Positions 1 to 64,000 of a DNA stretch of 64,000 nucleotides are shown here, piece by piece. The notes under the pieces were generated by a model. It searched no databases. It saw nothing but the letters and a program-made list of their open reading frames with translations, and was not told the DNA's origin. Source of the stretch: Owenia fusiformis (lineage: Eukaryota > Annelida > Polychaeta > Sabellida > Oweniidae); contig CAIIXF020000012.1 in the NCBI GenBank assembly GCA_903813345.2, forward strand, positions 25,990,184-26,054,183. Reading direction: 5' to 3'. How positions within the stretch are numbered: the stretch's first letter is position 1; the number at the start of each line of letters is the position of its first letter. The translations under genes and the position numbers were made by a program.

Positions 1-621
1 TCACTACGTTCTCGAAAACGGGCTTTAACTGTGTACATGTACGAAGGGACTGGACGTACCGTTTGGCACTATTTACAAACTTCATAGAACATACTCGAAA
101 GGATAGGTCCTCTAGAACTTAGAAAATGTTCTCATGGTTGTCATGTTCTACAATTAGAACGAGTGACAACCTACTGACGACGAGCTGGACGCACTACGAA
201 CGGAACCATCGTACTTCAATCCTACTAGGGACGTTTTTTCAACGAGTTGAACTGTCCGAGGACGTATTGAGAACGAGGTAGAACCAATTGCAAACGGGTT
301 AAAACTGATTAAGAACGTATTTATCAAGGAGTTAGCAAAAATAAAGCTATCACACCAAGCAAGTTGCCTCTGCGTTCTTCAAAACTGGTTGTAAACTGTG
401 TGCGAACTGAATGAACGTAGCTACAACGTTCTACGGTCTGTTTACGAACTTCGTGGACTTTCCCGGACGGGGAATGTGATTTAGAATTTTGAATCGATTC
501 AAAATTCGATTGGCGACCATACCGTTCTGTAATCAGGTCATGATGACCTAGACTAAGGGACGCGTTATACGACGTTTTCGTAGGACTGGCAAGAACGGGT
601 AAGAAGTAGTTTGGTGTGATA
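1..621. mobile_element. TIR element, left copy (TATCACACCAAAC family)
   Basis: The block ends at 621 with ttggtgtgata. Read as reverse complement it matches 8590-9134, whose outer end gives the family terminus TATCACACCAAAC. About 18 bases of this copy lie before the window start. It is studded with short cgttc/gaacg motifs, like subterminal transposase-binding repeats. No transposase ORF is visible, so it is a non-autonomous DNA element. A terminus-like tatcacaccaagc also occurs internally near 350. Confidence 0.7.
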
Positions 622-1686
622 GGGGGGTTAGTAAACTAAACGCACATGTATTTTATAATAGTTTTTGTGAGATTGAAATGCACAATTAAATTCAGGGGAA
701 ATTCAATGTGAAATATTATAGACGGGGCTTTAGGATGGGATCAGCTTAATTGGGCAGGGACAGGGACTTGCATTTAGAAAGTCCATGGTGAGGACTTTAT
801 ATATTGTATGGGCGTAGTCAGGAGGTTGCCACAACCCCACAAAAAGAGAAAAAAGCAATTTTGTAAAATTTGTTGAAAAAACATTTACAAATTGTAGCTT
901 AAAATGTGAACTAATTTTAAATTTCCAGGTGTGAACTCCCGTTCCCCCTTTTTGGGGCATGTTTCACTTCCGTGATGCAAACCCATAAAATCGCACCCCT
1001 TGACATTTGCTCTATTGTCAAAACAAAGAGTAATTAATTATATTATTTATACAGATAAATTATCATACGCCTACAAATATCAAGATTTAGATATTTTTGA
1101 CAGTCTTGTACACAGTGATCTCCACAGGATTTTTTCTCAAGTGGGTACAAAATTGTCATTTTCACAATTCAAACCAAAATTGGTCAAAATATGCCCATTT
1201 TCATAATTTTTCTCATTTTCAAGTGGGCGCAAATGAATTTCTACTTTCAAAATCTCAGGTGGGTGCTACGCCCACTTGATTCAATGCTGGGGAGATCACT
1301 GGTGCAGTACCTGTATATAGTATTATTGCATCACTAACATTTGCTATGATGATCATCAAATAAATGGTAAACAGAGTTTTTAAATAACAGTGTCAATGTT
1401 TAGATACCAACTTCATTTATTTACAACTTAGTTCTCTAGTACTATCAAGCTTTGACGTTTTGATAATATATTTGGACAAAAATCATGATTTTATACAATA
1501 AAGCCAATTTTTTCTAAAAATACATGTTGTCTTCAAATGCATATGATTGGCCATATACACATGTACGGCATCTCTATTGTCATATAGCATATCTGGCATA
1601 TGCATAGATATTTCCAATAAATTAAAGAAGTTATGATATAGCTAGATTGATGATGTCATTTGTTGTGCTTTTCAAAATTAGCATTA
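622..1686. other. Intergenic, repeat fragments only
   Basis: AT-rich DNA without a convincing gene. Near 810-1010 and 1240-1280 there are degraded pieces of the repeat family with a (g)ggcgtagccag end, such as gggcgtagtcagg and tgctacgcccactt. No promoter or coding signal was seen. Confidence 0.5.
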
Positions 1687-2179
1687 CAGTAAAACCTGTA
1701 TAATCTGAACGCCAGTGGGACCGGCTTAAAGCTTTCAGATTAGGAGGTGTTCACATTTCTAGGTTTTTGCATTCGCGAGATTCCAGATTCTGAAGAAATT
1801 GGAACACATTCTCGGTGCATATTTATAGTTCATTTGACCACATAGCTTTAAGGCATTTTAGAAATTTGAAATGAATGAATCTAGTCATGCTGGAAAGCCC
1901 TGGCCTTTTATAATCAAGACCATTCAAGGTTTTCCTAAAGTTTTGATATCATAACAATATCTGAGCAATTTTGTATGAAAAATGTGAAATTTTATGAAAA
2001 GTGTTCAGATTAGACAGGTAATTTTTCAAGTATGACTGTTCACTGTTCAAATTGTGAGGTGTTCACATTTCAAGTTTTTTAACATGGGAGTCGATGGAAA
2101 GAAAAAATGGGATCAAAAAAAGTGTTCAGATTGGGAGATGTTCGGATTAGCCAGGTGTTCAGATATACAGGTTGTACTG
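1687..2179. mobile_element. Tigger/pogo-type MITE with TA duplication
   Basis: The left end is CAGTAAAACCTGTATAATCT and the right end reads tatacaggttgtactg, so the first 16 bases are near-perfect terminal inverted repeats. A TA dinucleotide flanks both sides (1685-1686 and 2180-2181), as for Tc1/mariner-superfamily insertions. The CAGT...ACCT start is characteristic of pogo/Tigger ends. The interior repeats gttcagatt/gtgttcaca motifs and has no ORF. Confidence 0.75.
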
Positions 2180-2910
2180 TAATTTAATGCAGTATGCCTA
2201 CGTTTATCCTTTTTTGATTCGCAAAAAGGAATCGATCTAGCCAATGTATCATAGATTCTGATTGTATGTTTCATTCCCCAGTAGGTGGCAATGTTTAACG
2301 GAAAGGTCTTAGAGTTTTCTTTTCAGCATTAATTAACAATTTTTTTATATCCCACGTACATTTACCTATATGATGATTACACAAACTCATTGATACACTA
2401 CACTGTCATACTGTACATGTGTATATCTCATCACCAAATGACATTCAAAAACATAAAATATTTGTACACTGTCATCATAGTATAATGTAATCATTGTAGA
2501 TGCAAAATCAGCCAAGTCATTGGCGTCAGTTTAGAGAAGAAAGGAGGATGTACTGTAGATTCAAATGTATTCTAGGAATTTTAATATTACCCACAACATG
2601 TTCATTATGAAGCATAAACAATTATTTATATACATATGTACATTATGTAGTAGTAACCGTGCATTATTCTGACTTATGTACCTTGTCTAAGGTCTCTTGT
2701 CTCAGATTTTAAGCAACATATTTGACAAGTTCAATGTTGAGAACCGACCGATAAAAATGAGTTTTACTACGTTTAAGAAATTAAGACCTGAATACATCAT
2801 TCTCCTTAACTTTAGCACACAGCAGAGGTGTCTCTGTTGCAAACACCAATCTACAATGTATGGCTTTAAAGCTACATGGAAGAGGAATCCGAGGTTATAA
2901 GATACATGTA
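2180..2910. other. Intergenic, nothing recognised
   Basis: AT-rich sequence. Short open frames lack codon structure, splice context or recognisable motifs. Confidence 0.5.
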
Positions 2911-2912
2911 CA

Positions 2913-3045
2913 CATAGGCGTAGCCAGAGGGGGGGGGGTGATGGGGGTGATCGCACAATCGCACCCCCCTGACTGAAAACCAAAATCTTTTTGGCGATCA
3001 CACCCCCCCCCCGCTCCTTGACTGAAAGCTGGTTACGCCCCTGGC
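2913..3045. repeat. Foldback repeat with gggcgtagccag ends
   Basis: The left end has ggcgtagccagagggggg and the right end has aaagctggttacgcccctgg, so the ends are inverted. The interior carries poly-G then poly-C runs (about 2930-2940 and 3003-3012). Related pieces lie near 810-1010, 9535-9607 and 22365-22615. It is a short non-autonomous inverted-repeat element. Confidence 0.6.
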
Positions 3046-3483
3046 TGCATCCAGGAATCCAGATGTCTTCATTCAAAACACTTTGGACGATACGGATAGA
3101 GAGATGTTACACTGAAGTGAACTTTGAAACATGGAAACGAGTCGAAGAGAGTGGAAAACTTCGTTGGAAACGGGTAAATGTCAAAAACACGAAAGAGGAT
3201 TTTATTACAGTGTTCCTTAAGGAACTGGCCATATTTAGACAGCACATAATAAACGTAAAAACACAATACTCGGAGACTGAGAAACAGTCTAAATGACAGT
3301 GAAGCATTGGTGTGGGTCGACTTTAATAGTGAGAACTACATGTATACTTGCTCCTCGATGGAGGAAATTCAAAGTTCTTACTGGAACCAGGAACTTGTAA
3401 CTTTACATCCATCTACTGTATATTCAAGGCGGAAATTTGTGCATGCTCCTGGAACTGTATCGATACAGCATAATTATGGTCTC

Positions 3484-3671
3484 AGGCCCGTAGCCAGGAT
3501 TTGCCAAGGGGGGTTCAGTTTTCAAAAATTTCCAGGGGGGGTTCACATATGACAATTTTGGCTCAAATATGGCTAAAATTACTTGAGAAGTGCTCAAAAT
3601 GGTGAAAAACTGCATGATTTTGAAAAGTAATTGGCCCTGCGAACCCCCCCCCCCCCTGGCTACGGGCCTGG
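3484..3671. mobile_element. MITE with CAGGCCCGTAGCCAGG inverted ends
   Basis: It starts with caggcccgtagccagg and ends with cctggctacgggcctg, a perfect 16-bp terminal inverted repeat. G-runs near the left end and a C-run near the right end can pair. Diverged copies lie at about 43615-43795 and 62025-62165. There is no coding capacity. Confidence 0.8.
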
Positions 3672-3747
3672 GTCTAGACTCAGACTTCACCATGTCCATC
3701 ACATGCCTTTACTCTGTCATGTGTGTTTACTCTTTTTGAATGTCTGA

Positions 3748-5400
3748 TCATTTACAAATTACCTCTTCATATTCCTGGTCTCGATATTTTTCATATGAAC
3801 TTTTATCATTTACAATGGTTTGATTTACATATTCTTGGTTGGTCTCATTATGCATGGTGTTTGAACCCGTGTCATTTGAAATTCTTTGGTACATGTTTTC
3901 TTGGTCCAAGTCAGTCGCATTGATCATATCATATGGTGCACTTAATGTTGACTCGGAAGAAATATTGTTAACAGATAACTGAGAGTCATTTGTTTCAGAA
4001 TTACTGTTCATTGCAATATCCATATCACCAAAGCCATCATTTACATAATCTTCATTATTTTCAATGGGAGCATTGTTAAGGGACTGGTTGATTTTCCTTC
4101 TCCATATTACAGGGTGACCGGAAAAAAAGGAGACCATTGAAATAGGCAATATCTCCTAAAATAGACTAGTGACATCAATGAAATTTTGCATACATCAGGA
4201 CAGTTCTATGGAAATTTGTTCCTGAAAGTGTCAATACAAGCAGTCAACTGGTTCAGGAGCTATGATCATTTACATAACATGCTCCAAATAGGCGCAATTG
4301 AGACCAACGCAGAGCTGGATACATTTGGCAAATACCCTTACATATTCCGACCTTGTTATGGCATTACATTTAGCATTTATTGCCACCTTTAGGTCAGCAA
4401 TTGTCTCAGGATTGTTTTGGTACACATTGTCTTTCAAATTGCCCCACAAAAAGAAATCAGGTGGATTCAAATTTGAGGTGTATGGAGACGAAGCTTATCT
4501 GACCTATGGCTTCTGACTCAGTGGTCCCACTCAGTTACAGTATCATCCTAAGGAGGTTTTGGGCAGCCCTTGGTTTTCATATGGGATTTAATTGTGCCAT
4601 ATAGTGGTTTTAGTAACATGGCACTATGCCCAATACCTAAAGTGACTCTTAAGATTTGGTAAATCAGCACTTTGGCAACAGGATGATGAACCACATGTCA
4701 GATAACCCTTCATTGCCATTACAGCCTAGACTTGAATCCTGCTGATTTCTTTTTGTATGGATATTTGAAAGACAATCTATACCAAAACAATCCTCAGACT
4801 ATTGTTGACCTAAAGAAGGCAATCACTGCTATATGTAATGCCATAATAATGCCATAGAGGGCAGAACATGTAAGGGTAGTTTGCCATATGAATCCAACTC
4901 TGCGTTGGTCTCAATTGTGCCTATTTGGAGCATGTTATGTAAATGATCATAGCTCCTGAACCAGTTGAATGCTTGTATTGAAACCTTCAGTAACAAATTT
5001 CCATATAACTCAAAATTGTAAGTTTATTGTCATTCAAATAAAGCTCTTGTAATGAAGTCAAACCAGAAAACACATCACCTTCAATCTTTGTTATATCATT
5101 GTCGTCAAGATCGAGTCGTTTCAGGGAGGCCAGATTATTGAATATCCCATTTCTTAAAATTGTAAGTTTATTGCCATACAGGTATAGATACTTCAATGAA
5201 TTCATACCGGAAAATGCACCAGGTTTAATATCTGTTATCTGTTTGTTCTGAAGTTGTATCCATTCATAAGATGTATAATTCACTAACATGTTTTCTGTTA
5301 GTATCATCAACGGCGTGTCCCTCTTATTCGACATTGTCACTTCGGTTGATTGTGACATGGTTAGGAACAGGAAACATATCATCAACGATATCATGAGCAC
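3748..5400 (-). pseudogene. LRR transmembrane receptor, disrupted copy
   Basis: Two fragments of one gene, both paralogous to the open gene at 11765-13603. The 5' part (5400 down to about 5009) encodes a signal peptide (MLMISLMICFLFLTMSQST) and about four 24-residue LRRs of the N-x-I/L-x-x-I/L type, and it ends inside an LRR. The 3' part (4110 down to 3748) encodes the basic stop-transfer residues WRRK and the whole cytoplasmic tail. The remaining LRRs, the stalk and the membrane helix are missing, and a mariner-derived foldback (4110-5008) sits in their place. A splice acceptor (ttccag) lies just upstream of the ATG, so a 5'UTR intron is likely. The tail is about 50 residues longer than in the paralogue and rich in tyrosine, with Y-V-N (twice) and EYEEV. 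Confidence 0.85.
4110..5008. mobile_element. Tc1/mariner-derived foldback insertion
   Basis: The left end cagggtgaccgg follows a TA, as in Tc1/mariner elements. Two inverted arms (about 4200-4480 and 4735-5008) each encode a relic of the transposase C-terminus: minus strand near 4410-4470 NPPDFFLWGNLKDN, plus strand near 4735-4785 LNPADFFLYGYLKDN. The arms share the caaatttccat and gcatgttatgtaaatgatca segments. The right arm stops about 90 bases short of the left arm's terminus, so one end was lost. The insertion replaces the middle of the LRR gene. Confidence 0.8.
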
Positions 5401-6770
5401 TGTCTGGAATGAAGATACATCAGTTAGACAGTTATTTGGAAATCAATGTTAATGTAAATATGAATGAGCTATTTGCACAGGATACAAAATATAACGCCAT
5501 TACTGTATTGTCTGGAATAACATCATTTTTTTACGGTATATCTTTTCAGTAACCAAGGTATTTTTCCCTCCAAAATTTTGGCAACCCTCCCCATTGGACT
5601 ACATGTTAAAGCCTCTTTGTGTAATTTTTTATGTACATTACCTGTAATGATAAAGGTGGAGACGTAACATAAAATTTGATTAATCTTTGAAAATCGTCAT
5701 TCCAAGGTAAACCAATAGGAAATGAAGGATTTGGGCGTATTTGATTTATTCCAGGATACTATCTGATTCACCAAGAATATTTTTAGACGGAATATTGAAT
5801 TGTCTAACATGTTTTCATTGTTTATTTTACTTACTGGACATATTGAACATTAAAGTTACAGAGCTTCAAAGTTATTTTTGAATATCAGTTTCGCCTTCTG
5901 TGCTATTTCAAGGGAAGAGGTTTCTCGAAAAGGAATTTCGACTTTTGAGACCTTACCTGTAACTTTGTTGAAGAGACCACTACAAAGTACAAAATTGGTT
6001 AGAGCTTATTCGATCAATGAATTTAGTAATTTTGAACAAAAATTAGAGCTTTGTTTGGAATTCTTCTTAGATTTTTAGCCACCAATTAACACAAGTGTGG
6101 ACTCTCCGAATTTTATCTTTGTCCCTTTTGAATAGAAGAACCAGAGGCAATTTGTCATCTCGTCTATAATTGTAAAGTGGTTATGAAATTAGTAAGAAAT
6201 AAAAATGGTTACCTGAGGAATTGACAGTACTTTATACAAAACAGAATATTATTGATAGTACCAGTATTTATGAATGATGGAACAATTATCCTAACAAATA
6301 TGTTATGTATATTCATTCAAAAGATATGTTTAAATATGTAAATACTCGATGTCCAACCTTCAGCTGTTTTTATGAATAAAAAAGTGTTAAACAAATAAAA
6401 AAGTAAATAAAAACTTTATTGAACCTGAACAAACATGTCAATGATTGTTACTGTCTACGTCATTGTCCATTGTCCAAAACACTGATAGAATTATAGAATT
6501 ATAACATATGACCGATTTATGCCCAAGGCCGTTACAAGCATCTCACAGTCTGGGGGTACGGTGCCAACAAAACGTGTTCTGGTCAAATGACCTGTCATTC
6601 CACATTTTTGACACGCCTGCCCCCCGCAGATCGTTACTAGGTGGCTGATAATTGCTGATTCAATGGTGTTCTTAGCACATAGCTATGGTGTGATGAGCTC
6701 AATATATTCTGAAAAGTAATTTTGTCCATTGTGCCTTTTAAAACATGAATAAAAGGAGTAAGGGAAATGT
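5401..6770. other. Upstream flank of broken LRR gene, no gene seen
   Basis: AT-rich. A segment at 5563-5640 (ggcaaccctcccc..attggactacatg) recurs at about 10770-10860, so it is a dispersed repeat. No coding signal was found. Confidence 0.5.
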
Positions 6771-6773
6771 TAC

Positions 6774-7452
6774 AAAGGATTGGTATCGATATGGCGAACT
6801 GAATTCAACAATGTTTTTCTATTAAACCAATTACTGAAATCATTCTGTAAAAAACACGGTCCTTTATGTAATGTTGACTGATTGACAACAATTTTTAAAA
6901 TGCGAAAATTATTTATTTTTCATATAACTATTTTTGTAAATATTTTTGGTTTTTTGTTCCTTACTACCAATTCTTGAGAATGAAATAAATTATCTTTCCA
7001 AACCTTGTTGGAACAAAATACATGTAGCTTATACAACATTTTCTTAGACCTCTCAATATTATAGTTATACAAAGGAAAGTTTGGTTGATTTTAAAAAAAA
7101 GTATTCAAGAAATTAAAACAAAAAACAAAAATAGATAAAAATTAAACTTTTTTTAAATCAAACAAACTTTCCTTTATACAATTACAATATTGAGAGACCT
7201 AGATACGTTGTGTCTATGTCATTTTGTTCCAATGAGGTTCATTCCGAACATATGATACCAAGAATAAAAGAAGTGTCTGGTGTGTTTTCTAAACAATATA
7301 AAGAAAAGTATATTATTTTTTCAAATTATATTGTTACCAATCGAGAGATGACCAATAAGTTGACGATGTGTAAAATTTTCAGAATTTTTGATGATTGGTT
7401 TAAGGGAAACGTGTGTACAAAAGGTTCGCCATATCGATACCAATCCTTTCCA
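6774..7452. repeat. Foldback element of about 680 bp
   Basis: The outer arms match as reverse complements: aaggattggtatcgatatgg (about 6776) and ccatatcgataccaatcctt (about 7428). The inner arms, about 57 bp each, also match: gacctctcaatatta (about 7048) and taatattgagagacc region (about 7185-7199). The whole block folds around about 7115. No ORF is supported. Confidence 0.75.
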
Positions 7453-7509
7453 TTATTTTGTTTCGTTTTGGACTGCATCTTTCTAAGCAGTGATACGTAC
7501 CCTTAATTT

Positions 7510-7985
7510 TCCAGTTGTCAATTTACGTTGCATACTTGTGGTTAATTGCTTTATTGTGGGCGACTATAGCATATTCTTGTAGTTCTTAAACTTGGTCTTG
7601 TTTTGTATTTTCTTAATATTATATATTTTCCTTATTTTAGTTACTTTTATATAAAAGTGATACATATATGTTTCGTATAGTCCGTATTAGTGTAAACTAT
7701 ACTTGAATAATGAATATTGAGTATCTTAATTGTGTTTATGCTTTAGGTCATATAATGCCCATGCGGAGACACTGACTGATGTAAACTCAACTAGACGACA
7801 TCGGTTTATTCAATCCGTCACACCTCTTCGCTTTTTTGTTCTTTGGGGCTTTCTTTTAAATAAAAGAATTTGTATGTCAATTTATCACCACTACTAATGA
7901 AGACGTTTTATATTTTTCCTTTAGGAACATTCCAATTTAATGTGCAATACGTGTTTGGAATAGGTCTAATAATTGTTTGCACAAA
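7510..7985. repeat. Left copy of duplicated upstream segment
   Basis: Diverged but collinear with 15845-16440. Shared blocks include ttgtcaatttacgttgca, the attatatttt/ccttgttttagttac region, aaactcaac.agaagaca and ataaaagaatt. It lies about 2.1 kb upstream of the broken LRR gene; its partner lies about 2.2 kb upstream of the open LRR gene. Confidence 0.6.
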
Positions 7986-8589
7986 TCAAGTTCGTCTTAT
8001 CGATATTCTTTGTGCTTTCTAAATATATAGCTTACTCAGAACACTATATTTGTTGAAAAGAAATCATCAAATATCATAGTAATATATCATACTAATCACG
8101 TGCAAAAGGTTTCTTTCGATAGTACTATTAGTATTCCAATCATCATCCGTCCCAAAATAATCAAGGCGTTGGGCTTAACTAGGTTTGTTGCAAAAGCGAG
8201 ACAATTTTTAAAGATGACGATCTCATTGGAACCCCCACGCCTTATTCTCTTTCTTACTGGAGTGTTAGAGACCCTCCTCTACAGCACATTTAGGCAGTGT
8301 GATGGGCGGGGTCTTGGGACAAGACTAGAAAATGGAATGTTTACAAATTCTAAAAAATCACTGTTTGATTGTCTTGCGCATGCGTGGTGGAAAACGCAGA
8401 TTTCTCAGAACGACTGAAAAGAGTCTGAACCTTTGATTTTATGTAAGAGTATGGTTCAGAGGAATAAGTGTTTTCATTTGTCCAAAAACTGTTGTAAGAA
8501 TGATGGATAAACAGACAGATGGACGGATAGACGGACGCGTGGAAAGGAAACCGTTTTTAACATGATATTTTTATCCCCATGCCCAAATT
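7986..8589. other. Intergenic, nothing recognised
   Basis: An open frame at 8100-8417 has no recognisable domain, no splice context and no codon pattern I trust. The short gacggacggatagacgg stretch near 8515-8540 is a small simple repeat. Confidence 0.4.
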
Positions 8590-9134
8590 CCAGGTCTTGC
8601 CTGCAGAATTACAGAACGGTAAATCACCTTCCCGTCTGAGCACGTCCTTGGAGTTCGTACAAAGACCGTAGAAAGTTGCAGGTACGTTCATTCCGTTCGC
8701 ACACAGAAAACTAGTTCGGCATCCTTTTTATGAAAGCAGTGGCAACTAGTTTGCTGTGATAGCTAGTATATTTTCCTTAAGCCCACTCGTTCAAAAGCAG
8801 TCTTTAATACGTCCTTAATCAGTTTAGTTTGCAATTAGTTCTACCTCGTTCTCAATGCGTCCTCGGACAATTCAACTCGTTCTAAAAACGTCCCAAGGAT
8901 TGAAGTTCGACAGTTCCGTTCGTAACGTTGTCACTCGTTCTATTTCCAGAACGTGACGACCATCAGAAAATTTTGAGAATGCTTTAAGTTCTGGAGGACC
9001 TACATACTGTACCTATTCGAGTACGTTGGATGAAGTTTGTAAATATACCACAAACGGTTCTAAGTACGTCAAGTCCGTTCTTACACAGTTTAAGCCGGTT
9101 TCGAGAACGTAGTGAGAACTTGTTTGGTGTGATA
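8590..9134. mobile_element. TIR element, right copy (inverted relative to 1-621)
   Basis: Reverse complement of 1-621 along most of its length. It ends at 9134 with gtttggtgtgata. The other terminus is lost: homology starts near 8590 at aggtcttgcc. A third trace, accaaacttgttctcac, lies at 41405-41436. Confidence 0.7.
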
Positions 9135-9320
9135 AATAGTAATCGTTTATGGTATGAAAATTAAATCTCATGACTAGGGTTAACGTATATCCTATCTATT
9201 AAACACTATCTTATCACATTATTTCAATTGTACATCTCTCTATGCTTGATAACAATCGTATTGACATGATATCTGATCACAATATGTCCATCATCACTAT
9301 CAGTTATTGACGCATCTGCC

Positions 9321-10665
9321 ATGTTGCTGTTAAATCTAATTGCAGTTTGCCTGGTGGCATATTCCAACTGTGATGAGACCACGGATGAGCTTGTCGCCGA
9401 ATTCGAGACTGCTCTACTTGCTCTGCCAGAGTCCAAGTGGCCCAATGAGTTTAGACAGAAGCTTGGTACCAACTATGCAGACAACAATGAGTATGTACCA
9501 TTTTTCGTCAAATCGGTTTATTGCATCCTGTTTTGGGGTTCGCTTCGCTCGCAGTGATGCAAACCCAAAGAATCGCACCCCCTTGACAATTGCTGGCTAC
9601 GCCCTTGTATGTATATACACTAAATACTTAGCATTTTTCAAACTATAATATTTAAGAAAAGAAGGCTTGCTAGCAATGAAGTCGACGGGACAAGTTAATA
9701 CTAGTATTTTTTTTTAAATTTTAGTATATTGTAGTATCAGAAATACTGTTTGCTGAACGGTATCATTTTGGCTCAGCTCATTTATTTCAACATCCTCGCT
9801 AAATCACGTTTGTTTCGTTTTTAGCAACAGATGTTGTAAAGGTGTCACTATTGGAGGTGCTCTTCCTCCTAAGACAACTGCAACGAAAAAGATAGTGGCC
9901 CTTTATCGCAGAGAAGCCCGAAAAGTAAAAACAGGAACCACGAAATGCGGCTGGATGTCTATAGATAAATGCTCTGTTTACAGCATGGAATACTTGTAGG
10001 TGACTAAAGCATTGCAATATAGATCAGTTAACAATTACCCGGGGTATGGCACACACTGAACGAAACGTTATTTATCATTTCCGTACATTGCTGTAGTATT
10101 TAACATTATCATATGTCGTTATTTCAGCCAAGTGGCTAATTACATGTACAAGGAGGATTTGGGACTCATCCCTCAAGTATGTGGCGACATTGGAACTAAT
10201 CCTACATGTTGTGCCAACCACATCGAGATTTTGAATCGATGTTTGAGTAAGTAGAAATTGTACTAATATCTCAAAATATTTTAAGGGTGCCCCTGGAAAA
10301 AGTGTTTCTCTGAGTCTAAGAAAAAGTTGAATACTTCAAAATATGTTTTGAGGTGAAAATCTGTTTTTTTTCATGGGATGCATTACGGAAGTGCCACGCC
10401 CACTTTTGTCGATTTTTGACAATTTATAGCCCCCTTTCTTTGAAAAAGCACTAACGTAAGTTTTTTAAAGATTAAATATCGATATTTTAGAAAAAATCAA
10501 ATATTATTTTAAAAGTTCAATATGGCAGATCGGAAGGCAGTAACTTCCATGGAGAATGCAAAACTAGGTGTTTAATAAAAAATATTATTTTCAGACTTAT
10601 ATTGGGTGATCGAAAACATGGATGTAATCCAGAGAGAATTACAGAAGAACGAGAAGAAAAACTGA
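9321..10665 (+). CDS. Secreted cysteine-rich protein, 176 aa, four exons
   Basis: Exons are 9321-9490, 9825-9995, 10128-10246 and 10595-10665. All introns are GT-AG (gtatgt..ttttag, gtaggt..tttcag, gtaagt..ttcag) and the phases join without a stop. The product has a signal peptide (MLLLNLIAVCLVAYSNC) and an acidic amphipathic stretch. It then has eight cysteines at about 60-61, 98, 106, 132, 141-142 and 152, with the local pattern C-G-W-x5-C, then C, C-C and C. The C-terminal tail (about 154-176) is Lys/Glu-rich and could form a helix. I do not recognise the family. The spacing loosely recalls EMI-like cysteine clusters, but I would not assign it. Function is unknown; it is extracellular by inference. 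It sits between the two LRR genes on the opposite strand. Confidence 0.75.
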
Positions 10666-11764
10666 ATGGCATATGTATCAAGTTGATGAAAATAAATCGA
10701 GTAACATAAGAGTAATTGTATCTTGATTGTAACTTTATAGCATACCCTATTCCATATTTCGGGACTACATTTTTTCCAAAATACTTCTATTCTCCATAAG
10801 TTTGGCAACCCTAACTCCCCCATTGGATTACATGCTAAAGCCTATTTATGTTTGAATTTTTATTTGCGTAGTCTCTGAGGAAAATGATACGTCTAGGGCT
10901 TGAAATATAAATGGACATCATTTCAGCAGGAAAATAAATCTTTATACACACCTTATTCGGTTGTTTTGGTTTCTATCGCAACCCAAAAATGTGTTTATTA
11001 AAGATTCACTTTCCTGCTATCTCATAGTCTGCTTGGAACTGTACCATTGGATTTCTATGGGAAATTCCTCAGAGAAAACTCTAGGGATTAAGGAATGGGT
11101 ACCATTTACAAAATTTGAGAAATTATTGGCATGTAGATGAAACCTATTTAAAACAGCATTTATGTTATTCAAAAGCGAATAGGATCAATGATTCCAAAAT
11201 CCTAGTTCTCTGAAGTTGAAAAATGAAAATACCTGGGTGTTAATCCATAGATAATCCTTGAAAATGAGAAATATTTTTGGGATTACATGGTGCAATCTTA
11301 TAGTCAATAAAATATATAATTCCATACATCTATAATGAAATATATACAAAAACATTTGAGAATTTGGAATCCCACTTAACATAACAAGTTATAGTTATTT
11401 AGTTAGGTTAAATAGTTTATTAAAGTCACACACTTGTTATACAATTAAAGTACATAAAATAAAATACAAATCAACAAATATGTACAGCCGACTTATGAGT
11501 GACTATAGGTAAATGCGTCTTCTACGCCATATTTTAAAAATACATTTTGCTTAAAATAAAACTGTTACAAGAAGTCATTATGTAACAATATTGAGCTTAA
11601 GTACTAACTTTTTTAAGTATATGTGCCTAATTTGTTACCATTTTCACAGTTTTTCTTATCGTTCCATAGATCCCTGAACCAATGTGATTGCTCTGACTCT
11701 ACATTTTCTGTGAAACAATTTCGCCATGCTTTTACCTTTGGTACCAATGTACATATTTTATACT
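10666..11764. other. Intergenic, nothing recognised
   Basis: AT-rich sequence between the secreted-protein gene and the 3' end of the LRR gene. It contains a dispersed repeat segment at about 10770-10860 (partner 5563-5640). No gene signal was seen. Confidence 0.5.
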
Positions 11765-13603
11765 CTATTTGTTCTTATAATATATTAATATGACTCCTGC
11801 TTTGTGATCTAAATCAGTCTCATTCATCATATCATATGGTGCAGTTGATGTGGACTTGGAAGAAATATTGTTAACAGTTAACTGTTTGTCATTACTTTGA
11901 GAATTACTGTTCACTGCAATATCCATATCACTAAAGCCATCATTAACATGTTCTTGATTGTTTTCAACAGGAGCATCGAACTTAACAGTCTGGTTCGTTT
12001 TCCTTCTCCATATTATGGTAGAGACTATTATAATGACAAACACAACAGACGCTGATATTCCACATGCCAAACCAATCTCAAATGAAAGGCTCAATGGTTT
12101 ATTTGTTTTGGTAGTTGACCTTGTTGCTTGTGTAGATTCTTGTGTTGATTTTTGTGTTGTTTGTATAGCTTTTGGTGTTGTTTGTACAGGTTCTTGTGCT
12201 GTTTGTATTGATTCATGTTTTGCTTTTTTATACGCTCGTGTTGTTTGTTTATATTCTCTTGTTGTTTGTAAAGATTCTTGTGTTGTTTGTATATATTCCT
12301 GAGTTTTTTGTATTAATTCGTTTGTTGTTTGTACAGATTCATCTGTTGTTTGTGTTGTTTGCTCAATTCTTTTTGTTGCAACACAAAAGTTCTTAATTGC
12401 CTCGATGTTATAAAAGTTTTGGGCTGGAATGGTTGTAATGTTATTTCCACCCAAGTATAATGTTGTCAATTTAGGCAAATATTCACATATATCTCTTGGT
12501 ACTTCCTTGAGTTCATTGTTTTTTAGATTAAGATATCTAAGATTATAAAGGTTCACCAAGGATCTAGATCTAATCTCTGTTATTTTATTGTTATCAAGGT
12601 GGAGCTCTTTCAGGGAGGTCAAATTATGGAATGTGCCATCTCTCAAAATTCTAAGTTTATTGTTATACAAATATAGATATTGTAATGAATTCAAACTAGC
12701 AAATACATCACCCTCAATATTTGCTATTTTATTGTTATAAAGATATAGCCATATCAGGGAGGTAAGATTATTAAAAACGCCATTTCTTAAAATTTTAAGT
12801 TCATTGCCATCTAAATATAGATATTGCAATGAATTCAAACTAGAAAATACATCACCCTCAATCTCAGCTATTTCATTGTTATACAGATTGAGCCGTATCA
12901 ATGAGGTAAGATTATAAAATATGCCATTTCTCAAAATTGAAAGTTTATTGCCGTCTAAATGTAGATATCGCAAAGAATTCAAAAATTCACCAGTCGCAAT
13001 CTCTGTTATTTCATTGTTATGAAGAAAAAGATGACTCAGAGAGACCAGATTATAGAATATACCATCTCTTAAATTTGAAAGTTTATTGTAATTCAAATAT
13101 AGATATTTCAATGAATTCAAACTAGAAAACACATCACTCTCAAGCCCTGTTATTTCATTTTGATTAAGATAGAGCACCATCAGGGACGTCAGATTATTGA
13201 ATAAGCCACCTCTCAAAATTGTAAGTTTATTTTTATATAAAGATAGATATTGCAATGAATTTAAACCAGAAAATACACCACCCTCAATTTCTATTATTTC
13301 ATTTTGATGAAGATATAGCTTTATCAAGGAGGTCAGATTATTGAATATGCCATTTTTCAAAATTGTAAGTTTATTGTTATGTAAAGATAGATGTTGCAAA
13401 GAATCCAAACCAGAAAATGCACCAGGTTCAATTTCCGTTATTTGATTTCTATCAAGTCGTAGATCTGTCAAAGATGTGTGATTCACGAACATGTTTTCTG
13501 TAAGTATTGTCAACTGCGTGTTACTCTCGTCCAACCTTGTAGCCTCAGTTAATTGTGGCATCGTTTGGCACAGGAAACATATCATCAACGTCACCAGTAG
13601 CAT
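11765..13603 (-). CDS. Single-pass leucine-rich-repeat receptor-like protein, 612 aa
   Basis: One open exon. A signal peptide (about 1-20) is followed by fifteen LRRs at about 45-402. All are 24 residues except the seventh (22) and follow LxxLxLxxNxIxxIxxxxFxxL. There is no LRRCT cysteine cluster, only one Cys near 407. A Thr/Gln-rich stalk at about 414-500 is built from seven-residue QTTxxxx units. A membrane helix at about 509-532 ends in WRRK, followed by a cytoplasmic tail of about 80 residues. The LRRs alternate between two types (N-x-I-x-EIEGDVFSSLNS and N-K-L-x-ILRNGIFNNLTS), giving a 48-residue super-repeat. The tail ends in an abrupt sequence (VILIYYKNK) unlike the longer Tyr-rich tail of the paralogue, so it may be truncated or lack a last exon. 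tttcag lies just upstream of the ATG, so a 5'UTR intron is likely. Extracellular recognition or adhesion is inferred; no ligand can be named. Confidence 0.85.
   Translation of the reverse strand: MLLVTLMICFLCQTMPQLTEATRLDESNTQLTILTENMFVNHTSLTDLRLDRNQITEIEPGAFSGLDSLQHLSLHNNKLTILKNGIFNNLTSLIKLYLHQNEIIEIEGGVFSGLNSLQYLSLYKNKLTILRGGLFNNLTSLMVLYLNQNEITGLESDVFSSLNSLKYLYLNYNKLSNLRDGIFYNLVSLSHLFLHNNEITEIATGEFLNSLRYLHLDGNKLSILRNGIFYNLTSLIRLNLYNNEIAEIEGDVFSSLNSLQYLYLDGNELKILRNGVFNNLTSLIWLYLYNNKIANIEGDVFASLNSLQYLYLYNNKLRILRDGTFHNLTSLKELHLDNNKITEIRSRSLVNLYNLRYLNLKNNELKEVPRDICEYLPKLTTLYLGGNNITTIPAQNFYNIEAIKNFCVATKRIEQTTQTTDESVQTTNELIQKTQEYIQTTQESLQTTREYKQTTRAYKKAKHESIQTAQEPVQTTPKAIQTTQKSTQESTQATRSTTKTNKPLSLSFEIGLACGISASVVFVIIIVSTIIWRRKTNQTVKFDAPVENNQEHVNDGFSDMDIAVNSNSQSNDKQLTVNNISSKSTSTAPYDMMNETDLDHKAGVILIYYKNK
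12120..12360 (-). repeat. 21-nt coding minisatellite in LRR stalk
   Basis: Imperfect tandem 21-bp units (plus strand ttgttgtttgta..gattc) encode QTTxxxx heptads. About ten units form the Thr-rich stalk before the membrane helix. Copy number could vary between alleles. Confidence 0.7.
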
Positions 13604-14620
13604 TGTCTGAAATGGAGATTCTTAAGTTGAACATTTAAAATTAAGGTAATGTAAAATTAATATTTATTCATTTATTTATTATTTATTTGACAGTCACTTT
13701 TATAACACTGGCACTCAAAGGTGCGTCAATATTACATATAAGTAGTATGCAAACAATACATTTTTTACTAAAATCCATAGAAGAATATGAGACATAAGCT
13801 TTAAGTAAAATCATTAAAATAGGTTGAAATCACGTTGATTTATGTTTCACATACATCTTTTTCAGAAATTTTTTTGTACAAACATCAAAATTCCAGCCAT
13901 TGTCATGCCCCCGAATGCTAAACATATCATCCCCAAGAATCCACTAATTTAATTTAATTTGAGGGGGGAAATTTAGGTACTATAAGCATCTATATCAATT
14001 ATAGCTAGGAGTATTTTCAAAGGATCGTCCCCATGTAAAGCTGTAAAGAGATAGGAAACAAAACCAATATCGAGTCGTAAGCCTAATGAAGGGACAGGTT
14101 GCAAGATGTCGACACATCACGTTTTGGTGCGCTTGAAATATAAAAATATAGCCATGCGACCTAAAAACAGATCCAAATTATACATGAAAGAGAACATTAG
14201 TACACAACTCCACTCACTGTTGTGATTTTGATGGTGTTGTAAAATTCGGAATATATTTTTATAGAATAAATCCTTTGCCTTAATACTGTTTATTCTATTT
14301 TATCTTATTTTAATGTAAATTGAAAGTTATTTTAACAATGAGTGAATTCTTATTTTAATATTTTTTAGCCGCTCATGACACCCCTGGTGTCAATTTTAGC
14401 CTCTAACTTCACATTAAGAAAACAACGGATGGTTTCATATTGTTTGGAAATGATTTATCCTTAAAATTACATATAATATATGACATTATTTAACATATAC
14501 CATATGCTATTCATCTTTAAACTGGGGTATTGTTTTTTGTCCCACCCAGTATTAGTGCTCATAACTTGGATACTTGCTACTAGAAGCCTTACAACCGTTC
14601 CTGAAAGTTATCGAGATGTT
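13604..14620. other. Upstream flank of LRR gene, no gene seen
   Basis: AT-rich. There is a run of tttatttattatttattt near 13665-13690. No TATA box or coding exon could be assigned with confidence. Confidence 0.5.
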
Positions 14621-14624
14621 CGAA

Positions 14625-14965
14625 CATGATTGTATTCACGCCTTCTATAAACTGTAAACAAAGTCAATATTTCACCTGGGGTATATTCGCGAAGAATACC
14701 TCTAGTAATACGTGTAATGTGTGATGTCATAACGGCGGGCGGTACGTAGTAATGGCGGACCATAATGAATATTCGAAACATTTTGGTGAGTTTTCATGTT
14801 CGAATCGTAATATAGACCTCAGAGCAGGGGTAATATCGTCGAATACATCCCTTAGGGCTAGGCATGAAAGCTTCGGTCGTTCGGGGTACAGAAAACGTCT
14901 GTGCCTAGCCCTGCGGGGGTGTATTCGACAATATTACCCTGCTCTTCGGTCTATACTTCTTAATT
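14625..14965. mobile_element. Hairpin-ended repeat element, intact copy
   Basis: It carries an internal palindrome: agagcaggggtaatatcgtc (about 14821) pairs with a gaca..atattaccctgctct segment (about 14927-14945), with agggctaggc and gcctagccct between. The reverse-complement copy at about 54213-54497 shares the palindrome, the cattttggtgagttttc segment and the agtcaatatttcacc end, so this is a dispersed element. Its far end, cgccttctataaactgt, reappears at 56617-56645. Confidence 0.7.
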
Positions 14966-15099
14966 GCAAACGTACATTTATTCACATGAAATAAAATAGT
15001 ATTTTGTATATGTGAAAACTGAAGGTAACGTTTTTAACCAATAAATCTTCCATAATACTTATTGAATCATTTTCCTTTTAGACGTACAATATTCTAATA

Positions 15100-15790
15100 A
15101 GGCGTCCTCGATTATAAGCATGATTTTAAGAAGTTTACATTGATTGCTCAATTCAAACCTCAAGTTGTTCATTGTGTATGTGCGTGATACCGCAAAATTT
15201 CAATTGCAAAATGCTTTCGAATCTCAAAACCATGCTTATAATGTAGGACACCTTGATTATAAGCATGATTTTAAGAAGTTTTCATTGATTGCTTGTTCAC
15301 CGTATATATGCGTGATACTGGGAAATGTTTCGAATCTAAAAATCTTGCTTAAAATCTAGGACACCTTGCTTATAAGCATGATTTTAAAAAGTTTTCATCA
15401 TTTGATTGCTCAATTCAGACCTCCAGTTGTTCAATATGCGTGATACCGGAAATGTTTCAATTGTAAGATACTTTCAAATCTAGAAATCATGTTTATAACT
15501 TAGGACATCTTGATCATAAGCATGATTTTAAGAAGTTGCTCATCAGTTGAAACCATCAGTTGAACAGATGTTCACTGTGCATATGCGGGATACCGCAAAC
15601 TGTTTCAATTGTAAAATACTTTCGAATCTAAAAACCATGCTTATAATTGAGGACACCTTGATCATAAGCATGATTTTAAGAAGTTGCTCAATTGAAACCT
15701 ACAGTTTTTCGTACATACATTTGCATGATACCGGAAAATGTTTCAATTGCAAGATACTAACGAATCTCAAAATCATGCTTATTATTTAGC
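15100..15790. repeat. Tandem repeat, unit about 145 bp, five anchors
   Basis: The anchor ataagcatgattttaa recurs at 15114, 15259, 15372, 15516 and 15664. Between anchors, gcgtgataccggaaatgttt-like and ttcgaatctaaaa-like segments repeat. Units are diverged. Open frames here follow the repeat and are not taken as genes. Confidence 0.8.
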
Positions 15791-15844
15791 CCGGGTACCG
15801 GTAATTTAGACACCTTGACTGACCCAAATACATACCATGGATTC

Positions 15845-16440
15845 TTTAGTTGTCAATTTACGTTGCAAAATCATGGTTGACTGCACTTTGGCCGAGTGGG
15901 GATATGTATAATCTCGTATATCTTGTTCTTGTGTTGTATTATATTTTCCTTGTTGTTACTTTAATAAGTGATATCTGTTTTACATATATTCTGAAGAGGA
16001 AATGTTATCCTTGTAAAACTGTTATTTATATTCTACAATAGGTTTTGTGCTAGCGTATTGAACCAGCTGTTTTTTATACTTTAGACTTCCTATTTTGTCA
16101 GTACAATGTTTGATTCTTCAATTCTTTATTTGAATTAGTTATCATTTAAATATTGTCTTTACTATGCGCTGTACACTGATAAAACTCAACCAGAAGACAT
16201 TTGCCACTTTAAGCCTTCACAGCCATTAGTTTTTTTTAAAATCTAGTTTACATATTTTGGTTGAACTTATTTCGCAATAAAAGAATTCGAATGCAATTGT
16301 CCTCAATCTATTCATTACCAACACCATTTATTCCACTTACAAAGAAGTTTTATGTTTTATTTCTAAAGAATGTTTTAATTCAGTTTGCCATGTCTTTGAA
16401 TAGTGGGCCGGATGCTAAGTTATAAGAATATTTGCAAGAA
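15845..16440. repeat. Right copy of duplicated upstream segment
   Basis: Collinear with 7510-7985 and in the same position relative to the LRR gene, indicating an old tandem duplication of LRR gene plus upstream DNA. Confidence 0.6.
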
Positions 16441-18570
16441 TCAAATAAAAGATTGAGTAAATCTTAAATTTGTTTTACAAGTATGAAACAACCTCAATGT
16501 AAGCACATGGCCGTGTGGTACGGAATGGTACAAATTACTCTTAGTGGCTTAGTTTTTATTTTCTTGCAAAACTTCCAAATGGAATTTGACTGGATAATTG
16601 TTTAGAACACAAGTTCTAGTGTCTTGTCAACAATGGTGGTGGTACCTAAAGTGGTGAAAATATTTTATGTATATTTTGAAAGTAGCGCCACCTATGTTAT
16701 TGAGTGATATACGGCTGTTATGAAAAACTATTTTTCAAAAATATAATTTTGTTGTCTAAAATTATTTCACCTATTGTTTTCTGTGATATTCCATATCATC
16801 ATCCTGAAGTAATGTAAAAAGTCCGATAATACAATTTGTTAAAAATCATTAAAACCTCCTTGAAACTGTCAAGATCCATACGCTGTATGCCACATAATTC
16901 AAGGCGAAAAAAATAAATAATACGAAATTGTGTGAAAAATCATTGCATGGACAATACACTTCTCTCCATAATTTGGGTAAATATGGTTTGATGAATTGAT
17001 GTTAAATTGCCAAACTGGCTTTAATTGACGATCAAAAAGGAATTTTCGGTTGTCGAAATTGCGTAGGGTAGTGCACTTTATGCACTACCTGATGTGTCAT
17101 GCTGTTCATATTGACTATTGACTGACGTATCAATATTAGGTTTTTAAAAGTGGCGGGCCATTCGTTTTAAGTGGAACTAAATTTTTCTCAGAACTTATTT
17201 TTCCAATCTTGTTCACTTTTCCAAAATGTTAATTAAAGAAAAATGCAGTATTTTATTCAACATTTTCGGAAAAATATGATCCTTAACACCCTTTTGAAGT
17301 TAATTCAGAAGTATATCAGAAAATAATACATAATGAGCAAAAGTGGTTTAACGTTCGATTCCTTGTGGCAAACAATGGTCCTTTTTTCATATAGCTTTGA
17401 AATCTTGTTAAAGTCGCGTTTTTAATGAGATTTTAGGAGATCTGCATTTTTAACCATTAAAGACTAACATTTTCTTCTATTTGATGCCATATTTGAATTC
17501 TGTGTGTAATTTTCTATCAAAACAACTTTGATTTGCACTGTTATTTATCTTTTTTCAAATTCTAATGATTTTTTAGTTGTCTAAAAAAGGTCGAGCGGAG
17601 GGATTTCCCAAAGATGACCTTTCATATTGGCACGTTCGAAAAACAAATTTTATAAACAGGCCTCATTTGCCATTGAACTGAATCTTATAAAATGTTCGCT
17701 GTAGTTTTATGAGTATTCTCTACAAGTTTGGATTGAGTAACTTTAATAGTATTACCGTAGGTTTAAAATGATGATATTGAACTGATGTTAACGCCATTTC
17801 CACGATTTCAAAGAGAGAGCACGTGCTCATGTTTGTTCACGTGATCGCATACTGCAATTTGATTGGAGATAATTCGCGATCGGGAGATGACGTAAAGGGG
17901 AATCCCCGAATACGATAGAAATATGAAAGAATTATGGGAGCAACTCACTTCTTCTGGGTATGAGGTTGAAGTTATTTGTAAATTCAAAATCATTGCTTAA
18001 ACAAATCAATTAAGGATTTTCATAAATTTATCAATAAGAATTGTCAACTATATAATTGACACCAGGAAATGACGACTAATTGGAGAAAAACCCATGACTG
18101 AGCCTTGTATAGCGAGAAATAATAGTTGTATGTAAATTGTACTAAACTGACAAATGGAATGGTCCAGTTTAATATAATGTTCTTTTCTGCAGCACCGAAA
18201 CGACGGACCGCTACGCGATTTAAAAAATCGGACGGACGTAGCAATAACTATTTGTAAGGCTCCAACATTTGCTGGGAACCTGATTAGTCAAAGTCTTGTA
18301 ACCCAAGTCAACTAAGTCGGCAACTAAGTCGAAACAATGGCAGATATAATTTAGAATGGATAAAATTGCAATAAACTATAAATGACATTCTGATTTAAGC
18401 TATCCCCGAAACAACAATTTCAACTTGGATTACCAAGATGTGACGTTTTAATGAAGTATTTTGATTAAAAACAATTAAACTGGTAAACGAGTTTGCGAAA
18501 ATTAAGGAGAGGGGCAATATATTCAACATCTTCGGACATACGTGGCCCTAAAACTCTAAAATACAGCAAT
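16441..18570. other. Intergenic, AT-rich, nothing recognised
   Basis: No supported gene. A small perfect hairpin, ggtagtgca-cttta-tgcactacc, lies at about 17068-17089. Other open frames lack any coding support. Confidence 0.5.
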
Positions 18571-18574
18571 CAGC

Positions 18575-18955
18575 CGCAAGGAGGATTGGCTCCCAGGATC
18601 GAGCATCGCTGTTTTCCAACAATGAAAACGTCGAAGTGTCGTTATTTTCTGAAATTTTTACCGACTATATAAATTCAAAATAAACAGTTCAGAAGATACA
18701 TACCAATATCTCGATCATTTCTTGTGAGTTTTGGTGAGTTTTGGAATTTTTCGTTAAGAAATAAGTCCAAATTTCACTATTCAAATGTAAAAGTCAACAA
18801 AATGTGGGCTGTTGGAATTCGAATTTTGTGGCACGACATCCCCATATATGGGACAGAATATCGATGTTGCACTCTGGAAGCCAATCCTCCTTGAATCAGC
18901 CAGGCGCCGGCCGATGAATCGGGGCAAATGTGACCTCGGTCTTACTATGAGAGAA
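18575..18955. repeat. Inverted-repeat element plus GC-rich MITE end
   Basis: gcaaggaggattggctccc (about 18578) and its reverse complement at about 18875-18893 bracket about 300 bp. Directly after, ggcgccggccgatgaatcgg then gcaaatgtgacctcgg (about 18902-18947) matches one end of the GGTCACATTTGCTCC family. Confidence 0.5.
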
Positions 18956-19658
18956 ACATAATTTGTGTCCTATTTATGGTGGCAAAAATACTCATGGTCG
19001 AAGAAATGACTTTCTAAAGCCATTCTCCATCCATATCTGGTTTTCTAAAAATTGTATTGAATAAACAATATTCTGTTGATTTATTTTTTTATTATTCCGG
19101 ATATACACGAACACTTTGATTTTTTCGTTGTCTCGGTGAATAACATAGCAAAATATATAGCATAAATAGTTTTGCGGTGTCAATTATGGTTACACATTGT
19201 AAAACTTCACGATAAATCAAGAAGCAAAGCTCAAGTGGTCTATGTGCTAGATCGCTTGTCCACTTACTAGTATCAGATTCAGGCGATGCGATATAAAATG
19301 TTCGTAAATATAGACCAGGCCAAAAGGCCGATGGCGTTCTACAGATGGCGTTCTAACTTCTAAAGACAAATAAATTCCATTTTAAATTGACCCCTCCTTC
19401 TCCAAATTGTAAACCCTGTAAACTGAAATTTCAATAATGTTTTTTTAAATCAAAATTTACATCCTGAGCCCTAAAGCATCCTGAGCCCTGAAGCATGCAT
19501 TGCTTGCATCCTTGCAAAGGAATCTGCTTGCATCCTTTCTTGGCTTGCACCCTTCCTTTGCTGATCGTGATCATTTTACGTATAACTATGAATCATCCTG
19601 AGCGTTTTTCGATCTATCAACGTTGTCCCTATAGTCAAGTCACTATACAGCGTAGTCT
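18956..19658. other. 3' flank of minus-strand GH1 gene
   Basis: No gene seen. TTTATT (AATAAA on the minus strand) occurs near 19080, a possible but distant poly(A) signal. Short microrepeats (atcctgagccctgaagcat) lie at about 19461-19500. Confidence 0.4.
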
Positions 19659-22600
19659 TTATCGTGTCATTCGAAAGAGTTGTAAAGTAAAGAATAAAAT
19701 TGTAAGTCCGATGCCAAAAAGAGATACAGTTGTAGACGCAACCCCGGATACTGGAGTTGTGCTCACAGGTTCATCGATGAAGCCATTGTCAGCAATAATT
19801 TTTGAATAGGCCTTTGCAGAGTCTTTCGCAGTTCGCGTTTTGTTGGGCGAGTCATAATCAACCCAATGCAGACCAAATCGCTCTCTATAGCCGGACGCCC
19901 ATTCAAAATTGTCCATAAGACTCCACGCAGTGTATCCCACGACATTCACTCCATCAAGCTTAATGGCTGAAAGTAGAGACATATTTGGAGGGTAAATACC
20001 AAGTGAAAACAATGATGGGTAAAATAGGTAAAATGTCTTTAAAAAACGTTTTTGGCCCACCTAGTATATCAGCAAAATGGGCACCTTCGCATCGTCGTCG
20101 ACACGACAGTGAATTTTTGATAAAAGTAAAATTAAAAGTTGGAAAAATATGAAACACAGGCCTAAGTCTATCATATGCTATGTTATACGTCTGATTACTT
20201 TTCTTTTACAGACACATTTGATATGATCAGGAAAACAAAAGATAAGACTAGGAATGATCTTCCAGCTATCGTCTTTGATTAAATGATAAACATTGCCGTC
20301 TGCAAAGCATGACACCACAAAGCCCTAACTTTTATCTAATTTTTTGATTCACCAAATGTTCCAAGAATTTGACCATGGAGACCTCCAGTTTTCAATAATT
20401 TGGAGGGAAGTGTACATGTACCTTTGAGCATTTCGTCAATGTAATGTCTGTAGTAGAAAGTTCTGGCTTCGTCAGAGATTCCATTTTCTTTTGAAGAAGG
20501 TCTGTCAGACACCCCGTTTTCAGTGACGTAGATAGGAGGATTTGGATACGTAGTGTAGATCCAATTGAGCACTGAGCGCATTCCAAAGGGCGTCACCTTT
20601 AACCAATCAGAGCCCGACCTAAAAGTGAAACGTTTGGTACATGAAATCAGACGTTGTCTTAAAGTTAAGGTTAAATGTGTATGACTTGCGGCCATTTTGT
20701 ACTGGCACATGAAATCAGACTTTGTCTTATAAAGTAGCAGCCATAAAATCCAAACAGATTTGTAAATATTTCACTTTGAGAACAAAGGGACACATTTGGG
20801 AGGGGGTCAAATTGAGAATATTTCGAGATATAAATACTGTTTCTATGGTAACCATATAAGTTAGAGATTGGAAATTTTTGGCACTTACTTACCATAAGAT
20901 GCCCTACCCAATATAAAACAATGAATATCTGGCATGCATTAGTATTCTTTTTATAGGCTGGTATTAAAGTACCCCCATGGTTTTTTGGGGGTAGGGGTAT
21001 AAATTGGTCCGAGGGCCGTCTGCCACCCCTATAGAAAGTCCAACTACCCAGAAAGTGTCTAGTATCATCATACAGATGGTTTGAAATAGGTTGGAATGTG
21101 TAACCTTTCATGTAAGGAAGGAGTTACAATTATCAGAGTGGGGCGTAGTCTATTAGTTTAAAAATGTGTACGACATGCGGCCATTTTGAACTGGCACATG
21201 AAATCAGACGTTGTCTTAAAGTTAAGGTTATAAATGTGTAGGTCTTTCGGCCATGTACCTTGAAAAAATGTATAGAAGATTTTTTAAATAAAATGTAATT
21301 TATGAAGTTCACTGAATTTACTCGTTTTTTTATACATTTTATAAATGTTCCCAACGCTTTTATACATTAGTGCACCCTTTGTGCAAAACTGAAAGATACA
21401 GACAATGTGGGAAAGGAGGAGTTCATATTTGAACAGTAACATGTGACTCAATGGGGATATCATCAAAATGGCTAAAAGAACACACTGACTTTTAATGAAA
21501 GGAGCAGCTAAGACGATTTCCATATCATGACTATTTTCTAAAATCCAATAGCCATGACTTTATTTCTAAATAATAATCAGGTGCAAAAAAATAAAGGTCA
21601 AGTTCATTTTTTATTCAATCTAATCATATCAATATATTTCTTCATCTTATATCTTCAATAATTACATTTTTATTCAAACAGATATCTTTTATTTATTTTT
21701 CGGGTAATGAAATAAGGATAGTATTTTCCTTAGGAAACTGGTAAACTGGTATGCTTTTTGAATATATTCAATGCAAGTGTAAAATATATTACATCGCCAG
21801 GTGTTGCATTCACATAATGGGAGTTCATTATTGTATATTGATTAAAATTAATTAAATCAACAATTTTTACATTTTAATTAGACATTTTTTAGTATGAAAC
21901 CGTCTAGGTAATGAGAAAATGTAACATGTCCAGCCGTGGCCCTTTGGCTTAGCGGTTAAAGCGCCTGTCTAGTAAACAGGAGATCCTGGGTTCGAATCCC
22001 AGAAGGGCCTTTTTGTCGGCCTTCAATTGTTTTTAAGCAATTAGGTGCTTGGCTTTGAATTCCTGAAAGACCTTCCTTTTGATTATTGCATTTTTTGACA
22101 GAAGTCAGTCATAGGCTGAAGAAGAAGGGTGTGATATATGACATAAACAATGGACGCGTATCACAATCACCATTCATGTGCTCATCCATGATACATATTT
22201 ATTTGTTCATTTATTTACTTATTTATTTATTATGAAGTATTAATTGTGTGTGTTGTTATATATACTGTTTTCTGTTGTATTGATATATTGTAAAATTAGT
22301 GTTTACTTTGTTTACACTTAACCCTTTATGGGTATGCATGTGTAATAAAGTTCATAAATCTAAATCTAGGCATAGCCAGGGGGCGGGTCCCCTGTAACTA
22401 ATAAAAATAGAACCATGAGAAAGAAAAACAAACGAGCTTGAAAATACTTTGTAGCTTGTAGCTCAATTTTGAAGGGAGTTGTATACTTTTTTGTAGAATA
22501 CAAAATAAATCTTATTTTGGCTTGTTTATGCCACAATCGCACCCCCGACAGAAAACCGAATTTTTTGCGATCGCACCCCCCCCCCCCAACTGAAAGCTGG

Positions 22601-25600
22601 CTACGCCCCTGTCACTGGTATTTGGTAAAGAATTAAAGAAGTCGATAACTGGCATGCTGGGTTGTCAATTGTAACGGTCTCTCGATTAACTCTCGACTAG
22701 ACAGATTTCATTCCAGATGTCAGGAAAATTTGGGTATAACAAAATCTTCAAAACCATCGATTTTACCTCATCAAATTTCTTAGAACTTACATTATCTAAC
22801 CACATGATCTTGAATTTTGTTCATTACTCCAAACTAATTACTAATTACTTCAAACCTGAATAACACGTACAGAGGTCTCAAATAAAATGTTTCGGTTGAA
22901 TGATCACTATATATATAAGCCCCTTGCATTTCATTGTAACGTGTGTTTGGCCTTGGATCCGATGATATTATCGTGGAATATCGCGGGCTTTACTTTCTTA
23001 CACTTACACGGGCCAAGCGGGGTCAATAGCTCCTGCTGTCGCCTTGTCATTGTCATAGCCTGGTGGACCAACTGGATTGTTGTCGTCATTGAACGTCAGA
23101 CCAGCGCCATAGAAATTCAGGCCCATGAAATCAGAGGTCCCTATCAAAAGGAAAATCAAATTTAAAGCTCGTTACGGACTCAAAAAGTCTAATCATACTT
23201 GTAGATTAAATCATTATTTAAAGTGGCCTTAATTGTGATAGACATAAGGTTTTATTAGAAAGAACAAGGCATTAACATGACAAAATGTCACCACCTAAAA
23301 CAATTTGGTCAATTTAAAGCAAGTTGGAAAATACCTTTTGACCTTGAGAAGGTCATTGAAGGTCAAAGGTCAAATCTAAAGTCAGATTTGAACTTCTGAG
23401 AACTTGTAAAGTCAAATTTGAACTTTTGAAAAGATGTAAATGATTTTGAAAAAAAAATTTGGTTAATTTGAAGCAAGTTGAAAACAGACCTTTTTGACCT
23501 TTTTTGACCTTGAGAAGGTCATTAAAGGTCAAATGTCAAATCTAAAGTCAGATTTGAATTTCTGAGAACATGTAGATGATTTTGAAAAAAAATTTAGTCA
23601 ATTTAAAGCAAGATGAAAAAATACCTTTTTGACCCTTTTTGACATTGAGAAGGTCATTGAAGGTCAAATGTCAAATCTAAAGTCAGATTTGAATTTCTGA
23701 GAACATGTAGATGATTTTGAAAAAAAATTTAGTCAATTTGAAGCAAGTTGAAAAAAGACCTTTTTGACCTTTTTTGACTTTGAGAAGGTCATTGAAGGTC
23801 AAATGTCAAATCTAAAGTCAGATTTGAATTTCTGAGAACATGTAGATGATTTTGAAAAAAATATTTAGTCAATTTGAAGCAATTTGAAAAAAGACCTTTT
23901 TGACCTTTTTAGACTTTGAGAAGGTCATTGAAGGTCAAATGTCAAATCTTAAGTCAAATCTAAAGTCAGATTTGAATTTCTGAGAACACGTAGATGATTT
24001 TGAAAATTTTTTTAGTCAATTTGAAGCAAGTTGAAAACAGACCTTTTTGACCTTTTTTGACCTTGAGAAGGTCATTGAAGGTCAAATGTCAAATCTTAAG
24101 TCAGATTTGAATTTCTGAGAACACGTAGATGATTTTAAAAAAAAAATTTAGTCAATTTGAAGCAAGTTGAAAACAGACCTTTTTGACCTTTTTTGACCTT
24201 GAGAAGGTCATTGAAGGTCAAATGTCAAATCTAAAGTCAGATTTGAAGGTCAAATGTCAAATCTAAAGTCAGATTTGAATTTCTGAGAACATGTAGATGA
24301 TTTTGAAAAAAAATTTAGTCAATGTGAAGCAAGTTGAAAAAAGACCTTTTTGACCTTGAGAAGGTCATTGAAGATCAAATGTCAAATCTAAAGTCAGATT
24401 TGAACTTCTGAGAACATGTAGATGATTTAGAAAAAAATTGAAGTCAGTCTAAACAGTATTTGTTAAGTTATAGGAAGTTGTAAGAAATTGTTACAGACGC
24501 CGGACGCCGGACGCCAACCTCCAACCACCAACCGCCAACCACCAACCGCCAACCACCAACCGCCGTCGCAAAAAAACGGAGACCATAACAATATGTCACT
24601 ACTTTTGGTGGTGACATAATAAGCCAGGCTAGGCGTCAAGGCAATTGTACATCTTATAAGTTTTAACAGGGAGTTTGTAGCAACTGAAGACCTGGCTAAA
24701 TAAATGCTTCTGATACTCATAGCATCTTTCTGTTTCACCTGAAACATGCTCTGATATTAAGTGATTAAGTGTGATAGTTATCATGTAATCATTTACCTAA
24801 TGTCAATACATTACATAAAAGGCATTGTATTTAACTGCAGATATTAGCACAGGCACGTGTACACAAGTTTAATGGCCCCAATTAAATGAAATATGAGCTG
24901 GGATGAAAGATCTCAAAAATCCTCAATTTTGGGCTCTTCTGGATCGCCAAATCAGGCTCATTATTATTATATCATGGCATCTCAGGGCTGAGAAGAAATG
25001 AGATGTCATGGTTTATCATGATGAAATAAATGGGGAAGTCATATACCCAATAAACCGTTGTATACCTTTTATGCTTTCAATTTCTGCCGGGGTAAATTTT
25101 GGCAGCCTTGATTCAGTGAGGTTCTGTGCTTCGCTTTTATTGCCAACTTGCCACTTCATAACATCCGGGTAGTCGCCGTAATAGATGGGGTGCGCAAACC
25201 ATCCGAAGTCAAACTGCATGGCACGCTCTGCGGCTTCCACGTCACTAGGAATACTTGCGTTCCTTGGCTCTGACCAACCAGTGTTCAACGTGATACCAAT
25301 AGTTCCTAAAAATACGAACTGGGAATGAGTGGCAGTCTCTTTCTAGCGGCCGGTATTAATAAAGAAGGCAACAATATCAGATACTTTGTTGTTTGTTTAA
25401 TTTATATATCAGGGCCTGACCGTGTTTTAAAATCTTTTTTATTTTGTGGAGGGGCTGGGTTGCTTCACTGGACATTTTCGGTTGGGTGTACGAATGGTTA
25501 AACTTTAGGTCTTAAATTGAATAAAATCTCTCTCCCCTGTGTACAGAGCCTTGAGGGATCAATTTAGATTATCATTTTTGCTTTTAATAACTGGCCAGCT

Positions 25601-28600
25601 ATAAACCCGGACATTTGCTATGGCATTTAAAGTAAATTTGGATGTTGGAGATATTGCTATTTGATTTGTTGGAATGGGAGCATACAGTATTGGAATTTCA
25701 TGGTCGTGCTTTGGATCCTATTTACTTGCATTGAATAGATACTCACCCTTTTGAGTGGCTCTGAATTCATCATCGTATGTATGCCAGGCTTTGGCGTGAG
25801 CCTTTAGCAGGTTATGACCAGCAATGTATGTTTTCGTTCCCGGTGCATCGCTGTATCCTGGTGCAAAAATACCATAGCCGTAACCGTGACGTACTATGAT
25901 CCATGGTTCGTTAAATGTGATCCAGAGAGACACCTGTTAAACGAACGTTAGAAACTTACGTGTTTCCGCACGATGAAAATTTTAAATGGCATCCTCGTCG
26001 GAGTCACGTGTTAATTTCAAAATAGCCATATATCGGTCACCATAACGATTCGCTTAAGTCTCACTATTGCACAGGATGTATTTATGTATACAATGAATAT
26101 ACGGTGTATATATAATCTAATTTCTTAATTGTTTAATTCACATCAGCTTACCCTATCCCCGAATCGCTGGAAGCAGAGACGAGCGTAATCGTTGAAGTGG
26201 TCATTTGTCGTTTCATTAAGCCAACCACCGTGATCTTCAAGCTTTTGTGGCAGATCCCAATGGTACAACGTCAACATTGGCTTGATGTCGTTAGCAAGAA
26301 GCTCATCAATGAGGTTGTTATAGTAAGTTATGCCCTTTTCATTGATGTCATTTATAGTACCATTGGGCAGTACGCGAGGCCACGATACTGAGAATCTGTA
26401 ATGGGATACCTGCAAATATGGAAAAATAGTTACATTGGATGAGAAAGTCTGAAACTGAAACATAACGATACACCTGAAAACAGGGGGTGGAAACGCGTAG
26501 AGTATTTTCGTAGCGTACAAAGGAAATACATTACAAAACCGCCGTCTTATTAAAAAGAATAGAATAGGTGTAGTTTTATTTTGTCGCCTATCAACATTTT
26601 CTCGTTCTTTCCCAGCTGCTAATACGCTCATCACGCTCCTGGGGTGTCGTGTCGATGGTTACAAATTGACACCCAAAACACTAGTTTTTCAACAAAATGG
26701 GATTAAATACAGACTTTTTGTTTAAAAATCGCAACATTTCTTCGTTTAACCCATCATTCTATAAAAAATATATGAATGGCTGTCAATTTATAACACTGGA
26801 TTCACGGGGGATAAGCAAAACGAGGGCGAAGCCACGGACTGCGACTCGCGTAACTTTACACCGCAGCCCAGCCTTCTGGCCTTCTGCCTTCAGGCAGTGC
26901 CTTCTGCTTCTTCCGACAAAATAGAGAAATCCAGGTATTTTAAATGCTATCGTAGTGTCTAATCGGTGACCAAAATATTACTCTGTATCTACTGTTGGTC
27001 TGTAGATAAGAAAATAAGCAGTTGTCCAGATCAAGCTAAAACAGTAGCAAAGTTCTGATTTTACCTGTAAAATATGTGCATATTATTTAATTTACTATAC
27101 ATTTGAAAGGAGTTTTAACACGTTTCTGATATCTAAAGGTTAGTTGAGGCTCCGAGTATAATTCGTGAAAATGATTTGATAATAGAATGTGTTCATGAGG
27201 AGAAAATTAGATTCAAACTGCGCATTCATAGTGGACGCAGTCCAGTAAACAAAGCTATTTCAACAACGCAACACAGCCTCCATTGATATTCTAAGTAACG
27301 CAGTCCAGCCGCGAACACGAAATAAATAAGATAGTGTAAACTATATTCCTACGCTATTATTGTTTCAGGAAAAGAAAGTCAGCATCCAGATTATCATTCA
27401 AAGTTACGTTGATTAACATATATCTATTACCTGAATCAATGTCCCAAATTGCTATATTGTATCGTTTAAGACCTAGAAATATGGCAATTCAATAGCGTAT
27501 TTGGCAGAACAGTCGAGCGCAAGATGACAACGTAATATGTTTAATACAAACCAATTTGTGGATAGGGTTAAATATATAGATAATTGGATAGTGGTGAGAC
27601 TTTTTATAAGAAGTAGAAATGCGAAACAATTAACTTTTTGATGATGCAATAAAAGCTGTTGGGGAAGGGTACATTAACTAGTATTTAAGATATCAGGAAA
27701 ATATCAAATAATTGGAGAGTTGGTGAGTTAATGTAATTTTGGATGATCTTTCCAACAGTCCATCAATATTGCTAGCTACCATAAATTCATGATTTCAGCT
27801 GTATTTGACAGCTTGTATATATTTGCAGAATGGATTGAGACACGATGTAGGTCTATTAAAATAGCCCTTTATATTCAATTTTGTCCAAAGTTGCTCCATT
27901 TCGGCCACACCTGTACACACATTGTGCTATCTACTTTTGGCTGTGATTGCGTTAAGCTTCAGATATAAAGCAACACTGAGTCGCGGACTGCGTTGGGCAG
28001 ATGGATGGACTGCGACTATTATAAATTCCAGTTTTCTATGTAATTGTACGTTTTCCGCTTACCAAATATCACACGAAGATGTAATTGTAACAACAGAACA
28101 TGAATAGTTATATTAATTCGATGTCATTTCTGATTCCTTTGTTTAAATCGGTATATTAGGGACAGATATTGACAAAATTACATTTTTTTGTGGCAGATTT
28201 CGAATTCATTTGTGTTCATGCTAAACTATTGGACAGCCGTGCACCAAGAATGCCATTGCAGGTGGAGTATGAATATGTTGATCACCGACTGGAACATACT
28301 AGCTATTCTGTAGAATATCCAAACCAATAATCTACCCCAAATCCTAACATGCCTTCCAAATTAAGTTTGGACTTACCGCCATTGTTCAGCTATAATGCGT
28401 TGTAACCTCGTTTTGAATTACGCGAGTCGCAGTCCGTGGCTTCGCCCTCGTTTTGCTTATCCCCCGTGGGATTGTTTCCTCGATGTATTGGGAACGTGAT
28501 GAGCTTATTAGAAGCCAAGTCAAATCTCAAAACGTTCACAACATGGAACCATCTGTTACACTTAATACCTTAATCAATATAACAATCAAAGAAACTTTTC

Positions 28601-31025
28601 AAATTTAATATAATTAAATTGCTATGTTTGTAAAGCGGCCCTTTGGCTTAGCGGTTAAAGCGCCTGTCTAGTAAACAGGAGATCCTGGGTTCAAATCCCA
28701 GAAGGGCCTTTTTGATGCGTTTTACTGGTTTCATATATTGTGTGCATTGTTGAAAAGAATTTCAAATGCCCAGGGTGATGCTTGACAGAAGCCATAGTGC
28801 ATAGTTAAAGATTTCATTTATACAAACAACAAAGTCTGAGAGCTTTCGAACACTCCACGGCATCACAGGATTAGGGATTTCAAAATGATCAGGGATTTCA
28901 AAATCATGGAGAGGTTGATATGAAGCAAAATATGGGTTATTTGAATAAAAGACAACCGTCATCGGAACCGCCCACAGATCACGCTTTCGCATCCGCCCGA
29001 TCCATTGTCGGCAGCTGCGTATACCAAGGGTGATCTCGCTCTAGCGGAATTAATTAAAACGAATACATTACCCCCAATTCTTTCAGAAGCTGAACATCCG
29101 TTTTGTAGTTGTAGTAGCTCTCGCATGCCACATCTCCCGTGTCATTGTTATAGACTTTACCACTGGTGTGAACAAAGCGATCCCAAATACTTTCTCCTTT
29201 ACCTGCAAAATAAATCAACATAAGGTCGTCCGTTAAATTGTACATTGTGACCCGTTAACTCTCAGATATTAGGGAGTTTAAAAGTGTGCATATAAAATCG
29301 AAACACCAACCTATACGTATGACCAATAAGCCATACAAATGCATCGCTAAATATTTTCCGTTCACGTTGAGGATGTGAAAAACATTGCAAGATCCCCTAT
29401 TGCCCAAGAGTAGACCTAGGAATAATACATAATTTATATTTTTTACAGATATGGAAGGGATAATATCAATAAGTTTTCTGAGATTCAATTTATCGGTGTG
29501 AATTGTTTATAATGTATCACTGCGATGAAGGACAAGTCTTGCATCTTTACACCCTTAAAAACCCTGCTCGACAATTAGGCAAAGAATATGTGAAGGCGTG
29601 CATATGAACATCACATTTCGAATGCCCATTAAGATTTACGTAATTTACTATTTACGAAAAATGGTACACTGCCCAGATTCCTAGATAACCATCGTCTCCT
29701 TTTTGACGAACATCGAGCAGTTACTTGCGACTAAATTGTAACTAAATTAAAACGGTTCAAAACACGGACTCCTGTATGGTACCTTTAAATATGGTACCAT
29801 GCGATACCATAAACTGGAACAGTACCGCACGATACTGGGCGTGAACACTGTACGGCAGAGATACATACACAAAAGGTACCGTACCATACTCTTAATGTAC
29901 CGGGGCGGTACGGTACCGTGATTTCAGAGTGCGGATCATATGTTTTGTTTCTAACTACCGACGGCTTCTCGAGATGAGGGGGAATTGTTTACTTTTTGTA
30001 TTAAGCCATGTAGTACTCCAGTAACCTTCACTGGGCAATCAAATGTTGATCGATGACATGCACTTTTAATGATTATACAAAAAACGAATACTCCAACAAC
30101 AAAGATAAAACAATTTTCTACTTAACTTTTTGATTTTACAAATATGAAGTGTCGATCAAAATAGTAATATGATATTATATGTACTTTTTTATAAAACGTG
30201 TATTTGCTGACTCACGGTATGGTGTGGGCCATGTGACCAAGCCCTCTAACAATCGCCTCTGATTGGTTGCCACACGCAAGGGCGTTGTTGGAGGTGGTGC
30301 CTGGACGAGGTTACTTTAAACTATTTTGAAACTCATACAAGTTTGGCGTTTCTATCCTTAACTTATTACAATGCAGAAAACGTACAACATACAGTACAGA
30401 TTGTTTCGCAAAATGAACCCGTATTCAAATTCTGAAGTAAAAATTACGAATTAGCGGCTTAAATAATTGTAGAGCAAAGTTGGGACCGGGTCGCAAATTA
30501 CATCCCATCCTTGCTTTATAAAACAAGCAAAACTCAATAAGACAGGTAACTTGGTCGAGTGTTCCGAAAAAAATTCAGACCATGAATATTTAATTTAGAC
30601 CTTTGGTAAAAATTGTTATCGTTTTCCTAGATTATTGTTGAGAATGAAGAGCTAATGAACATTTAGATTTGGTACATCCTAATATCGAGAGCATCGGGCT
30701 ACATTTATACATCCAGAAGGTATTACTGAGGCCTCCATTTTGCGTTTGAAGCTACATTGAAAAGGTTTACCTTATTACCGAACACCTTAATTACATGCGT
30801 ATAACCCCAGACCTAAGGTTCAACCCCAGACTAAGATTAATTAATAGACTTACCATCAACATCCCAAGCTCCCTCTATTTGATAGGACGATGTAGCACTG
30901 CTCCAGATAAAATCATCCGGGAACTTTCCATAGAGGAATTTACCGTCAGATGATCCATCGGGATAGTATGTGAAAACTCCCAAAATGTTTAACAAAACTA
31001 AAAATACTCCTAAAGTGTTCACCAT
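19659..31025 (-). CDS. GH1 beta-glycosidase (lactase/beta-glucosidase-like), 541 aa, eight exons
   Basis: Exons, 5' to 3' on the minus strand: 31025-30854, 29202-29072, 26409-26152, 25933-25747, 25305-25066, 23140-23008, 20618-20422, 19966-19659. All introns are GT-AG; intron phases are 1,0,0,1,1,2,1. The exons sum to 1626 nt with one open frame. GH1 enzymes hydrolyse beta-glucosides/galactosides with retention, using two glutamates. Seen here: signal peptide ([18 protein letters not shown]), YQIEGAW (Gln ~49), YHWDLP (His ~151), acid/base Glu ~196 in TFNEP, nucleophile Glu ~407 in VTENG, and DNFEW (Glu ~461). The C-terminus has a Ser/Thr linker and a hydrophobic tail ([15 protein letters not shown]), indicating a membrane anchor or GPI signal. 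Length fits a single GH1 domain. Head-to-head with the plus-strand paralogue. Exact substrate cannot be read from sequence. Confidence 0.93.
21938..22010 (+). tRNA. tRNA-Thr (AGT)
   Basis: 73 nt with a 7-bp acceptor stem (GGCCCTT/AAGGGCC), anticodon arm CCTGT-CTAGTAA-ACAGG giving anticodon AGT, and T arm CTGGG-TTCGAAT-CCCAG. Box A is TGGCTTAGCGG and box B GGTTCGAATCC. A T-run terminator follows immediately. There is no intron and no encoded CCA. It lies antisense inside intron 6 of the minus-strand GH1 gene. Confidence 0.95.
22365..22615. repeat. Foldback repeat with ggcgtagccag-type ends
   Basis: The left end, aggcatagccaggggg, and the right end, aaagctggctacgcccctg, are inverted. C-runs lie near 22540 and 22578. 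Same family as 2913-3045. Located in GH1 intron 6. Confidence 0.55.
23277..24445. repeat. Intronic satellite, unit about 136 bp, eight units
   Basis: The anchor gagaaggtcatt occurs at 23346, 23512, 23647, 23782, 23918, 24065, 24201 and 24358. Most units carry aggtcattgaaggtca, and many have tgacctttttt-type runs. It lies in intron 5 of the minus-strand GH1 gene. Confidence 0.9.
24497..24565. repeat. 14-bp minisatellite aaccgccaaccacc
   Basis: A short array of aacc(g/a)cc units preceded by three gacgccg units, in GH1 intron 5. A related ggcggttgttgtt stretch appears near 58535, so it may be part of a dispersed element. Confidence 0.7.
26803..28468. mobile_element. TIR element of about 1.7 kb in GH1 intron 2
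   Basis: The left end, cacgggggataagcaaaacg, and the right end, cgttttgcttatcccccgtg, are perfect inverted repeats. The TIR extends about 50 bp through gccacggactgcgactcgcg. The inner region has further gactgcgt/acgcagtc pieces near 27235, 27300 and 27985. No transposase domain was recognised, so it is non-autonomous or decayed. Confidence 0.75.
28637..28709 (+). tRNA. tRNA-Thr (AGT), second copy
   Basis: Identical to the copy at 21938 except TTCAAAT in place of TTCGAAT in the T loop. The same 7-bp acceptor stem, anticodon AGT and boxes A and B are present, followed by a T-run. Antisense inside intron 2 of the minus-strand GH1 gene. The flanks differ from the first copy. Confidence 0.93.
29262..29397. 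repeat. Internally deleted copy of the 505-bp element
   Basis: It joins the left end (gcatataaaatcgaaac..acgtatgacc) directly to the right end (ttcacgttgaggatgtgaaaaacatt) of the element at 55851-56358. A sibling lies at 37930-38052. In GH1 intron 1. Confidence 0.6.
29750..29945. repeat. GGTACC-rich stretch
   Basis: Dense ggtacc/gtaccgtacc motifs with partial inverted symmetry, within GH1 intron 1. Probably a small inverted-repeat element; ends not resolved. Confidence 0.35.
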
Positions 31026-33366
31026 TTTTTGCTCCTGGGTTTTCGTTTTGAAAATATTGATGATCTAAAAGTGCCCCAAAGGGATTTTACATGTACACCT
31101 ATCACTGTCAAACAAATATTCGGTTATCTGTGAATTGAATGATATCTTATGAAAAATTTTGCATGAGTACAAAATGCGTCAAATCCGAAGCTTATATATT
31201 ACAAGGGACATGTAGATCAGAATACCCTTTAACAGACATCGATTTCATTTTCCACCCTCTTTAAATGTATTTGATTTAGACATGGGGTTTTATAAGAGGG
31301 ATGGGAACATATGTGATAGTCAGAGTGTGATCAGATGATAGAGATACAAAGAGTAGTATCTTTGAAGTTAAACATTTACTTTTGTGTTAGTGGCCACTCA
31401 TCTACAACGACAAGATACTCAAAGTGACAAGTTATTGTTGAAGGTCTATTGTCATCACGATTTGTTAAGTTGAATTCAAGAACTCTCAATTATTCTTCAC
31501 GTGAAACTACATGTGCATTATTAATAACATGTAGTGTACTTTAGGCCTTAGTCATTTGTTCGTTTATTTCTAGACTTGAAACGACATCATATCTTTTTTA
31601 AATTTTCGTATTTTTATTGAATACTGAAATAAAAAGGATAACGTATATTTCAGTTACATATCTGGCCTGCTTTGTGTTCGCCCTTCCAATTTTACTTTTT
31701 ACCGATTTATTTGACTCTTAACACAATCTTAAATTTAGAGAACTTGCGACATTTTAAAGAATATGCCGTCTCATTCCGCAAATCATTTTATCTATCATAT
31801 CAACTACTTCAGTAATCTTCGTTGATCCGTTTTACGAACAACTTCGATGTGGAGGTCATTCGAGATATCAGTTAATTCTTGCTTACTTTATCCAATTTTC
31901 ATCATTTTCCCCATCATGCATTCGTATTATCATTACCCAAAACATATGTGCGTGACAATTAAAATTTGAAATAAATTCACAATTTTTTGAACAAAAAGTC
32001 TTTCAGAATCAACTTTTGAAAATTAAACTGAAATTGGGTAGGACCAAAGTGGTTAAACCTTATATGGGGCTTTAAAGGCACGGATCAGAAAGATGTGCAA
32101 CCTTCGAGATCTACATTAAAATGTGCGTATAAAAAGGCCATACTGAAGAGATCTCCAAATTATTTGGAATTCCCAAACAGCATGTAGGCGATCATTTTTG
32201 CAATTTGATTTTCTGAGGAAAGAATCAGAAAAGCGATGATCATTTTTGTCATTTCGGTATACTTATAAAGGATCGTGTCAGCCTTTTCCGTACATATACT
32301 ATAGTTTACTTATATTTACTTATGAATAGAGTATAGGCATGACAAAAAATAATTGGTGACAAAAATATTTGAAAGTTCATCGACCCATTAATGAATATTC
32401 TACCAAAAACTCGACCACTAGCAAAGAGATTAAAGTCCAGACTTTGTTTGTTATATAAATATAATAGTCGTTTAATGCATTTTATTGTTGACGTTATGGC
32501 GTGTCAATTGTCATAATACAGTGATGTATCGCTCATGAAATGACAAGCGTCTATAACGAGTCGACGTTTCGTCTACACGGCGTACCAACACTAATACACG
32601 ACACCAGTATAGCGTAACAACATGGAGCATGAAACATTTTGGTAAATTATATTGCTTTTCCGAAAATATTTATTTTTCTGCTATTGTTTTAATGTTGTTA
32701 GATGTTGTTTTTGTTTTTGTAATCTCAACCTATTTCAGATAAAATTGATGAAAATTGAAAATGAGTCCATGGACGATAAAGTCATGCTGATCCGCGAGTG
32801 GTCTTTTGTGTAGCTGCACTGTGGCAGATTACACGATGTACACATAAACAGAGTCCATCTACGGTCCAGCCATATTGTTTCGTGAATTGCCTCTCGTGTA
32901 GCAGACACTAATAGGGTCACATAGCTAAACATAGGTTTCTTGAATTGTTTGTGCTTGTATAAATGTACGTGGGAAAGGTATAACCCCGTTTTCAAAATCT
33001 ACATTTGGTTATGATTATGCGAGGCGAATTTCCCTGAAATATAAACCATGCGTTATATTTTTTGAAGCAATATACAGATTAGAGTTACGTTTTCTATTGA
33101 GTAAAATTTTTGCTTTTTTCACTACATTCCATTCTGGTATGATTTTTTTAACACAGCGATACGACACGGCATTAAATCTACAGGGAGTGTAAGTGGGTAG
33201 TTGAAAGGTGTAAACAATTTATCAAGTAGAGTACATTTCGAAATCTTATCACCAACAATAATCGCCGAGACAATACCCTCAGAATTAATAACTAACTTGC
33301 AATCATTTTAGAATTCGAAATATTGTTAAATTGACTGAAATTGAGAGAATAACGCATTGTGTCAAA
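31026..33366. promoter_or_regulatory. Divergent intergenic region between two GH1 genes
   Basis: The 2.34 kb separating the two head-to-head GH1 start codons must hold both promoters and any shared enhancers. It is AT-rich and has no convincing ORF. I cannot assign a TATA box, initiator or factor site reliably. The call rests on gene geometry. Confidence 0.45.
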
Positions 33367-36300
33367 ATGCGTCTTTCGCAAGTTGGTGCTTGCGTATTGT
33401 TGGCGGTTGTTTCGATTCAACTTGTTCCTTGTAAGGGCCAAGCCACGGAGTTTCTTTTCGGGACGTTCCCAGACAACTTTTGGTGGAGCACGGCGACATC
33501 TTCGTATCAGATTGAGGGTGCCTGGAACGTCAGTGGTAAGTGCATTCAAATAACATTAAATTTAACCTCGACCGCGAGGCTCTTTTCTCTTATGTAATGC
33601 CGTGGTCACATTTGCTCCGATTTTCAGCACCGGCGCCCCGCCGATGAGTATTTTGTTCAAAGTTGAATACAATTTTGAACAAAATATTCAATCGGGTGGG
33701 CGCCGTCGTAAAAATCGGAGCAAATGTGACCACGGCATAATATATGTTTCAAGATGTTTATGTTGTTGTTTTTTGGGGGGGAAAGAGGTCCGCTATGTTA
33801 TATCGCCTTACTAAAATGATAATATCTTTCCTGGAGCCTCTGTGGCCTTCTCTCCTATCACATAAGAGGAGTTTCCATATAGCTTTGCAATATCGCTAAT
33901 TCTCACATTCTAATTTTACATGAGATTTGAAGAGACTTGCACTTTTAACCTCTGACGACTAATTTTTCTCTCTTTTTAATAGCATATTTGAATTCAATGA
34001 AACATTTTCCACACTATTTACTTTGATTTATACAATTATGTTATTTAAATCATTTTCCATGACCTTTTTAAAAAAAACTTGGGCCAAATTTCCATTGATG
34101 CAGTGCTAAGATTCTTTAAAACCTTGGTTTATTCGTTCATGATTAAACAAAACGTGTACATTGACAGGGTCATCCCATAGTATGACATTCCAGTTTATGA
34201 CAGATTCAACCATCACTTTTAGAGAAATCATGAAATTAAGTGACTACTTTTAACATTGAAGTGAATAGCAGTCTGGCCCAAGCAAAATGAAAAATGACAA
34301 GGGCGACATCTATTATTTCAGCTTTATTCAGCTACTTTGTACTTTGTAGAATATAGAAACTATACTATTGCATGTATTACACGATGTGTCGCACGCCCAC
34401 AAACACTTCTGGGCGTGGCACACAATAAGCGTTGGGGAGAAGGGAAATCATATTTACCCATAATACTTTAGTTTTTGAAGTCAGTAAGATATAAATTATT
34501 TAAATGAATATCTGAAAAGGTTTTACGCATAATATATGTCTATCAAGTCGAGATATCTCCAAGACGCAAGGCACATGGTAGAACGTCACGTCATAAACGT
34601 GAAGCATTTAAAGTAAAAAGCAGTGCATCTATCTGATATAAAACGCGAAGCATAGAATAAAACGTGATCGGTAAGGCCCTATAGAAAATATGAAATATAT
34701 GATAAAACGTATACGTAGGGTAAAAGGTGAACGTGAAGCATGAGTTAAAAATGTGAGGCATTATAGAATAAAACGTGATATGACACAATGATAACTAGGG
34801 GTGTACGGAAAAAGCAGTTGTAAAATTCAAAAAATGTAATTTAGGTAAAGGCCTGAACATCTGGGACACATATTGCCACGTAGGGGGAAACGTAAACAAC
34901 AATGACACTGGAGATGTTGCCTGTGATAGCTACAACAAATATGACGAGGACATCAAACTTATGAAGGAACTAGGGGTAAGCGTTAGATGTGCTAACACCC
35001 CAGTCACATTTCCTACGGCGACCTTGCGGTCTATCATTTCTGCGGCCAGTAACATTGCTACGCTCTCCGTGGAATTTCTGCGCCCTCATACTTTTGCAGT
35101 CACATTTCCCACGGCAGCCGCACGGTGAATTTTAAATTTCTGTAGATAAATAATACTTTTTTCATTTTATTTACATCGGGACAATTTATAAATGTTATTC
35201 ATAGTGCTAGGATGTAATATCAAATGAAAAGTGGTCGTGAAACATTGACATAATGATTCAATCTTGTTGAGCCAGTTGATTTCTACGAGGACCTCAGAAA
35301 TGAACAAATATTATAACTCCGAGTTATAATTTCTACGCCTTCCCTGCGGCCTGTAAAAATCTGCATTCGCCGTACGGATGCCGCAAGGCGAGCGTAGTTT
35401 TTCTACGCTCGCCGCAGAAATTCACCGATTTAATTGATCTGCGGTCGACTTGCGGCCGCCTTGCGACAAATGTGACTGGGGTGTTAGTATTAGTGTAGTG
35501 TCCATTTCCTTAGTCGCTAAAGATACATAAGCTGCGTGTTTCCTTTGTGATGGAGAGTTACATGAGCGAATGATTCAGAATTAAAAGAGACGACAAATCG
35601 TCGCATGAGAATAACTTTGTACTATCTCACATTTTTACGGAACTGAGAAATCAAGGTTTGAAAGTTTAGAGGTCTGTATCTTACTTAGTATTGCTATGTG
35701 AAACTTGATTTTTTGTATGTCACCTGGTCTCACCCTAGAGATATCTTATATGAAATATCATACCTTGAAACAATTTACAAGATCCTTTTTTAAAACTATG
35801 GAAATGGAGTTGATACAATTTCCCACCGGAATAACAGCTTATTTCTTATTTCAAATTGTCATATCTGATATCAACTGTTTCAACCAATCAACTCTCTAAG
35901 AATTGGTCTTCAAAAGTCTTCAAAAACCAAAGAATATTATTTAATAAAATAAAGAAAATTCAATTTATAAAACTTTAAAATCAATTTCTCAAATAAGTAC
36001 AATTATTTCTTAATTTTGGAATCTCAGGACACCCTTCAAAAAGAATTTATTGCCTTTGAAACTAAGGCAGAAGTACAATGCATTGAAACCAATGATGCCA
36101 ATACGGTCCCCCACATATTTCCCTCGGTATAAACCCTGTAGCCTAAACCTCCCAGCACATTACAATGTAGCCCCTAGCTGGTCATTATCAGGTTATTTTT
36201 GATACAGACCAGTTGATTTTTTCACTAGGTATAGGAGAATAACATTGCAACTGGTCCGTAATTCCATTTTGACTAGCAGGTTTCAAATCCTTAGGGCCTA

Positions 36301-39300
36301 AGACATAACCAATTCTTATTACATGCACATGGAAGAAATTTGAAAATAGAAAAATAAATTCTAATTCATTTTAGATTAATGAAAGTGATGGAACCTCTAT
36401 TTAGGTAATCACATTTTGTTCATTGGGATGCAGCTATCATTATCCATTCATTTTCTGTTGTTTGCTACTCTGTGGAGTACAATTGGGAATTGAAGCAATT
36501 GTAGAAGTGGAGACTAAGAGTGGCTCTTTGTTAAGAAATTGAACCAATTTGTTACTTTTCCAAAATAAAATGTAGATGATCTAAAAACAATGATCCCAAA
36601 AATGCAAAAGAAAGGACAAATCTGAAAAACATACTAGTAATAAAATAACTAAAAAGATCCCAGATGTTCAGTGAAAAGCGCAAAGTAAATCATAGATGAA
36701 GAGAAAATAAAATAAGTGTTTTAAGGGACTATACTAACATAAAGATAACTATTGATATAGTGTATGGTCAGTAAAAGTTAAAGCTAGTTTAAATAGATTA
36801 GCTTTTTTCCACAAACTATAAAACATCATTTTGAAAGAGATTTCAATAGTATACAGATAGTGATTGCCTTTGAGCAATGTAGTGCAAAATATGACAGTTA
36901 CTATTTGTTTTGATTACTATATCTAGTATATAACCTATTATTATGTACTCTATTTGAAGAAACAAATTCAACATTTAATGATGACAGCTTCGTATATGCA
37001 TTTCTATTGCATTTGGCCATTCAAACCCCTATAAGACCTGGTAGCACGGAAGATAAAGGGTACTTTTGACTGCTCACATGATCTAATTAACTGGTCATTT
37101 GTACTTTTCATCTTCCCTGGTAGCGAGGATTTAGGTTTTCGAGGAAATTAGTAATTCTATTTCATATCATGTGGCCATGAATAATCCAATGAGCATCCAT
37201 AATACAAAGAGTAATTGAGGGCATATCATTTGAATATGCATGGGATTACACATACTGTATCATTTTATTTTTTTTGATCTACTTGTAATAGTTCTAAAAC
37301 TAAAACATGAAAGGCCAGGCATGCAAACTGGCATGGTATTGTGTTACAAAACATTATTTCATTCTAGATACAATAACATGCATATTGGCATACTTCGTTT
37401 TAATATAAGATTGTTATAACTCCAAGTTTTGCAAGTCACATGACCAATTCTTAGACAGTTGATTGGTTGAAACAGTTGATATCAGATATGACAATTTGAA
37501 ATTAGAAATAAGCTGTTTGTCTGGAGATGGTACAATTTCACACTGAATTCTAGCTTAATGAGAGGGAATTGAGATGGGGCATGTATCTGAGATGAAAGCC
37601 TGTGTTTCAAATAGTAAAATTCCATGTCTATCTCAATTTTTTTGAAAATGGCAGTTAGTACAAAGTTATTCTCACGCGACGAAATATCTTCTCCACTGGC
37701 GATTTTTATGTTCTTTGGGAACTTATTTATTGACTTACAGCCAAATACTACATGTACTATCCGTACAAGTTCTGTCCACACAGAAAAAATAAAGAATTGT
37801 AAAATATCATGTTTATAATAAACATTTACTTTGTGGCCCGTTTTGTTTGCATTTGACAAAATAATCGATATGGGGATCAAATAAAGGGTTTAAAATGAAA
37901 AACTAAAAAACTAACGTCCTTTACCTTCATTAGAGAGTTTATGTCGAAACGCCAACTTTTACGTATGACCAATCGCCCATACAAATGCATTGCTTAAATA
38001 TTTTCCGTTCACAATTAGGCTGTGAAAAACATTGCAAGCTTAAACTCCATATTGTCTTCCCTCTATGCTTCTATCTCGGATTGTATCTTTAGGGTTGTCG
38101 AGTTGGCCGAGAGGGCTTGAGCGCCGGCACGTTCGAGCTAGGCGATTGGGCGCAGTAACCACGAGGTTGCAAGCTCGAGACGCATGTGCTCCTTGTGTTA
38201 ATTCATTTAATATCTTTATATATAATTGATGTTTTAGGTGTCCCACTATAGATTCTCAATATCGTGGGCAAGAATCTTCCCAGACGGCACAAAAGCATCC
38301 TACAACCAAGCAGGGATCGATCATTATGAGAAGTAAGAAAACATGTTGATTGATGAAACTCTGGTGTAGACTTTTACGATAGATTTAAAATGTCTGGTGT
38401 TTCTTAGTTCGTATTCGCGAATGCAGCTTTGGCTGTCGGAAACCGGATTAACCTGCTATTTTATGACCAACTCATTTAAATAGGAATGTGGCAGTACTAT
38501 TCATATCTAAATGAGTTGCCCAAAATAGTAGATTAATCCGGTATCCACTAGCCGCTATTTGCATTCGCGAATACAAGCTTTTCGTTATCCTAGTTTCATC
38601 CTTTGGTGAAACATCTCAGTGCACCCAAAATACCGATACACTTTGGTGAATAATTACACAGGCGGCTAACAGGGAGGTTAAGATACACGTTTTTTAAAAA
38701 CCTGTGCGTGAACGTGTAGAATTATGCTCCTCTGTGGATTAGTTCTCCCATTTGTACTCTTTACTTGGCCGATTGATCATGAATATGAAGATTTGCGGGA
38801 AATAATTGTAATAAGGTCCATGGAAAAGTGAATTGAGAGCTGGACAGTAATCCCTGAGGGTCGAAATATTACACGCTCATGTACATGTTCTCACGAAAAC
38901 GTTTACCCCAGTGACTCCAAACAACGTTTTGTTCTTTTGATTGTACGCGAATGTGGTAATTTTAAGGACGTTCTCTGTAGATTTAATTTTTTTATGTATA
39001 GTATCTAACCTTTTCTGAAATAACTACGGGAAACAAAGGATATAAAAAAACTTTTAAAAGGCGCACTATACTTAATATAGAAGAAAAAATCATTGACACA
39101 TGTTACTCAAACACTTGCTCAAATATGACACAAAGTTTGATTTGCTTTAATATTGGACCAAGAAAAAAATAACTCACATAGAAAAAAGCATTTGAAGTTC
39201 AGAGATCATTAGACATACATGCACATGTTAAACAAAGTGCATGTTTTAAATTACTATTGATTTAAAAGATGGCGACACTTCTATAAGAATAATTGTATCA

Positions 39301-42300
39301 TGTAATACAAACAACTTCGCCGTCTTTCAATGACATTGATTAAAACTTGATATATAAAGCTTGACAGATCAAAAATATTTTTTGACAATTTATTGTAAGC
39401 TTTGATGTGGTCCATTTGAGCTGTTGTTGGTGTCAAATGAAAGATAAGGTTCTTATCAATACATTGGACATACTATGAAATTTAAATGTAAGTCTTTAGT
39501 TTGCCCAAAAATGTTGAAAATTCCCAAAGTTGGCCTTAAAATGCTAGTGTGATTTTTTCGTTTCGAAGCAAGATGCCAATTAAGTGTCAGTATTTGACAA
39601 AAGTGGGCGTTGCACTTCCTCATTGGATGACCCATGTAAAAATTAGATTTTCACCCACAAATATATTTTTGAGTATTCAACTGTTTCTCAAACTCACAAA
39701 AACACTTATTTATGGTATGTACTTTACATTTTGAAAAAAGGGGTTTATGTTTCTGTAGCCATTTTTTCGGTACCCTTTCCTTATTTTTATTCCCAGACGT
39801 ACATTTACGCTCTACTTTTAACATCACAGTTTTATAATTTTGAGTTACCCGTCCTTGCAGGTTGGTAGATGCCTTGAAAGCAAATGATATTATCCCGATG
39901 ATAACGCTTTATCACTGGGACTTACCACAAGCTCTACAAGACATGGGCGGCTGGACCAACGAATCATTGATTGGGCATTTTAACGATTATGCTGATGTCA
40001 TGTTCGAAAAACTTGGACCTAAGGTATGTTATATTTGTGAATTCCGATTAGGATTCAGTTACCGGATTCATAAATGTTTTCAAGTTATGAACACAAAACT
40101 GAATTCGCGTAAATTAATTGCATAAAACTATATTTTGGTCGCCATGAGGTTTTATTTAATATACTACAGGGCGTCCACAAGAAAAGTATACCCAACTTCA
40201 AAGCCAGGATACTAGAATTCTGAGCAATTTTTTAAAAATACGAAGGTAGCAGTAAAAGGCCTAGTTTGTCGTCCATCCGATGGTACCTAGATCATTATGT
40301 AACTGTCATGGATGACTTAGCAATCATGACTTTTATGAAAAGTGTGAAAATCAGTATTGTGCCAAGTTAGCATTTAAGTAGGAATGACACAGTGGATGTT
40401 TTTTGTGTTCAAAACATTATTAATGTTCAAATTCAAACTTGTTTCATGTTCTTCATAATTTTGTACAACCTTTCCATAAGTTTTATTTGGTACCTCCCTC
40501 TCGAGAAATTGGATCTGAATAGCCTCTTGATCAGCAATGAAACTTCAACTTGATGATATGCAGCTTTGAAGTCAATTGTATCCCCATGTAAAGTCAATAA
40601 CCCTTGCTGAAATCCTCATTACCTCAGAAGAACTCAAGTTTATTGAGTCTAAACAAGTATATTCGTGTGGGACAGTATTGCTATAATCCATTTCAAAAGT
40701 AAGAATAGGGGTTCTATACACAGTACCAGTGGTTTCAGTAACTTTGTGTACAAGGGGCAGATGAAAAATACAAGAGACGGCATTCAAACTAACCAATTTT
40801 ACGCTCCCGACAATGCAAATTCTTGTTATTTTAGAGTCCATGGACTGAAAGAAAGATGTCCAAGGTTTGTCAAAGTCATTTCCACTTGTGATGTGGCAAG
40901 ACATGGGCTCCACAAAATAACACCTGGAACTGTGGAATGACTAGGGCAACTTATATAGAATGTCATTTACCTTTTATAAGATAACTTACCCTTACACAGG
41001 TTGCATTTCACAAATCCAAATGCGCCTGTTGAATTGAACACTTATAAATCAAAATCTAGAATTGTCATTATTAAAATGAAAGTGATGTATTAATAGATGA
41101 TTCACTTGTGATTATGTGTATATCAGATTCATTTTAGTTTTCACCGCCTCCAGACATTGCCAGAAATGGTGACATACAGAGTGTTCCAAAAGTAACAGGA
41201 CTGGTGCTGGTATTTTGTTAAATATGCACCAATTGTCTTCAAAATTGTACCTTCATGTTTTGTAACTAAAATTGCCGAATTACATATTTTTTGTCGAAAC
41301 TGATTTAGAAATCGGCCGATGACTACTCATCGTCCGGCGCCCGGCGCATATGTGGCCTAGGCATTAGAGAGAGACCGAGGTGGGAGATATCCCCCTTCCC
41401 TCTACACCAAACTTGTTCTCACTACGTTTTCGATAATTGCCTGAAAGGCTTCGTCACACATCTCAATTTGTAAATGTGAATTCGCACCCTCATTTGCATG
41501 GAAGACTTTGATAAAATCCTTTTTTGATGATTTTTGTTAGAAAGCTGATGTTTGGCTAAGCTTCGAAATTCCAAATTGAACAGTCTACTAAGAATACCAT
41601 GTTGTAAATATTGTTTTCTTTATAATATGTCGAGCTAGGACTGTAGGACTGCTCAAAGAAATTCGCTTTTTGTAGCTACAAGTATTTAATTCCAATAGAT
41701 GATGAACTTCTCAATATAAGAAATTACCCTCATAAGACATTGTTGCAAGGTGTGTTGCAATGAATGTGGCACCCCTTATTTCCGGGCCCGCATTATGTAT
41801 TCTCGAAGAAAGCCATCATGATAAACCATGACATCTCATTTCTTCTCAGCCCTGTGTTTCAGGTGAAACAGAAGGATGCAGAATGGAATAAAGCATATAT
41901 TTGCATTGATGGTGTATAGATACTGTAGTTATTTTATATAGTGTTTCTAGTTGTACGTGGAAATCTATTCTAACCAGGAAGGATATTGCAACTTTTTTCA
42001 AGATCCTAAAGTTGCAATTCTCGTTATTGTGTTTCATTGTAAAGACGCACCTGTGAAAGTGCGTCGCTGGTACGAAGGCGTAGTTCTACATTTTAAGATA
42101 CACTTTTTTAAACTTGTACGTGAACGTGTAGAATTATGGACCTGGTGGATTTTTTCTCCCTTTTGTACTGTTAATAGTTGACCGGTTGAGTATATAAAGG
42201 TATACATGTCCCAGCTTTTGGTAAGTGGGGGGTCAAATGTGGGCCATCCACACATACACTTTTTATCATGCTTAAGTAACTTCGCATTGTAATTACAAGG

Positions 42301-45300
42301 GTGTTATAAACGAGACACCAGGATGATAAAGTAGGGGTACAATATATGTTTAGAAAATTAGGGCCCAAATCTTGAGAAAGAGTCGGAGGCATGCGAGGCG
42401 AATCCTGGAAACTCGGGTTCGGGAAAGCGGGGTTCACTGTTTGGTTCCGTTGACACCTGTGCGAAACTACATTCATAATTTATCCGACAGTCGCTTTGAT
42501 AATGTTTCTTTATCTCGTCTGCGACTCGATAAAGAAGAATTATTAAATCTCATTAAGAATGGACGATCTTGCACAGGTACTCATATAAGAACCTCTATAT
42601 CTTTTTAACACCAATATATAACGGAAACACTATGTTAAAAATAAAATGTTATATCTAATGTGCCAATTTAATGATTTAGCATATCGAAAATATTTTCAAC
42701 CTAAGTGACCACATCGTGACATCACTTAGGTGGCAACATTTTTCATTGTCAATCTTTTCTAAATATGCTAAACTTAAAAAATGAACCAATTTTGACTGTC
42801 TAACCAGGTTAAAAGGATGAATATGTTTTTAATATGAGTTTACCATTGGTTTCTATGAGAATTAAAATTTTGAAATGCATCTTTCCCTGAACCACTTTCA
42901 TGCATGGATGAGTTCATTGCTCGCTCATCTATCAACCAATTTTCTTGATTTTGTCGGCAACAAGATCGCTGAATAAAATAAAGGATAGTCTATAGAAGAC
43001 TTTTATTTTCCCCCAAAACTTAGACAATATTTGACTTCTAACAAACGGCGAATTATCGAAAACAAACGGCGATTTCGGACACTCGCTCCCTGCTATTGAA
43101 AGCCCAGAGTACATGGGACTTGCTTTTTAGAACTTTTTGTTGGCTCTACTGCTCAGGTGTAAGTTGAACCATTTTTGCGGGCCCGTTTTACAGTAGGTTT
43201 AGCTTTTTGCCAAACCTTTTTTTCATAAGATAATTATTCAGTTCCAAGTTCAGTTCAGTATGGAAGGCCTGTCCTCTAACTTAATGTAACAGAAAAAAGA
43301 ATACTAAGCCAATTAAACATCAATTGCCACACAGGAAGGTAACTTGGCATGGTGCTAATATTACCACCTCTCATAATGGTCAAGATTACTCTGTCATACA
43401 AGACACTTACATCATGATCTTGGTACCATTTGATGGAGAATAAATCAGGCTTTTTACTACTACCTTTGTATTTTATCAAAACTGCTTAGGATTCTAGTAA
43501 TTTGGATTTGAAGTTTTGTATACATTTTTGTGGACGCCCTGTAGTACCCTACAAGGTTACAAAAGGGAAGTATTGTTTTGAGGACGCTGGCATCCCGTGA
43601 ATGAATTCGTACGCAGGCCCGTAGACAGGATTTGCCAAGGGGGGGGGGTTAAATTTTCAAAAATTTCCAGGGGGTTCACATTTGACAATTTGGCCCAATT
43701 ATAGGTAAAATCACTTGAGAAGTGCTCAAAATGGTGAAAAATGCATGATTTTGAAATAATTTTTGGCCAGGGTGGTTCACCCGAACCCTCAGATTTCGGA
43801 AACATGTGATGTTTATCGTGCACGTCATGGAGATTTAAGATACTCGCCAAAATTTCATGCACCCAGATGCTTCGCTATTTTGTTGCGATGACATTATTAT
43901 ATTATACTATTGTTAAAACATTTTCCATAGATATTCTGCATAGTTGTCTAATTAGTTATAGTAAGCATGCAGGTGCTAATAATAATTATTACTAACTCAC
44001 CAGTATATCATATTACTACTAAATTAAAAATATAAATCCTGATAATAGTAGCATGGTCATCGACCCAGAGCGTACAATTTTATTTTAAAATGGTATTATG
44101 TTTCATAAGCAAGCAAATGAATAATGCTTGTCACCTACTTCGTTTTTTTATTATTCTTTATTCAATTTTAGTACATACAAAATACACATGTTTTTTTTAT
44201 TATCATTATTTATTTATTTCATTGATATAGTTAAAAAATACACATGTAGTGACTGCCAAAGTTGAAAACATTGGTGGCAGTTTAATTCGATTCGTTTTTA
44301 ACGTGCTATGGAAGTTAACAGGAAATGACAAAACAGGAAATGACAATTTTTTTTGCATTTTTAGACATTTTTTGAACAAAGATAACAGAGTTCTGGTTTG
44401 ACCTCCAGTCAATTTAACTAGTTCCAAATACCATTTACAGGTCCAGGATCACAATGTTCATGGTCAGAATGACCATAAACATGATGAAATAACCTTTTTA
44501 GCCCTTTGAAAATGTGACTGAAAAATAGCTAAAAGTAGGAGCGTAGGGAAGGTCACTGAACAGAATCTTTTGAATTTTTCAGAAAATGTGCCGAATATAT
44601 TGCTCTAAATAATACAATCTTTGAAAATTTGATATCATTCATAGAAAAAGAAAAAAATGATTTGAAAAGCGATCTATTTTTCTTTTTATGACCGCTATTT
44701 TTGTTTAAGACAATTTTCTAAAATTTCAAAGATTGTATCAGTTAGAGTATTATATTGGGCACATTTTCTGAAAAATTCAAAAGATTCTGTTCAGTGACCT
44801 TTCCTACGCTCCTACTTTTAGCTGTTTTTTCAGTCACACTTTCAAAGGGCTAAAAAGGCTATTTCATCATGTTTAGGGTCATTCTGACTATGCACATTGT
44901 GATCCTGGTCATGTAAATGATATGTGGAAATAGTTCAAAAAATGTCCAAAAATGCAAAATTTTTTGTCACTTCCTGTTTCGTCATTTCCTGTTAACTTCC
45001 ATGGCACCTTAACCAAAGCTGATCAATGTTGACCCAATGTCGGGTTAGAGTACAGTATGCGATTTACAGTAAGAACATGTTCCATTCAAAAACCCGATCG
45101 AGAGAATAATCTCATAAATAATGTCGTTTTATGATTTTTAGTCTAGAAAAGTCTTGAAAACAAATATTGAAAAATAATTCAATGAGAGCAGATTGAAAGA
45201 CTCATAACTGTTGAATAATACTATCTCCTTTACATCTTCTCTCATTAAAGTTTCAGCTGGTTCAGCACCATCATTCATTCGCATCAATATCACCATAATA

Positions 45301-48300
45301 TCGATATTATCATTATAACTTGCACCTTGTAAATCAAAGATTTACTTTGTTGATATCATATTGAAATATGTCGTAGTCGTTGTCTCAGGATGATGAACCA
45401 TTTTCGTTTTACCATTGATTAATATTTCATATTGCACTATGTAAAATGCCCAGATTAATACAATATAAGAAACATATGATACACACATATAAGTTGTTTT
45501 AATACAGTTTAATCTGTTATCATAGGTTTAGGTATCAGACAATATTACTATATCAGTCTCCACCTGCTTATGATAGATATAAAGGACTTTCTATATTACA
45601 CTATGTAAAATGCCTAAAATGCCCAGATTAATACAGTATAAGAAACATATGATACACACATATAAGTTGTTTTAATACAGTTTAATCTGTAATCATAGGT
45701 TTAGGTATCAGACAATATTACTATATCAGTCTCCACCTGCTTATGATAGATATAAAGGACTTTCTATATTACACTATGTAAAATGCCTAAAATGCCCAGA
45801 TTAATACAGTATAAGAAACATATGATACACACATATAAGTTGTTTTAATACAGTTTAATCTGTTATCATAGGTTTAGGTATCAGACAATATTACTATATC
45901 AGTCTCAACCTGCTTATAATAGATATAAAGGACTTGCTATTTCTACTTCTGTCAGAGTTTATTTCGAATTATTCCCTTGACTGTTGATTTTTACTCGTCT
46001 CTATTCCCTCTACTTCATTTAATTAAGTTTTGGATTTTTATAACATTTCCAGCGTGCCTTTAACAGAGCTGAGCTAAAAAGAGTCGATAGTAAAGCAAAA
46101 ATGGCCATTATGATGAATGTCATTCTTGAACAGTGCTCACCAAAACAATTTTTAGAATCTTGGGGGCTATTATTTTCGTAAATCCAGCCAAAGATCTTTG
46201 CAAATGGAAATGCAGCTAACCCAACCAGTGTTAAAACCAATCCGAATTTCTGTGAAAATTCGTTCATTCCAAAAAACTCTGATATGGTTATCGGTGTCAT
46301 TACAGATATAAATCCAGTCGATACGCTAGACATTATAGAAAAACACACCAATGCTACGAAGCTTTGATTGAAAAATATAAGTATAATTTGGGCCACCATC
46401 ATCAGAAAAGATGCAAACACCAGCACTGATGAAATGCTAATAAATGGTAATCTCTGTTTAAGAAAATCTGGGATTATCCCTCCAAGTAACCTAGCTAGTG
46501 TATTTGCAATTGGAACGATTAATATTAGAGTAGATGACGTTGCCTCAAGATGTGCTGATTTTGCAATAGTTGTGATATTAGCAGACAATGTCAATCCTAT
46601 GCCTTTAATGATAATCACAACCCAGAGCAAGAAATGAAATTTAAATGTTTTCACCATCTGAAAACACGTCATGTGTGTCAATTCATCATAACACGTTGTT
46701 GGTCTACTGCTTTTGGAATACTTTTGATATAAAGGAGTCTTATCATTTAGCTTGTTAACTTTAGCGTTTGTTATATTATCATCAATAGCTTTGACACTCT
46801 TTTCTTTCTCAATAGCGGTTTCATTCATCGTCACATTAGTCCCATCTGCAGCGTTTACTTTCGATTGCTCTCCCTCGTTCTCAAGAGGTATGGGTGTCCC
46901 CACTGGGGGTACCTTTTTAAGAAATCCTGCGCCAAGAACATTTTCGCACCCCGCCCATATGGATAACATAATAAAAAAGCCACCAAGGTTTTGATTTTGT
47001 TCGTCGGTCACGTGGCCTTGGACAAAGAATCCCTGATAGATAAGAGCAAATATTAGCGGACTGCCACCAAACATAGCACTTGCAAAACCGACAAATTTAC
47101 CTCGATGCTTTCCTCCAAAGTTGATTGAAATTGTTGACATGCTCGTCATATAGGTAAAACAACAGCCAGTAGAAGCTACGAAGTATATCAAACACATTAA
47201 CCAGCTCCGCGATGCAAAGAACGAAATGAATTTAGTTGACATCCACTCTAATGCGAAAGAAGGAGAGCTGAGTATAGCAGCTATAACGCATGCTGATCTT
47301 GGTCCATATTTGTCTATGACTACTCCGCTAAAGTATGAAGTTAGTTCCAATCCTGCTATTCCACTGACGGTTATGTACTCCAGTTCTGTTTGTGTGTAAT
47401 TAAAAGTCTGTTTAAGAGCAACGGCGTATATATTGAATCCATTTATAATTCCACAAAACACAAGTCCCAGTATACCTACACATAGTGAAATATATCTCTG
47501 TATTTCCATTCGATTATTATGCTCCATCTTTAATTTTTGATATCCAAATTTAATTTAATCTTTAATTTTTGATATCTAAGTTTATTTTGTTATGAATTAC
47601 AGTAGCCCATTACTTCTTTAATTTTTCTATATCTGTAATTTTATTCTTTTTACCCAGTAGTTACCGGATTCGTCTTATGAGTTGATACCATTGTTAGATC
47701 GTACTTTCAAGTGTATATTTCACATCTTTCCTAATAAGCAGTTAAGAACAGTGTCAAACGACACTGCAGTAGCAATGAGGATTCTTACTACATACTATCT
47801 ATAGTATATAAAGGTCTATTATTAATTCATCGACCTGTATTTAAACAGAGTAATACAGAACATATAATACAGAGTGGGCAAAAATCGGAAACTCACATAT
47901 TAAAAGAGCAGATATGAACCAAATGTCAGGAAAATCGGGGAGTTTAAAGTTTGAACATTTCTGTTCATGTATGTAAATCTCAAATCAGACAATGCAAGTT
48001 TTCATTATTTTTGTGACTATTGCCCATTCTGTGAACAGTTACAGTTGTTTAAAACATATTTACAGTTTAGTGAGATCATGTATCTATAACATGTATCACT
48101 TTAATGTCCAGCATGTTTGTTGTTGTTGAGTCACTTAGGATGACATTGTGTGGATTCTATTTGAAATACAAAGTCATGTCGGAATATGGGTGGTGTTGCC
48201 ATCACAATCAAATGTAACGTACTCCAGAGTGCCTCGATAAAAAAGTTACAAGTACATAATGGTCAATATCTTTTATAACAGCATTAATCCTAAAAAATGA

Positions 48301-51300
48301 ATTGCATGCTTAGAGAGCAAGTTATCTCAATTAATTTGACACCAGCAGATTTAAAATGTTTCCATGGTTGACTACACACGTCGGACTAGATTTAATTGAA
48401 TCATATATGTAACATCTGACTATCGCATGCAGTTATTTGAAATAGAATGTTCAGATAGCCTGGAATCGGACACACCTTGCCTAGCTATGTGTGAATTATT
48501 GCGCATTTAACTAATTGATTTGATATTTATAAATTCCATTCGTGTACAATATGAATATATTTGTCCATATATTATGATACCGTGATCTATTGTTTCCTTA
48601 ATGTTTTAGGTTTTCTTGGCGAAAAAAAACATTGAAATGGACTATATACAACGACCAGATTGATTAATTAATACGAAATTGTAACCGATTATTTATTTAT
48701 TAACGGGAAATGAGCAAACTGGCGCATGTGTTCACTCTGTCAGATGAAATAATAAGAAATTAGTATAGGAAGCTGGTACATCTTCCATAGTATTAGGTTG
48801 TTTATATTGCATCTTATAAAAACAGTTATGACGTGCACGGCCCGAGGACAATCCAGGAAATACGGGCTAATGTCCGTTTTAAGCGTTAATCCCTGCCTTT
48901 TTAAAAAACTAACTCTGTTTATATATCATTTTGAAGTATATTTTATTCGCATTTCAAAATCAATTTCGTTTCATAGCATGTTTCATCTCAGTCTTCATTT
49001 TATATCAGTCTCCACCAGTTATTAAATATAGATATGAAGGTCAGGTTGTGGACGTCTTCTATTTTGGTGAATTTGAAAATGTGACTATTTGTTTCAAAGT
49101 TACCATATTTCCTCTATTTCCTCTACTACCTTTGGTTAAGTTTTGGATTTTTATAACATTTCCAGCGTGTCTTTAACAGAGCTGAGCTAAAAAGAGTCGA
49201 TAGTAAAGCAAAAATGGCCATTATGATGAATGTCTTTCTTGAACAGTGCTCTCCAAAACAATCTTTAGAACCCCGGGGACTATTATTTTCGTAAATCCAG
49301 CCAAAGACCTTTGCAAATAGAAATGCAGCTAACCCATTAAGTGTTAAAAGCAATCCGAGTTTCTGTGAAAATTCTTTCATTCCAAAAAACTCTGATATGG
49401 TTATCGGTGTCATTACAGCTATAAACCCAGTCGATACGCTAGACATTATAGAAAAACACACCAATGCTACGAAGCTTTGATTGAAAAATATAAGAATCAT
49501 TTGAGCCACCATCATCAGAAAAGATGCAAACACCAGCACTGATGAAACGCTAATAAATGGTAATCTCTGTTTGAGAAAATCTGGGATTATCCCTCCGAGA
49601 GACCTAGCTAGTGTATCTGCTATCGGAATAATGAGTATTAAGGCGGATGACGTTGCCTCAAGATGTGCAGATTTTGCAATAGTTGTGATATTAGCAGACG
49701 ATGTCAATCCTATGCCTTTAATGATAATCACAACCCAAAGCAATAAATGAAATTTAAATGTTTTCACCATCCGAAAACACGTCATATTTTTCTCTTCGTC
49801 ACTACATGTTGTTAGGCTATTGTTTTCGGATTCCTTTTGAAATAACGGAGTCTTATCATTTAGCGTGTTATCTTTAGCGTTTGTTATATTATCATCGCTT
49901 GCTGTAACACATTTTCCTTTCTCGATATCATGGTCAATAGCGGTTTCATTCGTCGTCACATTAGTTTCATCAAAGTTTTGTTTCGAGTGCTCTCCCTCGC
50001 ACATGAGAGGTATGTGTGTCTCTACTGGGGGTACTATTTTAAGAAATCCTGCGCCAAGAACACCGGTGCATCCCGCCCATATGGATAACATAATAAAGAA
50101 GCCACCAAGGTTTTGATTTTGTTCGTCAGTCACGTGGCCTTGAACAAAGAATACCTGATAGATAAGAGCAAATATGAGCGGACTGCCACCAAACATAGCA
50201 CTTGCAAAACCGACAACTTTGCCTTGATGCTTTCCTTCAAAGTTAAGTGCAATTGTCGACATGCTCGCCATATAAGTAAAACAGCAGCCGGCAGAACCTA
50301 CAAAATATATCAAACATATCAGCCAGCTCCGTGATGTAAAGAATGAAATGAATTTAGTTGACATCCACTCCAATGCGAAACAAGAAGAGCTGAGTATAGC
50401 AGCTATAACGCATGTTGATCGGGGTCCATATTTGTCTATGACTACTCCGCTTAAGTATGAAGTTAGTTCCAATCCTGCTATTCCACTGACGGTTATGTAC
50501 TCCAGTTCTGTTTGTGTATAATTAAAAGTCTGTTTAAGAGCAACGGCGTATATATTGAATCCATTTATAATTCCACAAAACACAAGTCCCAGTATACCTA
50601 CACATAGTGAAATATATCTCTGTATTTCCATTCGATTATTATGCTCCATCTTTAATTTTTGATATCCAAATTTAATTTAATCTTTAATTTTTGATATCTA
50701 AGTTTATTTTGTTATGAATTACAGTAGCCCATTACTTCTTTAGTTTTTCTATATCTGTAATTTTATTCTTTTTACCCAGTAGTTACCGGATTCGTCTTAT
50801 GAGTTGATACCATTGTTAGATCGTACTTTCAGGTGTATATTTCACATCTTTCCTAATAAGCAGTTAAGAACAGTGTCAAACGACACTGCAGTAGCAATGA
50901 GGATTCTTACTACATACTATCTATAGTATATAAAGGTATAATATTAATTCATCGACCTGTATTTAAACAGAGTAATACAGAACATATAATACAGAGTGGG
51001 CAAAAATCGGAAACTCACATATTAAAAGAGCAGATATGAACAAAATGTCAGGAAAATCGGGGAGTTTAAAGTTTGAACATTTCTGTTCATGTATGTAAAT
51101 CTCAAATCAGACAATGCAAGTTTTCATTATTTTTGTGACTATTGCCCATTCTGTGAACAGTTACAGTTGTTTAAAACATATTTACAGTTTAGTGAGATCA
51201 TGTATCTATAACATGTATCACTTTAATGTCCAGCATGTTTGTTGTTGTTGAGTCACTTAGGATGACATTGTGTGGATTCTATTTGAAATACAAAGTCATG

Positions 51301-54300
51301 TCGGAATATGGGTGGTGTTGCCATCACAATCAAATGTAACGTACTCCAGAGTGCCTCAATAAAAAAGTTACAAGTACATAATGGTCAATATCTTTTATAA
51401 CAGCATTAATCCTAAAAAATGAATTGCATGCTTAGAGAGCAAGTTATCTCAATTAATTTGACACCAGCAGATTTAAAATGTTTCCATGGTTGACTACACA
51501 CGTCGGACTAGATTTAATTGAATCATGTAACATCTGACTATCGCATGCAGTTATTTGAAATAGAATGTTCAGATAGCCTGGAATCGGACACACCTTGCCT
51601 AGCTATGTGTGAATTATTGCGCATTTAACTAATTGATTTGATATTTATAAATTCCATTCGTGTACAATATGAATATATTTGTCCATATATTATGATACCG
51701 TGATCTATTGTTTCCTTAATGTTTTAGGTTTTCTTGGCGAAAAAACACATTGAAATGGACTATATACAACGACCAGATTGATTAATTAATACGAAATTGT
51801 AACCGATTATTTATTTATTAACGGGAAATGAGCAAACTGGCGCATGTGTTCACTCGGTCAGATGAAATAATAAGAAATTAGTATAGGAAGCTGGTACATC
51901 TTCCATAGTATTAGGTTGTTTATATTGCATCTTATAAAAACAGTTATGACGTGCACGGGCCCGAGGACAATCCAGGAAATAAGCGTTAATCCCTGCCTTT
52001 TTAAAAAACTAACTCTGTTTATATATCATTTTGAAGTATATTTCATTCGCATTTCAAAATCAATTTCGTTTCATAGCAGGTTTCATCTCAGTCTTCATTT
52101 AATATCAGTCTCCACCAGTTATTAAATATAGATATGAAGATCAGGTTGTGGACGTCCTCTATTTTGGTGAATTTGAAAATGTGACTATTTGTTTCAAAGT
52201 TACCATATTTCCTCTATTTCCTCTACTACCTTTAGTTAAGTTTTGGATTTTTATAACATTCCCAGCGTGTCTTTAACAGAGCTGAGCTAAAAAGAGTCGA
52301 TAGTAAAGCAAAAATGGCCATTATGATGAATGTCATTCTTGAACAGTGCTCTCCAAAACAATCTTTAGAACCCCGGGGACTATTGTTTTCGTAAATCCAG
52401 CCAAAGACCTTTGCAAATAGAAATGCAGCTAACCCATTAAGTGTTAAAAGCAATCCGAGTTTCTGTGAAAATTCTTTCATTCCAAAAAACTCTGATATGG
52501 TTATCGGTGTCATTACAGCTATAAACCCAGTCGATACGCTAGACATTATAGAAAAACACACCAATGCTACGAAGCTTTGATTGAAAAATATAAGAATCAT
52601 TTGAGCCACCATCATCAGAAAAGATGCAAACACCAGCACTGATGAAACGCTAATAAATGGTAATCTCTGTTTGAGAAAATCTGGGATTATCCCTCCAAGA
52701 GATCTAGCTAGTGTATCTGCTACCGGAATAATGAGTATTAAGGCGGATGACGTTGCCTCAAGATGTGCAGATTTTGCAATAGTTGTGATATTAGCAGACA
52801 ATATCAATCCTATACCTTTAATGATAATCACAACCCAAAGCAATAAATGAAATTTAAATGTTTTCACCATCCGAAAACACGTCATATTTTTCTCTTCGTC
52901 ACTACATGTTGTTAGGCTACTGTTTTCGGATTCCTTTTGAAATAACGGAGTCTTATCATTTAGCGTGTTATCTTTAGCGTTTGTTATATTATCATCGCTT
53001 GCTGTAACACATTTTCCTTTCTCGGTATCATGGTCAATAGCGGTTTCATTCGTCGTCACATTAGTCTCATCAACGTTTTGTTTCGAGTGCTCTCCCTCGC
53101 TCATGAGAGGTATGTGTGTCTCTACTGGGGGTACTATTTTAAGAAATCCTGCGCCAAGAACACCGGTGCATCCCGCCCATATGGATAACATAATAAAGAA
53201 GCCACCAAGGTTTTGATTTTGTTCGTCAGTCACGTGGCCTTGAACAAAGAATACCTGATAGATAAGAGCAAATATGAGCGGACTGCCACCAAACATAGCA
53301 CTTGCAAAACCGACAACTTTACCTTGATGTTTCCCTTCAAAGTTAAGTGCAATTGTCGACATGCTCGCCATATAAGTAAAACAGCAGCCGGCAGAACCTA
53401 CAAAATATATCAAACATATCAGCCAGCTCCGTGATGTAAAGAATGAAATGAATTTAGTTGACATCCACTCCAATGCGAAACAAGAAGAGCTGAGTATAGC
53501 AGCTATAACGCATGCTGATCTTGGTCCATATTTGTCTATTACTACTCCATTAAAGTACGAAGTTATTCCAGATCCAGCGATTCCACTGACGGTTATGTAC
53601 TCCAGTTCCGTTTGTGTATAATTAAAAGTCTGTTTAAGAGCAACGGCATATATATTGAATCCATGTAAAATTCCACAAAACACAAGTCCAAGTATACCTA
53701 CACATAGTGAAATATATCTTTGTATTTCCATTCGATTCTGTTCCATCTCTAGTTTTTTATTTTTGTAAGAATAACAATAGCTTTGTCTTCTAAATCTCCA
53801 AGGAACGTTTTTCCTATGTCTTTTTATTCTGGTATTTACATATTATTAGTCAAACGATGGCTCGATGTAACATTTGCATTGAAAAAGCTCAAGTATTTTC
53901 GACAAACTACTACTGACTAGATAAGGGCTTTTTTCGTATGACCTCGGTTACGCAAGTTAATTTAATGTGGTTGCACAGTATTTTTTTATGTTTAACACAG
54001 CGGCATTTGGCACATGTAACCATAATCTTATTCTTGCCAATTCTTACGATTAAAATCTTGTCCGTGGTTAAAAAGCATGTACAAAAATACAGGCATACAA
54101 TGTGGTAACTTGCACCCGTGATAGCATTGATTAACAGCAAGTTATCCTGGGCAAGTGATTGAGATACTTACTGGTATTCAATGATATAAAATCATAATGT
54201 ATTTAAGAAATGTGTAGACCGAAGAGCAGGGGTCATATCGACGAATACAACCCACAGGGCTAGGCACAAATGAGTGTGGGGCTCGAAAGCTTTTTTCTTC

Positions 54301-57300
54301 GCCCTAAGATGTGTATTCGTCGATATTACACCTGTTCTGAGGTGTATATTACGATTCGGACAAGAAAACTCACCAACATTTTTCGAGTATTCATTTAATG
54401 ATCCGCCATTACTACAGTCGACCGTTATGACGTCACAAATTACTTGTATTAACGGGGGTAGTGTTGCCGAATATACCCGGGGTGAAATATTGACTTAATG
54501 CCTAGGTCACATAGCCGCCGGGCGCCGGCCGATGAGTAGTCATCGGCCGATTTCTAAATCGACCGGGCGCCGGTGACTTTTCACCGATGTCTTGATCTAA
54601 TCGTGAGTTTGGTCACATTAGTGCAGGCATCGTACGGCGCCCGCAATCAATTGAATCTGAAACACATCGCAAGGCTATCTGCCGATGGCCGTACGGCACC
54701 CGCCAGGACATCGGTCGATCTACAGGCCTCTAGATTTATACTAAATTTTTGTATGACCCAGTATGACTGTTCCACATGGCGTGAATGTAAGATTTGAAAA
54801 CGAAATACTTCGATAGACAGGACTTCCAGTATAATAATGTTTTCATGCAATACAAATCAGAAAAAGAAGATCCTCTTTTGAGTATAAATAGGTTCAATAT
54901 TTAGAAAAAATGCTGACAAGGGGTCCCTATTCATATTTTTTCAAATGGTTTGATTGATATTTTTACTATCATGGGTACTTCAATTGAAAGAAAACATATT
55001 GTTTTAATAAAAACACTATTTATGCCCAGAAAGTACTCATGGTGAAAGATATGACCGTCTAAATTCACTTGCCATACTGCACGTGGTCTTTTCATCAAAG
55101 TGCACCCTGACCTTAATTCATTTTTAGATCTTTCATATAAACAAATACTATGTCTAACTGTCCATCCGATGCTATTAGCAAAATCTTTCTTTTGTCTGTT
55201 CTCGCAAAGAGAATTTGTTTGGTCATAAAAATATGGCCTATCTTCAAAGAACTTGGCAATTTTTTCTTCTACAGTATTTCATCAAGTGGAATACCCTCTT
55301 CCCTAGACACATCTAAATCTTCACCATCCACCAGCTCACTAGCATTGTTATTGCCTTTTTCCACCTGTCTTCTCAAGGCCTTCCTCATATATGGCCCATT
55401 GGCCTTATCCCCTCTATCCTTAGCCTTTGGCATATTAACCTTCGTATTAAAATTGTGACCCTTGAAAATACTGTACTCACAAAAACATTCAGAAGATTTT
55501 TTAAATAAATGATTTGTAATGTTATATGCATGAGTGAATATACGCATAAAAATGTATCACTCTATTCAATGTGTATGACAGACATACCCGATTAATGTCA
55601 ATATAAGAACGACTAGATAAACCTATCCACCCACCCATTCAAATGTGTGTCATTGTTTTACAGTAAGCCTAATCGTTCCATTTATGTTTTGTAAAAATCT
55701 CTGACAGTGTGTAGTAATTACAATTCCTTACCTCATTATTTTTAAAACCTTTATATCACTTTATAAGTAATCATTATTAAGATTTATCAAACAAATCATT
55801 ACGCAAAATCCCAAGATGACCGTGCGATGCCACCGGGCGCCGTAAGATGGTGGAGAGGTTAAGCTTTGCATATATAATCGAAACTGAACCTGTACGTATC
55901 ACTCGACCATATACAAATTCATGTAGCCTTCTCATATAAATAGCCGTTCAAATCCAGTGTTTGTTTAGACTACACCATAGCGTGTAATGATTCTATAGTA
56001 TGTCATTGATGCGGTTTTATAGCTGGTTTTCTAATACATATTTTAAACGACCTCGTTTCGTAAGATTTTTGGCGATAAATCATGCATGACATACATCATC
56101 GTGTTCAGCAAGAATTCAACTGTACATCGAAATCAAAATTGACAGCATAGTGTTCAATAGACACGAGTAAAATGGTTCCCGTTGACCCAACGTCAAATAT
56201 TCAAATCTCCCGTCCTAAACCCGAAACTCTGAAGCTGAAAGAGTATCTGAAGTAGACTAAGCGCGCATAAAACTATGAGCGCTCGATACATTCCTTTGTT
56301 AATTTTTGCACTTTGCGTTCACGGTTACGTTGTGAAAAACATCGTTAGCTTAACCTCTCCAATCATACGATGACCGGACGGGACACGGCCGGGTAGGTAC
56401 CGATGAGTTTGGTTGAGAAAAAATCGCCAAGACATCGGCAACTTTTATCTCCGGGATAAAACTCTGCCGGCGCCCGTACGATGTCTAAAAATCGGCCGAT
56501 GAGTGGCGATCATCGCCCGGCGCCCGTACGATGCCCAGGCTCGCCGGCCGATTTTGAACAAAATACTCATCGGCCGGGCGCCGTAGTAAAAATCGGAGCC
56601 TATGTGACCAAGGCATTAATGTTCACAGTTTATAGAAGGCGTGAATATAAGATGCCGTGGTCACATTTGCTCCAATTTTCAGTACACAAGGGTTTTCAAA
56701 TGTACAGGTATAAAGGGTAGGAGGTCCTGTCAAATTATGGTCCCACCAAATTATGTTTCTACTCTTCATTGATTTATATGGTGACCTCTTTCCTTTATTA
56801 TCTTATACACAATCAGGGCCATTGAGGCCTGTTAAGAAGAGGGGGGCATAATCCCTGGGGGACCATCATTTCTTTCACATCGGCACCCGGCCGATGATTA
56901 TGAAGCCAAAAAATGACATATAAACTATACGTTATACCTAAAGATAATAAGCTTTTTCAAATTTATTTAAAGGGACAAAGTGCGTAAATTAAGTGTCACT
57001 TTTGATTTTCATAGTATTTCCAATGGATTAATAAGTATCTGATCTTTCATTTGACACTAAAAACAGCTCAAACAGACCACATCAGAGTTGACACTAAATC
57101 ATGAAAAAATTACCCTGCGTGCAAAACATTATAAACAATTATGAAGATTTTTAAAATTAAAACCAGATAGTTCTCCACATGCTTTTTTCATTACAGGTTG
57201 ATCTTTGGTTGACATTTAACGAGCCATTTGTTGTATGCTGGTTGGGTTATGGAGTCGGTGCCCACGCTCCCGGAATCAAGGAAGCAGGAACAAGCACTTA

Positions 57301-60300
57301 TGAATGCGCCCACACAATTATCAAATCTCACGCCAAGGCCTGGCACACTTACGATACAAAATACAGAGCAACTCAGAAAGGTAAATATTAATGCCAAATT
57401 GATGCTGGTCCAGTCATTGCTGAAATGATTAGAATTCTATTTTCTCTGCTCCAAACAAAGTAAGCAGTCCAAAGCTGACCAATCATAAGAAAATGTACCA
57501 CCTAATTAAGGCAATTGAAATGTAACCATGGTAACCATAACATAAACACGTTTAGACAATATGGAATGAAAGTTCGAAGATATATTGCCATAATGTTCCT
57601 CTACAATCTGTAGCAATTTCATTACAAAAACCTAAATCTCTTAAAATTAGGGTATTTGTATCTTTACTTTCCGGACACCCTGTATATATAAATATACCTT
57701 CAACCCTGAAGGACTACGAGCTTTGAATTAAATAAGAGTTTTGGATCTTTTTTGAAAATAGACGTGACATGGAATGTAATAAGAGCAAAGAAATATTGTA
57801 AACTTGTATTTTATCGTCCCTTAAATGTTCGACCCTCGCAGAATATTTCTCATTTCAGGCAAGATAGGGATTACTTTGGATTCCGACTGGAAGGAAGCCT
57901 TTAATGCAAGTAACCCGGATGACGTTGCTGCAGCCGACAGAGCCATGCAATTCAAACTCGGATGGTGGGTAGATAATCATATTTCTGTTTTAAAGGGTCA
58001 TAATCTGTAATTCCGATCCAAATTCACCATATTTGTAAATAATTGCAGGTTTACCCATCTCATATTTATAGGCATAATTGCAGGTTTGCTCATCCCATAT
58101 TTGTGTACAAATGACATAATTGCAGGTTTGCACATAAAATATTTTTACATAATTGCAGGTTTGCCCATCCAATATTTGTAAATGGGGACTATCCTGAGGT
58201 TATGAAGGCTGCTGTTTATAATAAGAGTATGGCTCAGGGCCTTGATGCCTCTAGACAGCCATCTTTCACTGAAGCCGAGAAACAAGAAATTAAAGGTAAT
58301 GTAATGAATCAAGCATTATAAAAACATAAAGTTTGATCTAGGATCATCATAGATACATGAATATGGCTGGTATGTGTTGAGCTACATTTAACAAAAGTTA
58401 TGTCGAAAACATGGTGAAGAATGCATATATTTACTGAAGGTAATAGTGCCAACCTTTCATTACCTAGAACTATACGTCCTCAGTAGTTGTGTCACAGAAG
58501 TGGTGACATATTGTTAGAGTCTCCAACTTGTTTGTGGCGGTTGTTGTTCAGCATTTGATGTTTGGTGTTTGGAGTATGTAGTAGCGTTCGGTGGTCGTCG
58601 TCTGTAACAAATGGCAGTGAGGTGGTGACATTTTGCCTTGTTTGTTCTTAATGCTGGCACTAGCTATCATGACATCACCTTTCCATCTCACGATTACACA
58701 CGATTGGATCACATCTGTTGCTGAAATGACACCAGGGCGCCACGGGGAAAATGCCGGGGACTAAGTGCTCTACCGACTGAGCTATAAAGCTACGTTCACA
58801 GTCACACCAACGGCGCTTTGATGGCGCTTTAAAGCGGCTTGTAAAGCGGCACCAAGGCGTAACAAAGCTTGATTAAAGCGTCGGGGTCGTATTAGGTCGT
58901 AGAAAAGCTCGGAGAAAAGCATATTCGGCAAGAGCGCTAAAAAGTTAAACTGTTTAAGCTACGTTCGCACCAACGGCGCTTTGATGGCGCTTTAAAGCGG
59001 CTTGTAAAGCGGCACCAAAGCGTAACAAAGCTTGATTAAAGCGTCGGGGTCGTAATAGGTCGTAGAAAAGTTCGGAGTAAAGCGGGATATTCGGCAAGAG
59101 CGCCAAAAAATTTTAAACTGTTTAAAAATTTTGGGCGCTCTGATACGAATTGATTAAAGCGCCGAGAGCGTATCAAAGCTTAACAAACCGTAACAAAGCT
59201 CATCAAAGCTTGACCCAAAGCATAGGAAAGCTTAACAGAGCTTGGTTCAAAGCGGGGACCCCACTCTCTTCACGGTCTGTTACCACTTGACACGCTTCGT
59301 TAAGATGTCTCAAGATTTGCTACGATCTGGCATGAAGATCTGACACGAGGTCTTTCACGCCGTGCGTCAAACATCATTTCTTCTTCAGATAGGTCATGCT
59401 CTGGTCCATCTGGAATTTCTGGATCTTGTTGTTCTGCCATCGTGTTCTCGAGTCAAAGATGCAATGGTTTTATGGATCTACTGCATCTTTATATAGTCAT
59501 TGGATCAAACGCGGCATGAAATCGGCGATCTCGACATTTTCCAATGCGTGACAGAGCTTAACAGAGCGTAACAATGCACAACAGAGCTTGGCAATCGTAT
59601 CAGAGCCTTATTTAAAGCGTCATAATCGCATCAAAGCGTAATAATTCTTATCAAGGCTTATCAAAGCGTGATTTCAAGCGTAACAAAGCCTGGTCAAAGC
59701 GGGACCAAAGCGTGAGGAAAATATCAGAGCTATGTTAAGCTTTCCTACGCTTTGGGTCAAGCTTTTCTGAGCTTTCTTACGGTTTTCTAAGCCTTGATAC
59801 GCTTTCGGCGCTTTAATCAATTCGTAACAGAGCGCCCAAAATTTTTAAACAGTTTGAAATTTTTTGGCGCTCTTGCCGAATATCCCGCTTTACTCCGAGC
59901 TTTTCTACGACCTATTACGACCCCGCCGCTTAAATCGAGCTTTGTTACGCTTTGGTGCCGCTTTACAAGCCGCTTTAAAGCGCCATCAAAGCGCCGTTGG
60001 TATGAACAAAAATGACAAAAATGACGGCGCTTTGTTCGCCGATTTAAAGCGTGGCATTCGCCGTTGGTGTGAACGTAGTATAAAGGCTTAAGCCACTTTA
60101 AAAGCTGGGGCATAGTACCAACTTGCTGGGAAGGGTCATTACATTGCATTTTATGTTTTTGTAAAAAAGCGTGCCTTCCTATTATTGGAGAGGTTAAGCT
60201 AACGATGTTTTTCACAACGTAACCGTGAACGCAAAGTACAAAAATTAACAAAGGAATGTATCGAGCGCTCATAGTTTTATGCGCGCTTAGTCTACTTCAA

Positions 60301-61991
60301 ATACTCTTTCAGCTTCAGAGTTTCGGGTTTAGAACGGGAGATTTTTAAATTTGACGTTGGGTCAACGGGAACCATTTTACTCGTGTCTATTGAACACTAT
60401 GCTGTCAATTTTGATTTCGATGCACAGTTGAATTCTTGCTGAACGCGATGATGTATGTCATGCATGATTTAGCGCCAAAAATCTTACGAAACGAGCTCGT
60501 TTAAAATATGTATTAGAAAACCAGCTATAAAACCGCATCAATGACATACTATAGAATCATTACACGCTATGGTGTAGTCTAAACAAACACTGGATTTGAA
60601 CGGCTATTTATATGAGAAGGCTACATGAATTTGTATATGGTCGAGTGATACGTACAGGTTCAGTTTCGATTATATATGCAAAGCTTAACCTCTCTTTTTA
60701 GGTACCCATGATTTCTTTGGACTGAACCACTACACGACACAGTTGATCGAACCTAGAGATTGGGAATTCGAGAGTTGGGAACAAGACCAAGAGGCTAAAG
60801 AGATCAGGGATCCTTCATGGCCAGAGTAAGTAGGGAGAGCGACCAATAGAGGAATACACTGGTGGACATACGTGGTCTCCTGCCCCATTTTTCTATTTTG
60901 GGCATTAGCTTCGACCTTTATTATTTTAAAATTAAGCGTCTCTAGTGACCTTCAGATAAAAAGACCGATAATGATTCGTCAATACGAATTCTTAAACCTA
61001 AATAAGTGGGGTTTGTAGAAAAAACCGGGTACCGGGCGTATTATTGGACTGTGGATTCCAGTCTATCTACACTTGAATGGTAAATTCTACAATGATAAGT
61101 TGTATCTTCTTTCCTTCCTTCTGTGTTACAGCTCAGGCTCTGATTGGCTGAAAGTCGTTCCATGGGGATTACGAAAGCTATTGAGCTTTGTGAAGGATAA
61201 CTATGGCAACCAGGAGATCATCATCACTGAGAACGGTGTATCCATACAGAGTAATACCAAGGAAGACGCACTGAACGATCAAGCCAGAATAGACTATTAC
61301 AGGGGGTACATAAATGAAGTCCTAAAAGGTATGTCGAATATAGTGTATATATCACTGGCAGATTCAGGGGGGGGGGGCATGGGACCCGGGCACTCTACTT
61401 TTTGTGTGGGCCCAGAAAAAATGATCAGGGCCCAAAAATTTGCAGAGCCTCAAAAATGGGCCTTTTTGGGCACAACTTTGCCTTCAAAATTTGGGCCCAA
61501 TCTTTGGTTTAATTTTTTTCCTGACTTGAAATGTTGCCCCCCTTGTTAGCTTTTGGATCCGCCAGTGTATATTATGTCAAATAGGGAGGACGTTTTACAT
61601 TCCATAGACGTACTTTAAGAAGATATCTATAACATCTGAACATTGCAACTATCACAGCACAATTATTATTTCTATAAATTTGTATGTGCATCTGAAATAT
61701 GCTATTTCAGCTATACGACTGGACAACGTAAACGTTATCGCATACACAGCCTGGTCTCTACTGGACAACTTCGAATGGTCCAGGGGATATGCAGAGAGAT
61801 TTGGACTTCATTACGTTGACTTTGATGACCCTGCTAGACCAAGGACAGCCAAGGAATCTGCGAAATACATCAAACAGCTGATCAAAGATCACGGGTTCCC
61901 CGATACGTCAGGAGGGTCAAAGAAACAAGGGAGTGCTATTGTTGGACTGTGTAGCGTTCTTGGTGTTATTCTTCTGAAATTGTTCAATTAA
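33367..61991 (+). CDS. GH1 beta-glycosidase paralogue, 528 aa, ten exons
   Basis: Exons: 33367-33535, 34845-34975, 38238-38332, 39861-40023, 57197-57380, 57859-57964, 58159-58295, 60702-60825, 61132-61328, 61711-61991. All introns are GT-AG; phases are 1,0,2,0,1,2,1,2,1. The total is 1587 nt in one open frame. Start: ATG at 33367, with signal peptide [22 protein letters not shown]1 hallmarks: YQIEGAW (Gln ~48), YHWDLP (His ~150), acid/base Glu ~195 in TFNEP, nucleophile Glu ~403 in ITENG, DNFEW (Glu ~457). The C-terminal Ser/Gly/Lys linker then hydrophobic end ([15 protein letters not shown]) suggests GPI or membrane attachment. Two introns (3 and 6) are absent from the minus-strand paralogue, and intron 4 is 17 kb and holds three MFS genes. 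A retaining beta-glucosidase/galactosidase by family; substrate unknown. Confidence 0.93.
33598..33740. mobile_element. Near-perfect foldback MITE (GGTCACATTTGCTCC family)
   Basis: tgccgtggtcacatttgctc and its reverse complement bracket a palindrome of about 140 bp with arms ccgatgagtattttgttcaa and ttgaacaaaatattcaatcg. TAA flanks both sides. In GH1 intron 1. Confidence 0.8.
34992..35487. mobile_element. MITE with ctaacaccccagtcacattt inverted ends
   Basis: A perfect 20-bp terminal inverted repeat (34992-35011 and 35468-35487). GC-rich subterminal cggc/gccg arms can pair, and an internal cagtcacatttcccacggc lies at about 35096. It starts only 16 bases after the exon 2 donor of the plus-strand GH1 gene. 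Confidence 0.85.
35575..37720. repeat. Large foldback in GH1 intron 2
   Basis: The left arm (about 35590-35912) and right arm (about 37445-37690) match as reverse complements, for example gagaataactttgtact/agtacaaagttattctc and tgatatcaactgtttcaacc/ggttgaaacagttgatatca. The frame at 37482-37880 reads through the arm and is not a gene I can support. Confidence 0.6.
37930..38052. repeat. Second deletion derivative of the 505-bp element
   Basis: It carries tacgtatgaccaat, acaaatgcat and gtgaaaaacattgcaagctt, as at 29262-29397. Its gagagttt and aaactcc ends are inverted. Just upstream of GH1 exon 3. Confidence 0.55.
38411..38577. mobile_element. MITE with gtattcgcgaatgc inverted ends
   Basis: Left gtattcgcgaatgcag and right tgcattcgcgaatac are inverted. 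The inner arms ccggattaacctgctatttt and agtagattaatccgg, and the two actcattta/taaatgagt pieces, extend the stem. It lies in GH1 intron 3. Confidence 0.8.
40164..43552. mobile_element. Candidate 3.4-kb TIR transposon in GH1 intron 4
   Basis: Left end ctacagggcgtccacaag and right end tttgtggacgccctgtag are inverted. Homology continues inward for about 60 bp (gtatac..acttcaaa..actagaat). The CAGGGcGTCCACA start resembles Tc1/mariner ends. No complete transposase was recognised. The interior holds nested fragments: a GCC-family end at 41303-41365 and a TATCACACC-family end at 41405-41436. Confidence 0.55.
41303..41365. repeat. Solo end of the 2.1-kb GCC element
   Basis: gatttagaaatcggccgatg through cctaggcatt matches, as reverse complement, the first about 63 bp of the element at 54498. 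Confidence 0.7.
43615..43800. mobile_element. Second copy of CAGGCCCGTAGCCAGG MITE, 3' decayed
   Basis: gcaggcccgtagacaggatt then ttcaaaaatttccagggg and acttgagaagtgctcaaaat match 3484-3671. The right terminal repeat is lost. Confidence 0.7.
44292..45012. repeat. Foldback element of about 720 bp
   Basis: Arms of about 340 bp meet near 44660. Matches include atggaagttaacaggaaatg/catttcctgttaacttccat, gtaggagcgtaggga/tcctacgctcctac and aaagattctgttcagtgacc with its complement. No coding capacity. In GH1 intron 4. Confidence 0.8.
45425..45945. repeat. 173-bp tandem repeat, three copies
   Basis: gtttaggtatcagacaatat recurs at 45526, 45699 and 45872, exactly 173 bp apart, with near-identical sequence between. 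It lies downstream of the first MFS gene. Confidence 0.9.
46019..47527 (-). CDS. MFS transporter, nodulin-like/NFD4-like, copy 1 (502 aa)
   Basis: A complete intronless frame, with hydrophobicity consistent with 12 membrane helices. TM1 has [20 protein letters not shown], followed by the MFS loop motif D-K-Y-G-P-R (about 72-77). [20 protein letters not shown] (about 136-155) and ISEFFGM in the second half are the pattern of nodulin-like/NUCLEAR FUSION DEFECTIVE 4-like carriers (family knowledge). A charged cytoplasmic loop (about 210-285) separates the halves. Substrate unknown. On the minus strand, inside the 17-kb intron 4 of the plus-strand GH1 gene. A TTTATT (AATAAA on the minus strand) lies about 55 nt past the stop. 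This is the most diverged of the three copies. Confidence 0.9.
   Translation of the reverse strand: MEHNNRMEIQRYISLCVGILGLVFCGIINGFNIYAVALKQTFNYTQTELEYITVSGIAGLELTSYFSGVVIDKYGPRSACVIAAILSSPSFALEWMSTKFISFFASRSWLMCLIYFVASTGCCFTYMTSMSTISINFGGKHRGKFVGFASAMFGGSPLIFALIYQGFFVQGHVTDEQNQNLGGFFIMLSIWAGCENVLGAGFLKKVPPVGTPIPLENEGEQSKVNAADGTNVTMNETAIEKEKSVKAIDDNITNAKVNKLNDKTPLYQKYSKSSRPTTCYDELTHMTCFQMVKTFKFHFLLWVVIIIKGIGLTLSANITTIAKSAHLEATSSTLILIVPIANTLARLLGGIIPDFLKQRLPFISISSVLVFASFLMMVAQIILIFFNQSFVALVCFSIMSSVSTGFISVMTPITISEFFGMNEFSQKFGLVLTLVGLAAFPFAKIFGWIYENNSPQDSKNCFGEHCSRMTFIIMAIFALLSTLFSSALLKARWKCYKNPKLN
47528..49125. repeat. MFS intergenic spacer, copy A
   Basis: About 1.6 kb upstream of copy 1 and downstream of copy 2. 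Nearly identical to 50650-52231 apart from scattered substitutions and small indels, for example an insertion of about 18 bp near 48863. It should contain the copy 1 promoter. No other gene was seen. Confidence 0.85.
49126..50649 (-). CDS. MFS transporter, nodulin-like/NFD4-like, copy 2 (507 aa, hybrid)
   Basis: A complete intronless frame with the same topology and motifs as its neighbours (DKYGPR at about 72-77, [27 protein letters not shown]). Residues 1 to about 65 equal copy 1, while residues from about 86 to the end match copy 3 with only about ten differences. The C-terminus is slightly extended (KLNQR). The upstream spacer matches copy 1's and the downstream spacer matches copy 3's. 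Nested in GH1 intron 4. Substrate unknown. Confidence 0.9.
   Translation of the reverse strand: MEHNNRMEIQRYISLCVGILGLVFCGIINGFNIYAVALKQTFNYTQTELEYITVSGIAGLELTSYLSGVVIDKYGPRSTCVIAAILSSSCFALEWMSTKFISFFTSRSWLICLIYFVGSAGCCFTYMASMSTIALNFEGKHQGKVVGFASAMFGGSPLIFALIYQVFFVQGHVTDEQNQNLGGFFIMLSIWAGCTGVLGAGFLKIVPPVETHIPLMCEGEHSKQNFDETNVTTNETAIDHDIEKGKCVTASDDNITNAKDNTLNDKTPLFQKESENNSLTTCSDEEKNMTCFRMVKTFKFHLLLWVVIIIKGIGLTSSANITTIAKSAHLEATSSALILIIPIADTLARSLGGIIPDFLKQRLPFISVSSVLVFASFLMMVAQMILIFFNQSFVALVCFSIMSSVSTGFIAVMTPITISEFFGMKEFSQKLGLLLTLNGLAAFLFAKVFGWIYENNSPRGSKDCFGEHCSRKTFIIMAIFALLSTLFSSALLKTRWKCYKNPKLNQR
50650..52231. repeat. MFS intergenic spacer, copy B
   Basis: Nearly identical to 47528-49125. 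Upstream of copy 2 and downstream of copy 3. Short open frames here are not supported as genes. Confidence 0.85.
52232..53746 (-). CDS. MFS transporter, nodulin-like/NFD4-like, copy 3 (504 aa)
   Basis: A complete intronless frame with 12 predicted helices. Its N-terminal region differs from copies 1 and 2 (GILHGFN instead of [17 protein letters not shown] instead of GLELTSYxSG), and its upstream DNA beyond 53747 is unrelated to theirs, so it may be regulated differently. Its body is nearly identical to copy 2. Outermost member of the nested array in GH1 intron 4. Substrate unknown. Confidence 0.9.
   Translation of the reverse strand: MEQNRMEIQRYISLCVGILGLVFCGILHGFNIYAVALKQTFNYTQTELEYITVSGIAGSGITSYFNGVVIDKYGPRSACVIAAILSSSCFALEWMSTKFISFFTSRSWLICLIYFVGSAGCCFTYMASMSTIALNFEGKHQGKVVGFASAMFGGSPLIFALIYQVFFVQGHVTDEQNQNLGGFFIMLSIWAGCTGVLGAGFLKIVPPVETHIPLMSEGEHSKQNVDETNVTTNETAIDHDTEKGKCVTASDDNITNAKDNTLNDKTPLFQKESENSSLTTCSDEEKNMTCFRMVKTFKFHLLLWVVIIIKGIGLILSANITTIAKSAHLEATSSALILIIPVADTLARSLGGIIPDFLKQRLPFISVSSVLVFASFLMMVAQMILIFFNQSFVALVCFSIMSSVSTGFIAVMTPITISEFFGMKEFSQKLGLLLTLNGLAAFLFAKVFGWIYENNSPRGSKDCFGEHCSRMTFIIMAIFALLSTLFSSALLKTRWECYKNPKLN
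53747..54212. other. Upstream region of MFS copy 3
   Basis: AT-rich, inside GH1 intron 4. It must contain the copy 3 promoter. No motif assigned and no gene seen. Confidence 0.4.
54213..54497. mobile_element. Hairpin-ended repeat, interrupted copy (main part)
   Basis: Reverse complement of 14625-14965: tagaccgaagagcagggg, the internal palindrome, gaaaactcaccaac, and ggggtgaaatattgac. It breaks at 54497 and resumes at 56617-56645 (cacagtttatagaaggcgtg). Confidence 0.75.
55150..55435 (-). pseudogene. Decayed transposon ORF with MADF-like segment
   Basis: From ATG at about 55435 the minus strand reads [18 protein letters not shown] and on to a charged segment ending LDEIL and a stop. One frame over, directly after, it continues as [18 protein letters not shown] then NRQKKDF. 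That resembles the start of MADF/Myb-SANT-like DNA-binding domains, which accompany PIF/Harbinger-type transposases (family knowledge). A frameshift near 55270 and no downstream domain mark it as dead. It lies inside the 2.1-kb TIR element. Confidence 0.4.
55851..56358. mobile_element. 505-bp MITE, copy 1
   Basis: It begins gagaggttaagctttgcata and ends ttagcttaacctctc, giving inverted ends. It is about 97% alike by eye to the reverse complement of 60189-60695. Near one end lies a 32-codon ORF starting [20 protein letters not shown], which looks like a signal peptide. Nested within the 2.1-kb element. Confidence 0.85.
58039..58158 (+). repeat. Tandem copies of a 3' splice site in GH1 intron 6
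   Basis: ataattgcag followed by gtttgc/accca-like sequence occurs at 58039, 58074, 58116 and 58149. Only the last is used in the GH1 model (exon 7 starts at 58159). Units of 33-42 bp include copies of the first exon 7 bases (gtttgcccatccaatatttg). Confidence 0.9.
58785..60082. mobile_element. Large foldback element (CTACGTTCACACCAACGGCG ends)
   Basis: The left end is gctacgttcaca then caccaacggcgctttgatgg; the right end is the complement (ccatcaaagcgccgttgg, gtgtgaacgtag). The left arm is duplicated in tandem (58793-58955 and 58957-59110). The subterminal zones are dense in aaagcgtaacaaagcttgat-like repeats. It lies in GH1 intron 7. Confidence 0.85.
59300..59440 (-). pseudogene. Remnant transposon ORF, 46 codons
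   Basis: ATG at 59440 reads [20 protein letters not shown] and then an Arg-rich stretch before a stop at 59300. It occupies the unique centre of the foldback element. The acidic N-terminus and basic segment suggest the leftover 5' end of an element-encoded protein. No family recognised. Confidence 0.35.
60189..60695. mobile_element. 505-bp MITE, copy 2 (abuts GH1 exon 8)
   Basis: Inverted copy of 55851-56358. It begins gagaggttaagctaacgatg and ends aagcttaacctctc, followed by tttttag and then exon 8 of the plus-strand GH1 gene. The [12 protein letters not shown] runs on the minus strand from 60272. Confidence 0.85.
61345..61572. mobile_element. MITE with cactggcrgatyc ends in GH1 intron 9
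   Basis: Left tcactggcagattcaggggg and right ttttggatccgccagtg are inverted, with G-run and C-run subtermini. The gggccc/tttgggc interior is compositionally unlike its flanks. An open frame extending from exon 9 into it is intron read-through. Confidence 0.65.
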
Positions 61992-62024
61992 TTGCATTTT
62001 GTCAGTACCAAAGATACGTTTGGG

Positions 62025-62165
62025 GCATGTAGCAAGCTTTTCCAAGGGGGTTCAGTTTTTAAAAATTCCAATGGATTCAACTGTGGCCAAAGATTACTTA
62101 AGGGCTCAAAAATGCACGATTTGGAATGCCCAAACACTGAACCCCCTTGAATACGGGCCTGCACT
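62025..62165. mobile_element. Third, diverged copy of the CAGGCCCGTAGCCAGG MITE
   Basis: gcatgtagcaagcttttcca, ttcagtttttaaaaattcca and ccccttgaatacgggcctgc correspond to the left end, centre and right end of 3484-3671. It lies just past the GH1 stop, possibly in its 3'UTR. Confidence 0.6.
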
Positions 62166-62489
62166 AATAACAGACCTTAACAGTTAGCTCTTCTAAGTTG
62201 GTCAAAGAGTTACGACGGGATTGTGCAGTGCTCGAGTTGTTTTTATGATGTCTTAATTGTGTTCAAATTCAATAGGTTTTTACACCTTTAGTGATGCAAC
62301 TAACGCGCATTTGTACAATTGACTTTGAAACCTCTTCAATATAGCTTTGTATTAATGGTCATGACCATTCCAAGCTTTTCTAAAATTTGATGAAGTGCCT
62401 AGATTTTGGCATTTAATGATGATTTAAGAATGCTGACTTGGATATCATTTAAAAAGAACAGTCATTATAATGGCCATATGCAATTATAT

Positions 62490-62750
62490 TTTTGATATTA
62501 AAATACAGCTTCTGCAATGATATTATACCATCGATATTATATTGGATCTTCTGCCATGATATTGTACCATTGAAATTATATTACAGCTTTTGCCATGTCA
62601 TTCTATTGATATTAAAATTTCTATCATGATATTTTGATATTGATATTATTTACAGCCTTTTTAATGTCATACTATTGATATTATAGCTTCTCATACAATT
62701 GATATTATAACACCTGTCATGATATTATACTATATTGATATAATAAATTA
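62490..62750. repeat. Degenerate AT-rich tandem repeat
   Basis: About six units of roughly 45 bp built on catgatattataccattgat and attatattacagctt. Not coding. Confidence 0.7.
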
Positions 62751-62818
62751 CAAAAATATATATTTCTGTTTCTATTGGTTTGATTTAGTTGTCACTCATT
62801 ATAAAAAAAAATACACAC

Positions 62819-63143
62819 CCTTGACAGACAAGATTTTAGGACGGAAAATCCAAAATGGCCGCCTTAACATTTACCCAGAATGCCGAAAAACTAATCAGTT
62901 CTAAACTTTCATAGGTAGAAACATCCCTGAGAATTTCAAATGAATCCCTCAAACGGATTGGCTGGAAACCTGTAGACAAGCCTTGACAGACAAGATTTTA
63001 GGACGGAAAATCCAAAATGGCCGCCTTAACATTTACCCTGAATGCCGAAAAACTAATCAGTTCTAAACTTTCGTAGGTAGAAACATCCCTGAGAATTTCA
63101 AATGAATCCCTCAAACGGTTTGGCTGGAAACCTGTAGACAAGA
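62819..63143. repeat. 162-bp direct tandem duplication
   Basis: ttgacagacaagattttagg starts at 62821 and again at 62983. The two units differ at only a few positions, so duplication is recent. It contains aaaatggccgcc. No gene seen here. Confidence 0.9.
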
Positions 63144-64000
63144 TTATTCGGGACGCCCGCCCGCCCAACAAACTGATTACAATATAGCACCTTAGGGTGC
63201 GATAATAAGTGATGGTTTACAGCTGATAGCATCGAAGGAATTAAGAGATTTTTCAAATGAATTAATGGGCTATAGACTAGATGCAAGAAAAAAGATCTTG
63301 ATTTTGCTCATTAAATATCCAAAATGGCAAAGTGATATTCTGATCTACTATACATTGGGTTAATTTTGTGCGTTTTAATTTCGTAAAATAGAAAAGGATA
63401 AGGGTGATAATCAAAACATGTCACTTCTAAATTAGTCCAGGGGAAATACTTCAATAATAAACTAGATATAGAAGATTGAAGAAATGGTGTAATAATTTCG
63501 TTGTATTTTGCTCCAATGTATATTGAAGCTGTGGCATCAGAGCAATGTAAAAGCCCTTGTGTTTGCCAAATTAAATAGCTGCCAATATGCCAAAATTGGC
63601 AAAATCGCAAAATTCACTACCGCAAAATTAACCCAATCTACAGTACTCAGATCATCTCTGCCTTCCAAAGAATCTAGAAGGAACTGTATTCTGATAATGC
63701 ACAAGAATGAAGGAAACTGAGAGAAGGCTGTGATATCTCATGATGAAGGAACTGGTAGAAGACTGTTATCTTTCACAATACAATACCACCATAACAAAAC
63801 ATTTTTTTTAGAAAATAATTTAGTATTTTATTTACAATTTCCCTGTGAAAATGTATATTCCCTGTTATGTACATACATGTATATTTACTTGAAGTTGAGA
63901 CTGGCTGTACATCTACTTTCTTTAGACATTATCTATATGATCTGGGCAGCTGGGGTCTGATTGAATAAGGTTATTTGATCTCTAAACTAAATATTCTCTT
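63144..64000. other. Terminal flank, no gene seen
   Basis: AT-rich sequence to the window end. Short open frames have no recognisable domain or splice context. Confidence 0.5.

Follow-up and report, generated by a model that had tools for sequence, protein, structure and literature searches.

A probable old mirage in a GH1 gene of the annelid Owenia fusiformis: an intron likely lengthened by tandem duplication of its own 3' boundary

Background

How does an intron come to hold three extra copies of its own 3' splice site, and did the process that multiplied them create the intron or lengthen one that already existed? The question is raised by intron 6 of a plus-strand gene for a GH1 glycosidase, a sugar-cleaving enzyme, of Owenia fusiformis, which lies in the 64,000-nucleotide stretch of contig CAIIXF020000012.1 analysed here (the window). 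How spliceosomal introns originate and grow has long been debated, few cases can be traced, and boundary duplication is a known but little-studied route of intron growth. In the lancelet (Branchiostoma), minisatellite-like duplications of intron-exon boundaries, called mirages, are described in Adh3, in the globin genes BflGb6 and BflGb9, in TnC and in PGBD5 (PMC3087553, PMC3902484); splicing is reportedly undisturbed, and mirages have been put forward as one way in which new introns arise.

In our opinion it is highly probable that intron 6 is an old, decayed mirage, that is, a boundary-spanning minisatellite with units of 33-42 bp that lengthened the intron, and that it is a case of a wider process.

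The host gene and its paralogues

The plus-strand gene is modelled with ten exons, and this model is partial. Its GH1 identity is given by exon matches to Pfam PF00232 and by the TFNEP and ITENG motifs present in the model. The features needed for the argument are as follows.

57859-57964, plus strand: exon 6 of the plus-strand GH1 gene, with 3' end GGATG, phase 2 (from the four-gene GH1 alignment)
57965-58158, plus strand: intron 6, 194 bp, GTGGGT...TTGCAG, at a position lacking in all three GH1 paralogues found
58159-58295, plus strand: exon 7 of the same gene, with 5' start GTTTGCCCATCCAATATTTGTAAAT
25066-25305, minus strand: homologous exon of the minus-strand GH1 gene, without interruption

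A re-reading of the sequence gave the same coordinates, size (194 bp), copy spacing and frames for intron 6 as the preliminary description. The intron is in phase 2 and splits the Trp codon of GW/F, at residue 275 of the partial model. The glutamates of TFNEP and ITENG, which we take to be the catalytic residues of GH1, are residues 187 and 395; the idea that extra residues at the intron 6 site would lie beside the active-site region is unsupported.

A search of the genome with the Pfam GH1 profile gave 30 exon matches in four genes, two in the window and one each on contigs C6 and C10. It had been proposed that the intron is missing from the minus-strand paralogue, and this holds, since the minus-strand gene is uninterrupted at the site. 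The C6 gene is also continuous there, and the C10 gene (L003) has a different intron, in another phase, 14 nt upstream of the intron 6 site. The position is thus absent from all three paralogues in this one genome. Four intron positions are common to all four genes. Others occur in one gene alone: alignment columns 125, 280 (intron 6) and 448 in the plus-strand gene; 154, 245, 276 and 443 in the C10 gene; 372 and 466 in the C6 gene. The positions near 242-245, 372-377 and 443-466 may each be a single intron displaced by the alignment, and the gene models have one unmodelled intron in the minus-strand gene, a doubtful donor of intron 5 in the C10 gene and partial first exons. The C10 intron at column 276, the one 14 nt from intron 6, would be either an independent insertion or a product of intron sliding.

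Among the 31 modelled introns of the four genes, a copy of the acceptor boundary above control is found in one, which is intron 6 (22/24 against 15). The other 30 have none above control, with one tie in intron 7 of the C10 gene (17/24 against 17). On the donor side of the modelled introns the best counts were 12-16 of 24, measured against a control that is blunt, as its random windows could contain the donor. The plus-strand gene has a further intron, at 38333-39860 (phase 2, 1528 bp), that is likewise in none of the three paralogues and has no boundary copies above control.

The two GH1 genes of the window also hold repeats of other kinds. An inverted repeat of 518 nt with 98% complementarity (55853-56370 and 60177-60694) has its arms in modelled introns 4 and 7, on either side of exons 5-7, and its right arm stops 7 nt before modelled exon 8. 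The two arms could pair in the pre-mRNA, affecting splicing or favouring circular RNA. A second inverted repeat, of 280 nt and 94% (58963-59242 and 59728-60007), lies in intron 7 and is perhaps a mobile element. In modelled intron 5 of the minus-strand gene there is a tandem array at 23407-24438, with periods of 135 and 283 bp and 88-90% matching.

The repeated boundary

The acceptor together with the start of the exon had been described as repeated fourfold, and indeed the 3' boundary of intron 6 recurs three times inside the intron. The parts of the array are these.

57965-58028, plus strand: start of intron 6, with no homology to the unit detected (57965-58029 tested)
58029-58040, plus strand: ATATTTGTAAAT, where the array begins on the left; the same letters stand in exon 7 at 58172-58183
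58039-58073, plus strand: copy 1, ATAATTGCAG followed by GTTTACCCATCTC...; acceptor A1, exon start would be 58049, frameshift
58074-58115, plus strand: copy 2; acceptor A2, exon start would be 58084, in frame with a TGA
58116-58148, plus strand: copy 3; acceptor A3, exon start would be 58126, in frame, 11 extra residues
58149-58183, plus strand: copy 4, the presumed true boundary; acceptor A4, followed by the part of exon 7 that is copied in the intron

The unit joins ATAATTGCAG to some 20 bases of exon 7. The four ATAATTGCAG copies start at 58039, 58074, 58116 and 58149, with spacings of 35, 42 and 33 bp, and the junction of ATAATTGCAG with GTTT occurs three times in the intron upstream of the true one. 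Allowing up to 2 mismatches, the 16-mer ATAATTGCAGGTTTGC has four matches in the 64-kb window, all of them in this array, with 0.10 expected by chance. Tandem Repeats Finder (TRF) scores the array at 131 (period 33) and 210 (period 75). Each intronic copy holds 19-21 nt of the exon-7 start with 16-19 identities, plus 11-20 nt of the intron end. On the exon side they score 14, 17 and 15; when the best of 10 unrelated pairs is taken, the 99th percentile is 12. The match of ATATTTGTAAAT is by itself insignificant, being equalled in 132 of 2000 shuffles. All units, at 33-42 bp of minisatellite size, contain CAG/GT. Intron 6 thus has the defining feature of a mirage, a tandem repeat that spans an exon-intron boundary. 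Elsewhere in the window, at 62494-62597, there is a tandem repeat of 39 bp with TATTACAG in its unit and no exon recognised beside it.

Choice of acceptor

With A1 the exon would be extended by 110 nt and the frame shifted; with A2 (75 nt) the frame is kept and a TGA is read; with A3 (33 nt) the frame is kept and stays open. All four have their final 10 intronic nt in common. Among them A4 alone restores the conserved GH1 protein, and this conservation favours A4 as the acceptor. Its pyrimidine content is also the highest, 0.59, compared with 0.47, 0.47 and 0.41 for the others; all 31 modelled GH1 acceptors, with A4 among them, average 0.64, a figure to be read knowing that acceptors were chosen partly by pyrimidine content. 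Judging from reading frames and composition, A4 would be the acceptor used and A1-A3 would be silent.

The third acceptor had been pointed out as lying 33 nt upstream and opening a stop-free stretch of 11 extra residues, and frame reading confirms this. It raises the possibility that A3 yields a second isoform through regulated alternative splicing. That A3 is in frame and open, and that it shares its last 10 intronic nt with the other three acceptors, speaks for such an isoform. Against it stand the lowest pyrimidine content of the four (0.41) and the normal splicing reported for the lancelet mirage genes in PMC3087553 and PMC3902484. Moreover, by our estimate chance would leave about one of three upstream acceptors in frame and open, so the openness of A3 is no evidence for an isoform. 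We regard regulated use of A3 as quite improbable.

Lengthening or creation of the intron

The preliminary description left it open whether tandem duplication had created intron 6 or lengthened it. The second alternative is supported by the intronic copies, which match the start of exon 7; the first is unsupported, as donor-side homology was not detected. Aligned to the unit with wraparound, the donor-side 65 nt (57965-58029) score 37.5, a value that 78 of 300 shuffles also reach, as do 73 of 400 windows taken from 40500-56900. When the alignment is forced to start at the exon GT, 269 of 300 shuffles equal it, and for local alignment to the unit 401 of 2000 do. Because these 65 nt do not resemble the unit, what the array did, as we see it, was to lengthen an intron, and its creation is unsupported.

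The preferred reading may be set out as follows. The mirage unit would consist of the last ~10 nt of the intron and the first ~20-25 nt of exon 7, and the boundary was presumably multiplied by unequal crossing-over or replication slippage. As the most downstream acceptor restores the conserved protein, the earlier exon copies would have been absorbed into the intron, with the upstream acceptors A1-A3 as probable by-products of the array. Subtracting from the 194 bp of intron 6 the 110 nt spanned by three copies leaves 84 nt; these lengths are read directly, and the history we infer from them is that an intron of ~84 nt grew by 110 nt. The exonic portion of the unit codes for FAHPIFVN and is aligned with FAHAIFKN of the C6 gene, which indicates that it is old coding sequence and that copying went from exon to intron. 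The order of the duplications is beyond reconstruction, because the copies are only 64-86% identical to the reference copy.

Birth of intron 6 from the array by tandem duplication would explain why none of the three paralogues has an intron at this position, and the lancelet globin paper predicts degenerate mirage repeats inside gained introns. Yet the similarity of the donor-side 65 nt to the unit does not exceed that of shuffles or of other parts of the locus, and by eye AATTGCAG has no evident exonic counterpart. Under the Rogers/Hellsten model both splice sites come from the duplicated segment; donor-side homology was undetected here, and fully decayed copies would escape such a search. 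In our judgement birth from the array is unlikely. Since the unit includes little intronic sequence, it is also conceivable that this sequence may be filler at the duplication junction.

Two further explanations deserve mention beside growth by boundary duplication. Intron positions restricted to one gene are frequent in this GH1 family, which would suit an introner-like or transposed element that brought its own acceptor repeats. The repeat, though, holds exon sequence of its own gene, and the 437-bp stretch has a single match in the 498-Mb genome, namely itself, in a search that skips very common words; dispersed near-identical copies serving as introns elsewhere, the mark of introners, were not found in that search. 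Such an origin is in our view very improbable. We give practically no credence to an array produced by faulty assembly or by fortuitous resemblance within AT-rich DNA: four matches to ATAATTGCAGGTTTGC were reached in 0 of 100 shuffles, the copies are unlike in sequence and in spacing, differences that a stutter artefact would not yield, and nothing in support of this explanation was found.

Boundary arrays elsewhere in the genome

Three nearby copies of TTGCAGGT gave 203 matches in the genome versus 38 for the reversed word, which holds a CpG; three nearby copies of TTWCAGGT gave 508 versus 306 for a reversed word without CpG. By raw match counts the enrichment of splice-like words in arrays is weak and varies with the control word. 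Single TTWCAGGT words number 65,041 versus 54,007 reversed, which suggests that about 17% of them are real junctions.

Two samples of arrays, from the first listed contigs (C1-C8), were read individually. Sample 1 comprises the 17 arrays separable among 100 listed of the 203 TTGCAGGT matches. Sample 2 comprises 20 of the 21 arrays separable among 100 listed of the 508 TTWCAGGT matches, leaving out C3:12291120, whose unit resembles a repeat also present near position 24740 of the window. An exon-like frame at the array edge, called by eye and not blind, is seen in 23 of the 37. We then asked whether the exon edge recurs in the units, against an array-specific null that keeps the search-word bases and the copy number, with a cut-off of p<=0.01. 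A single threshold for both junction sides had given 19/37; it favoured 5' arrays, in which the exon side shares six bases of the search word. With the array-specific nulls in its place L044 and L053 were removed, and the count is 7/17 for sample 1 and 10/20 for sample 2, 17/37 in total, as follows.

3' boundary arrays (n=12): L029, L034, L036, L038, L043, L048, L050, L052, L055, L057, L058, L060
5' boundary arrays (n=5): L033, L037, L040, L046, L056

Of the 17 flanking exons, 8 match a protein family at E<=1e-3. These are an importin alpha exon (Arm family match; PDB E 1e-20), tyrosine phosphatase and ankyrin genes, UPRTase, SSF and GMC oxidoreductase, as well as 7tm_3 (under the curated cut-off) and CRAL_TRIO (just under it). 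The remaining 9 have an open frame by eye: a Pfam search at E<=1e-3 gave nothing for the exons of L034, L036, L038, L040, L046, L058, L052, L056 and L060, PDB and NCBIfam gave nothing for L036 and L038, and with NCBIfam L034 had no match and L040 one below threshold.

The uncounted arrays are of several kinds. By reading of frames L024 and L026 are coding repeats that do not straddle a boundary. No exon was recognised at the edge of L025, L027, L030, L031, L032 and L035 in sample 1, nor at L041, L042, L045, L047, L049 and L059 in sample 2. A Gly-rich exon abuts L028 and its copy is absent from the units (p 0.67). Also left uncounted are L039 (endonuclease V exon, p 0.046), L051 (HMA exon, p 0.018), L054 (p 0.25), L044 (p 0.34) and L053 (p 0.05).

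Set against a 17% expectation, the binomial chance is 0.016 for 7/17, 0.0007 for 10/20 and 4e-5 for 17/37; this comparison is rough, as the 17% is indirect and measured for TTWCAGGT alone, and the exon calls were not blind. By our reading, boundary-straddling arrays recur in the Owenia fusiformis genome, and the GH1 locus would be an instance of something more general. Six of the arrays (L034, L036, L038, L057, L058 and L060) are near-uniform over 50-60 intronic nt. Compared with them the copies of intron 6, at 64-86% identity, make its mirage look old.

Relation to known systems

The anatomy of intron 6 is that of a mirage, a kind already known and, as far as we have found, new in annelids: a search of the open-access literature, directed in part at annelids or Owenia, found no report of mirages in annelids. 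As described in PMC3087553 and PMC3902484, lancelet mirages are likewise tandem repeats across an intron-exon boundary, many of their units carrying AG/GT. The units of the Adh3 mirage measure 10-72 bp, compared with 33-42 bp in intron 6, and the BflGb6 unit, like ours, joins the 3' end of the intron to the 5' part of the exon. Mirages are also reported to be unstable in copy number between haplotypes; the GH1 locus is present once in the assembly. Unlike the lancelet cases, as far as these are described there, intron 6 has an annelid host, old and diverged copies, and a position specific to one gene among four GH1 genes. The erythrocruorin-linker family, an annelid one, has three matches over its cut-off within 15 kb of contig C6, one of them containing a stop; searches of the genome with COX1 and with the GFP family, the latter with a control that likewise matched nowhere, found nothing. 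Since 17 of 37 arrays straddle exon edges in Owenia fusiformis, mirages are probably not confined to lancelets.

Other systems agree with intron 6 in part. In human segmental-duplication genes (PMC2812944) the units are of ~30 bp, repeated ~4 times, and boundary repeats modify introns; those repeats differ from intron 6 in being recent, often polymorphic and backed by transcript evidence. The duplicated unit in the potato RdRp gene (PMC4974935) also crosses the 3' intron-exon boundary and holds acceptor signals, but there a new intron is reported from relatives, and here we see growth without proof of gain. The AGGT exonic duplication of Rogers/Hellsten (per PMC4974935) has AG/GT inside the repeated unit as intron 6 does; the donor side of intron 6, unlike in that model, is not detectably repeat-derived.

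Implications

It is tempting to go further and to speculate that in this annelid genome boundary minisatellites form by preference at splice junctions, and that through them introns keep growing, sliding and being newly made in a large number of genes, perhaps hundreds. GH1 intron 6, with its decayed repeats and 14 nt from an intron specific to the C10 gene, would then be a late stage. We offer this generalisation tentatively and think it rather doubtful in its full extent.

Taken alone, the GH1 locus is a modest case; the recurrence in other genes is, in our opinion, the part worth following. A genome with boundary arrays that range from near-uniform to decayed, as in GH1 intron 6, would provide a series in which intron growth, acceptor choice and possibly intron gain may be studied.
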